Part shown: positions 1 to 64,000 of the stretch, one piece after another
How the letters are laid out: every line of letters starts with the position of its first letter
Numbering within the stretch: the first letter of the stretch is position 1
Source: Rhizophagus irregularis
Taxonomy: Eukaryota > Glomeromycota > Glomeromycetes > Glomerales > Glomeraceae
Assembly (NCBI RefSeq): GCF_026210795.1
Contig: NC_089436.1
Location: 1 to 64,000, forward strand
Reading direction: 5' to 3'
DNA length: 64,000 bases
Notes under the pieces: model-generated
Told to the model about the DNA's origin: nothing
The model's input: only the letters and a program-made list of their open reading frames with translations
The model's database searches: none
Made by a program: the position numbers and the translations under genes

Positions 1-274
1 TAACCCTAACCCTTAACCCCAACTCCAACCTTAACCTCCAACTCTTGCAACTTAACCTTTAATCCCTAACCCTAACCCTAACCCTAACCCTAACCCTAAC
101 CCTAACCCTAACCCTAACCTTAACCCTAACCCTAACTCCTAACTAACCCTAACCCTAACCCTAACCCTAACCCTAACCCTAACCCTAACCCTAACCCTAA
201 CCCTACCCTAACCCTAACCCTAACCCTAACCCTAACCCTAACCCTAACCCTAACCCTAACCCTAACCCTAACCC
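1..274. repeat. Telomeric repeat array (CCCTAA)n
   Basis: Nearly uninterrupted CCCTAA hexamers run from about position 66 to 274. This orientation is expected for the left end of a chromosome, with the G-rich TTAGGG strand running outward. The outermost 60 bases are irregular (CCCTTAA, CCCCAACT and similar variants). The array stops abruptly at CCCATTTCCG, where subtelomeric DNA begins. Any open frame here is only translated repeat. Confidence 0.97.
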
Positions 275-1719
275 ATTTCCGACATGATTTCTCACATCCC
301 TTTCTCAATAAAAGGACCAATTTGGCACGCTTCCAAAACTTACTGTATGAAAATTATATCAGCCTGGTTTTTTAATAATTCCATTTTTTGTATTTTCGGA
401 CTTGTTTATATAAAGTATTTCCACAGAAGTTTTTTATTACTCATCTGATGTTGTTAGGAAAATCTTGGAATACGCATTTGAAAATGGTACCAAAAGATAA
501 TCATTACTGCTGGATACTATCTGCAACTTGGTACATATAATTTACAGCACTTCTTGCAAGCCACATATTTTATTAAATGAAGACAAATTCCAAATTTCTT
601 TAATGCCATATATGGAAGGTTAGGAAAAATTGGAAAACAAATTTTTGCGTTTATACCCGTAAGCTAACATAACGAAAAAAAATTTTAAGAGAGAATCTGT
701 AAACGTATCGAGCTAACTCCGGATATTTCTTGATATTTCAAAATCCATATAACGGAAACATCCACGTAAAAATTATCATTCAATTCTTCTGGATCTGCAC
801 CAGAATAATTTTCGCTTCTATTTCTATTTCTGGAAAGCATTCGAAATTCACTTCGACAAAGTTTTCACTTTCAAGATTCGATCATTTGAATATCTCTAAA
901 GATTGTCTTCAAACTCGCTCATTATCATTTTCAGGCGTATCGTCACTATCATCATCAGAAAAATAATTCGTTTTACTACTTCTGGATTGGAAAATTTGTG
1001 ATATTCTGTTTCTTCTTTGAAACTACGCACAGCGTTCTTTTTTACCAAAACGAATAACTTTCTTCTTGCGATTCTTCTTGCGATTCTTCTTGTTAAGCGT
1101 TCCTTGTAGATCTTCAACATAGTTTATATTTGCAAAACTTTCCTTAATTAGCTGCGTTATCAAATCAGTAAGGTAGATATCTCCTCGGCAGTCGAATAAT
1201 TCGTATAATTTTGCCTAGCACTTCTAGCGATTTTATAGCTTCTGGGATCTTAATTCTCCTTACAACCCTGGACAATAACTAATGGTGCAAATTTTCAGTT
1301 TCGAGAGGAGATGAAGTATAGGGAGCTTTTCTGAACTCCGTAAACACTTTTAGATTTATTATAAGACATTTTGTCAATTCTCAATGGCGACGAACGCTTT
1401 ACTGTAAAGATATATTTTTTATTTCACTTGATTGATTAAATTAAAAGTTTATTTTGTTTATTGTAATAATATTATAGTTTAATTAAAGTTTATTTAACTA
1501 AATACATATATGATCAACTTATAATATCCTATTTAATTAAACTCTTTCTTCTTTCGAACATCTCTTAAACAAATCCTTCTCACGCTATTCAACAACAATG
1601 GATAAATTCAAGTAAAAGATTTTTTTTTTTGTTTTATATTTAATTATTCTAAAGCTATTCTCGAATAAGTTCTTCTTATCCTGCATAGAAACTCTTTACA
1701 AGCAAGAAAGGGTAGGATC
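275..1719. other. Subtelomeric DNA without a supported gene
   Basis: AT-rich sequence directly inside the telomere. Both strands around 730-1120 hold short open stretches. On the minus strand, one frame near 900-970 reads as an acidic Asp/Ser/Glu-rich segment, and a basic Arg/Lys segment lies in another frame. This suggests a decayed gene remnant, but no start, splice site or family could be assigned. Confidence 0.5.
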
Positions 1720-2470
1720 GAACCCTCACGCCTATTTTCATGAAGATATCTCACATTCTCATCGGAAAGATACTTTGCGTTAAGGAAATGACAAATACTT
1801 CGTTCGTAAAGATGACTCTGCTAAATAAATGAGCAGAGCTTCTGACCCTCAATTACTTTCTATCGCGAAGATACTGCATAAATGTAAATATAAGCTTTCG
1901 GACTCCATTATCTCATCGAAGATACTCTGTTAAATGGAAACAGTTGTCGACTCCATTATCTCGTCAAGATACTTGTTAAATGGAAACGAGAAGTCGGACC
2001 ATTATCTCATCGTGGGTAAGATACTTTTAAGAGTAATAGAATGACTATTATTCATCGCATAATTTGTTAAATGGAAAAAGAAGTCGGACTCATTATCTCG
2101 TCGCAAGATACTTTGTTATAATAGAAACAGAAGTCGACTCCATTATCTCCTGTCAAAGATACTTTGTTAAATAGAAATAGCCGGACTCCATTATCTCGGC
2201 ATTCTGGGTAAGATATTTTGTTAAATAAATAGAAGCCTGACTCCATTCTCCCTCGTGGTGCGCATCTTTTAGTACTCTCATCAAAAAGATATTTGTCATT
2301 GCGCAAGCAGAGAAATCAAAGTTTATACTCTTACCAAAAGCACGGTTCGACAGGTAAAAACGAGCCCAACTTCACACTCTCGTCGAGAAGATTTTTCCGT
2401 TAAATATAAATAGAAGTCGCTCCCCATACTCTCCATACTCATCACGCAAGATTCCTCATTAAATATAAGG
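1720..2470. repeat. Degenerate tandem repeat with core GACTCCATTATCTC
   Basis: A unit of roughly 60-90 bp containing GACTCCATTATCTC, then AAGATACT, then TTAAATGGAAA or TTAAATAGAAA, recurs about eight to ten times with many small indels. Copies near 1905-2170 are clearest, and those near 1740-1800 and 2330-2460 more diverged. No reading frame survives across copies. Confidence 0.65.
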
Positions 2471-5400
2471 CTTTGAAAGTAAAGTACAAAGTTAAGCGAA
2501 CAGAGAAGGATCGAAGCGTAAGAAAATAACAGATAAAAAAGAATAGTATCCCGATTACTAATAATTTTATATTAGAAATTACAGAATTACGCTCGGCTTT
2601 CATTATATTTAATAAGAGAGCATAGTAGAAGAAATTGCTAGCGACAAAGAGTTTCTTCATCAGATTGATAATCATCAAACAAGGATACAATATTCTTCGT
2701 CTCCCGATCCATCATCAGCTAGGCACACTAAAGTCCAAAATAATTTGGAATCTATGAATCATAAATACAAGAAGGCTTTCCGAGCTTAGTAATTGCTTAT
2801 ATTATATCTTTCTCGTTTTTCTTTTTCTCATTTTAGTTAGTGTAGAGCTTATATAGATTGCCGATTTATTAATTTATTATGTAAGATGAGGTTGCTCAAA
2901 TATCGAAGCGCTTGTATAATTCTTTTATTCATCGACTATACAAGATATCGGCTTCGATATAGAAAAGAACGTATCTCAAAATACTTTACCGGCTATAAAA
3001 AAAGCATTGGGAGACGTTTTAGAATAAGGATACCGAATTACCGACCAAAGAAAGTTTTACAAAATCTTCATCGACATCGAAGAGATGCATATACTGTTTC
3101 GTTAGATCCTCTAAAATCAAAAGCAAACAAGCAAAGCAACTGTGAATTAACAGTAGGTGAAAGATGTAAAGTATCCGTTTAACATTTTTTGCTGCTTATC
3201 AATTTATGTAACTTTATCCCGAAGATTTTGAAAATATCTTTGCGTAAGATAAGATATAATTGATGTTTTACATTTACTTGAGAAATTCAATGGACGATTA
3301 GATATGAATTTTATTTATTAATTTATACAAATTTATAAATTACATTCGCAATAATAATACTAATATTTTATTTATTTATTTTATTTTATTTATATTAAAA
3401 AAAGAAGGAGGAAAGGCGTCAAAGGATTGCAGTGATATGCAGGATAATACGGATCAATTAAGTTTATAGATCTACCACAACCTCCAAGGAATGGGACGAT
3501 TGGATCAATAACTCCGAACGGCGTTATTGGTAATCCAAACTACCATTCGGATGAAGTGTCCAATCGATTAAGAAAAAGGCCAGTATTACCATTCCAGCTA
3601 AAGCATTAAAGCACTTTCTTTTACTAATTTTTTTTCTTTATCTTTTTCATATAAGATAAGATGAGAAAGATAATAAGATTCTGTCCATCCCGAAAAGAAA
3701 GTTCAAATCACGTTCTCCACGTATAGCGATAAGTGGGGTTGCGATCCCAAGGGGTAATTAAATATGCGAAAGCATGCATGAAGGCATAATATTATTTTAA
3801 TCTAATATATAATATTAAATTTTTATTAGGTTACTCTCCTTCTCCCCGAGACGTGCTGATTTAAGTAGGAGAAACCATTCGTAACATAAAGATGACGAGA
3901 AAAAAGACGGTACAACGACCAAACGTATGTATGTAAAATAATCCAGTCTCACCCTCTCTTCAACGCTCCGAAATGGACTATTTCAACTTCTTACCACACT
4001 GAATAATATCATTTTATTCAATTTAATTTTATTGATTTATTTTATTTTACGCCGATTAATATAACACATATTTTTTCTAATAAATTACATTCTATTATTT
4101 GTAACAAAAAATTAGTACGAAACAATTAATAATATATTATTTATTATCGTGCATAATAATTATTTTTAATCAATATATATAATGAATAAATAACAAAAAT
4201 CAAATAAATATCTTAGTAGCTTCGTATAAATATTGGGTAAGCACCCGATTTATCAAAGTATTCGCAAACATATCAGTACTTCTACCGGGAAACCTGATAT
4301 TTCTTGTATACCTATTTCACGCCATAACCCGAAAGTTACATAATTAAACCCGATTTGCGCTAAGTACTCGGTCACAAATCAGGTGAGGATCGGGTCCATT
4401 CGAGCCAACATTTATTTTAATAGGGCTATTACAGGATACGTGAAATATACCTTCGATACCCTTCATTCGACCAGCGAGTGATATATATCGAAAATATGAA
4501 TGAATAAAAAATGTAGCAACTTTCCTGCTCAAAAAAGTAGGTGATAAACATCGAATGAACAAAAAAAAAGGGCGAGGTTATTCATGATATAATTTTGAAT
4601 TTTAGCTATTGTAATTATGATTGTAGTATTTAATTGGAAAATATACATGATCTCAATATCATTGTGTATTGTGGTAAAATGCAGGATCAGTTAAAAATAT
4701 CAGGAGATGGGAAAACTAAAATTATGATTTCAAGATCGAAAATTAAATTTAATTTATATAAATAATTTGTATTTCATTTAATAATAAAAGTGAATACTGA
4801 CACTTTTTTTATATAGAAGATTACTTCAAATCAGTTCCAAATCTTTTATTTTATTGCGTATTTACGATTCAATTTCATAAATTTTATTATACTTTTTTAG
4901 GCCATATAAGGAGTGAAGAAAAATATTAGAAGAAAGGAGTGAGAAGAAATTAATCATGTGAAGTATCATTTTATGTGATACAATGATATGCACCAAACTC
5001 AAAAAGTATAGCCATTATTAGCTACTATTATCGTTCGGCATTAAATTACGTAATGTTAAAGATATTATTGCATCCAAATAACCCAATCAAACCTTTTTAC
5101 TCATATGTGATTGATTACTAAATTTGTGAAAAGACAATGCAACTCCTTAACATATGATTTTTTGGTATATTATTGTACAATTTGAAGAAAGATAAAGACT
5201 CGAGCAGTCTATAGAATATTATGTAAAGCTACAAAATTCAAAAATATTTAGAGTTGGTAACGAATTTACATTTCAATAAAGTACTCATTAAATAGAAATT
5301 TATAAACTTAACTGCTAAAGGAAGAGAATTTTTAAACGATAAATGATGAAACATAGTACAGTTTGATGGTCGAGAATACTCTCAAAATAATTTTCATGAT

Positions 5401-5565
5401 AATTGTGAGGTTATAATTAAAATATTCCAATTGAAATAATACAGTGACGATCTGCTTATTTGCTTATTTAATGATTTAGCATATTTTATTATTTTAGTTG
5501 TAGTAAAGTAAATAGTATATAAAATTTTTTCCAAATAATGAAAGATACATCGTTCGGAAAATAAA
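2471..5565. other. AT-rich intergenic DNA, one short open frame at 2886-3182
   Basis: About 3 kb with no recognisable family. An ATG-initiated frame on the plus strand at 2886-3182 gives 98 residues rich in Arg and Lys. Its composition is odd and it has no domain, so it is recorded only as a possibility. The segment at 3420-3960 is less AT-rich than its flanks (for example around 3480-3560) and may be an old insertion, but no terminal repeats were found. Confidence 0.4.
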
Positions 5566-5645
5566 AAAATTGAATGTTGTACAGCAATATAATATTAAGC
5601 AAAAAATTGAATGTTGTACAGCAATATAATATTAAGCAAAATTAA
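5566..5645. repeat. Two-copy 40-bp direct repeat
   Basis: The block AAAAAATTGAATGTTGTACA, followed by GCAATATAATATTAAGC, occurs twice head to tail with essentially no difference. This indicates a recent local duplication. Confidence 0.85.
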
Positions 5646-5656
5646 TGTTACAGACA

Positions 5657-5953
5657 TCAATATAACAAAATAGTAATATGATTTGAAAGATTTACAATTT
5701 CATATGAAGGAAAAGGGAGCGTAAACGAGGCGAAATTATTCAATTTCAATGATTTACATAATATGAAGGTGAGCCTCGTAAACGGTAAGTGTGTAGGTGT
5801 GATGAGCTTGACGGGAGAGGCGTAGGTGATGATAACGAAGTGTGAACGGAGAGGTGATATAGGTGGAAGCATATTGGTCGAATCGTAGTGGGTGAGGATG
5901 ACGGGAGTTTTTTGTTTGGCTTGTTGTGTTGTCGATTTCGTGAGCAATATCAT
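5657..5953 (-). CDS. Short open frame, hypothetical
   Basis: A 98-residue frame starts with ATG at 5953. Its base composition is clearly more GC-rich than the flanking DNA, especially from 5760 to 5930, which is the main reason to list it. The translation is rich in Thr, Ser, Pro and Leu and shows no signal peptide, membrane segment or known motif. It could be a real small gene, a fragment of a larger one, or chance. Confidence 0.2.
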   Translation of the reverse strand: MILLTKSTTQQAKQKTPVILTHYDSTNMLPPISPLRSHFVIITYASPVKLITPTHLPFTRLTFILCKSLKLNNFASFTLPFPSYEIVNLSNHITILLY

Positions 5954-6419
5954 AAATTGTTTCTAAATAAATAATCAGATTAATTTATGAATTAAATAAA
6001 AAAAAATAAAATATTTACGTGTTTTCCAATATTTACGTCATTTTTCCCAAAAACGTTCACTGAATTCCTCGTAGTACTTCGTTCCTAGAGCACTTTTCCT
6101 TCCCTTTGGGCTTACCCTCGATATATAATTGCATTTTCTAATAAAATATAAAATTATATTAGTACTATTTAATAATGCTAAAAATAGTAGTTGAACCTGA
6201 AATAATGTTTATATACTTTATGCTCGCACTAAGCCGTTAAATTTTTCTTTTTACATTGCTCCCAGTATACTGCGTGTTCGAACAAGGTTTATTTTGCTTG
6301 CTAGCCCTTTCCAAAAATTATGCTTCATATTACCACTAAGCTTCGTGTAAAAATTATCGTTTTCATTTTTTCTTTCATTAATTAAAACTCGCAATTGTCT
6401 ATCAGTCCACACGTTATTA

Positions 6420-6860
6420 AAGAATTAATGAAATATTAATGAAAACGAAAGAGAAAGAATTTTGTAAAAGGAGTGGGAAATAAAAATCCAAAAAAAAAAA
6501 TCTGCGTAAAAAAAAATCTGTAAAAAAAAAATCTGCGTAAAAAAAAAATCCGCGTAAAAAAAAAATCTCGCGTAAAAAAAAATCCATGTAAAAAAAAAAA
6601 TCTGTGTAAAAAAAAATCTGTGTAAAAAATAAAATCAAATTATTACGCCTACAATCTATGAACACAAGAATTAATGAAATATTAATGAAGACGAAAAGAA
6701 TTAATGAAACGAAGAATTATATTAACGAAAACGAAAGAATTAGACGAAACTAAAGAATTTTGTAAAAAGGAATGCGAAAATAAAAAAATCCGTGTAAAAA
6801 AAAATCCTTGTAAAAAAATAAAATCAAATTATTACGCCTACAATCTATGTAAACACAATA
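6420..6860. repeat. Poly(A)-rich microsatellite inside a duplicated segment
   Basis: The sequence AATTAATGAAATATTAATGA with an AAACGAAAG tail occurs at about 6423 and again at about 6670. Between the copies (6480-6640) is a microsatellite of about 20 bp units, AAAAAAAAATCTGCGTA and variants, about eight copies long. The second copy carries a shorter version of the same microsatellite. Open frames across it are translated low-complexity sequence. Confidence 0.75.
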
Positions 6861-7841
6861 AGAAATTGCAAGATGTAATAATATTAAACAAATTTGTTAA
6901 ACAAATTGATAAGCCATGGTATGCCGCGGGAAGCCATGCATACAGTTTGGCATTGCCTTTACAGAATTAAAACATTTACCGTAGCCATGGTCAATTTGAG
7001 GACTTACTACGGAATAATAAAGATGTTTTTATGCTAATGCAATTATCCTCTCTATGGTGCGATTTAGAGGTTCAATCGGGGAAGTTTTACCACAACATTT
7101 ATTTTATTTTGACAATGGCTTAAAATTAACGAAAATTAATTAACGAAAATTGATTTAATTGGTCTGCTAATAACAATCATTGCTTTAAGCGAACGAATTC
7201 CCGCTTCGTTAGTTTTTGATGTTTCAAAAATATAATCGTAAATTAAATCATACTTTATCTATTATTTTATTAAATCGTAAACTTTAATACTCTACTACTA
7301 AATTAACTAAATTATTGTTTTACGAGCATTTTCTATTTTATTAAGTATAATTTTCAACCACTATTTTTTATAATCCTGCATATGAATTTACAGGTCAAAA
7401 ACTTCGCAATTCAATTAGTTTAATTTTCGAGTTTTTTGACGCATTCGCGTATTTAAGCAAGTATGAAATAAATTTTTTTTATACTAATTGAATTTTAACG
7501 TATTGATTAACGATAAAAAAAAGCATGTACTACTTGATTTCGTATACGATTGCGTTCCAAAACTCGACGATTGCGTTACTTTTAAAACTCCAATGTGCTA
7601 CTTGATTTTGTATACGATTGCGGTTTCCAAAACTTGATTTAATGTTACTTTCAAAACTCCAATCAGAAACTATAGCAAATCGGTAATAATTTTAACCAAA
7701 TTGACCTTGAGTTTTTTGGTTTTTTTGTCGATACGCTAATAATATAAAAGGTATTAAGGTATTTAATAAATAATTTTTATAAAGATTTATTGAATTTTAT
7801 AAAAATTCTAAATTAAGTTAAGGATTTAAATTGTCATAAAG
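6861..7841. other. Intergenic DNA with a small internal duplication
   Basis: No gene recognised. The phrase TACTACTTGATTTCGTATAC with its GATTGCG tail near 7528 recurs in altered form near 7592, followed in both cases by AAAACTCCAAT. This is an old direct duplication of about 65 bp. Confidence 0.5.
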
Positions 7842-10800
7842 ATGAGAAGACGATATAGTCACAATAAACCAATAGAGCCAATTCGAATTCGAAATCGGTT
7901 TTCTTATAGCAAACCTAATGAGACAACAGATTCTGACGAGAGAGTTGCAATTCGTTCGCCTGTACGTTCACCTGATAATGATAACGATGACATGGACTTT
8001 CAGTATGATCATAAAGATAATTTAAGTTTTCAAGACATTAATGATGACGATAATGCATATGGATCAATTAATCCTCAAGACTACAATGATGAGATGATAT
8101 TTTCGCAAGATAATGTCAATTCATCTGATACTGAAGAGGAAGAAGAAAGTGATAACGAATACAATTATGAAGAGGAGGAAGAGGAGGAAGATAATAATGA
8201 AAACAATGACGAAGTGGATGGCGGGCGGTAACAAATCGGACGATAATAATAATCAAGCTGGAAGAGGAACGTAATAACGAATGAACGTATAATCCGTAAT
8301 TAACGATGAAGAGGAACGTAATAATGATGAAGAGGAACGTAATAATGAAGAGGAAGAAATAGATCAAATCGTTGAAGCCGTTAGATGAAGACAAGATACC
8401 GTTCTGCAATGGCGAGGCACCGTACTTTAATAATTATACAACTACGGCATTATTTTGCTGGCTTCAGAAGCATAATGTTTTCTACGAAAGCATATGAAGA
8501 TCTTGTCGATATCATTCACAATTCTCAATTTGAACCTACCTACGTGGTAAAAAATATCTGAAGATTCCAATCATGGCGAAAACGTCTTCCTCTCCTACCA
8601 ATAATAACAAAGTCTATTAAAATTTCACCAAAAAAAACTCCATCAACCTCACGGTGATCAAAACTTTCGTATCAACTCTCAATCAGTGAAATTATATGGC
8701 GTGTTCTTAATAATCCGATGCTAATGAAGCATATGTATTTTGGACCCGGCATTAATTCTGAAGAAAAATCAGAATTTTGGCATGGAAATTTATGGGGAAA
8801 TCCCCACTTTTTGGACAACACGAAATATTAATATCAGAAGGTTATAAAATAATACACTTTGATACAATTATAATTTATTATCATGATAATATTTATTAAA
8901 GTTATTTTTAATAAATAGTAGTATTGTACCGATCTGGTGATTTTGTTTACTATCAGTTTGATGATAATGGTCAAAACTTGGAAGATTAAGATCAATTTTA
9001 AAAAATGATGATGGATATTATCAGTTACGAATTCAAAAAATTTTGGAATATAGAGATTTACCCGGAAATTTAAAAGGGTTACCAAGACAACGTCATTCTA
9101 TTACCGGTGAAGTATGGTTACAAGACCAACCATTTTTAATTATAATGACCTTCTCAAATTTTAGAAAAAGTAACTATATTGATGATGTTTCAACATCAAA
9201 ATATTCCTGATGGTTCATTGCGGATTAGTGAAATAATTTATAAATGTAATGACCGTTGGCACGTTCGTAATGTAAAGCTTTCATACCTACATCCATCTGA
9301 TTACATTTCTATCAGAAATCCACCATCATCATCTATGCCAATCTATGTGTTCGTTTTTAGATCTTTATTATGATGATTTTGGTACATTTAGAAATGTATA
9401 CCATTCTCTAGGTGGTGTTTATGTACAGTTTGGAAATATGCCAGCACATCAAAGAAAGCTAATAAAGAACCATTTTGTTATTGGGTTTATCCCATTTGGA
9501 GGAAAATTTGACGAATTTATGATACCATTCATTTCAGAAATGAAGGAATTAGAGAAAGGAAAGGTGATGACTGTCCAAGGACAAGATGCATGGATAATTG
9601 CTGGTTTAGGCGTTGTTACGGCAGATTTACCTCAAGGTAACGATTTGACAGGAGTATTAAGATATTTTTTCAATTTAGTTAATAATATAATAATATAATT
9701 TTATGACAACTATTAAAATTGTTTAAAAAATAAATTTAGACATAATGCAAATAAGGGTTGTCGTACTTGTAAAACTACTAAAGAATCATTGAGTGCTCAC
9801 AATCAGGATATCGTAACAACATTACGTTATCATCATATTACAGACGAAGAAATCTTAAAAATTTCTGCGAGACTATAATGTCAAGAAGAGATCAACTTTG
9901 TACGGAATATGGTTTACGATCATTACCTAAGTATTTTAGATAAATTAAAAAGGGAAAGACATTTACAGACGCCGCAGGATGTTTATCATGCGACTGCAGG
10001 AAAGATTGGGCGGCTACTAAAATTAACTTGTGAATTATTTTCACGAGAAGGAGAAGATAATTTTATCGAAATTTGGAAAAATTTTGAAATCCCAAAAAGA
10101 TGGTCTCGCTTACCAAATCCGATTACTCACTACAATAGTTTTATGATGTCGAATTTACTTAGATTAGCTATGATTATGCCATTTTTGTTAAACCAGTTTT
10201 TAAAAGAATCAAGTATCAAACGTAATGAAACAGCCATGATTCAACAAAGAATTGATGCATTTCGAGTTAGTTCAGTTCCAAAAATTTATTATATCTTGTT
10301 GGATACATGTTGCAAAAACTATGAAAGCGGTTTTTAACAAGAAATTTACATCAGATAGCTATGAGGAATTGCAACAATGTCTTGAAGAAGAGTTTTCAAT
10401 CCTTCCAAAGGTATAGTTACAAATTTGATATTGAAATATGGAATAATTTCAAATAATTAACAATATTTTACTTTTTATAGGTTTTTGTAAATTTTGTTAA
10501 TTTACCAAATATACACGTTAATATGCATCTTTTGATGCACGCTAAAACCTTTCGGAACACTTATTAATACCTAAGTTGGTATAAAAGAAATGGTCCATCG
10601 TATTTTTAAGGGGATGGTACCAAAGACTAATTGCAAAAACATAGATTTGGATTTATTAAAGCGTTACAATACTTTATTTGCAATTCGACATTTAGCAGAT
10701 GGTGGTATTGATCCAAGATTTAATAGATCTTGTACTGGATTTACAAATTCAAATTTTGGACAATTATTTTTAAATTGGTATTAAGCATGTAAGATAAATA

Positions 10801-11481
10801 TTCAACTGAAGCTGAACAAGCTTCAAGACGATTTACATGATACAAAAAGTAAGTATTTTATTGCATATAATAGTACATGTTTGATATTTATATTTACTAA
10901 TCTTTTAATTTAGTTATATCTCCAGTAAACTTTATTTCCAATATTTCATTAAAAAAAAGAATGCCAAAGCAAGAACGTGATAAACTTCTTTTAACTTTAC
11001 ATAATTTTAAAACTGAATTGTTTTTATCTTATGTGGATATGAAGTTTGAGGCGGCACTTATAAACTCTTCAATTAGTTGGTACAAATTTGCATCATATAT
11101 GATTGAAGAAGAAAATGGTATCCTTTCAAAAGTTCACCTACATCTCGATGATTTTATCACAATTTATGAAGAAGATCATGAAGAATCTTATGCAATAATC
11201 AAAGGTATCTTTCAACATGCGGTAACAATAACAAATATTATGCATTTATTGTTGTAGATTGGTTTATTACTATGGTTGAACATTCAGTATTAAAATGCTC
11301 ACTTTACCGCTCCAAGCAAACAGGAGATAAATGGAGACGTATTTTTCCAATTACTGTAATAGATAATGTTCAAAAAGTACATTTTATTCATAATTGTAAT
11401 TCAGAAAGGTGCCAACTACCAAATCATGATACTACAAATAGAATTTGGATAAAAAATAATTTTTATTTTACAGCCATATAA
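7842..11481 (+). pseudogene. Decayed DDE transposase, CMC/Tnp2-like
   Basis: Successive plus-strand fragments in changing frames line up as one large transposase. It starts with an acidic N-terminus (7842-8231, long Glu/Asp runs). Next come the phrases NGEAPYFNNYTT and FGPGIN in broken frames (8400-8790). A core with YYDDFGTFRNVYHSLGGVY, NHFVIGFIPFGG and GLGVVTADLPQGNDL follows at about 9365-9660, then CRTC-type cysteines near 9760. A helical region lies at 9909-10337, and a C-terminus ending in NRIWIKNNFYFTAI at 11481. Introns with good GT..AG ends are visible near 10410-10481 and 10849-10914. Frameshifts and stops between blocks make it a relic. The family reading rests on the order of blocks (presumed first Asp, conserved PF/GG and AGLG motifs, later helical region). 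CMC/Tnp2 is the best guess, but a related DDE superfamily is possible. Confidence 0.6.
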
Positions 11482-12065
11482 TTATATTAATTATATAAAT
11501 ATAATAAAATAATTATTTTAATTTGTATCGTATAAAATTTTAACCAATAAAATCATATGCATGATGTAATAATAAATTAAAATTAACCAATTAAAATCAC
11601 TTTAATTACATGCATGTGATATCATGCATGTGATATCTAAAAATAGCTAAAATTCGCGTTTATTAATGAGATTTTTTTTTGTTTTTTTTCAAAAATACGC
11701 TTTTCTCTTGTCTTTTATATTAATACTTTACGGTATTTTAGTTCGTCTCTTCTTTTTTCTTTTTAAAGTATACTTTAATTATCTTTTTACAATATTAACA
11801 ATACTTTGGGACACTTTAGTTTATATATTCAACATAGTAAGACACCCACATACGAAAAGCAAGAATAAAAGCAAGAATAAAGAAAAGAAAATGTACCCGC
11901 CACTCACATACGAAAGAAAAGAATAAAAGAAAGGAAAAATGTACCCACCTACCCACATACAAAAGAGAAAAAAGCCGTTTTTTAAATAAATAGTGGAGCT
12001 GTTAAGCAAGGTATGAAAATAGGATATACGCATATTTTTCATATTTTTTTTACAATATGTTGTGG
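11482..12065. other. AT-rich flank of the decayed transposase
   Basis: No gene. It holds a palindromic ATGCATGTGATATCATGCAT stretch near 11609-11630 and a purine-rich simple repeat of AAGAATAAAAG type at 11850-11950, which is repeated in longer form near 12650. No terminal inverted repeat matching the 7.8 kb side of the transposase was found. Confidence 0.5.
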
Positions 12066-12252
12066 TTTGAGTATTTTTTTGTTAGACTGTGGTATAAATG
12101 TGAATATATTTTTCAACGGCCATGTATCTATTGCTTGTTAAATATATTTGCAATTTCTTTGTTAGACTGTGGTATTACAATATGAAGTGCGAATATATTT
12201 TTCAACGGCCATGTATCTATTGCTTGTTAAATATATTTGCAATTTCTTTTGT
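12066..12252. repeat. Two-copy tandem duplication of about 95 bp
   Basis: The segment from TTGTTAGACTGTGGTAT through TTTTTCAACGGCCATGTATC to ATATTTGCAATTTCTTT occurs twice in direct orientation, with a short insertion in the second copy. It is non-coding. Confidence 0.85.
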
Positions 12253-12593
12253 AATATTTGCTTTAGCCTGGAAGAAAATGTTGTAAAATAGGGCTGGATA
12301 TTTATGGCATTTTCCGCCTTCCAATTACTTTGTCCGGGGGTAGCCTGACAATTTGTCGTTGTCCATCAGTCGTAGCAACCAGCATTTTTTTACAATATTA
12401 TGATTTTAAGAAACAAAACACTTTCAAAAAAATTTAAAGAAAGAACTAACTTAAAAATATTATCATTTTTATTATTCTTTACAAAATCCCGGAATTACCT
12501 GCTCTAACTATTATCCCAAGGTTATGTATTAAATTTTAAATATATTTTACAAAGAGTACATTTTATTAATCATGATTGTTTTTTTTATTTTTT

Positions 12594-12790
12594 ATATATA
12601 TATATATATATATTTTAAAATTGAAAATAACGTATCCATCCACTCACATACGAGAAGAAAAGAATAAAAAAGAGAAGAAAAGAATAAAAAAGAAAAGAAA
12701 AGAATAAAAAAGAGAAGAAAAGAATAAAAAAGAGAAGAAAAGAATAAAAAAGAGAAGAAAAGAATAAAAAAAAAAGGAAGAAAAGAAACG
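12594..12790. repeat. TA microsatellite and AAAAGAATAAAAAAGAGAAG minisatellite
   Basis: A (TA)n run of about 20 bp at 12594-12613 is followed by about six copies of a 20-bp purine unit, AAAAGAATAAAAAAGAGAAG, to 12790. The minus-strand open frames of Phe/Leu/Ser across it are translated repeat, not genes. Confidence 0.9.
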
Positions 12791-12879
12791 TACTCCACTC
12801 ACCCATAATAATCCACTAATAAAAAATTATTATTATTAATGTATAATAAATAATAAACATATATTACAATAAAAATATT

Positions 12880-13520
12880 TTTGTGATGTTAATTCGGTGT
12901 TAATATAATATCATTACGATGTAGTTACGATATTAAATAAATGTAAAACATTTTTTGTAATATTAATTCGATATTAATATGATATTATTATGATGTAGTT
13001 ACGATATCAAATAAAATTGTAATATTAATTCAATGTTAATACGACATCACTACGATGTGGCTACGATATCAAATAGATGTAAAATATTTTTAATATTTTT
13101 GCAATATTAATTCGATGTTAATATGATATCACTACGACATCACTACGATGTGGTTACGATATCAAATAGATAAAATATTTTTGAATATTAATTCGATGTT
13201 AATATGATATCAATACGATGTGATTACGATATCAAATAAAATGTCAAATATTTTGTAATATTAATTCAATGTTAATATGACATCACTACGATGTGGTTAC
13301 GATATCAAATAGATGTAAAATATTTTTGCAATATTAATTCAATGTTAATATGATATCACTACGATGTGGTTACGATATCAAATAAAATGTCAAATATTTT
13401 GTAATATTAATTCAATGTTAATACGACATGGTTACGATATCAAATAAATGTCAAATATTTTTGTAATATTAATTCAATGTTAATACGACATCACTACGAT
13501 GTGATTACGTGATAATATTT
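12880..13520. repeat. Imperfect tandem repeat, 60-80 bp unit
   Basis: About nine copies of a unit containing AATATTAATTCAATGTTAAT, then ACGACATCACTACGATGTGG, then TTACGATATCAAATA. Copies differ by short deletions and by duplication of the CATCACTACGA piece. No coding potential. Confidence 0.85.
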
Positions 13521-13804
13521 ACATCGCATAATGATCGCTGCGATATCGCAGAGATATCGAACTAATCAATGTCGAATAAATATAGTTACGACTAACTTAA
13601 CGACGTCGAATCTATTTTTTATCAAAATATCGTAATGATATCGTAATGATATCATTGCAATATCTAATCAATATCGATTGTAAACTCCAAGTTTCAGCAA
13701 AGTATATAAAATAATAAAAATATAACAAATAAAGATTAATCTATAATTAATTCATTAATTGTATTTAATAAAAGCAAATAAGTACAATTTATTATATAAA
13801 TTTT

Positions 13805-16156
13805 AACTACCTTTCAATATAACAATGTATTTGTTTCAATATTTGCTGGTGGACTATTCAAATAATTATCAAGTTCGTCAGATTGTACAAATTTGCGTTT
13901 TTGTATATATGATTTACAAGTACATTAGACGTATTAGGTGGATTGATAGTTATATATTTGAGCTGGCATATAATTTTTTTTCTATAATTCAGTAATTTGT
14001 TTTTTATATATTTCAATATAATCATCAAACCCATTTTCGTGATAATATTCCATTTTATTTTTTGGATCTAAAACTGTTTAAATGATTTAAATATTTAATA
14101 TAATTGTTATTTATTATAATATTATTAATATAAAAAATATTTAAACTCATATATATTATATAATATATACATACTAGTTGAAATTATATATACAAGTCCA
14201 TCAGATGTTGGATAATAGCGTAATAGTTTTTCCTTTGCATTGTTAGCAGCTATAACAACATCTTCTGAAGGTTTTTTTTTGATCAATAAAATCCTCAATT
14301 ATATCAAGTAAATAATTATAGATCGGAATTGTTTGACATAAGGTAAGGTGATTTGCTTCACTCATTGCAAGGGTTGCTGTTTGAAAACACTAACAATAAA
14401 TTTAAATTTTATTAAATATATAATAAATTAATAATATATTAAATCATTAATAAAAAATTAAAAATAATGGAATTATATATATTTACATACTTCCATTAAA
14501 CTTTCAACTTCCTGGATTCTATTCCAGTCTTCATCTGATAATAAATAAATTTTCAATTCATTATCTGCTGATGCCATATAATGTAATGGCTAATAATAAT
14601 AATAAAAAAAAAAAATCACTATTAATTTAAAATGACAAAATCTAAGTAAAATTATTGACTTTACCTCACGTAAATATAATGCCCTATTCATTATCATGTA
14701 AGTAGAATTCCAGCGTGTTCTTATATCGGGTATTAATTCAAGATCTTTGATTTTTAAAACAGTACATTGCATACTGAAACGTTCCCGTCTTTGGGGTGAA
14801 GCTCTAATTTTAGTTACTAAGATTCTTAACTACATTTAATAAAATATAATTGATAAATATTGAAGTATTAATGTAAAATGTATTATATACAAATAATGAA
14901 TTAAATGAAATTATAAACCTTACTTTCGCAATAACTCCAACAGGAACTTTGTTATTTAATACTTCTTCTTCACTATCAGGGCCTGTTCCTTTTAGGGACT
15001 TTAGAGCATCTTGAGCTGCTAAATTAATGATATGTGCAAAGCAGCGTACGCGTTGATGCTCAATATCAAATGTGACATTGTTTTCATTGCACATTTTCTT
15101 AAAATAATCAAAGAACGTATTCATGTTGGATGCATTGTCACTAGTAACACCTAATAGCTATAAAAAATAAAAAATTAATACAATATTATAAGTTTGTTAT
15201 AATATGTTATATGTGAAAATACCAACTTTTGTTAAAAGTTTGTAGTTTTTCAATACTTGAAAGAACGCAATAGCTAAATTTTCCCTGGAATGGGGCCTTT
15301 TAAATGATAAAATTCAAGTGTAATTTTTTTAAGCTTCCAATTTTCACTAATCCAATGAGCTGTAATTCCAAGGAATGGAATCTGGTTTTTTGACGTCCAC
15401 GCGTCAAGAGTAAATGAAATTTGCCCAGGCACATTTTGCAATTCCTCTAGTATAAAAGTTTGCTTATCATTGAATGCTTGGTGAATATCTTTGCATATGG
15501 TAACAGTGGATGGAATAGTGGCTTCACGATTGAGTCTTTTTATCATTAATTTAAAATGATCATCCTCTACAACGGTAAAAGGTTGATCATTTACAACCAC
15601 CCATTTGATTAAATCATTACACCAATTATCTTGTGTAAATTTCTGTAATTAAATACATATATGGTTATTAATTATCTAAAACTAGTAATTAACGAAAAAA
15701 TAATAATAAATTAATAATACGTACTAGTTCATCTGCTTGTTTTACGAACTTATCCATTGCTTCTACTACTACTTTCTTTTCACCAGAAATTAAATTACTA
15801 TGTTTATTTCTAAGATGTTCTATAAGTGTAGAAGTTGAGCCATCTTTCGATGCTTTATAGGTTATACTAAAAAGAATAATCGAAAATAAGCTACTTTTTT
15901 AAATTTAAATTTACAATTATAATTATAAAAATCAAAAACATAAACTTTACCTGCAGTAGATACAAGAATAAGTATTATTTTGTTTATTTAAGGTAAAGTT
16001 CAAATGAGCAACAGATGTTTTTTTTTTATATCTTCCAATTATAATTTTTTGATTCTCATTGCCTAATTCATTATTTACTTGTTTAGGTTCAGTTTCATCA
16101 CCTTCTATATCAAATCCATCTATATCGGTATTAATCACAGGTCGAACAGATGTCAT
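13805..16156 (-). pseudogene. Decayed hAT-family transposase
   Basis: Read on the minus strand, the order of conserved hAT blocks is complete. A BED-type zinc finger comes first, with CIYC in the first exon and HLRNKH after the intron near 15870-15950. Next are QPFTVVEDDHF and SFTLDAWTSKNQIPFLG (about 15400-15590), then GVTSDNASNM (about 15120-15150), RVRCFAHIINLAAQDAL (about 15010-15060), RTRWNSTYMI (about 14690-14720), and a C-terminal dimerisation piece ELDNYLNSPP near 13850. Introns with GT..AG ends separate several blocks. Breaks include a one-base loss in a C4 run before the GP-H-S-x-E-N motif (about 15295), a frameshift in an A9 run near 14280, and stops near 14000. The protein would excise and integrate an element, but this copy cannot be expressed whole. 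The proposed start is the ATG at 16156, because a satellite begins immediately upstream. Confidence 0.85.
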
Positions 16157-16189
16157 TGTCACAAAATTTGCCTGGAATTTTTCTGGCAA

Positions 16190-17600
16190 ATTGAGAATTA
16201 TCCCGGTAAATTGGGGTAAATTGGGTTACAATTTTGGGATAATGGAGGACTTACAATTTGGCAAATTTTGTCAAAATGGCAGAATTCCTACAGAATTCCT
16301 AATTCAAATGTTGAGAAATTTTTCAGTAAATTATCATTAAATTGTGGGAAATTTTAGGCAAATCTTTAGTAATTTTATGCAAACGAAGTGCAAATTGTGG
16401 TGAATTTAGTTAAATTTTTAGTAATTTTATGCAAATGTAATGTAAATTGTGGTGAATTTTAGGCAAATTTTAGTAATTTTATGCAAACGTAATGCAAAGT
16501 GGTGAATTTGGTTAAATTTTTAGAAATGTTATGTAAACGAAGTGCAAATTGTGGTGAATTTAGTTAAATTTTTAGTAATTTTATGTAAACGAAGTGCAAA
16601 TTGTGGTGAATTTAGTTAAATTTTTAGTAATTTTATGCAAATGTAATGTAAATTGTGGTGAATTTTAGGCAAATTTTTAGTAATTTTATGCAAACGTAAT
16701 GCAAATTGTGGTGAATTTAGTTAAATTTTTAGAAATGTTATGTAAACGAAGTGCAAATTGTGGTGAATTTAGTTAAATTTTTAGTAATTTTATGTAAACG
16801 AAGTGCAAATTGTGGTGAATTTAGTTAAATTTTTAGTAATTTTATGCAAATGTAATGTAAATTGTGGTGAATTTTAGGCAAATTTTTAGTAATTTTATGC
16901 AAACGTAATGCAAATTGTGGTGAATTTAGTTAAATTTTTAGAAATGTTATGTAAACGAAGTGCAAATTGTGGTGAATTTAGTTAAATTTTTAGTAATTTT
17001 ATGTAAACGAAGTGCAAATTGTGGTGAATTTAGTTAAATTTTTAGTAATTTTATGTAAACGTAATGCAAATTGTGGTGAATTTAGTAAATGTAATGCAAA
17101 TTGTGGTGAATTTAGTCAAATTTTTAGTAATGTTATGTAAACGTAATGTAAATTGTGATAAATTATAGTAAATTTTTAGTAATTTTATATAAACGTAATG
17201 CAAATTGTGGTAAATTATAGTGTATTTTTAGTAATGTTATATAAATTGTTGAAAATTTAGGAGGATTTTTCAGCAATGTTGTGCAAACGTAATGCAAATT
17301 GTGAAAAATTGTGGTTAATTTTGCATTTTTTCGGTAAATGTTAGCTAAATTTTTGAATAATTTAGTGAAATTTAGGATAATTTCGGATAATTGAGTGAAA
17401 ATGTTTTACCGATTTTGAACAATTGAGTGTAAACAGTATAAATGCAACATTTTCGGAGACAATTTAGTGAAATTTTGCAATAATTTTGGACAATTAAGTG
17501 AAATTTTGCAATAATTTCGGACAATTGAGTGAAATTTAGTAATAATTTTAAACAATTTAGTGTAAACGTTATAACAATTTAAAACATTGATTTAATAATT
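16190..17600. repeat. 52-bp satellite with 209-bp higher-order unit
   Basis: The monomer contains GTGCAAATTGTGGTGAATTT, AGTTAAATTTTTAGTAATTT and TATGTAAACGAA, 52 bp in all. Variants alternate in a fixed order of four. The diagnostic variant AGAAATGTTATGTAAACG recurs at 16522, 16731 and 16940, exactly 209 bp apart each time. After about 17100 the copies become more diverged and then fade. It abuts the 5' end of the hAT relic. Confidence 0.9.
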
Positions 17601-17682
17601 TTACATAATTTATTACAATATTATTTATTAACAAATGCACAATTATTATTTAATAATAAGAATCTATATTAATTTATATTCA

Positions 17683-19898
17683 TCAGATATCCAATAATCC
17701 ATAGGTAATCCGCACCTCTAATTCATTCATGTATCTAATGTCTGATGCCAAGTAGAAGCTGGCGAAAACCTACAAAAAAAGTAAAGAAACGTTAGTTAAC
17801 GTTTCTTAAAAAAAAATTAATAAAAGTTTCACAACCAATGTTGCGAAACTCACCGGTTCGTTTTGAGTTCCATTATCCAAACGTCTGGAACCTACAAAAA
17901 GTAAAAAAGAAACGTTAGGTAATGTTTCTTTTTAAAAAAAAAAGAATAAAAATTAAGTTTCGCAACACAATGTTGCGAAACTTACCGGTTCGTTTCGATT
18001 TCCATTATCCAAACGTCCGGAACCTACAAAAAGTAAAAAAGAAATGTTAGTTATCATTTCTTTTAATAAAAAAAAACAAAAATTAAGTTTCGCAATGTAA
18101 CATTGCGAAACTTACTGGTCGTTTCCATCATTCTAACGTCCGAACCTACAAAAGTAAAAAAGTTAAACGTAATATAAACGTTTCTTTTAATAAAAAAACA
18201 AAATTAAGTTTCGCAATGTAACATTGCGAAACTTACCGGTCGTTTCCATCATTCTAACGTCCGGAACCTACAAAAAGTAAAAAAGAAACGTTAATATAAA
18301 TGTTTCTTTTAAAAAAAAAGAATAAAATTAAGTTTCGCAACACAATGTTGCCAAACTTACCGGTTCGTTTCGATTTCCATTATCCAAACGTCCGGAACCT
18401 ACAAAAATTAAAAGAAAGAAACGTTTAGTATCATTTCTTTAAAAAAAAATAATTAAAAAAATAAGTTTCGCAATACAATATTGCGAAACTCACCGGTTCG
18501 TTTCGATTTCCATTATCCAAACGTCCGGAACCTACAAAAATTAAAAGAAACGTACGTTAATATCGTTTCTTTAAAAAAAAAATTAAAATTAAGTTTCGCA
18601 ACAATTGTTGCGAAACTTACCAGTTCGTTTCGAGTTTCAAACGTCCGGAACCTACAAAAAAAAAGAAAGAAACGTTAGTTAACGTTTCTTTTAATAAAAA
18701 AATTAAAAATTAAGTTTCGCAACGATTCATTGCGAAACTCACCGGTTGTTTTCATCATTCTAACGTCCGGAACCTACAAAAAGTAAAAAAGAAACGTTAT
18801 AAATATAAACGTTTCTTTTTAAAAAAAAAGAATAAAATTAAGTTTCGCAATGTAACATTGCGAAACTTACCGGTCATTTTCATCATTCTAACGTCCGAAC
18901 CTACAAAAGTAAAAAAAGAAACGTTAATATAAACGTTTCTTTTAAAAAAAAAGAATAAAATTAAGTTTCGCAATGTAACATTGCGAAACTTACCAGTCGT
19001 TTCCATCATTCTAACGTCCGGAACCTACAAAAAGTAAAAAAGAAACGTTAATATAAACGTTTCTTTTAAAAAAAAAAAAGAATATAATTAAGTTTCGCAA
19101 CACAATGTTACGAAACTTACCGGTTCGTTTCGATTTCCATTATCCAAACATCTGGAACCTACAAAAAAAAAGAAAGAAACGTTAGTTAACGTTTCTTTTA
19201 ATAAAAAAATTAAAAAATTAAGTTTCGCAACGATTCGTTGTGAAACTCACCGTTCGTTTCATCTAAACGTCCAGAACCTACAAAAGAAGGAAAGAAACGT
19301 TAGTTAACGTTTCTTTTAATAAAAAAAAAATTTAACAAAAAAAAGAAAATATTACCTTTCTTCCAAAGTCCGGGTCGTAATTTCGTCCGGCATTCCTACA
19401 AAAGAAGAAAGGAAACGTTAGAAACGTTTCCTAAAAGAAATTAAAAAAAGTAAGTTTCGAACACGAAACTTACCATTTCACTTTCCGAAGTTGAAGACCT
19501 ACACAAAAGAAAAATAGGAAACGTTAGAAACGTTTCCTTACAAAAAAGAATTAAAAAAATTTTTTTTTAAAAAAGTTTTGAAGCGAACGCTTCGAAACTT
19601 ACCATTTTTCGTTTTCTCGTTTTCTAAGTCAAAAATACCGAAAGACCTAAAAAAAAAATAAAGGATCGTTAAAAACGATCCTTATAAAAGCAAAAAAAAA
19701 AAAAATTTATTTTAAAGTTTCAAGCGAAACGCTTCGAAACTTACCATAATTTCAGTTCGTTTCCCAAAGTCAAAACATCGAAAATCCTACAAAAAAGAAA
19801 GAAAGGAAACGTTAGAAACGTTTCCTTACAACAAAGAATTAAAAAAAAAAATTAAAATTTAAAAAAGTTTTGAAGCGTTTCGCTTTGAAACTTACCAT
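17683..19898 (-). CDS. Candidate micro-exon array gene, about 18 tiny exons
   Basis: On the minus strand the tandem units each read as acceptor TTTTTGTAG, a 25-44 nt block, then donor GTAAGT or GTGAGT. Blocks (high to low coordinate): one ending at 19896 with ATG; 19786-19745 (42 nt); 19646-19603 (44); 19498-19474 (25, ending ATG); 19395-19356 (40); 19277-19251 (27); 19158-19121 (38); 19024-18994 (31); 18900-18871 (30); 18773-18743 (31); 18651-18621 (31); 18531-18494 (38); 18398-18361 (38); 18267-18237 (31); 18145-18116 (30); 18023-17986 (38); 17891-17854 (38); terminal block from 17769. Introns are 78-109 bp. Spliced in order from the ATG at the end of the 25-nt block, the next five blocks stay open in one frame, although their lengths are not multiples of three. 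The sixth (18773-18743) then meets TAG unless skipped. The terminal block is open for 28 codons in phase 0, ending at TGA 17685-17683. No domain is recognised. It could instead be a non-coding spliced RNA, or a satellite carrying fossil splice sites. Confidence 0.5.
17770..19350. repeat. Tandem repeat of 110-135 bp units, two hairpins per unit
   Basis: Each unit carries an inverted repeat of the form GTTTCGCAA...TTGCGAAAC (stem about 10 bp, loop 3-5 nt) and a second one, GAAACGTTA...TAACGTTTC. They are separated by an A-rich run and followed by the conserved block GGTTCGTTTCGATTTCCATT or its shorter version. About twelve close copies, then more diverged units with the same layout to 19898. 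Stems keep pairing even where their bases differ between units (for example CAATGTAACATTG against CAACACAATGTTG), so the structure rather than the sequence appears conserved. Confidence 0.9.
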
Positions 19899-19904
19899 TG
19901 TTTT

Positions 19905-20080
19905 TCTGAAAGACGGTTCCGGGAAGGGGAAAGGGAATGGGAAAGGAGAACGAAAGAAAAAAGAGGAGAAAACAAAAGAGAAGGGGAGAACGAAAGGGAA
20001 AGGGGGAAATGAAACGAAAAGGGAAGGGGAGAACGAAAGGGAAAGAGGAAGGGAGGAAGGTGAAATGGTGAAAGAAAGGA
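19905..20080. repeat. Polypurine tract
   Basis: About 170 bp almost purely G and A on the plus strand (pyrimidine on the minus strand), with GGGAAAGG and GAACGAAAGGGAAAG motifs. It lies directly upstream of the first ATG of the minus-strand micro-exon array. A CT-rich stretch in that position is typical of fungal promoters or leaders. The plus-strand Lys/Glu/Gly-rich open frame is translated low complexity. Confidence 0.8.
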
Positions 20081-20102
20081 GAAGTAAAGGCCGTGAGAAA
20101 AA

Positions 20103-20136
20103 AAAATTAAGCTTTTGCTAAAAAAAGCTTAATTTT
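20103..20136. repeat. Hairpin with AATTAAGCTTTT arms
   Basis: AAATTAAGCTTTT and AAAAAGCTTAATTT form a near-perfect inverted repeat with a short loop. It is of the same style as the intronic hairpins of the adjacent array and lies between its CT-rich leader and the palindromic promoter block. Confidence 0.8.
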
Positions 20137-20148
20137 TTTTTTTCGTTA

Positions 20149-20216
20149 TACCGCAGCGGTAATTATTAAGTAATATCACGTGACACACGTGATATATAAT
20201 TTTATATAAATAGGGG
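20149..20216. promoter_or_regulatory. Palindromic promoter block with two CACGTG boxes and TATA
   Basis: Within 68 bp are a perfect 13-bp palindrome TACCGCAGCGGTA (20149-20161), a perfect 23-bp palindrome made of two CACGTG boxes with ATAT flanks around an ACA spacer (20173-20195), and TATATAAATAGGGG (20203-20216). CACGTG is the classic bHLH/E-box core. The TATA reads well on the plus strand toward a structured region at 20312-20447. It also reads acceptably on the minus strand toward the micro-exon array, whose first ATG is 300 bp away. The direction of transcription, or both, is inference. Confidence 0.6.
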
Positions 20217-20311
20217 CTTTCCCCCGCCCCGGAATTTTTCTTTTTTTATTTAATAATTTTAAATAGATGTATATATATGCTTATATATACATATATATAT
20301 ATCTATTAACT

Positions 20312-20447
20312 AATACTTTACGAAAAGTTCCCTCCTCTGTAAACAGGTAGAGGCCATAAAGTATCTATAGGGGGAGAGCCATTGCTGCTCCCTCCGCCTG
20401 TTTATAGTGACAAAAAGAGGGAGTCTTCAGTAGTAAGGTTTAGTATT
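20312..20447 (+). ncRNA. Candidate structured RNA or foldback element
   Basis: Nested complementary segments occur in strict mirror order: AATACT (20312-20317) with AGTATT (20442-20447); TCCCTC (20329-20334) with GAGGGA (20417-20422); TAAACAGG (20340-20347) with CCTGTTTA (20397-20404); and GGGAG (20372-20376) with CTCCC (20388-20392). Together they form one long interrupted stem. It lies about 100 bp downstream of the TATA box at 20203. A small foldback MITE would look similar, but no target-site duplication is evident. Confidence 0.35.
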
Positions 20448-20559
20448 AAATTACATCACAACACATCGTGTTGATACATTGTTAATATTAACAATGTGTT
20501 TAATGTTAAATAATGCGTTTAAAATATAAATATTATAAATTTAATAATGTACGTAATTA

Positions 20560-21700
20560 AATAAATAAAAATTATCATCAATTTTTAATGTAATTAAGTG
20601 TAATGCTACGTTATCCAATGTAATTGTAGTATTTTTTTTGTGTTTTTTAGTGCAATTCCGCGTTTTTTAGTGCAATTCCGCATTTTCTAGCATAATGTTA
20701 CATTTTCCAGTATAACGCGAAATTTTCTAAAAAAAAATGATAATTGTGGTACTTTTTAGTGTAATGCTACATTGTCTAGTGCAATTGTGGTATTTTTTAG
20801 TGCAATTCCGAATTTCTAGCATAATGTTACATTTTCCAGCATAATAACGAAATTTTCTAAAAAATATGATAATTGTGGTACTTTTTAGTGTAATGCTACA
20901 TTGTCTAGTGTAATTGTGGTATTTTTTAGTGCAATGCCACATAATCTAGTATAGTGCTACATTTTTTAGTATAATTTAATGTAATGTGGAATTTTCCAAA
21001 AAATGAGATAATTGTGATGCTTTTTAGTGTAATTTGGTGAAATGCTACATTTGATGTAATGCTATATTACTGAGCATTTTCAAAAAAAAATGTAAAATCT
21101 TAACATTTTGACGAAAATGAAACATTTTGACCAAAAAAACGTAAAATTTGCTGAAAATATGCAACATTTGACAGAAAATATAGAATTTTCGTAAAAAAAT
21201 ACAGCCATTTGCAAGAAAATCGGAATATTTGACAAAATTTGACAATGTTACAACAATTTTATGAAATGTTGTTACAATGATATCACATTGAAGATAAAAT
21301 GTGGCATTTTCATAAAAATGCACTATTTGCAAGAAAATTGGAACATTTGACAAAAAAAAAGCAAAATTTGATTTTAATTGACAATGTTATAACAATTTTA
21401 TTAAATGTTATTACATTTGAGGTAAAATGTGAAATTTTCATAAAAATGCACCATTTGCAAGAAAATTGGAACATTTGACAAAAAAAAAGCAAAATTTGAT
21501 TTTAATGACAATGTTATAACAATGTTACGAAATGTTACAAAAATGTTACATTTGAGATATAATGTAGCATTTTCCCAAAATTTCATAAGATTTGCTAAAT
21601 CGGACAATGTTGTAACAATGCTATTCCAAAAAATTGCTCAGCGTAATGCAGCATTTTCCACAATTTCCCACCATTTTTCAGAAGAATGGGGTACTACATT
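20560..21700. repeat. Two degenerate tandem-repeat fields
   Basis: From 20560 to about 21040, units contain TAATTGTGGTACTTTTTAGT, GTAATGCTACATTGTCTAGT and GCATTTTCTAGCATAATG. From 21060 to about 21620 a second set repeats about every 125 bp with CATAAAAATGCACCATTTGC, AAGAAAATTGGAACATTTGA and a GACAATGTTATAACAATGTT piece. The base style resembles the 52-bp satellite at 16.2 kb. The open frames are by-products of the repeats. Confidence 0.8.
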
Positions 21701-21879
21701 TGAATTTTGAATGATAGCGCGCCGACACATTGAATATCGCCAAATCAAAAGAACCGGCTGAACCACTTAGTACTAGCCATGAAAATAAATTTATAAATAA
21801 ATTTATTTAAATTATTATATAAAGTGAATCAAGGTTATTAGATGAATTGTTATCGTGTTTGCGAGGATGTAACTCTAAA

Positions 21880-22080
21880 GTTTTAGTATCGTCAGATGTA
21901 TGCTGTGATATATAATAAATAAATAAAATAAATAAAATAAAATAAATAAATAAGATAAAATAAATATATCAAATAAATAAAATATAACAAATAAAATAAA
22001 TAAAATTAATAAAATAAATAAATCAAATATATCAAATTTATCAGATTTATCAAATAAATCAAGAAAATCGAAAAAATCAA
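21880..22080. repeat. AAATAAATAAAAT simple repeat
   Basis: About 150 bp built from AAAT and AAATA units, grading into ATCAAATAAATCAAG. Non-coding. Confidence 0.9.
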
Positions 22081-22179
22081 GGGATCTACGAAATGATCTA
22101 CAAAATTGATCTACATAAAATTACTGCGCCACATTTCTATTTTAACAACGTGATAATGGAGAATCAAAAAAATTTCTAA

Positions 22180-22625
22180 GACAATTACACGTAAAGGTAT
22201 TTTTGCATTTGATAAGCTAAATATATTAAAAAAAAGTTAAAAATTAATAATGATATTATCATTAAAAAATTTAGGTACAAGAAATGGTAAAAACAAGCCA
22301 ATATTGGTTAATTCAACCAATATTAAAGCTGAAAGTTTACAACCAAAAAGAAAAGGACAATTTGCATCAACTAGAAATTCTAAACAATGCAAAATTACTG
22401 AAAATAATACTGAAAATATTGATTTTGATATAGAAAAAGAGAAAAATAGCCCTTAAGAAGCGTGAACTTCCAGATTTGTGTTCGAGAAATTCTGCAGCCA
22501 GAAAGGCACTTGCCAAAGCTGAAGCAATGGAGCTAATTAATTTAGAAAAAAAGAAGTCATTAGGATTACTTTAAAAAATAACATCAAATATAATTTATAT
22601 TAAAGTAATATAAATAAAATTTATA
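22180..22625 (+). pseudogene. Gene fragment, first copy of a duplicated segment
   Basis: An open piece at 22250-22456 reads MILSLKNLGTRNGKNKPI and continues as a Lys/Asn-rich segment. After a stop and frame changes, a coiled-coil-like part with RKALAEAEAME-type sequence can be followed to about 22570. The whole block, with upstream AAAAATTTCTAAGACAATTA, recurs at 23765-24200 with the same downstream non-coding sequence. No start or complete frame exists and the family is not recognised. Confidence 0.55.
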
Positions 22626-22639
22626 ATTTCTTAAAATTT

Positions 22640-23050
22640 AAATTTTAGTAGTATAGAATAATAATAAAAAAATGAATCATACATACTATGATTTTTTTTT
22701 TATATAGTAATCTAAGTATGTATGTATAAATATGAATCATACATACTACTTTAAAATTATACATACGTAAATCATTCTAACCATACTATACAGAAATTTT
22801 CAATCATACTACATAACTTTCTGAAATACCAGAAATAACTAACCAAGAAAAACGGGTATATAGTAAATCAGTATAGTATGATTCATAAATTTAGTATGTA
22901 TGATAAGACAAATTACCATACTAAGATAATATACATGAATATTATACTATGTGACACAATAAATATTATACTAAAATATTTTATATGATACAATGAAACA
23001 CGTGCAATAAACAATAACATCAGATATAACCTCTCTATCATAGGCTTTTA
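22640..23050. repeat. ATAC-rich dispersed repeat
   Basis: Short CATACATACTA and AGTATGTATGTATAA motifs in both orientations build an imperfect inverted structure. A very similar block follows the second gene-fragment copy at 24230-24400. Related ATAC-rich sequence is seen at 24930-25090 and 35200-35540. Confidence 0.6.
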
Positions 23051-23112
23051 TAATTACATGAAAAAATTTTTTTCTCTATGGGCAAAAAATATTTCTATCC
23101 AAAATAATAAAA

Positions 23113-23706
23113 ATGAGTGAGAAAATAGATCTTTCAGATATAAAAAAACTTGATATTAATTATATTGAGTTAGATCCTGTAAGTAAAATATGTGAGGCTA
23201 ATTTTTTAATTTAATAAATTAATTTTCTTTTGGATTTCTTAAAGGAATATCAAGTTGAAAGTGATAGTAATACTATTGAAAGTGATAAAGATACTGATAT
23301 AAGCGATGAAGAAAAAGACTCAATTGCAATATTTTCAAGAAAGACACATGTACAAGAAATTCATTATGCCACTGTACCAATTGAATATCCAAAAACTTCA
23401 GAATATGGTGTTGCCACAGTATATAATATTACAGGTTCGAAGAATCTAAGAGACTGTTGGAAAAATGTAAGTAATTATCATTTATTAATCTGCAGCTTTA
23501 TTAATTCTATTAAAATTATTAAATACAAATAAATTTTTCTCCAGATTCAATATTCCTTAGGTGGAGGTGGTCAAAGTTCAATTAAGAACTGTCCATTCTT
23601 TGATAATATTAGCATTAAAAAAGAAGAAAGAAACTGCATTTTAATCAATTATTTTCTTTATTTTTTAATATCATTAGAGGACATAAAGTTGATTAAAAAG
23701 CTTTAA
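23113..23706 (+). CDS. Hypothetical gene with WKN-IQYSLGGGG segment, probably partial
   Basis: Three exons can be drawn with consensus junctions: 23113-23178 (ATG start, donor GTAAGT), 23245-23466 (acceptor TTCTTAAAG, donor GTAAGT) and 23545 onward (acceptor TTCTCCAG). Exon 1 is acidic and hydrophilic. Exon 2 begins in an Asp/Glu/Ser stretch and ends in NLRDCWKN. Exon 3 begins IQYSLGGGGQSSIKNCPFFD and runs to TAA at 23704-23706. Clean phases across both introns argue for a real gene. The Gly-rich motif followed by spaced cysteines suggests a small metal-binding or transposon-associated domain, but I do not recognise the family. The last part of exon 3 is low-complexity, and the true 3' end may be lost where the duplicated fragment begins. 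Confidence 0.5.
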
Positions 23707-23764
23707 AAACAATGGAAACTGAAAATAAATTTGGAGTTCCCTATTCAAGGCGTGATAATGAAGA

Positions 23765-24200
23765 AGTCAAAAAAATTTCTAAGGCAATTACACGTAAAGG
23801 TATTTTTGCATTTGATAAGCTTAATATATTAAAAAAAAGTTAAAAATTAATAATGGTATTATCATTAATAAATTTAGGTACAAGAAATGGTAAAAATAAG
23901 CAAATTTTGGTTGATTCAACCAATATTAAAGCTGAAAGCTCGCATCAACTAGAAATTCTAAACAATGCAAAATTACTGAAAATAATACTGAAAATATTGA
24001 TTTTGATATAGAAGAGAGAAAAATAGCCCTTAAGGAGCGTGAACTTCAGATTTGTGTTCAAGAGGCTGCAGCCAGAAAGGCACTTGCTGAAGCTGAAGCA
24101 ATGGAGCCAATTAATTTAGAAAAAAAAGAAGTCATTAGGATTACTTTAAATAATAACATCAAATATAATTTGTATTAAAGTAATATAAATAAAGTTATAA
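23765..24200 (+). pseudogene. Gene fragment, second copy of the duplicated segment
   Basis: Near-identical to 22180-22625 from the AATTTCTAAGGCAATTACAC phrase onward. This copy has lost part of the middle and has a frameshift, but better preserves the coiled-coil piece (ICVQEAAARKALAEAEAM). The duplication also includes the ATAC-rich tail after each copy. Confidence 0.6.
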
Positions 24201-24522
24201 TTTTTTAAAATTTAAATTTTAGTAGTATAGAATAATAATAAAAAAATGAATTATACATACTATGATTTTTTTTATATAGTAATCTAAGTATGTATGTATA
24301 AATATAAATCATACATACTACTTTAAAATCATACATACATAGATCATTTTAACCATACTATACAAAAATTCTCAATCATACTACATAACTTTCTGAAATA
24401 CTGAAGAAAAACCAAGAACAAAAGAAAGTCAACAATAACAATTGATAATGTAAGAACAAAAAAAAATAAAATTGATGGTGATGATCAAGAACATAATTCA
24501 TTTGAGATTGATACAATTTAAA

Positions 24523-24735
24523 AGGACCCCGAAATATATATGTAGAGGTCAGGTCCAGAAGTGGTCCAAAATACGCATTCTTTCAGGGCCGGAATTACGA
24601 TAATTTCAGCCATTATCTAAATTAGGAAATATTATTTTGGCTGGGATTATCCATAAAAGGAATGATCTACATGATTTTTTTGACTCATTATACGCAAACT
24701 CTGACCTGACCCTTTTATGTATATTTCGGGGTCCT
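24523..24735. mobile_element. 213-bp MITE with 8-bp target duplication
   Basis: The ends are inverted repeats AGGACCCCGAAATATA and TATATTTCGGGGTCCT, flanked by AATTTAAA on both sides (24515-24522 and 24736-24743). A 24-bp subterminal inverted segment (GGTCAGGTCC and CTGACCTGACC) adds to it. An 8-bp duplication points to hAT-type mobilisation. It sits inside the remnant of a coiled-coil gene. Confidence 0.85.
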
Positions 24736-24743
24736 AATTTAAA

Positions 24744-24859
24744 TTGAAGAACGAAAAATGCAATTAGCTGAAAGGCAAACAGCAAATCGTAGAGCTTTAG
24801 CAGAAGTTGAAAAACTTGAATTAGAAAATATAAAGCTACGCAAAGCATTAGAAAATTAA
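24744..24859 (+). pseudogene. 3' end of a coiled-coil gene, cut by a MITE
   Basis: Directly after the MITE the plus strand reads an open, strongly helical Glu/Lys/Leu-rich tail: QLAERQTANRRALAEVEKL, then a second stretch ending LRKALEN before TAA at 24857-24859. It resembles the coiled-coil tail of the two duplicated fragments upstream. Upstream of the MITE the frame cannot be followed, so only the C-terminus survives. Confidence 0.5.
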
Positions 24860-25359
24860 TTTTTTTTATTTTGATTTAATAAATAAAATTGTTATATCAT
24901 GTTTATTTTAAGATACTATTTGTTATGATCATGTATTGATTGTCATGTATTATTATTTTTTGTATGCTAAAAATTCATACATGTATGGTTTATTGCAAGT
25001 CTGTATGGATTTGCATATATAGATTGAAATCCATACTGCGTAAAACCATACATACCATACAGTACATACATAAAAAACCATACCATACAGGTTTAAGTAA
25101 CACCTCATTTAACTTGTTATATCAGTTATTTAAATGCTACATGATTACGCTGTTATACTGTATTGAGTTTTATATTTGCATGATATAGCGCATGTAATAC
25201 TTTATTATTAAAATAAAACTACAAGTCTTTTTATGTATATATGTGAATATATGTGCGTGATGTAATATGATAAAGAGCAATATTATTCATAAATATTAAC
25301 AATAATTCTAACAATGAAATCAAATACAGTAGAAGAAAATCAAAGATATTATTTTTATC

Positions 25360-28284
25360 TTAAACGCGTGTTCTCTTGTTTGAATGTTCAAAGGGTTCTA
25401 TATATGGAGGGTATGGGTAGTAGATAAAATCATCTCGGAGCTCATTAACATCAGCTAATTCTTTAAATTCTTCACAGAACTCTTCATGTGACCTAAAAAT
25501 CCTTCTCTTTCTAGTTTGTTCAATTCTTTCCCCTATATCTTGACTAATTGCTTTATATCTTGACGTCAATTGACTTGCAGTACTCAAATTTGGATTTGAA
25601 TCTCTGGTCATTACAAACTTGGTACGAGAAGAAAATACAGGTCCGAAGAAAGTATCAAACTTTTCTTGATGAATCAGAATACAATCATTAGGAATGCGTT
25701 CTAATTCCTCATTAAACCGCTGAGTAGTAACAAAAATAGTAATGACACGGTATTTACTCAAAAGGTTACCAAGTTGCGTATATTTCTCTGCTTCTTTTCG
25801 TAACTCCTCTTTCTTCTCTCTGCTCGCTATTTTGCTATCGTTCTTCAGTTTTCTGGCCTTTTCTTCCATTTTATGAGAAATATTTGCATTTCTCTTATGC
25901 TCATCTTCGATTGTTTTCAGATTAAGAAGATTTTTTCTCAATCTGCATTGAATAGCAATAAGAATGGGATCAGGTTCATCTACTAAAAAAAGATATCTGC
26001 AAATGGTGCCGAATAACCATTGATCATAATGTAACCCGGCTTTAACACAGCAGTTTTTCCCTCTTTCGCAGAAAGGTTCAGGCATGGAAATTGATGGTTT
26101 AATTCATAGATTTCAACAGACCCGAAATTGATCAACTGGCCCAGTGTAACATTGCTACCTGAACCACGAAAGAAATTTCCAAGTTTTAATAATTTTTCTT
26201 TGTTCAGCACATCAATCATATTGATGCGTGAAGTTATAAAATCCGCGATAAATTTTTCCCAATTTTGCCACGACCAAATTTCGTCAAGTAAAAATGCATG
26301 GTTTAGATGTTCCGTGAAAACTCCAAGGACACTGGCATAATGATACATAAAGAAGTATGGTATATCAATTTGAACTTTATCTTTCTCTTCCAATCTCCTT
26401 AATATCAAGTGCCTATCACGTTCTAGATGTTCCAATTTTATACGGTGGTCACCATCTTGCAGTACATCAGATATATCTGATTCGATTTCCATAATATTTC
26501 TGTAAACAAGCTCGTATATGAGCATTTTATGTTCTCTAGCATAAGGTTTGATTTTATATGCTGTATCAATATCTTTTGAGACGCTGGTGTAGATTGTCGA
26601 TGGGATTAGTTTCTTTTTTTCAAGATCTTCGAAAAATTCCTTAACCCTTGTAAAATCTTGCCCGAAAAATTCTGCAAAAAGATACTCCAAAGCACGTGGA
26701 AGACCACCTGTATCAAGAAGTAATTGATGTATCCAAACTTTTGGTACCCATACACAATCAGAAACACCATGATTTGTTGCAAATTCCCTCATTATTTCAA
26801 GGCGTGACTCCAAGGAAAGCAGTGGAAGGTCAAGAGGTTCAATAGAATACATTGTAGGTTCCATTGCTCGTATTGCATCCTGTGGTGCTGTACCTGAAAG
26901 TAGAGTCTGCACAAATACTTCAGGAATTTCTCCGGCCATATGATGCCCAAGGGTATACATTAACTGCTTAAATAATTTTTCCCCCCCATTTCGCTCTTTG
27001 AAAATTAGCTGAAATTCATCAATTTGAAGAAAAATGAAAAGATGCTTGCCACGTTGAATCAGACTTTCATGTTCAAGGTTGTGGATGTATAAGAGGACAT
27101 TACTCAATCTGAAACATTGCTTATATTCATTGGATTTCGTACGGAACACTGTAAAACTCATCACATATTTTTTGTGGACCAAATAGTGGTACGCCAACCG
27201 CAATCCAAGAATGATTTCTGATGCAATTTTAATATCCCCCTGGATTTCATACTCATCTAAAGCATAACCATTAGTGAAATCAAAAAGCATGTAAAGCATG
27301 TAAGGCTTTTGGCCTTTTGATATCTTCCATTCTTTGTCGAGACAATTAAACAATTCAACTCCATAACGTGTCTTTCCTAGTGAATTATAGTTTGAATTTG
27401 TTAATTAGAAGGCTAAAACCGCTTTATCTGCAGTAAAAACATACAAGAGAATGTATGAAAGTTACCTATGCCAGGTGCCCCACCGCATAAAAGGATTCGA
27501 TAGTTTGTCTTTGCCGTGGGAGTTTCTTTTTTTATAGCTTTTTGTTTATCTAAGGAATTACAAAAATTCCTGTCAATCACATCAATAGCTTGCTTAAGGT
27601 CACGTTGTTTTAGAGCCATGGGCTTGGGCTTATTATTGTCTACATTGTCTACGTCCATTTGTTTATGAATTCCCTCCAAAATCTTTTTCATGGCATCTTC
27701 GATCGACGTCACTATGTTTTGTAAACAATAAGAAAGCACAGTGTATTAACAAATAGATACGGTACAAGTAACCTATATGTATCAATAATGGCGGGCCAGA
27801 ATACAAAGACTAAGACAACACAGGAAATTTAACTAGAGATACCGTACCTTGTGGAACGCCTTGATGAGAGGGACCTACTTTAACGCGAAAAAAAGAGATC
27901 AGAACAAACTCGATATTTTGTTACTGCGAATTTCTTGTTCGAGAGGTAAACCATTGGGAGACACTTACCAGTGGTGGCGGGCAGAAGCGGTTGGACGATG
28001 ATACGGATGTTAGTGCTAAGGGGTACATCTTGAAAATGAGTTCCAACAGATTCGAATGAATGCAACTCTACTCCTTTGTGTTCTTTTATTGTCATTTCTT
28101 GATTTTCCTTGGTTTGTACAATATCGACTCTCCATAATGTCAGTTTGTCTGCGTCAATGCCAATAAAGGCATTTTGTTTCTCGTCCTTTATAGCTTTTTT
28201 TAGATGCCCAACGGTCGTGTGACTACTAATATCAATCGGAAAAGAGTTTTTAATAGCGTCACCTTGAACGAGACAAAATACCAT
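25360..28284 (-). CDS. Crinkler (CRN)-type effector protein, NTPase plus nuclease-like domain
   Basis: Four exons: 28284-27969, 27877-27848, 27711-27466 and 27376-25360. All junctions are GT..AG in consistent phase, giving about 869 residues if one frameshift is discounted. Residues 1-105 are the ubiquitin-like CRN header (starts MVFCLVQGDA; has LTLWRV, the local form of the CRN leucine motif, and IRIIVQPL). The second exon encodes ten residues (GPSHQGVPQ region). A P-loop NTPase follows: the Walker A loop near residue 197 is split by the third intron (GIG in exon 3, Lys-Thr in exon 4); Walker B is FLQIDEFQ at about 312-319; an SGT sensor-like motif follows. A PD-(D/E)XK-like part begins with FAD (about 658) and IAIQCR (about 674), where the usual Lys is Arg. 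The tail is basic (SNKRTRV). A T7 run at 25985-25991 shifts the frame between the FAD and QCR strands. CRN proteins of this plan are thought to act in host nuclei; activity here is unproven. Confidence 0.85.
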
Positions 28285-29611
28285 GATGTCGGTATATCTG
28301 CAAACGCGAAAATCGAGAGTTAGAAACAAAGTTCAAAAAAGTAATAACACAAATAAAACATTTTGGATACAACGTTAAACCTAGCGGGTAGGGTTTTTTC
28401 CTCAAATTTAGTTTGTACCCGGAACGGCGAAAGTACTCGAGATAGCGAAGAATAGCTTGACATTTTGATTATATGTCATATATATATATATATTTTCATA
28501 AACGGTTGTTGACTAATTACTACGAACTGTGAGTCAGTAATATTACGAACAGAGTCAGCAATGTGTCAAGGACCAAATACAAAATCGAAAAAAATTAAAA
28601 AAATTTATCAATCAAAAATCAGCCACATGTCATGATGTCACATGAGAGTGCCAATCAAAATAATTCCCAGTTGGGAAGACATTACGCAAACAAAGATACT
28701 GTATGTTATGACTGTACATTTACAAGGAAGTGACTCAGAGCTTACAAAGCTAATATCTATTTTTTTTGTTAGGGGAACATAAACTTTTGGTGAGTTCTAC
28801 TAAGGTCAATACTGTTAATTTATTTCTGGCTCTGCATAACTGATGACCATTTTTGTTCTATCTAGAATATCGATGTTAAGGACAAATGAAATCGGATTAA
28901 TGTTGGGATATTATATTAGTATAGATAGTTTGGATGATGGTGTGGGTCTGTAGGCATTAGTATAGAAATGCCTACCATTTCACATTGTAAAAAAAGTCTA
29001 TGTATTATCAAATCATGTAATTTATTTACTGTATCAATAAAGAATTCAAGCTGAAAATGTTATACATTGTATTAAGTATATTTTTCATGGGATATAGAGA
29101 TGTATTAGTAAATAAAAAAAGGTGAGACCTAAAGTCCCACTTAGGTAAAAATGCATTTTAAATAATTGTGTTCTATATGAAAGTTATTATCAAATATGCA
29201 ATCTGAATTTGATTTATTAAGGGTAGAGAAATCGCTATAATTAATTTTTATTATAGTAAAATGTCCAAAAAAAAAAAATTCTGTAATACGATTTCATTGC
29301 AATACCAACTTTTGGTAATACTTAACAAAAAAGGATAAAATTTACATGGTTAGAAAGCCACGGGTCTGAACTACTATTTTTTAACTTAAAAAGATATATT
29401 CGTTTAAAAACTTTTTTGAAAAACTTTCATATGAAGTTTTAAAATGATCATGAATGTCTATATGTTTTTGGCGAATGTGAAATAAAGAAAATTATTGGGT
29501 TCCACATTTTTGGTTCATTTTTGAGTTGACGCGTCATATAAGTCTTTTCTAATTTTAGAAACAAATTTTATTACATTATTTTATACATTATTTTATAAAA
29601 TATACATATAT
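28285..29611. other. Intergenic region between the CRN and helicase genes
   Basis: No gene or repeat of note. A (TA)n run lies at about 28480-28494, roughly 200 bp upstream of the CRN start, and could serve as a promoter element. TTTGCAG just before the CRN ATG could be a 5' leader splice acceptor. Confidence 0.5.
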
Positions 29612-32600
29612 TTATCTTCGAGAATGGCAAAGCCACATTTTCCAATTCTTTTCCATTACTATTGCAGTTACACCTTCAATAACACCAACTATGTGAATAT
29701 TTGTTTGCAACGTATTTCCATTTGGATTTGGCCGGTACAAGTTTATCATTATTTTTACCATTCCACGTATTATAAGCCAGTCTAGCAAGTGCTGAGCGTC
29801 TGCTTTTGTACGGACAATTTTTTTTCGTGTTTCATGATAAATATTCAATGAGGTAAGCTCTTCATTATCACACTTGAGTTGACAATAAACCTGTATGATA
29901 TCTTTTGGTGAAATTAATTTTCCACTTTCACGCAGCTTATTTATTATTTCTTCAACCACCCCTACCATTTTGATAGCATCAGTTTTTACATCAACTTCAT
30001 GTACTAGCTCAGCTTGTACGCGTAAGCAGTTGTCACAATGTGCACATGGAGGACTTAAATTATCACCATTCCATGCAAAATATTCGGCAAGCATTTGCTC
30101 TCTACAGATATATTGTTCTTCACAAAAATGAACAACTTCAAATATTTTTTCACATGCTTTGGCCAGGTATTCTTTTCTTTTATTTGCCTCAAAACTATCA
30201 TTCATATCTTCAGTTATACTACAAAATATATTTTTAATTAAATCATAATATTAATTATATTTCTTTACACAATTAATACTTACGATTCTCTACTTTGTGT
30301 TATAATTGTATAATTAGTGCAAATATCATGGCGGGTATAAAAAATTATACACTTCGCGGGATTATGGTCTCTTCCCGCTCTTCCAGTTTCTTGTACAAGA
30401 TTGCCTATTTTAAAGGGTAAGATTAGTTTTATTAATAATGCTATTATATTTATTTCTTTGATATAATAGTAGTGTCTTACCTATACTCAATGGAAATGAA
30501 TAATGTATTACCAAACGAACTTTTTTATCATTAAGACCCATACCAAAAGCATTAGTTGCAATTATAAGTTGGATTGTATTCTCTTTCCATGATTTCAATT
30601 TTTTTTTTTCTTCACTGTCTAAGGAACTATAATACACAGCCATTGGTAATCCAAGGCCAGATTTTTCCTGAAGTTGCTCATAAACATCATCACATATTCG
30701 TACTGTTGGACAGTAAATAATGCATTTCCCTTCATTTAATTCTTTTAATAGGGTAATAATTTCTCCAATGGTTTTTTCCTTAGTACTTTTAGGGTGCATT
30801 TTCATTGTAAGTTCTGGACGTGAAAAAGATAACCCTCGAACAAAAGCCACATCATTTGAAGCAAGTCCGAGATTCTCCAAAATTAGATAAGCATCAGATT
30901 CCTTGCAAGTTCCCGTAAGCATCATAATTGGACTACTTGGAAAGAATGTTGAAATTTTTCTTAATTTACTCCAGGATTCTCTATATAAGTTAAGTTTAAT
31001 ATATCAAATGAAATTTTTAAATTAATATTTGAATTATATCTTACCTAAAATGCTTGCATTCTATAATGCAATGCACTTCATCTATTACAAATGATACAGG
31101 TGCATATTTTGCGAAATTTAAAAGCATTCTGGTAAATGAACTATTGTTGATAAAGCTTTCTGCAGTTATATATAAGATTTTAATCAACCCAATAGCGATC
31201 TCAGAAAAGACTTTTTCAAAATATTGTGGAGGTTGATGCTTTCCGGTATAGATGCTAGCACATCCAATTCCAGCAGCAATTGTTTCGATCTATAGAAATA
31301 TTAAATTATAATCTTTCTTTCATTAATTGTAGTAAATAATCAGTTTAACTTACCACTTGATCATCAATTAAAGATACTAATGGACTTATTACAACAGTCA
31401 AACCTTCGCGTAAAATTGCAGAAATCCAATAACACATTGTTTTTCCTGCACCTGTACGCATTGAGATAAAGGTATGTTTTCCATTTACATATGATGATAT
31501 TGCTATTTCCTGCATATCTTGAAACTCTTGATATCCAAACATTTTTACAAGTATATCATATGATGTAGGTGGATTAGCTATTAAATTTTGTGGTGGTGGT
31601 ATATATTGTTTATCTGGAAATTCCTGATACCATCCATATTTGAAACAAAATTCATGGTATCGACATAAGCCTAATGGAGAATACTTTGGAAATGCTTTAC
31701 AAGCCAAACATTTCTGAATTTTTTCAAAATCAAGTATATGTTTGGCAAATGTAGGTTCAAATTCTTTAGCTTTGATTTTTTCTTGAACATTACGTCCATA
31801 AGGTACGAAATCCTAAAGAAAATATTTTTTATATTATTTATTTATTTTATTTATTCAATTTTGAATTAGCATATGATGCTCACTGTACCTTATCCCAATC
31901 AAATGTTTCCAAGTTAGTTTTTTGTTCTTGGATTTTTTTGCCTCGTTCTTCATTTCATTTAGCAATATCATTAGAATTTCTTTGGTTTTGTTTTTTTCGT
32001 TCTTCGGCTATTTTACTAATATTTTTCTCATCAGTTTCAGAAAAATATGGAATATTACATGCTGATCGGGCAATTTTCAGCATATTTAACAAACCATTGT
32101 TATATTGAAGAACAGCTAGAGCATGTCGAGTACTATAGGTTTTTCAATAATCAATTTTTTTATCTTGAAAGCATAATTTAACTCGATTGAATGCTTCATT
32201 ATATGATGTTTTAATGTGAGTAATTAAGCTCTGTTTTGTTGGTATATAAAAGCATTCTTTGAGAAATTGACGAAACTTCTCTCTTTGATTAGATGTATAT
32301 TCTTTTAAATGTGGTGCTTTTAATTGAATATCAGGATTTTCTTTTCTCCAACATACTTCATCCCAACAAAGACTATGATCATCTGAAAGGTGAGCAACAA
32401 GACCATCAATTTGTACTTTTTCTAATTCAGCATCGGATACAGTAATTTTATTTTCATCAAGTTTTCGTCCACTTGCTGCATAGACACATGAATTGTAATA
32501 GGTCATTATCGTATTTTCATATTCTTTCCACATGGAACTTTTTGCTGCAACATAGAATAATTAATAATTGAGAATCAGAATAAATAAAACATTTAGCAGT

Positions 32601-34717
32601 TTATTAATTATTTATAATTAAAATGAAAATAATTACAACTTTTTACATTCTATTCTATTACATAACTAATGTAAAATATGAGTAAAAAATATTTGCAAAA
32701 AAAAATAATTTTCTATCAAAAAAAAATTATAATAAAATAAAGCTTAAATGATCAGCTAGCTGCATACTAATGACAAAAAGATAATCTAAAATCGTTAGTA
32801 CTTAAGATTGTTTGTTACGTTAAACTGTTACGTTAATATTATGTTATTGGTAAAAATACTTAAATTACCTTCAATAACTTACCAATCTTTGCTCTAATAT
32901 TTTTGCCAATATGTTTTAAATCCGCATATACTTTGCTCACACATGGAATATTATTTAAAGTCTTATTTGAATTTAGATCACCATCTACTCCAATATCTAA
33001 AAGTACTTCAGCTGCTTCTAATACTGGAACAATTTTTTCAATAATTCGTAATAATATTGCATGTTCCATTTGCCGTGACGTCTTTTCATGATTGCCATGA
33101 AAAACCTCATATTCTTGGCCATTTCTTTTTTTTAATTTACGTGGTTTTTCAGCAGTAGCAAAAGCAATAACAGGTTTGTGATCATATCCTATTATAAAAA
33201 AATTGAATTTGTTTTTATTTTATTAAATATTGACAAAGTCTTTTTTCTTTTACCATCAAGATTTCCTTGATATATTAGTTCTCCACTAGCCTGGTTTGCA
33301 TTCCGACAGTGAGACCAAGAGCAATCAAAACTAGTGGGTAATATTCTTTCCCCTTTTGCTTTAATATGTGCAATAGCTTTAGTTAATGCAATTTGTGCAC
33401 TTATCTCCGCTTCATCATTTATTTTTTCCAAATATTCATTTTGTTTATTATGATAATGACCTTTTGATGATTGTGCTGTTATACCTATTATAGAAAATAT
33501 AGTTTGAAGTTGTTGCCTATTAACGCCACCAACAAGTCCTGCACCTGCTGCAAGAGAAGAGAATTGTGCATTAGGTGATTCATTACTATATTCCGTAATT
33601 CCTTGACAAATCTTACACTTAATTTTAATTTGAAGATTATGACCGATTCTATGAACATCCAGTTTTTTTTTAGACAAATCAAGGTTGTGGTACGTTAAAC
33701 AAGGTTGTGTATATATGCTGGTAAGATACTGATCTGTACTAACGAATATAGTAGATCCAATATTCGTTTCCTCCAATGTTTTTTGTATCCAATTATTTAA
33801 TAATTCTTGATCTTTTTCTTCATGTAGCTTATATTTCAAGTTTTTCATATATTCATTATTGGTCTTAGTTTCGCTTGATCCGTTTACGTGATGTGTCTTC
33901 TAATTTTTTCAAAGCTTCATATTCAACTGCAAGTGCTAAAGTTGCTTCTGGAGTTAATTGCATTCCTGGTTCTTTGATTTCAATTCCATGACAAATTATT
34001 GGCGGTTGGGAGATTACTGATACTTTTTTTAGTAGTTTTTCTCCTTTCTTTTGCATAGTAGTAGTTAATTTAGCAATTTTATTTTGAGATTTAGTTGCAG
34101 TAATGTTAAAAAGATGTGGATAAATTGAGTTTACTTTTAATTGTAAATCATAAATTATATTAGGATCACGCAAACCAAGAACGTCAGGAATAGAGATTTC
34201 TCCCTGATAGTTTTATGTATTTTTTCATGCTTACAAAAAAATCAGAATTTGCTCCCGAATATATAAGTTCAGACATTTCCACATTTTCATAAATTTCCCA
34301 ACTATATATAAGGTGTTCTCCATTATTACTTTGAATTTCTAAACGTATATATTGACCACAAAGTTTTCCAATTACACAATAACCAGGGAGTAGAGGAACC
34401 CATGGAGGAGTTGGTATATTTTCTTTTTTAGTAATGGCACGGTAATATGGATTAGAGCAATACTCTTTACTTGTTTGTAGTTCAGCATGGATAGAAAGAA
34501 CTTCTAGTGTTCTGGATGTATCACGAAACATATATCCACCGTTTGCTCTTCTGAATATTTTCAGTGCAGGATTATAAGTTTGCATATGCTGTACCCAGTT
34601 AGGAAGTCTAAAATGTTTTAATAATTGAAAAACTATAGAAAAACATTAAAGAATTTCTCAATTTCTTAATAATAAATATTACTTTTCTTGCTTTTTACCC
34701 TTAGTTGACGTTGTCAT
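29612..34717 (-). pseudogene. DDE transposase-RecQ helicase fusion, broken
   Basis: Nine exons on the minus strand: 34717-34699, 34632-33254, 33188-32883, 32544-31889, 31812-31354, 31289-31045, 30980-30481, 30404-30284 and 30218-29612; phases agree at every junction. About 1430 residues. The N-terminal half has transposase-like blocks: CKICQG; FDCSWSHCRNANQASGE (probable first catalytic Asp, about 33330); LDIGVDGDLNSN with VYADLKHIG (about 32900-33000); and a His/Cys cluster, HLSDDHSLCWDEVC (about 32350-32400). The C-terminal half is a full RecQ: motif I MRTGAGKT (about 31450), motif II DEVH (about 31080), SWSKLRKISTFFPSSPIMML, motif V IIATNAFGMGL, motif VI QETGRAGRD (about 30380), four-cysteine zinc site ending CAHCDNC (about 30030), and an RQC winged-helix region. 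Lesions: one extra base in a GGG near 34204, another frameshift near 33870-33885, and TGA at 32146-32144 and 31957-31955. Because open frame continues across both TGA codons between the halves, one ancestral protein is likely. The element type is unresolved; helicase-encoding Academ-like or Mutator/Kolobok-like elements are candidates. Confidence 0.75.
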
Positions 34718-34975
34718 TGTGACTAAAAAACTTTATTTCGCAAGAAAAAAGTTACAAGACACGGTTAATTAATATAGCCGGTATTTCTAATTTTGTATAG
34801 CCAGCTATTTTTAGTACAAGACGCGGTAACTTATTTAGCCAATATTTTTATCTGCACGTCGTGTTTAAGGAGATAAACAAATCCGGGTTTTTGGAACCAA
34901 AAACAAATGGACATTTATTATAATAAAAATTAATTATAACGAATACTCTACCCTTAAAACAACGCGTCAATCGTT
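34718..34975. other. Upstream region of the transposase-helicase gene
   Basis: Contains two related phrases, ACAAGACACGGTTAATTAAT and ACAAGACGCGGTAACTTATT, each followed by TAGCC and a TATTT run. They form a small direct repeat about 66 bp apart, perhaps part of a promoter or an element end. No matching inverted end was found downstream of 29612. Confidence 0.35.
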
Positions 34976-35200
34976 CCTTCTAAATGGGTTGAATGACCGT
35001 AGTAGCTTAGCGCTGAAAATGCCAAGGTTAAAGTTAAAAATGCTAAACTAAAGCAGGCTATGAAGGAGAATGAAGCCAGACTTGCAAAATTAGAGCAGAG
35101 TGATAAAGAAAAGGCTAAACTCATTGCAGAACTCAATTGTAATGTCAGAAAAATCAAGCAGGAGCAAGTTATTGTTAACGTTGCGATACAGCCTAGCCCT
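34976..35200 (+). pseudogene. Coiled-coil gene fragment
   Basis: An open stretch with strong heptad character: AENAKVKVKNAKLKQAMKEN, then EARLAKLEQSDKEKAKLIAE, then NCNVRKIKQEQ. It has no start upstream in frame and ends in ATAC-rich repeat DNA. It resembles the tails of large Lys/Glu-rich coiled-coil proteins; no specific family is assigned. Confidence 0.5.
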
Positions 35201-35620
35201 ATAAAAAATATGCATACGGTTTTTACACTGTATACATGTATCTTTGATACGGTTCGTATTTTTATATACTGTATAACAGTATAATGTATACTGTTCGCAA
35301 AATGTGTTTAGCAAAAAATACAATAAAGTATACGTCATCTGTCGCGATACGTATCTAAATTCATACGTTTGAAACGTATACTATTTCTACTGTATATCAG
35401 TATTTTGTATACTGTTCACAAAAAATATTATAAATGAAGGATACGGTATATTTAATCCATACGTATATAATGTATTATTCTATAGACTGTGTATACTATA
35501 TTAAATTCATACGTTATAACGTATTTTCTATAGTTGTACTGGATATTGTATTTGTTTTTATTGTTTTTATTAACTTTACAACTTTATACTAGATACAGCG
35601 TTGTCAACCTTACATACGGT
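35201..35620. repeat. ATACGTAT-rich degenerate repeat
   Basis: Motifs such as GTATACTGTT, CATACGTTTGAAACGTATAC and ATACGTAT recur in both orientations with short imperfect palindromes. Similar in style to blocks at 22.7, 24.3 and 25.0 kb. Non-coding. Confidence 0.6.
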
Positions 35621-35639
35621 AGACCCCACACCCAACTTA

Positions 35640-35778
35640 AAAGAATACACTCCAGTAGGTTAGATGTCAGTTATAAGTCACACTACGAAAATACCATACA
35701 GGAAAAATGAAGGTTATGGAAAATCCTGCTAATATTGCTTACGATCACTCAGTGACATTCACCAATGCAAAACGGGTA
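35640..35778 (+). pseudogene. 5' part of a gene remnant split by a transposon
   Basis: A plus-strand frame reads MKVMENPANIAYDHSVTFTN up to the TA where the MITE begins. Across the insertion, reading resumes at 46025 as YYKEYSKLRFDIERTPNQVK, and a further open piece (VFKQIQYVTEKYFKEKTRSE region) runs to about 46358. This suggests the element landed in an older gene. The frames do not match perfectly and the family is unknown. Confidence 0.35.
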
Positions 35779-35939
35779 TACAGTCAACTCTCTTTATAGT
35801 CACACATTTGGGACAGTCCATATTTGGTGATTATAAAGAGATGTGACTATATAAAAAATTTCTTATGTTAGTATATCATAATTCCGGCCAAAAATTAACA
35901 TAATTTTGGCCAAAATTATACTTAAAACTTTATTGTATC

Positions 35940-36400
35940 GTAACTCCTCCAATATTAATCGTAGAGAGATGATCTTACCGCCATTCGATTCGTCTTGATG
36001 AGACGGTTCTAATGGTATAAAATACGTCGAAATCCAATCACTAGATTAATTTCCGAAATTAAAAAAATATTAATGGTTTTTGTGTAATAACTCTGTCAAT
36101 ATTGATCCTAGAAAGACGATCTTACTACCATTCGATTCGTCTTGATGAGACGAATCTAATGGTATATGATACATCGAAATCCAATCACTAGATCAATTTC
36201 CGAAATTAAAAAAATATTAAATGGTTTTTAAGTAATAACTCCGTCATTATTGATCACAGAGAGATGAGCTTACCACCATTCGATTCGTCTTGATGAGGCG
36301 ATTCCAACGAGCTATTAATCGTCTTTTTACAATCACTAGGTACCGAGAAATCTAGCAAAATGTTAAATGGCGCAGTAAACGTAAATCAAGAAATATTATA
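35940..36400. repeat. Three internal repeats of the MITE, about 145 bp each
   Basis: Each contains TAACTCCGTCAATATTGATC-like sequence, then CCATTCGATTCGTCTTGATG, then a variable region ending ATCAATTTCCGAAATT. Copies start near 35940, 36088 and 36233. A fourth copy was split by the retroelement insertion: its first part is at 36420-36462 and its remainder (ACCACCATTCGATTCG) starts at 45743. Confidence 0.8.
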
Positions 36401-36588
36401 ATGCCGATGTTTAACATTTTGTTGAATAACTCGTCAGCCAGTGATCGGAAAAGGATAAAACTTAAAAACTCTCTCCCGTTCTGCTCACTTGACAATATTT
36501 ACGAAAAAATAAAAAATTTTTTCGGAGTTTTTTATTACTTTTTCTTTATAATTTCTTTATTTTAGATAACTACTACGACACTTTACAA

Positions 36589-38609
36589 ATGGGTAAAGAT
36601 AACAAAAAGAAAAATAACCAGTCTAACAAAGATACTACATCTAAACGTCCTGCCTCTAGCTCTCCAACTGGCAACGTTTCTGGTCAAGGTTCCTCTATGT
36701 CTGGCCCTTCGAACCCTCCACCTTCGACCACCTCTACTAATAAACGTACCAGAGTCAGTGCTGATGACTCTGTCATGGATGTTGATAAACCTCTCACGCC
36801 TCCTGGCCCTGTTGAGACAACTTCCGCTGAGATACCCTCTCAACCCAATACCTCCTCCTCTCGAAGCTTCGCAACACGCCCCTGCTAACAACAACGATAA
36901 AGGCAAAAGCCCTGAAATTACTCCCGCAGTCTCTTTCCCTGAACGTGCTGCCTCTCCGGACGCGTCCCAAGCTGCAGTACAATCTCAACCTACACTTTTC
37001 TACGCCTCGGCCGCTCCTAATGACGTCGATGGCTTTTGGAATCACTTCGCTTCGAACCGCGACGCGTGCGACGCGGTTGATCGACAACTTTCCTTGTTCT
37101 CCTCTTATGGTAGTCGTGCCACGTGTAGTGGATCCAACGATTTGAAGAGGATCATCGTCCACTTCCGAAAAAGGATGATCTTGACACAGCCACAGCTTCC
37201 CCTATGGAATCTTTGTTTGGCTTGCATTTCCATGCATATGATCCCCAGGCTATTAAGGCTGATGAACACGCGCGTACCCTGGTGGTTACCGATATCCCCC
37301 TTTTTCTAACTGACGCTCTTTTGCGTGGTACCTTTTCTCGTTACGGCAATATTACTCGTTGCCATACCCGTTTATCTAAACTTTATCGTACTGCATACAT
37401 TACCTTTGAATCTACTGGTGCTTTACAGAACCTCGACTCTACCTGGGCGTCCTTTGTGGAGGACATTGTTTGCGTATCTGCCCCGCTACTTTCTCACCTG
37501 AACAACGCGCTGAAAGACGCGCTTATGTTGCTTTACTTGCCGGTCTCCCGCGTGGCACTGTAGCGGTCGATCTTGCTGATATCGCCGATGAAATTTCCGC
37601 TAAATCTATCAATGTTCCCTTCTCTATGAATTCTTACAATCCCAAACCTTACGCCTATTGCCACTTTGCCTCTGAAACGGCTATGGAAAATGCTAAATCT
37701 ATTTCATGTGCCCTCAAGAAAGTTGGCCTTACCTGGCATTCTCCGGATGAAGTCACTTCTCTTTGTCATCGATGTGGTCGCCCTAATTGTAACCCTGATC
37801 AATGTGGTTCTTCATCTAGACCTAATCGCCCTTCTCGCCCTTGGCAATCTAATGATAAATTACGTGCTTTATATAATAAGCATCTACCTCCTTCTCATCC
37901 TGCTAAACGACATAACCGTTTTGCCCGCCCTGATAACAATAATGATGGACAAAGCCGTACCAATGCTTCTCGCCATCGTTCTAAATCCAGACCTAATAAC
38001 CGACAACAATCTCGTTCTCGTTCTCGACGTCGACCATGGAATCGTGACAATGTTAATAATAATAATAATAATCAACGTCGTCGTATTCCTGATGCAAATG
38101 AACTTGATCACTATGCTGATGGCATGGATGTTACATACCCTGCTCCTCCTACTGTGCTTACTGATTGGAAATCTATTGGTGCTGCTCTTGAAAAAGTAGT
38201 TGAAGAATTAGCCCTTCTTACCACACAATTTGCTTCCATGAACAGCCGCATTACTAATTTGGAATCTGCTATGGCTGCTCGCACTCCTGTTCCTGGACCT
38301 TTTGTCACTAAACCTCCTTCCTACATCCCTTCCTCTATGCAAGGATGGGATGATACAGTGAATCGAACTGATAATAATATCCTCGTAGATGTTAATTCTC
38401 CCCCTTTGCAATCGACAAGTGGTTTTTCCCCGATTCCTCATTTTGCTCCCATTCCGCCTTCCAACGTCGCTCCTTCCTCCCCTATTGATATGGAACAGCG
38501 TCTCTCCTCTCTTTCCGATACTGTTGCCTCTTTGGCTGGCTCGATTAAAGAAGGAATCCAACAAAACAACCTCATCTTAGCTCGGCAACAAGGCCAAGCT
38601 AATCAATAA
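36589..38609 (+). pseudogene. LINE ORF1, RNA-binding protein, frameshifted
   Basis: Begins at ATG 36589 and would end at TAA 38607-38609. Three single-base frame changes divide it: in the CCTCCTCCTCTC stretch (about 36850), the A5 run of CGAAAAAGG (about 37170), and around GTTTGCG (about 37470). Parts in order: Ser/Pro/Thr-rich N-terminus; an RRM-like domain (RTLVVTDIPLFLTDALLRGT and YRTAYITFES, about 37275-37420); a second similar fold (RGTVAVDLADIADEISAKSI and PYAYCHFAS); a cysteine cluster CHRCGRPNCNPDQC (about 37770-37815); an Arg/Ser/Asn-rich segment; and a helical C-terminus ending LARQQGQANQ. ORF1 proteins coat the LINE RNA. It follows the usual ORF1-ORF2 order. Confidence 0.8.
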
Positions 38610-38658
38610 TTGTTCTCTTTTTCCCCCTTCTTTATTACCGATTTATCAGTGTGTAATA

Positions 38659-41600
38659 ATGATGGACAACAATAAACATAATTTTTCCCCTCACCCCTCT
38701 CCCCTTATCAAATTTGGTCAATTAAATGTTAATGGTTTATGCTCCCCTGTTCGACAACAACATTTGCTTAATTTTTTTCTTCACTCCTCTTTTGGTGCTT
38801 TATCTATTAATGATACGCGTCTTTCCCCTTCAAATGCTAAATTTATTTTCAAAAATGAACACTCCCAACATCACTTTAAGTCCTATTGGGCTTGTTCATC
38901 TTCTTCTTCTCGTCCTCATGATGGTGTTGGTATTTTGTTACGTAATCCCCTTCATAAACATGTTCAAACAATTGATCCTTGGAACGGTCGACTTCTTAAA
39001 TTAGATTTGTTCTTTCATCAAACTAAAATTTCTATTATTTCTATATATCATCCCCCTTCTGGTTCTGTTCATCAATCTATTTGCAATGATCTTATTGCCA
39101 AACTTCTTTCTTGGCTCGATTATGCCCGAGCTAATAATTATTTTGTAGTTATTCTTGGCGATTTCAATGCTGATGTAATCGCTCATTCTAATTATTCACC
39201 TAATCATTTTAAGCTTCTTCGCTTGCTTTCTTCTCGGTTTTTTACCGATCATCAAGCTCACTCTTCTACACATGGTCCTGATCCCACTTTCTTTCATGAT
39301 AATGGATCTTCTAGACTGGATTATATCTGGTCTTCACCTGGTTTTCCTGCCCCTGGTCTTTTTTCGCAAGTGGTTACTTGCCCGGATCTTTTTGATCGTC
39401 CTTTCACAGATCACAAAGCTCTTTCAACTGTTTTTGACTTTAGTTCTTGCCTGGCTATCTTGGCTAAATCTCGTCTTAAACAAAAAAAAGAATTGCGTAC
39501 TATTTTCTCTTACGCTTCCACTTCAGTTGAACAATGGAATAATTTTACCACTGAAGTTGATGATTCTCTTGGAGTTTATTTAGATAGACAATATCACCCT
39601 AATTTTGATTTCTCCTCTCTTTCTCTTGATCGTATGTGGCATGCATTGAAAGCTGCCATTATTAGTGCTGCAATTGAAACTTTACCCTTTCAAAAAGTCT
39701 CCAATACACACCGACATTCGTACTCTCCTGAATTAACTAAACTTATTGCTATTAACAAGTTTTTAGATCGATTTTTATATCGCCTTACTACTCGTCGTTC
39801 TAATCGGCCTACTCAGACTGCGCAAATGATTGCCGCTTTGCCTTCCCATCTTGAAAATCTTGCATCCTTACTCCCTGATTACTCAGTTCCTACCTATTCT
39901 ACTACCCCTGCTTCTGTATTTAAATCGTTTTTACGATCACAGAAGAATTTAGTTTCTGCCTTTTTATCTACTAAATTCGCCCAACACCTTACGGACTCAG
40001 TGGAATATTATACTGCACTACGTGATGAACACTTTTCGAACTCGCTCGGCACCTTTATCGATTCTGCCTTATCAGTAGAAAAACGTTCAATTGTTCTTGA
40101 CCGTGTCCTGGTCGTTTTGGACTCAACTCCTACTTTATTAACGGATCCTTCGGATATTAAACATGCGGCTGTTTCTCATTTTCAATCAATTGTTTCTCCT
40201 CCGTTGGTCCACTATTCTTCCATCACTTCATTTCCCGCCCGATGGCAACAAGCTTACACTCCTCTTACAAATGTGTCTGCTTCATTATATGATCCTGTTT
40301 TGGCGCCTATTTCCCTACAAGAATGGTCTGCTGTGATTTCCTCCATGCCAAATAACAAAGCTTCCGGCCCTTCAAAAATTTCTTATGAGATGATTAAACA
40401 TCTGTCCGGTGAAGCCTTGGATTTCTCTCTTTTACTGGCCAATACCTGCCTTTCTCGCGGTGATATTCCTGCTGACTGGCGTGAAGCTGTGGTTTATCCT
40501 ATTCCTAAACCTCACGAATTTGATGCTCAACTCAAGAACACTCGACCTATTACTCTTCTGGAAACAGTTCGAAAATGTGTAGTTAAGGTCGTCACGAATC
40601 GTCTCTCCAACATTCTTGCTGATAATAAAGTTCTCCAAGGTGGTAACTTTGCTGGCTTACCTGGTGGTTCTACTGATGTCCCTATCAAAATGCTTGATGC
40701 GATTATCCATCAACATAAACATGACTCTACTGATGATCAGGAACTATGGATCGTTTCTCAAGACATCTCTAAAGCTTTTGATTCTATGGATTTAAATATG
40801 CTTAAATTAGCTTTAGATAGGTTACATATCCCTGCACTTTTAGTGCGATTTATTTTAAATCTTTTTACACGACGAAATAATAAGATAATCACTTGTCATG
40901 GCGACACAGCTGCTTATAGAGTACATGTTGGTATCGATCAAGGAGAAATCATTTCCCCTCTTCTTTGGGTTATTTATTTGGATCCCTTACTTACTGTTTT
41001 GAATCAAGAAGCACGAGATCCTTTTATTTTAAAATCTTCAGCTCTTTTACATTATTCTCCACTTGAATTTGAACAACATTCTTTACCAGTTTCACATTTA
41101 ACGTTTATGGATGATTCTACACTTATTGCCTCTTCCAAATCTGGAATAGTAGACCGTCTTTCTATTACTGCTGAATTTTATACTTTAAATAATGTTCAAG
41201 CTAATTCAGCAAAATATGTTCTTCTTTCATCCTCTTCGCCTTCTTCAAATATTATTTTTGAACTTTTACCTTCTTCTTTAGTTTCCGATACTTCTCTTTC
41301 CCTTTCCTCTTTATCTCTTAATACTTCATTTCGTTTCTTAGGAGTTTGGTTTTCCTTGTCCGCCTCTTCCGCCTTTGTTTTGAAACAAGCGCGCTCCATG
41401 GTTAAAGATATGGCTGCTCTTCTGGGCCCGAAGAAATTATTAGCTCAACATGTGGCCTATCTCTATAATGCTGTCCTTCTTCCGCGATTGGAATTTCGTC
41501 TTCAAACTACCCTTTTCTCTGAAAGTACTATTCAATCAATTGTTAAACCTATGTTTTCAGTACTTCGAAGAAAAGCTGGTCTTGCTACGACTACTCCGTT

Positions 41601-44046
41601 GCCCTTGTTATTTCTCAAACTTCCTTTTTCGATTCAAAATGCTTTCTATCGCTTTCTTTCTTCCCATATGGCATCTTGGCAAAAAATTTTCACTCATCCT
41701 GATTTCAAAGACTTTGCTCTTTATGCTATCTCCTTTCTTCAAGGATATTTGGGTGCTGAAAGTTGCCCGACTACTATTAACTTAGAACCATGGTCGCAGA
41801 TCGTTTCTTTGCGAACGCACACTTTGTTCAATTCGTTATTGTTTTCTTCGCGTTTGAACATCACGTGGTCTCTCTCCTTCCGGCCTCCGAGGCATGATCT
41901 GCAACCTGCTCTGCCACTCCGGTCTATTCTACCTCATTCCATTTTTCAATCGAGTTGGAAACTTTGGAAAAACTTGAATATATTTGTGCTTGCTCAGTTG
42001 GTTTCTCCTTGTGGACGTTACCTTATGAATTGGCCTGACCTTCGTTATCTTGGCATCGTTGGTCGTAAAGGACGGATCCCTAATTGGTTTACTTTTATCA
42101 ATAATAATTTTCTCTCTTCTTCTTCTTCTACTTTACTTTTATCTTCATATTTTATTAATTCTTCTTTTACTTTAGCTTCTCCTTGTTTATTAGATCATAC
42201 TGTTAAAGATTATTCTTTTTATCCTCAATGGGCTATTACTTTTGACTCTGCTACCCAAACTTTATCTGTTGGTCGTGTGTGTATCACTTATAAGAAACAA
42301 AACTCGGCTATTATGTCTCATTGGCTTCCTGTATCTACCTCGGCTGATGAACGATCCTATGACCCTTGTCCCGGTTGTGCTCTCAACATTCCCGCCTTAT
42401 CCATGAAATCTGCCATCAGACAACGCTGTAATAGCGAGAAATGCTTTTTTAATGTAACTCTATCAGATACTGTGGGCTATCCTACCAGAAATGCCAAAGT
42501 TTTCGCGGCTTACCTTCCCATTACTCTATCTACTTCATGGAGTTATGCGACTTCCTTGGCTCTTGTTCAATTTTCAAACGCGTCTCCTGTTCTTTCTCCT
42601 CTCTTTAAGGATAGAATCGATAGAATTGAAGACACTATTTTACCACTTTCGGTGCAATCTTTGTACACAGATGGTTCGTTCCATCCTGCCAATGATTCTT
42701 CGCCCTCTTCCATGACTTCTGCTTGGATTGCTCTTGATGATGTTGGACTTGTTCTGGAATCTTCTTCCATGCACCTCCCTTCTTACTTTCCTTCCGCTTT
42801 GCGTTCTGAAATTTCTGCTGTTCTATTAGGATTGAACGCCCTTTCCCGTGATTCGTCAATCTTTATTCATACTGATTGTAGTCAGTTAATTTCACTATGG
42901 ACATGGTTTGTTGATGCCCCTTTCTCACCGAAGTTGCTCCGAGAACCTAATCATCTTCTTTGGCTTTCTATTCGACAACTTATCATGGATCGTAATCTTA
43001 ATGTCGAATTGATTAAAGTCCCTGCTCATGGCGATGATATCTACAATATACAAGCGGATTCTTTGGCAAAAGATGCTCATTCGTCTTTACAACCCACTAC
43101 TCTACTTTCAACATTTTGTTATGCTCCATGCTTGTTGACTTTTAACTCCTTACCTATTGACGTGAATATTCGACATTTTCTCCGCTCTATTGCAGATGCT
43201 CGTGCTCTTTTATCTTTCTGTTCGCTAGCGCGTTTTACTGCTCTTGGTTCTCCTTCACTTTTTGATTGGGCTGGTATATATTTTTGCCTTTCACAAATTA
43301 AAGGTTTTGCTTCACATAGGAATGGTCGCCCTGAATTTTGGATCTTCCGCATTAAACTTCTTTTGGATATGTTGCCTACTTTAACTACTCTTCAACAACG
43401 TAAACCTTACTTATATTCTCCTGACTGGCTCTGTCCGCAGTGTAATTCTGCTCCTGAAGATTTGAACCATCTTTGGACTTGTCCTTATATTTTACCAGAT
43501 TTAAATCCCTGTTTAACACACCGGTCTGAAGTCATTAAATTTAGAGATTCTTGTTTATCTTCTTTCCTATCCTTGAAATCTTTGGATAATTCCTTTCATA
43601 CCGAGTTCTTTGCTTTGGATTGCTGGAACTATGAAGCTCCTTCTTCATCCTGTCTTTGGCTTACTCGAGGATTGTTGCCTGCGCATTTAACGGCATTTTT
43701 GAATCAATACTTTCCTCTCTCTGTTATATACAAGATTATTTCTCCCCTTCTTAATGACTTCCAAGTCGAATTATATGGTGAAATTTGGCTGTGTCGGAAT
43801 GTTCTTTTCCATGCTTGGGAGGAGTCGCAGGGTATCTCGGCTGCTTCCAAATTACGTGGCCCTTCTACAAATTCTTTCCCTAATACTACTTCTCCACAAC
43901 AACGTAACTCTTCTTTGGCGTCAGTTTCTCAGGATTCCTGGATTTCTTGGATATCCTCTTCTATAATTCGGGGTGGATCTTGGATCTCGCACTTGGATTT
44001 TCTGCGCCGCTTAACAGTTCAACCTCTTAGGATTTCTTTCTGGTAA
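38659..44046 (+). CDS. LINE ORF2: endonuclease, reverse transcriptase, RNase H
   Basis: An intact frame of 1795 residues from tandem ATG codons at 38659. Domains: exonuclease-endonuclease-phosphatase fold with QLNVNG (21-26), VILGDFNAD (165-173), SRLDYIW (about 227-233) and TDHKAL (about 257); reverse transcriptase with RPITLLETVRK, SKAFDSMD (first Asp 708), GIDQGEIISPLLW and LTFMDDS (catalytic Asp pair 818-819, FMDD instead of the common YADD); RNase H with YTDGSF (Asp 1338), LRSEISAVLLGLN, HTDCSQ and AHGDDIYNIQADSLAK; and a C-terminal CPQC..H..C zinc-like motif (about 1592-1615). It would nick target DNA and copy its own RNA in place. Codon use is less AT-biased and more pyrimidine-rich than neighbouring genes, as in a recently arrived element. 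This is the longest undamaged frame in the window. Confidence 0.93.
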   Translation: MMDNNKHNFSPHPSPLIKFGQLNVNGLCSPVRQQHLLNFFLHSSFGALSINDTRLSPSNAKFIFKNEHSQHHFKSYWACSSSSSRPHDGVGILLRNPLHKHVQTIDPWNGRLLKLDLFFHQTKISIISIYHPPSGSVHQSICNDLIAKLLSWLDYARANNYFVVILGDFNADVIAHSNYSPNHFKLLRLLSSRFFTDHQAHSSTHGPDPTFFHDNGSSRLDYIWSSPGFPAPGLFSQVVTCPDLFDRPFTDHKALSTVFDFSSCLAILAKSRLKQKKELRTIFSYASTSVEQWNNFTTEVDDSLGVYLDRQYHPNFDFSSLSLDRMWHALKAAIISAAIETLPFQKVSNTHRHSYSPELTKLIAINKFLDRFLYRLTTRRSNRPTQTAQMIAALPSHLENLASLLPDYSVPTYSTTPASVFKSFLRSQKNLVSAFLSTKFAQHLTDSVEYYTALRDEHFSNSLGTFIDSALSVEKRSIVLDRVLVVLDSTPTLLTDPSDIKHAAVSHFQSIVSPPLVHYSSITSFPARWQQAYTPLTNVSASLYDPVLAPISLQEWSAVISSMPNNKASGPSKISYEMIKHLSGEALDFSLLLANTCLSRGDIPADWREAVVYPIPKPHEFDAQLKNTRPITLLETVRKCVVKVVTNRLSNILADNKVLQGGNFAGLPGGSTDVPIKMLDAIIHQHKHDSTDDQELWIVSQDISKAFDSMDLNMLKLALDRLHIPALLVRFILNLFTRRNNKIITCHGDTAAYRVHVGIDQGEIISPLLWVIYLDPLLTVLNQEARDPFILKSSALLHYSPLEFEQHSLPVSHLTFMDDSTLIASSKSGIVDRLSITAEFYTLNNVQANSAKYVLLSSSSPSSNIIFELLPSSLVSDTSLSLSSLSLNTSFRFLGVWFSLSASSAFVLKQARSMVKDMAALLGPKKLLAQHVAYLYNAVLLPRLEFRLQTTLFSESTIQSIVKPMFSVLRRKAGLATTTPLPLLFLKLPFSIQNAFYRFLSSHMASWQKIFTHPDFKDFALYAISFLQGYLGAESCPTTINLEPWSQIVSLRTHTLFNSLLFSSRLNITWSLSFRPPRHDLQPALPLRSILPHSIFQSSWKLWKNLNIFVLAQLVSPCGRYLMNWPDLRYLGIVGRKGRIPNWFTFINNNFLSSSSSTLLLSSYFINSSFTLASPCLLDHTVKDYSFYPQWAITFDSATQTLSVGRVCITYKKQNSAIMSHWLPVSTSADERSYDPCPGCALNIPALSMKSAIRQRCNSEKCFFNVTLSDTVGYPTRNAKVFAAYLPITLSTSWSYATSLALVQFSNASPVLSPLFKDRIDRIEDTILPLSVQSLYTDGSFHPANDSSPSSMTSAWIALDDVGLVLESSSMHLPSYFPSALRSEISAVLLGLNALSRDSSIFIHTDCSQLISLWTWFVDAPFSPKLLREPNHLLWLSIRQLIMDRNLNVELIKVPAHGDDIYNIQADSLAKDAHSSLQPTTLLSTFCYAPCLLTFNSLPIDVNIRHFLRSIADARALLSFCSLARFTALGSPSLFDWAGIYFCLSQIKGFASHRNGRPEFWIFRIKLLLDMLPTLTTLQQRKPYLYSPDWLCPQCNSAPEDLNHLWTCPYILPDLNPCLTHRSEVIKFRDSCLSSFLSLKSLDNSFHTEFFALDCWNYEAPSSSCLWLTRGLLPAHLTAFLNQYFPLSVIYKIISPLLNDFQVELYGEIWLCRNVLFHAWEESQGISAASKLRGPSTNSFPNTTSPQQRNSSLASVSQDSWISWISSSIIRGGSWISHLDFLRRLTVQPLRISFW

Positions 44047-44315
44047 CGGACTGGATTTTTGGATGTTGGATAGTTGACTCACACTGGCCTTCGGGTAAAG
44101 TTGGGGTATGCGATTCTGTAATAGTTCAGTTTTTCTTTGCTTTAAATATATTTTAGTTTAGATTTCTTTACTTGTATGAGTCGTGAAGCTACTCTTTTTA
44201 TTTTTTATTAGTTTATTTTCTTATTTTTGTAATATTGTTCGATCACTTTTCGAAGTCCAAAGTATAAATAAAAGATAAAGTCATAAGACTGTTTGCACAG
44301 GAAAAGGATAAAACT

Positions 44316-44729
44316 TGAGTGGTCACTACAAAGTATACCACTTGGGGTAAACAACTGTACTATCGGTACTAGGTAATCGCGGGCTGTAGTGGCCTTTGAG
44401 TGAGACTTAGTACCTAAAATGGTGGTATGGAAGGGTACTAGATGGTTGATGTTACCTGTCGAAAGTCCTCCATGAAAGTAGATGCTCTCTAAAGGTCGTA
44501 AAATAAATTGAGTATTAGTATCATGCAATGGGTATAGGATGAGTAGGCGGCGTGTACCTAGCTTCAGATCAGCCTAAAATGGCCCGATGGGGGATGTCTT
44601 CTATAGTGGTGCTGTTACCTGAGGAATTAAGTACTCGGTTTAATGGTTGCCCATTGAAGATGATAGGACACAGACCCGAGATTAGTCTCATAAGAGGCAA
44701 TGGGTGGTCTGGCCGTAAACACTTGCAAA
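44316..44729 (+). mobile_element. SINE-like unit 1, 5'-truncated
   Basis: A 414-bp segment matches the last 410 bp of the unit at 44746-45726 almost base for base, from GAGTGGTCACTAC through GCCGTAAACACTTGCAAA. It is flanked by GGAAAAGGATAAAACT on both sides (44300-44315 and 44730-44745). GC content is clearly above the surroundings. No protein is encoded. 5' truncation is typical of target-primed reverse transcription. Confidence 0.7.
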
Positions 44730-44745
44730 GGAAAAGGATAAAACT

Positions 44746-45726
44746 AGGGTTGGTCACCCTATCTCGGTGGTTAGTCACTGAGACCCTCATTAAGCCTGAG
44801 TATGGTGAGGTCGCAGGTTCGATTCCTATGACCACGGAAATAAAAAGAATTTTACTGCGGACGCTACAACCAATAGCGTGAAGGTACAGGGATTAGTGTA
44901 GTTGGACTGCATCGTGTGGTAATTAGTGTGTACGGTTAGGCCGCGCATTTCAACTAAGGGTCGCTGGTGTCCTTGCGTTCCCTATGAGGCCATTGGCATG
45001 CGCGCAGTCCTGTCCTTGAGGTCACTACTATACCTTGGGGGACTTCCTGTCCGGGTGGTCACTCTACGATACCGCTTGGGGTCAGTAATGGCTAGATGGT
45101 TGTCCTAGATGGTAAAGCTGAGGGTGCAATGTCTTAGTGGTAGTTAGACCTTCTGTTAGGGGTCTTAGGGACCAACCAAGGTGTTCGTGCACAGAACAGG
45201 TAGCATGGCTATGGGGTTCGATTCCCTACTCCTTGGGTCCTGGTTGGTGATCCCTGGTGGTTGATACCCACCATAAGGGGTGATCCTGGACAGATGCCTG
45301 CTACTTCCTGTCCGAGTGGTCACTACAAAAGTATACCACTTGGGGTAAACAACTGTACTATCGGTGCTAGGTAATCGCGGGCTGTAGTGGCCTTTGAGTG
45401 AGACTTAGTACCTAAAATGGTGGTATGGAAGGGTACTAGATGGTTGATGTTACCTGTCGAAAGTCCTCCATGAAAGTAGATGCTCTCTAAAGGTCGTTAA
45501 ATAAATTGAGTATCAGTCGATCATGCAATGGGTATAGGATGAGTAGGCGGCGTGTACCTAGCTTCAGATCAGCCTAAATGGCCCGATGGGGGATGTCTTC
45601 ATAGTGGTGCTGTTACCTGAGGAATTAAGTACTCGGTTTAATGGTTGCCCATTGAAGATGATAGGACACGACCCGAGATTAGTCTCATAAGAGGCAATGG
45701 GTGGTCTGGCCGTAAACACTTGCAAA
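44746..45726 (+). mobile_element. SINE-like unit 2, longer copy with tRNA-like parts
   Basis: About 981 bp bounded by the same 16-bp direct repeat (44730-44745 and 45727-45742). Two pol III B-box matches, GGTTCGATTCC, occur at 44816-44826 and 45215-45225. Upstream of them, TCTCGGTGGTTAGTCACTGA and GTCTTAGTGGTAGTTAG resemble A boxes, so tRNA-derived sequence appears at least twice. The acceptor-like ends near 44747 and 44830 (GGTCA, TGACC) still pair partly. The tail shares its final 410 bp with unit 1. Unusually long for a SINE; a composite is likely. Confidence 0.65.
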
Positions 45727-46024
45727 GGAAAAGGATAAAACTACCACCATTCGATTCGTCTCAGTGAGACGATTCTAACAAGCTATGGTACATCTTTGTA
45801 CGATTATTAGATGCCAAGTTATTTAATATATTCTTTATATAACTGTGATTATAAACGGTTCTTTTTAATATAAGATTTTTGAGGATAGGTGTGATAGTGA
45901 CTATAGATAGATTGTGACTATATAGGATAGATTTTAATAATAAAGTGTTTTGAACATTCAACTGGTGTGACTATATAGTAGAATGTGACTATAACGGGAG
46001 TGACTATAGAGGGAGTTGACTGTA

Positions 46025-46358
46025 TTATAAAGAATATTCCAAATTGCGGTTTGATATCGAACGAACGCCAAATCAAGTGAAACGATAGAATAGACTATCA
46101 CATAGTATTTTAAATCAGGAAGATTTTTCGAATCAACCTAAACCCTTCTTGTTACATGGACGCAATATAAAAATGGTAAAAAATTCAATTCCATAGTATT
46201 TAAACAGATACAATACGTCACCGAAAAATATTTTAAAGAAAAAACACGCTCGGAAGGCATGAATGTGATTTTTCGTCATATACCACATCCATCGCATTCA
46301 TTAATAAGAATTCGGGACAATTTCCTTAATAAATTTTTTTTAAAGTACAAACCCTGAT
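46025..46358 (+). pseudogene. 3' part of the gene remnant split by the nested transposon
   Basis: Begins at the right TA of the MITE. Open coding-like pieces are YYKEYSKLRFDIERTPNQVK and, after frame changes, FKQIQYVTEKYFKEKTRSEG and FRHIPHPSHSLIRIRDN, ending at TGA near 46358. It probably continues the fragment that ends at 35778. The family is not recognised. Confidence 0.35.
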
Positions 46359-46369
46359 CAGTAAAATTT

Positions 46370-47470
46370 TCTTATTACTAACGTCCAATTTAAATTACGA
46401 TCATCAATAAAAATTCGCGCGAAATTTTCTTAATAGTATTTAATTTTTAAAGCGCAAAATACCGCTTAATTTTAATGTTCAAAGTCCGATCTACTGCTTA
46501 ATTTAAGAAAAATTCGCGAGAATTTTCCTTAATACCGCTTAATTTTAATGTTCAAAGTCCGATCTACTGCTTAATTTAAGAAAAATTCGCGAGAATTTTC
46601 CTTAATGCCGCTTAATTTTAATGTTCAAAGTCCGATCTACTGCTTAATTTAAGAAAAATTCGCGAGTATTTTCCTTAATATCGTTGAATTTTTAGGTCTG
46701 ATTATTTTAAGTTCAAACTATAAGAAATCTGTATATGGAAATGATACATTTTATATATATTTGATATACGTTTTTATAAATTCCGTATTAAATTCCGTAT
46801 ACGGTAAAAAATAAAAATAAAAATAAATTCCGTATACGGTAAACTAAAAATCACGATTTCAAGAAAAATTCTTGCAAATTTTTCTTGATACCGCTTATTT
46901 TAAAGTTTAAATAAATTGAAATCACGATTTTTTAAGAAAAATTCTTGCGAATTTTTCTTGATACTGCTTATTTTTAAAGTTTAAAGACCGATTAGTAAAC
47001 TAAAATCACGATTTTAAGAAAAATTCTTGCGAATTTTTCTTGATACCGCTTATTTTAAAGTTTAAATAAATTGAAATCACAATTTTTTAAGAAAAATTCT
47101 TGCGAATTTTTCTTGATACTGCTTATTTTTAAAGTTTAAATAAATTGAAATCACGATTTTTTAAGAAAAATTCTTGCGAATTTTTCTTGATACTGCTTAT
47201 TTTTAAAGTTTAAAGACCGATTAGTAAACTAAAATCACGATTTTAAGAAAAATTCTTGTGAATTTTTCTTGATACCGCTTATTTTAAAGTTTAAATAAAT
47301 TGAAATCACGATTTTTTAAGAAAAATTCTTGCGAATTTTTCTTGATACTTCTTATTTTAAAGTTTAAAGACCGATTAGTAAATTTAAATTGCGATCACTA
47401 AGAAAAATTCGTGAATTTACTAATCGCGATCACTAAGAAAAATTAGCGAGAATTTCTTATTTATGTAAAT
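46370..47470. repeat. Tandem hairpin-repeat array, 73/82-bp spacing
   Basis: Each unit carries the inverted repeat AAGAAAAATTC...GAATTTTTCTT with loop TTGC or GCGA. In the later part, hairpin starts at 46862, 46934, 47016, 47089, 47163, 47245 and 47318 give alternating 72-74 and 82 bp spacings, because ACCGATTAGTAAACT is present or absent. Earlier copies (46400-46690) have the GCGAGAATTTTCCTT form with about 73 bp spacing. Linker phrases are AAATCACGATTTT and CTTATTTTAAAGTTTAAA. Confidence 0.92.
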
Positions 47471-47573
47471 TCAAAGAAAAAAAAATTTAAGCAAATATTT
47501 CTTATTTATTAGAGAATTAATAATATGAATTTTCAAGGTAAAGGTTTTTATTACCAATTTTCATATTTATCTA

Positions 47574-50500
47574 TTATATAATAATATTTTTTTTTTCAAG
47601 GAATACTTCAAAAAATCCGACATTTCTATCAATACCAATTACTTCCACATATTGTAAAGGACCAAAACTATCAAAAAATTTTAAATTCACACTACTATTT
47701 TTCTCTAATTTTTTGATTTTTCGAATATATGCAAACATTCGCTTTTGATTTTGAAATTCATGAACCATAAAATATTCAATTTGTCCAAAAATTTCTTCTT
47801 CTCTCAAATTTAGAGGAGCACGGTAATTTCTTTCTTGTAAGTCAACAGTTAAATTAATCTATATAATAAAATTATCTTATTAATATTTTGAATTTTGAAT
47901 ATATAATGAAACAATAATAATAATTAATATATTTATTTCTTACAGCGACGCAAAAATCATTTCGACTACTATCATTTTCTTTTTTCCACCACTTAGATGA
48001 TATAATGTTACCATCCTTTGTACGAAGTTTTCCATACTTAGCATAGTTTTTTTTAATGTCCTATATAAAAAAAATTATATATTATTTTTTTTAAAAAAGA
48101 ATATTCTTATACATATTATTATGTGAGTTATAATATAAAATCACCGTAATTTCGCTAGTATTCTTTTGAAATATAGCTGCATAACATTGCTTTAACTTTA
48201 TGACTTCATTTTTTGTTAATACACAATTAACAAATGGTGAATAAAATTCGTATTCGTGAACATATAATTCATTAGAATATACTCTATGCACCGGCCATGT
48301 TTTTTTTCTTTTTCTTTAAAATTGGAAAAAACTTTTTCATTATATATTGGTAAAAGTTGCAGATACTTAAATCTTTCTTGCATCAACACATTATTAAACA
48401 AATTCACATATGGTAGTTTTCGAGAGCTAACAAGTGGAATTAACATTCCACAAAACCTCTCCATCGGAAACTGCCAAAATTCACGACAAGGGCCAAAGTC
48501 TTCAATCGAATCTATTACATGTAATAAATAATGAAAAGAAATTAAAAATGCCGGTAATCTTTCTCCTCCAACGCCATATGAACTATTGCACAAAAAAATT
48601 CACGCGATCAATAAAAATATCGTTTAAAGAAAAAGGCATATATAAATTTCATAAGAAAATTACTTTGCATAATGATTGTAAAATTCTATTAATAAATTTC
48701 GAATTAAATCTAGCTCTTCAAATTCTATTAGAGGTTGAATGCATAACTTGACAGCTTCAACAAATCTTGACCATCCTTAGAGGTTACTATTATTTTAAGT
48801 TAAATAATGATATCAGCAGACTTTTTATTATTTTATCTGCCAACAATTTGATTTTTTTTATTACCTTTGCGGCAATCGCCCTTTTAGTAATGGTAAAGAG
48901 AATAAAATGATCCAATTAGCCCACTCTACAGCTTTAAACCCAGCTGAATGTTTAACGATATTGCGTGGAGGACGTCCAATATCAGGTGGCATATGAGATC
49001 TACTTCGTTCCATGATTTCACCAATTTCAACCCATGTTTTAGAACTTATTGTATATTCATTTGAGTTCCATTCATTATTTTTTGGATAGAATTTTCCTAT
49101 CCAATGTCGAAACATATGGGGTGCAACATTTTCGAAAAAAAGGTGCATTATATCTACTGGAAATGAACGTGGAAAATTTATAGAAAATAACTCAAATAAA
49201 ATACTCTTTCCTTTAATTCCTAATTTTTTTATTAAACAAAAAATTTTTAAAATTGAGAAAATATATTAATATTAATTACTAAGAATTTATTTTTATTTTA
49301 AAATATTGGACCAACCGCAATCACGTATATAAGTTTCTCTACGATCTTCCTCCAGACGTTCTATTTGATTTGTGCTATTCAGTATTTCATCATGTGTTCG
49401 AATTGGTAATCGTTTAGGATCAATATTTTGTTGCAATGGATAATACACATGTCTATTCGTTTCATTTAAAGTCCCTCGAAGATTACAAAATCTGCAACCT
49501 GAGTATGAATTATGTCCTGTTAAACATAGAACTTTTGAAAGGGCAGGGATATCGCCGGTCCAAGCCAGAATGTGAGCACGTAGAGTAAACTGTTCCTCTT
49601 TGTTACCATCGTAACAAGAGATTCCATCTGTAAATATTAAAAATATTATTAATAAATATTACATTTATTACGTACCATTTATTTAAAATATACCTTGTAA
49701 GGATTTCATTTCTTGAATTAATGGATAGAGAAATGAATTAAAATCTTTAGGTTGTTTTGGCCTCAGGATTATTAAAGTTACCATTAAATTTTCTTTCTTT
49801 ACTCTTAATTCTTGAGGTAAATTATTATTTAGAAACAGGAACACCCAACAATCATCGGTCTTTTGACGAAATATTTGGTAGCCGTCGCAAGAAGCAGTAA
49901 ATGCGATATCTCTTGGATCGGGAAAATATTCGTCATTTAATAATTCTTGATAAATCTGTCCATCAAAAATGTCACCTATGTTATTATGAGCAAATTCTCC
50001 TTTATTACAAGTATAATTGTGCCTATATAATAGTTCTTTAGATCTTTCAGGGTTTTTAAATTGAAGCTTTAAACGCTCAATTATAGAAATAAAAGGTAGA
50101 TTTTTTCTCGCTTTACCATTACTATAATATCGATCCTCCTTACAAAATTTACATTTTGTTTCATTTTCTAAAACTCCTACGAATGCACAACATGAATTAA
50201 CGCACATATCGTATATTTTTGGTTCAATTCCTACTATTGAACCAAGCTTTCTTTTTACTTTATTAAAACTTATTTTATTTCTATTGAAGGCTTTATATAT
50301 ATTATTAAATGCTGCTTCAGAAAAATTAAAATTCGATTTCACATATAAAAGCCTTAATCCTTCGAACAATTCATTAGAAAAAGTCGTATTATCTAAAAAA
50401 AAGTTGGTAAATTACTAATTTAAAATATTATTATAATTATTTCGAAATTCACCTTCTTTATCATCAGAGGTATCAAACTCTAATTCACTTTGAGAATCAT

Positions 50501-50872
50501 AATGGTTTAAGTCATCGCTTTCATGATAGTAATCATCAATTTCCTCATCCTCATCTTGAAAACTGGAGAGAATTTCCATAGAAGCCTCATCATTATGTAA
50601 GGTAGTAAGATTTTCTTTCTCTATAAGAATTTCTTCATTGTCAGATATTTCCGATATTTCCATAGGAGATGAGCATTCTTCATATGAGTTTTCTTCTTCA
50701 TTTTCTTCATTTTCTTCAAAATAATTTCTTCAGAATGAAGACTTTGGTATGCATTTTCTAGTTCTTGCTCCTCTTGTTCTTTTTTCATATGACGAATTAC
50801 TGTTGTTCTATGAATTTCTTTTCCAATACCATTTGTTAAAGCTTTACAGTGAGTACACGTACACAAAGGCAT
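47574..50872 (-). pseudogene. Plavaka-type (CMC) DDE transposase, frameshifted
   Basis: From ATG 50872 the minus strand shows a Cys-rich N-terminus (MPLCTCTHCK), an acidic linker, then the catalytic region. ASCDGYQIF holds the first Asp (about 49890). FTLRAHILAWTGDIPAL gives the second Asp and GHNSYSGCRFC the zinc pair (about 49480-49590). FPVDIMHLFFENVAPH gives the third acidic site (about 49140). Then GRPPRNIVKHSAGFKAVEWA and FHYLLHVIDSIEDFGPCREF with FPMERFCGML (about 48400-48520), and a C-terminus ending at 47574. Introns with good ends: 50393-50452, 49628-49693 and 49220-49315. The order and wording match fungal Plavaka transposases. Frame breaks fall near 50730 (T4) and in an A8 run near 48300, plus an unresolved junction near 48780-48865; otherwise coding is continuous. 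It would move a CMC element, but no terminal repeats were located. Confidence 0.8.
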
Positions 50873-50879
50873 ACTAATT

Positions 50880-51360
50880 AATAAAATATATATGTATTTT
50901 GGTCTTTTAATAAAAAAGTTTTGTTGGTACTATTTTCTTCGAATTTCAATCTATATATAATCAAATAAAACTAGTCCAAACGTCAGACAAATTTTTTTAG
51001 TTATATAGTTTTTTTAGTTATATAGATTTATCAAAAAATTTATTATTGATTTAATACAAAATATCTATATAATTATAAACAATCTCACAAAAAAATTCGT
51101 TAATATCAAAAAAATTTTTCACAAATTTATTAGTCAGAAATAATATTGAAAAAATCAATCTCATAAAAAAAATTCTCATTAAATCGAAAAAAAAATCTCA
51201 ATAAACAGAAAAAGTTCTCACTAAATCAAAAATTCTCACTAAAAAAAAAATTTTCACACGAATTTATTAGTCAGAACAATATCATTGACTAAAAAAAATC
51301 TCACAAAAAGCCGTAGGATATAGTTCTATAGTCTTAACCCAAACCAAAAAAAAGAATAAA
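50880..51360. other. AT-rich non-coding stretch with AAAAATTCTCAC motifs
   Basis: Repeated short phrases (AAAAAATTCTCATT, AAAAATTCTCACT, TTTATTAGTCAGAA twice at about 51126 and 51265) form a weak degenerate repeat. No gene supported. Confidence 0.5.
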
Positions 51361-51570
51361 CTATCCCTATAAAAAATTTTTATCTGAATATTTCCATTAT
51401 TTCTCCGTGTCTTCCGTAAAAATTCTGTGAAAATGATACATTCACAGATATCCGTGTTAGCGAGATGAAAATTTCCATGATTTAAGGCTATAAATTCCAT
51501 TAAAATGATGCATTCACGGAAAAAAATATGGAAAGATAAAACACGGATCAGATTTTTTACAGGGTATATT
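51361..51570. mobile_element. Probable MITE, about 210 bp
   Basis: Left TATCCCTATAAAAAATTTTT and right AAATCTGATCC-type ends (read on the minus strand TACCCTGTAAAAAATCTG) are imperfect inverted repeats. Internal phrases CCGTGAATGCATC and its inverse also match. A related decayed piece with GATCCGTGTTTTATCGTTTC lies at 53365-53450, so this is a small repeated family. Confidence 0.5.
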
Positions 51571-51815
51571 TTTTGGGTTAAAAAAAAAATCCAAAATTTT
51601 GATAAATTCCGATTAAAAAAAAACCCTAAAAAAAAATCCAATAAGAATAAAAAAATTTTGGTTAAGTTAACCAAAAGAAACAATAATGATAAAAAGAGGG
51701 ATAAAAAATTAATAAAAAAAAGACTAAAAAGGTAGTTTCGGTTTTTTAGTAAAAATTATTATTATAGAAATGGTTCGTGGTAACTAATGACCGCAAATAA
51801 ATGCATAAGTATTAC

Positions 51816-51936
51816 TTATCTCCTGGCTAATTAGGAATAAGTAAAATTTTACTAGGATTGGATAAATGATCGGCCGAAGGCTGATCATGTTCCGATTCTA
51901 AGTAAAATTTTACTATTCCAATTAGCCAGGAGATAA
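51816..51936. mobile_element. 121-bp foldback MITE
   Basis: TTATCTCCTGGCTAATT at the left and AATTAGCCAGGAGATAA at the right are perfect inverted arms. They continue imperfectly as GGAATAAGTAAAATTTTACT and its inverse, so nearly the whole element folds into one hairpin around a GATCGGCCGAAGGCTGATC centre, itself a palindrome. Confidence 0.85.
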
Positions 51937-53120
51937 TTGATTTATCCCCTGCCATTTACACAATAGTAAGTGTTTTATAGTATATCATGAATTTAATATA
52001 GTTTATTTTATTGTTGTATCTTATTTTTCTTTCGCTTGGTTTTTTTTTTCATTTTAAAAGATTTTAAAAAATAATTGAATTTTAAAAAGCTTCGGAACTA
52101 TTACTAATACACTTGAAAAATAATATTGAGATTACAAATAAATTAAAAGAAAGTTTTTCTCATTTGGAAAATGCAAATCTTTCCAAATTACTCAAATTTT
52201 CAAATCAGTCCATTATAGTATAATCAATAGTTAATTTTTACCGCAAAATTTCCTAGAAACGGATAAATAAATACATATAAAATTTGCTATCCAGTAGGTA
52301 TAACTACATTTGCATAATCGTGTAAATGGTGCCGATCAGGGGATAAGAGAAATTATACTTTTTTTTTGTTAGTATTAAAATCCAGTTAAAATTTTAATTA
52401 ACTATAAATGTATTAGTTTAAAGATTGGCTATCGTAGTTAGTTAATTATGATATGATAATTACGAAATAGATTGAACGCAAGAATATCACACTTTTCAAT
52501 ATTACACAATTTAAATTATTTATACCGGGTAATCTAAATATGACAAAATTTTTTTAATTAGATAGATGATGGGCTGAGATCCGGATTTCTTAGTTTTAAC
52601 ATTTGAAAAACAATATCTGAAGGTACCATATGTATCATCGAAAAGAAGAAATCTGTAATCTAATAAGGATGTTTAATTAAAATTAAGCCGTGTTTATTAA
52701 AAGCTTTGACCGTTAAAAAGCCTTGATCATTAAAAAGCCTTGATTATTAAAAGCCTTGATCATTAAATTAAATAATTTGATTAAATTTTTTATTATTGTT
52801 AATTAATTAATCCGTTATTATTTTAAAATATTAAAACAAATATTTTTAGTTTACATCCGGATATGTACAGCATAAAATATACAATAAATAATAATAAACA
52901 AATTTTTATAAAATCTAATCAAATGAACTGGTGGCGTCAAAAGATTTGAATTTAATTGATTCATAAAAGATGGCTGAGATCCCGTTCACAACCTCAATCG
53001 TATAATAATAAATCGACCAAATTCTTAACAGTATCACGCTTTGCTATTTATAATAAGTTTAAATCATGAGCTGATGTAAAAAAGGAATGAGGTTAAATAT
53101 CACATGCACTATATTTAGTT
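51937..53120. other. Intergenic AT-rich DNA
   Basis: No gene found. AAAAGCCTTGATCATTAAA is repeated two to three times at 52705-52775. Otherwise unstructured. Confidence 0.5.
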
Positions 53121-53290
53121 TTTTACGGTCTTTAAACTTTAAAAATAAGCGGTATCAAGAAAAATTCGCGAGAATTTTTCTTAAATTCATTACTAATCGG
53201 TCTTTAAACTTTAAAAATAGGCAGTATCAAGAAAAATTCGCGAGAATTTTCCTTGATACTGCTTAATTTTTAAATTAAAACCTTAATTAA
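53121..53290. repeat. Hairpin-repeat copies, same family as 46.4-47.5 kb
   Basis: Two units of AAGAAAAATTCGCGAGAATT followed by TTTCTT or TTCCTT, with the linkers GGTCTTTAAACTTTAAAAAT and GCGGTATC/GCAGTATC. Here the linker order is inverted relative to the 46-47 kb array, so the copies lie in the opposite orientation. Confidence 0.85.
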
Positions 53291-53774
53291 TACTAAATTA
53301 GCTAAAGCAGTATCACAGAATTATATAAATTTATATAAACCAATCTATCTAATCTCATTAAAGAAGCCCCATGTAAAAAAAAATGTTGATCCGTGTTTTA
53401 TCGTTTCATGTTATCACAGAATTTTTATGGAATTACGGAGGAATAATGGAGAATTGGTTGGCTTTGTGCCACTCTGACATATTAAAAAAAAATACTTGAT
53501 CATCTGTATATTTAAATACCAGTTTTCATCCAGTTTTTCACCCGATTTTAGTCTTACACTATTTTGAAAATAGTGATATAGGGTCAGATCATATTATAAA
53601 TAAATATTTTTTTTCGCTCTTTTTTTTAATTCAAGCAATCATTTAGTATTGAATTCTATTTAATTTTTATTTTATATTAGATCATTATTTCATATATTAT
53701 GTATTTTAAAAAAAAAATTTTTCCATTCATCTAAATCATTATTTAGTTCTTCTTTATCTATTATATAGTAAGTT

Positions 53775-53950
53775 TAATTAATTTTAATAAATCCTACACA
53801 ATGGTCAATAGCACATACATCAATAAACTCATGAGATTCATTTCCCAAAAATGACAAAAGTCTTATATTATCTTCTTTAACTAATGGATAATTAGATATA
53901 GCCAAAAATACATACATTTTTATCAAACTATTTACAGTACATATTATCAA
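53775..53950 (-). pseudogene. C-terminal relic of a transposase, possibly Plavaka-like
   Basis: The minus strand reads MYVFLAISNYPLVKEDNIRL followed by FLGNESHEFIDVCAIDHCVG and FIKIN to a stop. The FIDVCAIDHCVGF phrase parallels YVEVIGIDRNVGFF at the very C-terminus of the 47.6-50.9 kb transposase. No other part of the gene remains nearby. Confidence 0.35.
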
Positions 53951-54049
53951 ATAATTAATTCTAGTTCAATCATAATTTCTTCTAATTCATTTTGAAGAGA
54001 ATGACTACATAAAAATTAATAATATCCGTAAATACTAACATTTGATCAT

Positions 54050-54195
54050 AAATATTGTGTTACTGATTTCTTAGATAGCCTATGCTATATTACGCAATTA
54101 ATTTTCCTATATGACTTTATTTGATTTATGTGCTACTGATTTCTTAGATAGGCTATGCTATATTACGCAATTTTACGCAATTTATTTGATTTATG
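54050..54195. repeat. Two-copy direct repeat of about 75 bp
   Basis: TACTGATTTCTTAGATAG, then CTATGCTATATTACGCAATT, occurs at about 54060 and 54132. Each copy is followed by a TATTTGATTTATG phrase. Non-coding. Confidence 0.8.
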
Positions 54196-54574
54196 GCTTG
54201 TGATTTTTAAATTTCAGACTGTTTATGGTCGATATTATGCAAATCGTATGACGATTTTAACATGGTGTCCAGTAAATTAACTTTTGTTTTACCTTATTTA
54301 ATATTAAAAATTACTATGTGAATGAGAAATTAATAAAGTAAAACAAATGTAGACTTAAATAACTTAAATATCAATTTATTGGGTAATTTTGGTATTACAA
54401 ACCATTTTTAAGCAATGAAAATTATTAAATATTTAGCATTTAACGTAAGAAATGCAGTAAAAAAATTTTTCCTATTAGAATGGTAGTTTTACAGTCAAAA
54501 ATAAATATCTAAATACCAGAACAAGTAAAAAGCCTCAAGATAAGCTGGTCGATTTCTAATTAAGTATTAAAAAT

Positions 54575-54749
54575 ATACATGCCACCCAAATTATTTTGGG
54601 CTGCCGTAATTATAAGTAAAATCCCAAATTCAATTATGGCATCCCAAATTATTTTGGCACTTTACATAGTAAATTATATATAAACCGAATGAATTATGGC
54701 ATCCCAAATTATAATTATGGCATCCCAAAATAATTTGGGCAGCATGTAT
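54575..54749. mobile_element. 175-bp MITE with 40-bp inverted ends
   Basis: Left ATACATGCCACCCAAATTAT and right ATAATTTGGGCAGCATGTAT are inverted copies that continue inward as TTTGGGCTGCCGTAATTA against TAATTATGGCATCCCAAA. Flanking TA suggests a TA target duplication. Two further internal copies of ATGGCATCCCAAATTA show that the end sequence was duplicated inside. Confidence 0.8.
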
Positions 54750-54869
54750 AATTAAAAAAACTACTACCAAAAAGCTTAAATACCAGAATGAGTAAAAAGC
54801 CTTAAGATAAGCAGATCAACTTCTATTTAAGTATTAGAACCAAGTAAATTTTCACACATTATTTAAATA

Positions 54870-55050
54870 CGCAAATTTTTTTTTTTAAATACTTTTTTTC
54901 GCGCAAATTTTTTTTTTAAATACTTTTTTTCGCGCAAAAATTTTTTTTTAAATACTTTTTTTCGCGCAAAAATTTTTTTTTAAATACTTTTTTTCGCGCA
55001 AAATTTTTTTTTTAAATACTTTTTTTCACGCAAATTTTTTTTTACTCACA
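54870..55050. repeat. Tandem 31-33 bp repeat upstream of a gene
   Basis: Five to six copies of TTTTTTTAAATACTTTTTTT with CGCGCAAA. The array ends about 40 bp before the ATG of the next gene, so it may affect its promoter or leader. Confidence 0.9.
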
Positions 55051-55087
55051 CTAAGTACTCTTTTATTCACCAAGCTGTTTTACAAAA

Positions 55088-56131
55088 ATGACTGAAGATA
55101 ACGAAAGTTTTTCAGTCATAGAAAATAACGTTACTACAAAAGATATACTCAATAATATCGATAAAAGCTTTGGAGTCATCACTAATCTATCAAATTTTTT
55201 AGTTGAATTAACACGCACTCAAAATGACACAATAAATGAATTAACTCGTAATCAGGATAAAACAATACATGAGTTATTATGCATGGTAAAAATGTCAATA
55301 TCATCATCATCACCACCGACATCATTTACGTCATCGTCACCACCACCTTCAATATTATCATCATTATCATCGTTGCCCCCATCATCATCTCCACCATCTT
55401 CATCTCCGTCATCGTCATCATTATCTCCGCCTCCGCCATCATCATCTCCACCACCAGTACAACTTTATTCGGCGAAAGATATAAAAATTTGTCTGACAAC
55501 CAACTGGATTTTACCAGTGGAATTTTATAGAGACCCCTGCCATATTTGCCTATATTACAGACACGGATTCAGAAATTGTCCGAATATAATTTTTACAGCA
55601 CAAGAACTTCAGAATATTTGTATAAAGTGTTGGGGACCAATCCATGGAACATCGACAAATTGTACTAATGATCGGGTCACACCTCCGTTTAAAGAAGATT
55701 ATATACAACCAACACAATTAATTCAAAAATTTTTTTTATTTACAACCAACACAATTAATTCAAAAATTTTTTTTTAGGTAAGATTTTTAGATTTATACTT
55801 TTTGATTTTAATAATATATTAATATATTTTTTTATTACCAGTGGAATATTATAAAGACCCCTGCCATATTCGCCTATATTATGAACATGGCTTTATAAAT
55901 TGTCCAAGTATAATTTTTACAGTACAAGAACTTCAGAATATTTGTATAAAGTGTTGGGGACCAATCCATGGAACATCGGGAAATTGTACTAATGATCGGG
56001 TCACACCTCTGTTTAAAGAAGGTTATATACAACCAACACAATTAATTCAAAATTTTTTTTTAGGTAAGATTTTTAGATTTATACTTTTTGATTTTAATAA
56101 TATATTAATATATTTTTTTATTAATAAATAA
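55088..56131 (+). CDS. Coiled-coil, Ser/Pro linker, Cys-rich protein with duplicated exon
   Basis: ATG at 55088. Residues 1-75 are helical and acidic (NNVTTKDILNNIDKSFGVIT; repeated TRNQDKTI-type heptads). About 60 residues of Ser/Pro follow (TCATCACCACC trinucleotide expansion, 55295-55450). A Cys/His module then follows: DPCHICLYYRHGFRNCP, FTAQELQNICIKCWGPIHGT and NCTNDRVTPPFK. That module, with its 3' end and donor AG-GTAAGA, is repeated at 55840-56065. The second copy is preceded by an intron with acceptor TTTTATTACCAG and reads DPCHIRLYYEHGFINCP (one Cys lost) and FTVQELQNICIKCWGPIHGT. The C..C...C / C..C...H...C spacing suggests zinc binding. The first copy also holds a 41-bp internal duplication near its end (55705-55770). 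The family is not recognised; a nucleic-acid-binding role is only a guess. The true 3' end is unclear. Confidence 0.55.
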
Positions 56132-56269
56132 TAATTAAATTGCCGATATTTTTTGGTCATTAAAGGTAATTAATGATTATATATATATCTTTCAATTTAT
56201 TTTATTATTAATATTTTTATTAACTTTTCTTTTTATTTAAATTAAAGGTCGTAATGAAAATTTTTTTTT

Positions 56270-56590
56270 TTAACATACATGGTTAAAGATTTTATAATTT
56301 TTTTGTTTTTTTCATATAACTGAAGTTTTACCTAGTAGGTTTGCTAGGTAGCATAACTAGGTAAAACTTTAGAATTTTTGAAGTTTTATTTTTTTGTTTT
56401 TTTTTCATATAACTGAAGTTTTACCTGGTAGGTTAAGCTAGGTAGCATAACTAGGTAAAACTTTAGAATTTTTGAAGTTTTATTTTTTGGTTTTTTTTCA
56501 TATAACTGAAGTTTTACCTAGTAGGTTGGTTAGCTAGGTAGCATAACTAGGTAAAACTTTAGAATTTTTGAAAAGTTTTAAGGTTGCCAG
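56270..56590. repeat. Three 90-bp tandem units with a hairpin each
   Basis: Each unit contains CATATAACTGAAGTTTTACC, then TAGTAGGTT with GCTAGGTAGCA, then TAACTAGGTAAAACTTTAGA. AAGTTTTACCTAGT pairs with ACTAGGTAAAACTT, and the GCTAGGTAGC loop has its own symmetry. Units differ by an insertion of TTA or GTTA in the loop. Confidence 0.92.
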
Positions 56591-56599
56591 GTAACATGA

Positions 56600-56930
56600 T
56601 AAACTTTTCTTCTAATAAATAATAATAAAAATTAAATAAATTTTTCATAAAAATTTTTAATAATTGCAATCTTAATTTATTAATGTGGATTTTTATCAAA
56701 CATTTTAGTAATACTTAAATATGCAATCATGTATATATTATAGGTATAATTAAAGTACTATGATTTCATATAAAATGGACTTAGTGTCTTAATTTACGTT
56801 AAATAATCAACCAGAAAACATTGATAAAAGTTTTTTGCATACCAATGAAATACTGTAGTTCAGTAAATTTACTACCATACTTGTAAATTCCATATTTATA
56901 TTAAAGAAAAAAGAAAATAAATGATAGCAA
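56600..56930. other. AT-rich spacer
   Basis: No gene, repeat unit or terminal repeat identified. Confidence 0.5.
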
Positions 56931-56939
56931 AATATTTGC

Positions 56940-57445
56940 GAGATTAATAGATCTAAATCACGATTGTTAAAGAAAAATTCGCAAGAATTTTTCTTGATAC
57001 TGCTTAATTTTTGTGATACCGTGCTTAATTCCCGATTAATAAAATTGAAATCACGTTTTTAAGAAAAATTTGCGAGAATTTTCCTTGATACTGCTTAATT
57101 CTAATTCAGCTAATTTAGTATTAAGGTTTTAATTTAAAAATTACGCAGTATCTAATTAAATCGTTCAGTTACACTAAATTTTTTTTTTTTTTTGCGAACA
57201 AAAAAAAAAAATTTCAAATTCAAAAAAAAAACGAGTTTTTTTAGTATGTTTTAGTCGTTATCAAGAAAAATTCGCGAGAATTTTCCTTGATACTGCTTAA
57301 TTCTAATTCAGCTAATTTAGTATTAAGGTTCTATCAAAGAATTTCTTGCGAATTTTTCTTGATGATCGTGATTTTTAATCAGACTTTTAAACTTTAAAAT
57401 TAAGCAAGTATGAAGGAAATTTCTTGCGAATTTTCGTTATAAATC
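56940..57445. repeat. Dispersed hairpin-repeat copies
   Basis: Four to five units of AAAAATTCGCRAGAATTTTTCTT type at about 56972, 57062, 57263, 57335 and 57412, with the shared phrase TTCTAATTCAGCTAATTTAG repeated at 57098 and 57300. A T12/A11 inverted run lies between at 57178-57212. Same family as 46.4 kb. Confidence 0.85.
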
Positions 57446-57890
57446 AGACTTCTGATGGATTTTTTATATGATCACGTGAAATTATCTATACAGTTTACAG
57501 TAGGGATCAGCATCGCGCATGAATAGAAACCGCGCCCGACCTGCTAGATTATATGGAGATGATGTAATTTTTATTTGTGAAACTAAGGATATTGTTTGTT
57601 GTTTGAATCGTTACCAATTACGTTTAAAGATAACTCTATACTTATAAAAGATGATCGTAAAATCATATGAAATAAAATTTGTATATAAGGGGAATTTTCT
57701 TGATATTCTCACAGGTAGTGGGATCACTGCATCCAAGTTTGATTCAAGTTTTAATAAGAGGAAAAAAAAAATTTTTCCTCTGCCATTTAATTAAAAAGAT
57801 GAGTAAAAAAGACTATCAATATGAGTATATTAAAAGGCAAAACCGTCAGTTTGCGCTGTGATATTCACAAAATAAATATTACATATATGA
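57446..57890. other. Spacer with weak open frame
   Basis: A 60-codon frame at 57679-57861 (Lys-rich C-terminus, Phe/Ile-rich start) is too short and featureless to support as a gene. Confidence 0.4.
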
Positions 57891-57894
57891 GAGT

Positions 57895-58425
57895 ATTATT
57901 AACCATAATTAGATAATTAAATTGGTAATTTAAATTTATTTTAATAAATAAAACACCCCTTTGATTTTTTAGATCAATTTGAGACAATTAATTTTTTTCT
58001 CTAAATTTTTAGATCGATTCAACACCCTTATTGACCATAATTAGATTGTAATTAAATTTATTTTAATAAATAAAACACCCCCTTGATTTTTTAGATCAAT
58101 TCGAGTTTATTAAATAGACACCCTTTACAATTAATTTTTTCTCTGGATTTTTAAATCGATTCAACACCCTTATAATTAATTTTTTCTGATTTTTATCGAT
58201 TTAACATCTTTAACATTAATTTTCTTCCTTCAATTTTTTCCTCAAAAATCACCCTTATAATTAATTTTTTCTTTAATTTTTTATCGATTTAACATCTTTA
58301 ACACTAATTTTCTTCCTTCAATTTTTTCCTCAAACTTCCTTCAATTTTTTCTTCTTCCTTCAATTTTTTCCTCAAACTTCCTTCAATTTTTTCTTCTTCC
58401 TTCAATTTTTTCCTCAAAAATCTCA
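57895..58425. repeat. Degenerate repeats and CT-rich leader repeats
   Basis: From 57895 to 58180, AATAAAACACCCCTTTGATT and TTTTAGATCAATTCGA phrases recur with CAACACCCTTA. From 58215 to 58420, TTCCTTCAATTTTTTCCTC is repeated five to six times. The CT-rich part ends eight bases before the ATG of the next gene and probably forms its leader or promoter. Confidence 0.8.
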
Positions 58426-58428
58426 AAA

Positions 58429-59841
58429 ATGGATTCAATCGACAAAGAAAGTAAATTAAAAGAAATTAGTATGTAATGAATGAGATATATAAATTTATGT
58501 TTTTTATTTATGTATTATAAGTTTTTTTTTATTTACTTAATAATTTTTCCAAAAGAACAAAATTTAATAAGGTTCGCCTCAAAGACATTTAAAGAGATGA
58601 AAGAATTAGAAATTAGATTTCTTAATATTTCTAATTCAAACGCTATATTAGAAAATAATGATATTGGGATATTCCGAATTCATTTTGGAGAAAACGATTT
58701 TAATGAAATTGATGAAGAAGAAGTTGATTCAAAAAAACAGTCAATCACAATAAAAAATAAAAAAGTTAATAATTTTTTTATACTTTTAATTCATTAAGAT
58801 TCTATTCATTTTGACAATATATTAATTATGCATTGTTATGCGCAGAAACCGTTTTTATCATCTCCGGCTATTACGATGGCAAGGAATCTACGAGAATTAT
58901 TACTAAATATCGATAAACTCCCAGATCAACAATCTTTTACGATGAACCCGACAAAATTCACAATAATTGAATCATATGTACAATTTTTGTTGAACAAATT
59001 AAAAAGTTCTTCAACAAAAGAAGCTTTTGTTGAAGAACTTAGATGTAATAATAACAATTTCTTAGAAATCGGTCTACCTCCTAATAATGAAAATTTAAAA
59101 GATAATTTTGAGATTACCTCGGAGGTAAATTTGTTAAAAATGGAGGAATCTTCCTTCGAACGAAGTAAGGAAGAAATAATAAGAGCGCTGGTCGCTCAAT
59201 TAATATCAATTTATGACAATGTTCTTCAGGAATATATCGAAGCAGAGATTAATAGACAAAATGGATTTCGTAATTATTTGAATTTTTTAAAGATTTATAA
59301 AAAAATCGAAATATTTTGTAACATATACAAAATCAGATTGAAAGGTCAAACAATAAAAAATCAAACAAATACCAAAATTGTCGATTATAGCAAACAAAAA
59401 ATTAAATTAACAACTCTCACCATCACTCTCAGAGCAGCAAAAAGAATTGATAGGCTATTAAGTCTTTCCAATAAAAATTTTCTCATTGTTGACATATTTC
59501 CTAATTTAGATGTAGCTTTTTTTAAATCGTCGTCAATTAATGTCTCTGCATATGAATGTTGGCTGAAGATCATAGAAACGGGAGAAATAATTTCAGAGGA
59601 GCAAGGATACGAAATCTATCAACAAAAAAAGAAGGAGGAGAATTCATTAAGAGAAAATATTCTTAAACAAGTGTATGAATCGGCGGGATATGAATCGGCG
59701 GAATATGAATCGGCAGAATATTATTACATTGATGAAGAATCACCAAGATACTATTCTGATAATGACAATCCTGATAACGAAGAATCACCAAGATATTATA
59801 CCAATAACGAAGAATCTATTCTTCCTATGGATGAATCTTAA
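58429..59841 (+). CDS. Intact three-exon gene, unknown function
   Basis: Exons 58429-58468 (ATG, donor GTATGT), 58556-58764 (acceptor TTCCAAAAG, donor GTTAAT) and 58846-59841 (acceptor ATGCGCAG). Phases match exactly, giving 414 residues. Mostly helical and hydrophilic: LIRFASKTFKEMKELEIRFL in exon 2; NLRELLLNIDKLPDQQSFTM and ESYVQFLLNKLKSSSTKEAF early in exon 3; IIRALVAQLISIYDNVLQEY; and a basic stretch before LTTLTITLRAAKRIDRLL. The C-terminus is repetitive and acidic, with YESAGYESAEYESAEY and two EESPRYY units. No signal peptide, membrane helix or catalytic motif. Undamaged splice sites and frame in a neighbourhood of relics argue that it is a live gene. Family not recognised. Confidence 0.75.
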
Positions 59842-59849
59842 CTCTTTCC

Positions 59850-60090
59850 TCCGCTTCCTTTCTCTCTTCTTCTCTCCCTTCTTCGTTATTTTCCTCCTTT
59901 CCTCCCTTCTTCTCTCTCTTCTTCGCTCGTATCCTCCCTCTCTTCTTTTTCTCCTTTTTCGCTCTTTTCTTCCCTTCTTTCCTTCTTCTCTCCTTCTTCG
60001 TTCTTTTCCTCCCTTCCCTTTCCTTCCTCCTTCCTTTTCCTCTTTCATTTCCCTTCCCTTCCCTTCCTCCTTTCTTTTCCTCTTTAATTT
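59850..60090. repeat. Polypyrimidine tract
   Basis: About 240 bp almost only C and T on the plus strand, right after the stop of the preceding gene. It is the mirror-type counterpart of the polypurine tract at 19905-20080. Open frames on both strands (Phe/Leu/Ser-rich or Lys/Arg/Glu/Gly-rich) are translated low complexity. On the minus strand, however, a more ordinary-looking segment (MNVKESVKREPKKRTKSVPS, from 60193) precedes it and could be a gene start. Confidence 0.75.
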
Positions 60091-60093
60091 CAC

Positions 60094-60193
60094 CAGTAGA
60101 ATCCATTATTTTTTTGATTTTTTGTTCCTCGGCACTTGGTACTGATTTCGTCCGTTTCTTTGGCTCTCTTTTGACACTTTCTTTCACGTTCAT
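60094..60193 (-). CDS. Possible start of a minus-strand gene running into low complexity
   Basis: ATG at 60193 reads MNVKESVKREPKKRTKSVPS then AEEQKIKKIMDSTGEIKEE before entering the 240-bp purine tract on this strand. The frame is also open for about 27 codons upstream of the ATG. The balanced amino-acid use of this piece contrasts with the following Lys/Arg/Glu/Gly repeat. It may be a basic disordered protein or a fragment; no family. Confidence 0.25.
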
Positions 60194-60790
60194 GTTTAAG
60201 TCATTGTTTGGGTGTTTTTCTCCTTTTGTTATTTCATTTCTCGGGTTAGTACTTTGATATCCATTTTATTATAATTTTTAAATGTAAAAGTTTATGCGAA
60301 GCGCATGGGAATTTTATATCTGATTTTTTATCTTAATTTTTATAGTCGTCATCTTTACTTTAAAGTACAAAATTAGAAATACAATCGCCACTGGTTACAA
60401 ACCTGGATATACTGAAAACTCGTTATATCGAACCAAATAGTGCAGAACTATTTATCCAAAACTCGTGTTTGTTTGATCAAATATATTATATACTGAATGA
60501 TCACGTGAATTAAAATTGGATAATCTTTTTCTTTATCGGAATACAAAATTTAAAAAAAAACCCAATATTAACACAATATATCAACAAATTATGAAAAATG
60601 TCAACTACAAAAACCTTCCCGTTCATTATTTTTGGAATAAGAAGGCGTGAATGCAAATTAGTATTTTAATGAAATTCTTCTTGAACTTAATCTCTTGAAT
60701 TTAATGCATGAAATTCTTCTAATATTTATTTATTTCTTTTATTTCTTAGTTTTGATGGAAAAATTGATGACCTTGATATGTTAATTTCTA

Positions 60791-60990
60791 GCTGATATTA
60801 ACGCGTATGGATATGTTCATATTGAGGATGAAATGCTAGAGGGTGGACTTACTGATGAAGAAATTGTTGATAGGGTATGAATACAAAAATGAAATAACTT
60901 ATTTATACCAGAAAAAGTTACTTTGGCAGTAGTTAAAAGATTTATAAACGAATCTATAAGATTTTATACGCAGAAGTGGGTAAAGAATTA
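60791..60990 (+). pseudogene. C-terminal relic of a DDE_1 (pogo/Tigger-like) transposase
   Basis: After TTAATTTCTAG, an acceptor-like site, the frame reads ADINAYGYVHIEDEMLEGGL then TDEEIVDRV to a stop, followed in another frame by KVTLAVVKRFINESIRFYTQ. The LTDEEIV phrase after an acidic stretch is typical of the C-terminus of Tigger-like transposases in fungi and animals. No catalytic part remains. Confidence 0.45.
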
Positions 60991-60999
60991 AATAATATA

Positions 61000-61680
61000 A
61001 TATAATAATAAAGATAATTCATAATTCACCTTAATTATTTTTAATCATGTGATTTGATTTTATTGGTAGAATTTATATACCGCGTTATATCCAGTGACGA
61101 CCGCAATCTCAATTTTATATATTAATCGAAAAAAATAAGTAGTACCAAGAAAATTCTCAGAAAATTTTCTTGATGATCGCAATTAATTGGATTTAAATTT
61201 AAAAATTGTCAATCGTAATTTCAATTTCAATTTCAATTTATTTATTAATCAGCCTTTGAAAAATAAGGCCCATCAATTTCTAAAAATAGCTAAACGCGAA
61301 TTTAATTTTAATGATTATTCTGTTATATTAACAAAATTGATCAATTTGCGCTTTTTTCTAACAATAATAGTTAGATAATATAAAATAGATAGTCATAATG
61401 CTATTATGTAATAATAAAAAGAGCGATTTCTAATTAAACTCAATTCCAATTGTTTGTTTGTAAATTCTAATCGTTTGATTGCGACGTAAATCATGATCAT
61501 CTTCCGATTTCTGAAACTATTTTTCACAAATATATACTGTATTGATATTGATGGACTGAAATTTAAAATGCCCCATGATTTTTTAGAAAACAACTTATTA
61601 GCATAGCGGCCAATCACAAAGATAGCACTGAAAATATAAGATCAGCTGATACTAACAACTGTGATCTGTATATGGTGATT
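61000..61680. other. Spacer with one hairpin-repeat copy
   Basis: A single divergent hairpin unit (AAGAAAATTCTCAGAAAATTTTCTT) lies at 61146-61170 next to AATCGAAA and GATCGCAA phrases. Short open frames at 61187-61378 and 61393-61617 have no support. Confidence 0.5.
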
Positions 61681-61689
61681 AAGACCGAT

Positions 61690-62320
61690 TAGAATCACGA
61701 ATTCACGATTATTAAGAAAAATTCTTGGGAATTTTTCTTGATACTGCTTATTTTAAAGTTTAAAGACCGATTAGCAAACTGAAATCACGATTTCAAGAAA
61801 AATTCTCGTGAATTTTTCTTGATAGCTTATTTTTAAAGTTTAAATAAATTGAAATCACGATTTTTTAAGAAAAATTCTTGTGAATTTTTCTTGATGCTGC
61901 TTATTTTAAAGTTTAAAGACCGATTAGCAAACTGAAATCACGATTTCAAGAAAAATTCTCGCGAATTTTTCTTGATACCGCTTATTTTTAAAGTTTAAAT
62001 AAATTGAAATCACGATTTTTTAAGAAAAATTCTTGTGAATTTTTCTTGATGCTGCTTATTTTAAAGTTTAAAGACCGATTAGCAAACTGAAATCACGATT
62101 TCAAGAAAAATTCTCGCGAATTTTTCTTGATACTGCTTATTTTTAAAGTTTAAATAAATTGAAATCACGATTTTTTAAGAAAAATTCTCGCGAATTTTTC
62201 TTGATGCTGCTTATTTTAAAGTTTAATGACCGATTAGTAAACTGAAATCACGATTTCAAGAAAAATTCTTGCGAATTTTTCTTGATACAGACTGATTAGT
62301 AAATTGAAATCACGATTTTT
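61690..62320. repeat. Second large tandem hairpin-repeat array
   Basis: About eight units with AAGAAAAATTCTCGCGAATT and TTTCTTGATRCTGCTTATTT, with linkers TTAAAGACCGATTAGCAAAC (long unit) or TTTAAATAAATTG (short unit) alternating. This is the same alternation as at 46.9-47.4 kb and in the same orientation. Arm sequences vary (TTGGGAA, TCGTGAA, TCGCGAA) but keep pairing. Confidence 0.92.
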
Positions 62321-62374
62321 AAATATGATTGTTTATATTTGACTAACTTTAATAAAGTAGTATGAAAACCCCAA

Positions 62375-62635
62375 TTCTGGCTCACTCCCACCATATAATC
62401 TAAAATACTACCACTTTATATAATCTAATTACCACCATCATATAACCTAATTACCACCACATAATCCACCTACCACTTTTACTATAATTTAACTACCACT
62501 TTCATATAATCTAGCTTACCACCATCATATAATATAATTACCACCATATAATCCACCTACCACTTTTCATATAATCTAGTTACCATCATATAGTTTTATT
62601 ACCACCATACAACTCTATTACCACCATATAATCTG
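62375..62635. repeat. ACCACCATATAATC simple repeat
   Basis: About twelve degenerate copies of TACCACCATCATATAATCTA with length changes. Non-coding; ends about 185 bp before the next ATG. Confidence 0.85.
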
Positions 62636-62820
62636 AAAAATATCAACCGAACAAGAAATAGGATTTCAAAGCTAACGGAGCTAAAAAAGGTAAGGAAATA
62701 TTAACCCATCCAGGAAACCAGCCATGGAGTCAATAGAGTGGAATAGCAAGGCAAGCAATTACCCTTATACTGAGAAAAAATGTAATTGAATAAAAGATTC
62801 ATATATAAAAGGTTTACAAG

Positions 62821-63348
62821 ATGTCACAATACAGACCATTACTAAGACGTATACTAGGCCAGTTTGAACTCAACATAGAAGAATGGGTAAAGGAAATAAT
62901 GTGGTATTTAGATATAGCATATTTAAAAGCTTTAGATTCCGAATTTAGCAAAGAAAGTATGTTAGTATCTGGATTAGAAGAGCTAGTAGAAATATTTGAT
63001 GAGATGTTAGAAGGTGATGATATATGGATACATCCATCACTTTTATCACGAATAAGATATTCTATTCTACCAGATGAGATGGCAATATATGAAAGATTTT
63101 CAGATATCATTAAGAACTTCTCAGAGGATAAAGAATTAGCATATGCATTATTAGACTTAGTAGAAATATTATCAAAAAAGAAACCTACAACATTCAACAT
63201 TATAGATTACAATATACAAAGAATATTCACGAATCCTAATGATGAATATAGAAATGAATTCAGCATCTACCATATTAAAGGAGATGAAGATATGGACGAA
63301 GATACAGATAAAGACACAGATGAAGACATAGATGAAGTAGAGCAGTAG
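62821..63348 (+). CDS. Hypothetical protein truncated by a MITE
   Basis: ATG 62821 to TAG 63348 gives 175 residues: MSQYRPLLRRILGQFELN, then a helical, mildly acidic body (EEWVKEIMWYLDIAYLKALD; IWIHPSLLSRIRYSILPDEM; YNIQRIFTNPNDEYRNEF) and an Asp/Glu-rich tail (DEDMDEDTDKDTDEDIDE). The TAG is the first triplet of an inserted element. After the element the same frame resumes at 63931 with NEFNEYYQNLAPTTESQLDR and leaves the window, so the original gene was longer. Coding-like sequence also precedes the ATG in another frame (from ATG 62724: MESIEWNSKASNYPYTEKK, then TGA), so the N-terminus may be damaged too. The family is not identified; no enzymatic motif. Confidence 0.65.
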   Translation: MSQYRPLLRRILGQFELNIEEWVKEIMWYLDIAYLKALDSEFSKESMLVSGLEELVEIFDEMLEGDDIWIHPSLLSRIRYSILPDEMAIYERFSDIIKNFSEDKELAYALLDLVEILSKKKPTTFNIIDYNIQRIFTNPNDEYRNEFSIYHIKGDEDMDEDTDKDTDEDIDEVEQ

Positions 63349-63922
63349 AGGTAGGCTCCGAATCTGGTCAATCCGGTCATCCTAGGATCAATCCGTCTAA
63401 TAGGCGGATTCGGATTGATCAGATGAATCCGTCAAATAGACCGGATGGATGACCGGATATCCGATCTATCCTATACGGGATCGACAAAAAAATTTCCTTT
63501 TTAGGAAATTTTATGTTACACGACCGGAAACTAAATTTAGAAAAACTGGTTTTTTGTGGAACGGGTATCGCCAAAAATGGAAACGATCGACATGCCCGTG
63601 CGTCACGTGACAACAATTAAATACCTAATCATAAATTCCGGCTGAAATTAAAAGATCGGCGAAAAATTTCCTTTTTAGGATTCTTGTGAAACCCAAAATT
63701 TCATTTTTGCTGGGAAACAAAATTGCCTTTTTTGGATTTGTGTAACGTTACTCGTACCCTAAAAAGGATAACTCTATGCCGATTACTTAATTCCGGCCGG
63801 AATTATAATCAATCCGGTCAATCCGCGGATAATCCGATGATCCGATTTTTTTAATCCGGATTGATCCGTCACGTGATCATCCGGATGACGGATTGACCAG
63901 ATTCATCCGGAGCGCACCTCTA
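63346..63922. mobile_element. 577-bp hAT-type MITE inserted in a gene
   Basis: Ends TAGAGGTAGGCTCC and GGAGCGCACCTCTA are inverted copies, continuing as GAATCTGGTCAATCCG against CGGATTGACCAGATTC. The 8-bp TAGAGCAG flanks it at 63338-63345 and 63923-63930. The interior repeats CCGGTCAATCCG, GGATGATCCG and AATTCCGGC motifs and is more GC-rich than the host. Eight-base duplication and TAGAGG ends fit hAT. No transposase inside. Confidence 0.92.
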
Positions 63923-63930
63923 TAGAGCAG

Positions 63931-64000
63931 AATGAATTCAATGAATACTATCAGAATCTTGCACCGACCACCGAGAGTCAGCTGGATAGACTAAAAAATG
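63931..64000 (+). pseudogene. Continuation of the interrupted gene beyond the MITE
   Basis: Right after the second TAGAGCAG the frame used by the upstream exon continues open as NEFNEYYQNLAPTTESQLDR and LKN to the window edge. Removing the element plus one 8-bp copy would give a continuous frame. Confidence 0.75.

What the first reader, a model, noticed from the sequence alone, without database searches (positions are those of the whole stretch)
17683..19898. Array of about 18 micro-exons, each between consensus splice sites
Read on the minus strand, every repeat unit carries acceptor TTTTTGTAG and donor GTAAGT/GTGAGT around a 25-44 nt block. Splice-site bases are the most conserved parts, together with hairpin stems, while block lengths vary. 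The first five blocks after an ATG stay in one open frame although none of 40, 38, 31 and 30 is a multiple of three. Schistosome micro-exon genes and repeat-exon effectors of the SP7 type in arbuscular mycorrhizal fungi are the nearest known ideas, but I do not recognise this locus. It may be a machine for generating protein variants by exon choice.
Basis: partly seen in the sequence, partly recalled or inferred. Interest (0 to 1): 0.9.

Follow-up and report, generated by a model that had tools for sequence, protein, structure and literature searches.

The report
Jumping gene carrying micro-exon array
A mobile DNA element of the root fungus Rhizophagus irregularis carries a row of 17 tiny, hairpin-bearing introns between tiny exons, and comparison of its copies suggests that evolution kept the ability to be spliced rather than any particular protein.

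Summary
In detail: on the minus strand 17 intron-like units of 78-109 nt separate an ATG, 16 blocks of 25-44 nt and a last exon. But this is no unique locus. It is the interior of a dispersed DNA transposon of Rhizophagus irregularis: terminal repeats CACAGGTCGAA/TTCGACCTGTG, 3-bp target duplications in 18 of 20 copies with both ends found, subterminal repeats, and 8-9 kb relatives with the same ends, no array found, and tnp2/CACTA transposase matches (2 of 3 over Pfam's cut-off). So: a non-autonomous CACTA-type element whose cargo is a micro-exon array. Across copies, donor GT, branch-point A and acceptor AG differ in about 1-3% of comparisons against 12-14% for non-CpG exon bases, base-matched. 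Hairpin arms are also kept, the 5' stem with compensatory changes. Codon positions do not differ and open frames are barely above chance. Selection thus seems to act on splicing, not on a peptide, against the 'protein variant machine'. The locus is already annotated as uncharacterized protein OCT59_027914. I saw no RNA reads; what the splicing is for is inference.

The parts
16136..16146 (+). left terminal inverted repeat CACAGGTCGAA of the transposon copy
   Evidence: same sharp end in 35 of 39 fetched copies; left-end pattern 82 times in the genome, reversed control 0
16339..17245 (.). subterminal ~52-bp tandem repeats, shared with the 8-9 kb transposase-bearing relatives
17458..17590 (.). 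31/62-bp tandem repeats between subterminal block and array
17683..17769 (-). last exon; open for 28 codons plus stop in frame 0; the annotated model reads it in frame 1 and stops at 17727
17770..17853 (-). intron 17 (84 nt)
17854..17891 (-). block 16 (38 nt)
17892..17985 (-). intron 16 (94 nt), fold z -6.4
17986..18023 (-). block 15 (38 nt)
18024..18115 (-). intron 15 (92 nt), fold z -6.3
18116..18145 (-). block 14 (30 nt)
18146..18236 (-). intron 14 (91 nt)
18237..18267 (-). block 13 (31 nt)
18268..18360 (-). intron 13 (93 nt)
18361..18398 (-). block 12 (38 nt), skipped in the annotated model
18399..18493 (-). intron 12 (95 nt)
18494..18531 (-). block 11 (38 nt)
18532..18620 (-). intron 11 (89 nt), fold z -5.8
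18621..18651 (-). block 10 (31 nt), skipped in the annotated model
18652..18742 (-). intron 10 (91 nt), fold z -5.3
18743..18773 (-). block 9 (31 nt), skipped in the annotated model
18774..18870 (-). intron 9 (97 nt), fold z -8.2
18871..18900 (-). block 8 (30 nt)
18901..18993 (-). intron 8 (93 nt)
18994..19024 (-). block 7 (31 nt)
19025..19120 (-). intron 7 (96 nt)
19121..19158 (-). block 6 (38 nt)
19159..19250 (-). intron 6 (92 nt), fold z -4.6
19251..19277 (-). block 5 (27 nt)
19278..19355 (-). intron 5 (78 nt), donor GTAATA, no 5' hairpin, fold z -2.7
19356..19395 (-). block 4 (40 nt)
19396..19473 (-). intron 4 (78 nt)
19474..19498 (-). block 3 (25 nt), ends in ATG
19499..19602 (-). intron 3 (104 nt)
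19603..19646 (-). block 2 (44 nt), ends in ATG; the annotated model uses only its first 8 nt (inner donor GTATTT)
19647..19744 (-). intron 2 (98 nt)
19745..19786 (-). block 1 (42 nt), ends in ATG
19787..19895 (-). intron 1 (109 nt)
19896..19898 (-). first ATG, directly followed by a donor
19921..20090 (-). pyrimidine-rich leader just before the ATG; presumed promoter and transcription start (inference); a similar leader precedes the arrays seen in L026, L030, L051 and L052
20173..21709 (.). right part of the element, shared with array copies (87-88% to L051); 21075-21709 also shared with the 8-9 kb relatives; no TTCGACCTGTG found in window 14001-24000, so this copy lacks its right terminal repeat

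Best explanation
The feature is the interior of a copy (16136 to about 21709, right end lost) of a non-autonomous CACTA-type DNA transposon of Rhizophagus irregularis. Relatives with matching ends that carry tnp2-type transposase frames could move it. In place of a transposase the element carries a tandem array of exon-intron units. Each intron has a GTRAGT donor inside a hairpin, a YTAAC branch point at or near the tip of a second hairpin about 24 nt before the acceptor, a T-rich tract and TAG; exons are 25-44 nt. In the lineages that kept multiplying, selection kept every intron removable but fixed neither exon sequence nor reading frame. Proposed working: the element is transcribed leftward from the CT-rich leader, the hairpins fold as the RNA emerges and hold each donor with its own branch point, and the spliceosome turns the repeat-rich transcript into a short RNA that looks like an ordinary spliced mRNA, which favours export and escape from silencing; the peptides are incidental. 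Shown: element identity, unit anatomy, conservation pattern. Inferred from that: real splicing (about 0.9), selection for splicing rather than for peptide (about 0.75). Guess: escape from silencing as the benefit (about 0.3).
For: Transposon: sharp left end in 35 of 39 copies, both terminal repeats in 20 loci and at least 3 bp duplicated in 18 of those 20, end patterns 82 and 69 times with reversed controls 0. Partner: L048-L050, taken by their ends, share ends and subterminal repeats; PF02992 tnp2 E 8.9e-10 (L048) and 8.3e-10 (L050), both over cut-off, L049 0.0031 under it. L051, also taken by its ends, 4.2 kb, has an array about 65% like the window's with the same architecture. Introns: donor +1/+2 mismatch 7/384 and 9/393, acceptor A/G 12/405 and 13/407, branch A 5/343 and the T two before it 10/338, exons 1784/12798. 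Base-matched, CpG left out: G 2.0 v 12.8%, A 2.5 v 12.8%, T 2.7 v 11.8% column means. YTAAC in 293 of 361 distinct introns against at most 65 in 50 shuffles, median 24 nt from branch A to the end of AG. 5' hairpin: partner arm at 375 of 418 donors; in the commonest length class (70 distinct) 92.4% paired against a shuffle maximum of 82.6% and 76 compensatory cells against a maximum of 47; RNAalifold finds double changes at 4 of 8 pairs. Not a peptide: codon positions alike and skipped blocks' sites kept, open path marginal.
Against: No RNA read was seen. Public annotations give protein models here and at other copies, and two isoforms at one copy, so translation is not excluded. 144 codons of open path is in the upper tail of the shuffles (5-8%). 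RNAalifold did not put the second hairpin into its consensus and I made no covariation test of it; in 54 of 361 introns the branch motif lies outside the hairpin found and 63 have a hairpin but no YTAAC. Among ten recent copies the non-T, non-CpG rate is similar in exons and introns (15/1354 and 24/3069) and most changes are CpG decay, so constraint is not visible after insertion. Escape from silencing has no direct support.
Confidence: 0.6

Rival explanations
1. Protein-variant generator: the array is a coding gene whose micro-exons are chosen in different combinations and frames to give many small repeat proteins.
For: Annotated protein OCT59_027914 (P0001, 153 aa) maps exactly to the window with 15 exons: 12 blocks at full length, one shortened, three skipped. 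Two annotated isoforms at L025 (P0025, P0026) read the same early block in different frames. Longest path with skipping 144 codons against a shuffle median of 98.
Against: No codon-position signal; sites of skipped blocks as well kept as those of used blocks; 12 of 16 block lengths are not multiples of three; exons vary like hairpin loops; several exons of the L025 models use unusual donors such as GTTAGG, as models forced to stay open would; no Pfam match for P0001, P0015, P0020.
Confidence: 0.17
2. Insertion tolerance: the array lets a host transcript splice the element out or join its exons, so that insertions in genes do less harm.
For: Twelve empty sites rebuilt in a script lie in open frames of median 132 aa against 95 aa for other points of the same flanks.
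Against: Open runs of at least 60 aa at the left junction in 14 of 33 usable loci, 38% at random window points (a baseline raised by one 1821-aa frame); array strand against the open run 8 to 6. More than a kilobase of element lies outside the array on either side.
Confidence: 0.08
3. Small-RNA source: excised hairpin introns feed RNA interference in the manner of mirtrons.
For: Stable hairpins in the introns; passages of PMC8647823 report small RNAs and DNA methylation at R. irregularis transposable elements.
Against: The two stems are only about 10-14 bp each and separate, short for Dicer substrates (size limit recalled); no small-RNA reads were examined.
Confidence: 0.08
4. DNA-level palindromes (binding sites or satellite) that merely look like splice sites.
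For: Both hairpins are near-perfect DNA palindromes; C-G decay at the outer pairs is the same on both arms.
Against: The acceptor TAG and the T-rich tract are outside the palindromes yet TAG is the best kept class (25/1215); donor position +3 varies A/G (77/393) exactly where the splice consensus allows it; YTAAC sits at a fixed distance; the three transposase-bearing relatives lack the motif on that strand.
Confidence: 0.04
5. Dead tandem expansion of a captured gene piece, with neutral decay only.
For: Stops in most frames; recent copies differ mainly by CpG decay; the window copy lacks its right terminal repeat.
Against: Neutral decay cannot give a five- to six-fold lower rate at GT, branch A and AG than at matched bases, nor the same architecture at about 65% identity in L051 and L054.
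Confidence: 0.03

Closest known systems
Non-autonomous CACTA/EnSpm (CMC) DNA transposons
   Same: Terminal repeats beginning CAC, 3-bp target duplications, subterminal tandem repeats, longer relatives with matching ends and tnp2 transposase. CMC-EnSpm and Plavaka elements are reported and expressed in R. irregularis (passages of PMC11075540 and PMC8647823).
   Different: The interior is a tandem array of structured micro-introns; I recall no CACTA derivative with such cargo, and the open-access searches listed none by title or abstract start.
SP7-like effectors of arbuscular mycorrhizal fungi
   Same: Same organism group; repeat units in a predicted small protein.
   Different: SP7-like proteins have a signal peptide, 6-11 repeats ending in Y[KR]Rx[AP]x[AP] and a conserved intron before the first repeat (passages of PMC11333574); here there is no tyrosine in P0001 and the repeats are intron-exon units of a transposon.
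Schistosome micro-exon genes (MEGs)
   Same: Chains of very short exons with alternative use proposed.
   Different: From memory, MEG exons are mostly symmetrical multiples of three behind a signal peptide; here 4 of 16 blocks are multiples of three.
Introners, and the inverted-repeat stwintrons and introns of Hypoxylaceae
   Same: Multiplying introns with inverted repeats that fold (PMC8469720 abstract; PMC7789003 passages).
   Different: There the whole intron is one inverted repeat and single introns enter genes; here each intron holds two separate hairpins, the introns stand in tandem, and a cut-and-paste transposon moves the whole array.

Membership tests
CACTA/EnSpm (CMC) DNA transposon, non-autonomous | terminal inverted repeats starting CAC | tested here: met
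   CACAGGTCGAA/TTCGACCTGTG; both ends within the fetched stretch in 20 of 40 loci, window included
CACTA/EnSpm (CMC) DNA transposon, non-autonomous | 3-bp (2-3 bp) target-site duplication | tested here: met
   at least 3 bp in 18 of 20, 2 bp in L031, none in L022; not testable in the window copy, which lacks its right end
CACTA/EnSpm (CMC) DNA transposon, non-autonomous | longer relatives with the same ends encode a tnp2-type transposase | tested here: met
   L048 and L050 over the PF02992 cut-off, L049 under it; mobilisation in trans not tested
CACTA/EnSpm (CMC) DNA transposon, non-autonomous | subterminal repeats shared with those relatives | tested here: met
   best matches of the left block 84-91% identical in L048-L050
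SP7-like effector | repeat motif Y[KR]Rx[AP]x[AP] | tested here: not met
   P0001 contains no tyrosine; motif as given in PMC11333574
SP7-like effector | N-terminal signal peptide | not tested
   no predictor was run; P0001 begins MDFRCFDFGKRTEIM, without a hydrophobic stretch by eye
Micro-exon gene of the schistosome kind | exon lengths mostly multiples of three (recalled) | tested here: not met
   4 of 16 blocks
U2-type spliceosomal introns | GT donor, branch site, pyrimidine tract and AG acceptor under constraint | tested here: met
U2-type spliceosomal introns | observed excision in RNA | not testable with these tools
   no reads held; annotated models use these junctions
Introner element | single intron inserted into a host gene as a unit | tested here: not met
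   introns stand in tandem inside a transposon with its own ends

The most novel reading that the evidence does not exclude
A selfish strategy in which a transposon lives off the spliceosome: it has replaced protein coding with an array of self-insulating, hairpin-bearing introns whose removal is itself the selected trait. The module occurs in more than one element type (window type, L054 type, L052 type), so it may be a portable splicing device that mobile elements of this genome share.
Probability: 0.25. Interest if true: 0.88.

Novelty: new variant of a known kind. Interest (0 to 1): 0.7.

Why it matters
If right, tandem micro-introns in a transposon are kept for splicing and not for protein, which would be an unusual case of selection on RNA processing in selfish DNA and a ready natural test bed: hundreds of sister introns with natural variants of donor, branch site and two hairpins. 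It would also mean that some of the small lineage-specific genes of R. irregularis, such as OCT59_027914, are transposon interiors; 50 such predicted proteins were found, each named R. irregularis. That bears on counts of orphan genes and effector candidates in mycorrhizal fungi.

Tried and rejected
Unique locus or SP7-type effector: rejected. Insertion tolerance: no clear bias. Coding: tested three ways, weak at best. Mutation bias as the cause of splice-site conservation: recent copies mutate mainly C to T and G to A, so I repeated the comparison by base and without CpG, and it held. Rfam and tRNA scans of the window: nothing. Of the proteins, P0002 and P0013 gave no exact spliced match to the locus tried. 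A control within the element just upstream of the array in ten recent copies gave 1045/9765 mismatches; I did not check that alignment, which holds repeats and possibly unrelated flank, and draw nothing from it. The 8-9 kb size class was read by eye from the end lists: 13 pairs, of which one (C28) is an array copy (L016), so spacing alone does not define the class; three of the others were fetched. Copies L009-L047 were found with an array query, so that they have arrays is by construction; L048-L051 were chosen by their ends. Only 40 of 206 candidates were scored, so copy numbers are lower bounds. One count in my notebook (21 loci with both ends, 19 with duplications) was wrong; the recount is 20 and 18.
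Full report
Where it is. The window is the first 64 kb of contig C8 of a genome of 146,748,485 bases in 32 contigs; it begins with TAACCC telomere repeats. C8 is 5,296,510 bases long, the length of the contig recorded for Rhizophagus irregularis protein OCT59_027914, and C13 is 5,085,394 bases long, the scaffold N50 given for the DAOM197198 assembly in PMC10234402 (passages). I take it to be that assembly.

The observation. On the minus strand between 19898 and 17683 there are 17 units with donor and acceptor. 16 of 17 donors are GTAAGT or GTGAGT, one is GTAATA; 17 of 17 acceptors are TAG. Introns are 78-109 nt, the 16 internal blocks 25-44 nt. The introns I folded carry a hairpin that begins inside the donor (pairs from position +2) and a second one ahead of the T-rich tract; six of seven have z -4.6 to -8.2, while the intron with GTAATA lacks the first hairpin (z -2.7).

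It is a transposon. A 301-nt piece of the array matches 255 places; only 40 of 206 candidates were scored, and by my reading they fall into 40 loci including the window. I fetched the other 39. The match to the window runs out from the array to a sharp left end at 16136 in 35 of 39. Where both ends lie within the fetched stretch (20 loci), they are CACAGGTCGAA and TTCGACCTGTG, give or take one base, and the flanking bases repeat: 3 bp in 17, 4 bp in one, 2 bp in one, none in one. The left-end pattern occurs 82 times in the genome and the right-end pattern 69 times, with up to two mismatches, reversed controls 0. The window copy has no right repeat within 14001-24000.

Its partner. Three loci chosen because their ends lie 8.4-9.1 kb apart (L048-L050) share the ends and subterminal repeats but have no GTRAGTTT donor on the array's strand and no match over 120 nt to the array. 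Reading-frame pieces of L048 and L050 match Pfam PF02992, transposase tnp2, at E 8.9e-10 and 8.3e-10; that of L049 is below the cut-off (0.0031). A fourth locus chosen by its ends, 4.2 kb apart (L051), has an array about 65% identical to the window's with the same layout and a different sequence. The family is thus CACTA-type, with array elements as a non-autonomous class. That they are moved by the longer relatives is inference.

What is conserved. I aligned the window array to the other copies (50 stretches; 39 copies gave any match) and counted departures from the column majority: acceptor TAG 25/1215, donor +1 7/384 and +2 9/393, +3 (A or G) 77/393, first-hairpin 3' arm 5.4% and rest of 5' arm 7.3%, second-hairpin arms 6.1 and 8.0%, loops 16.0 and 15.3%, other intron 12.4%, exons 1784/12798 (13.9%). 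The branch-site A departs in 5/343 and the T two before it in 10/338. As recent copies mutate mostly by C to T and G to A at CpG, I repeated the comparison by base without CpG: column means G 2.0 v 12.8%, A 2.5 v 12.8%, T 2.7 v 11.8%, Mann-Whitney p 3e-8, 4e-7 and 2e-5. Columns are not independent of shared descent, so the p values are only a guide; and part of the exon rate comes from aligning blocks of different types.

Branch site and hairpins. YTAAC lies 10-62 nt before the end in 293 of 361 distinct introns (50 shuffles: mean 49, maximum 65), with a median of 24 nt from the branch A to the end of AG. In the 344 introns where a second hairpin was found, the branch A lies in the loop in 138, in the 3' arm in 88, in the 5' arm in 1, outside in 54, and 63 have no YTAAC. 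For the first hairpin, 375 of 418 donors have the partner motif; inner pairs covary (length class 17, 70 distinct: 92.4% paired, shuffle maximum 82.6%, slid versions at most 46%; class 16, 40 distinct: 87.1% against 78.7%). RNAalifold on 50 introns predicts 8 pairs, all in the first hairpin, 4 with double changes; it does not predict the second one. I made no covariation test of the second hairpin.

Is it coding? Public annotation says so. P0001 (OCT59_027914, 153 aa) maps letter for letter to the window with 15 exons: the ATG, 12 blocks at full length, block 2 cut to 8 nt, the last exon; blocks 9, 10 and 12 are skipped. P0002 from another annotation of the strain shares peptides but did not map exactly. 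At L025 two annotated isoforms read a shared early block in different frames, with several unusual donors. PMC10234402 says gene models were refined with Nanopore cDNA through PASA (passages), so isoforms may rest on reads, but I saw none. My tests: with all blocks the frame stops after 20 codons; with free skipping the best path is 144 codons against a shuffle median of 98, and 5-8% of 1000 shuffles do as well, depending on the rule. Codon positions 1, 2 and 3 of the annotated frame depart in 14.4, 13.3 and 14.2%. Splice sites of the skipped blocks are kept (donors 1/385, acceptors 4/261) at least as well as those of ten used blocks (44/1096, 16/699). Protein searches found 45 relatives at E up to 10 and 50 with a profile at E up to 0.001, each named R. 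irregularis; no Pfam match in the three tried.

Recent copies. Ten near-identical copies (L030 type) show 1/176 changes at GT, 1/156 at AG, 66/2606 in exons and 53/6489 in introns. The exon excess is mainly CpG decay; at non-T, non-CpG bases it is 15/1354 against 24/3069. So single copies appear to decay freely after insertion, and the constraint seen between older copies was exerted in lineages that kept spreading.

Wider spread. The exact first-hairpin pattern occurs 223 times, control 0; 100 places were listed. Some lie away from the listed ends. L054 (C1:1449300) is an array 65-68% like the window's in its long matches, with no match to the element's flanks; seven other places match at least 1,100 nt of its array at 82-94%, and a boundary at L054:273-275 recurs at C3, C16, C25 and C30, so it seems to be a different element whose class I could not determine. 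L052 (C2:2140500) has hairpin-bearing introns of unrelated sequence and matches at many other places, which I did not inspect.

How it may work. Shown by sequence: a mobile element with a chain of complete introns under constraint. Inferred: the chain is transcribed leftward and spliced, since no other process known to me reads donor, branch A and acceptor together. Inferred: the spliced product's sequence matters little. Guess: each donor and its branch site are held in local hairpins so that near-identical units splice to their neighbours, and the resulting intron-free short RNA passes as an mRNA, helping the element to be expressed in a genome with small-RNA and methylation control of transposons (PMC8647823, passages). 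Insertion tolerance was tested and found no clear support: 14 of 33 left junctions in open runs of at least 60 aa against a 38% baseline, strands 8 to 6; the rebuilt-site test leaned weakly towards it (median 132 v 95 aa, 12 sites).

Known or new. CACTA elements, including fungal Plavaka types, are known in this fungus (passages of PMC11075540). Words for intron or splicing do not occur in that paper (intron) or in PMC8647823. Nine searches of the open-access library listed no paper whose title or shown abstract describes micro-exon arrays in a transposon; subscription papers are not covered. I file it as a new variant of non-autonomous CACTA element, with an array cargo whose function is open.

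Noticed in passing
L054:273-1000 and C3, C16, C25, C30 copies: A second micro-exon array family with other element ends; its downstream flank reads like the dimerisation end of a hAT transposase (by eye, not tested).
   Followed up: partly
L052:1-2100 (+): A third, unrelated-sequence array of hairpin-bearing introns behind a CT-rich leader; the query from it matches many places in the genome.
   Followed up: partly
window 48216-50411 (-), with repeats at 46458-47445 and 61681-62288: Separate tnp2-type transposase remnant (PF02992 E 5.5e-9 for 49686-50408) between related tandem repeats: perhaps another CACTA element spanning about 46.4-62.3 kb.
   Followed up: partly
window 38581-44046 (+): 1821-aa open frame that looks like a non-LTR retrotransposon (endonuclease, reverse transcriptase, RNase H) by eye.
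   Followed up: no
window 25360-28332 (-): Frames that look like a Crinkler-type gene by eye.
   Followed up: no
window 29612-31812 (-): Frames that look like a RecQ-type helicase by eye.
   Followed up: no
L016, L017, L027 and two further places (C7:5232419, C30:120766): Some array copies carry an extra upstream exon beginning MSFAVKFALLRRVPRYG that is part of annotated models P0020 and P0022; whether the last two places hold arrays was not checked.
   Followed up: partly
L025: Two annotated isoforms (P0025, P0026) of one gene read the same early micro-exon in different frames.
   Followed up: partly
genome G000: PF02992 transposase matches are abundant: 155 matches with 150 of 393 candidates scored, none in 14 control genomes.
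   Followed up: no
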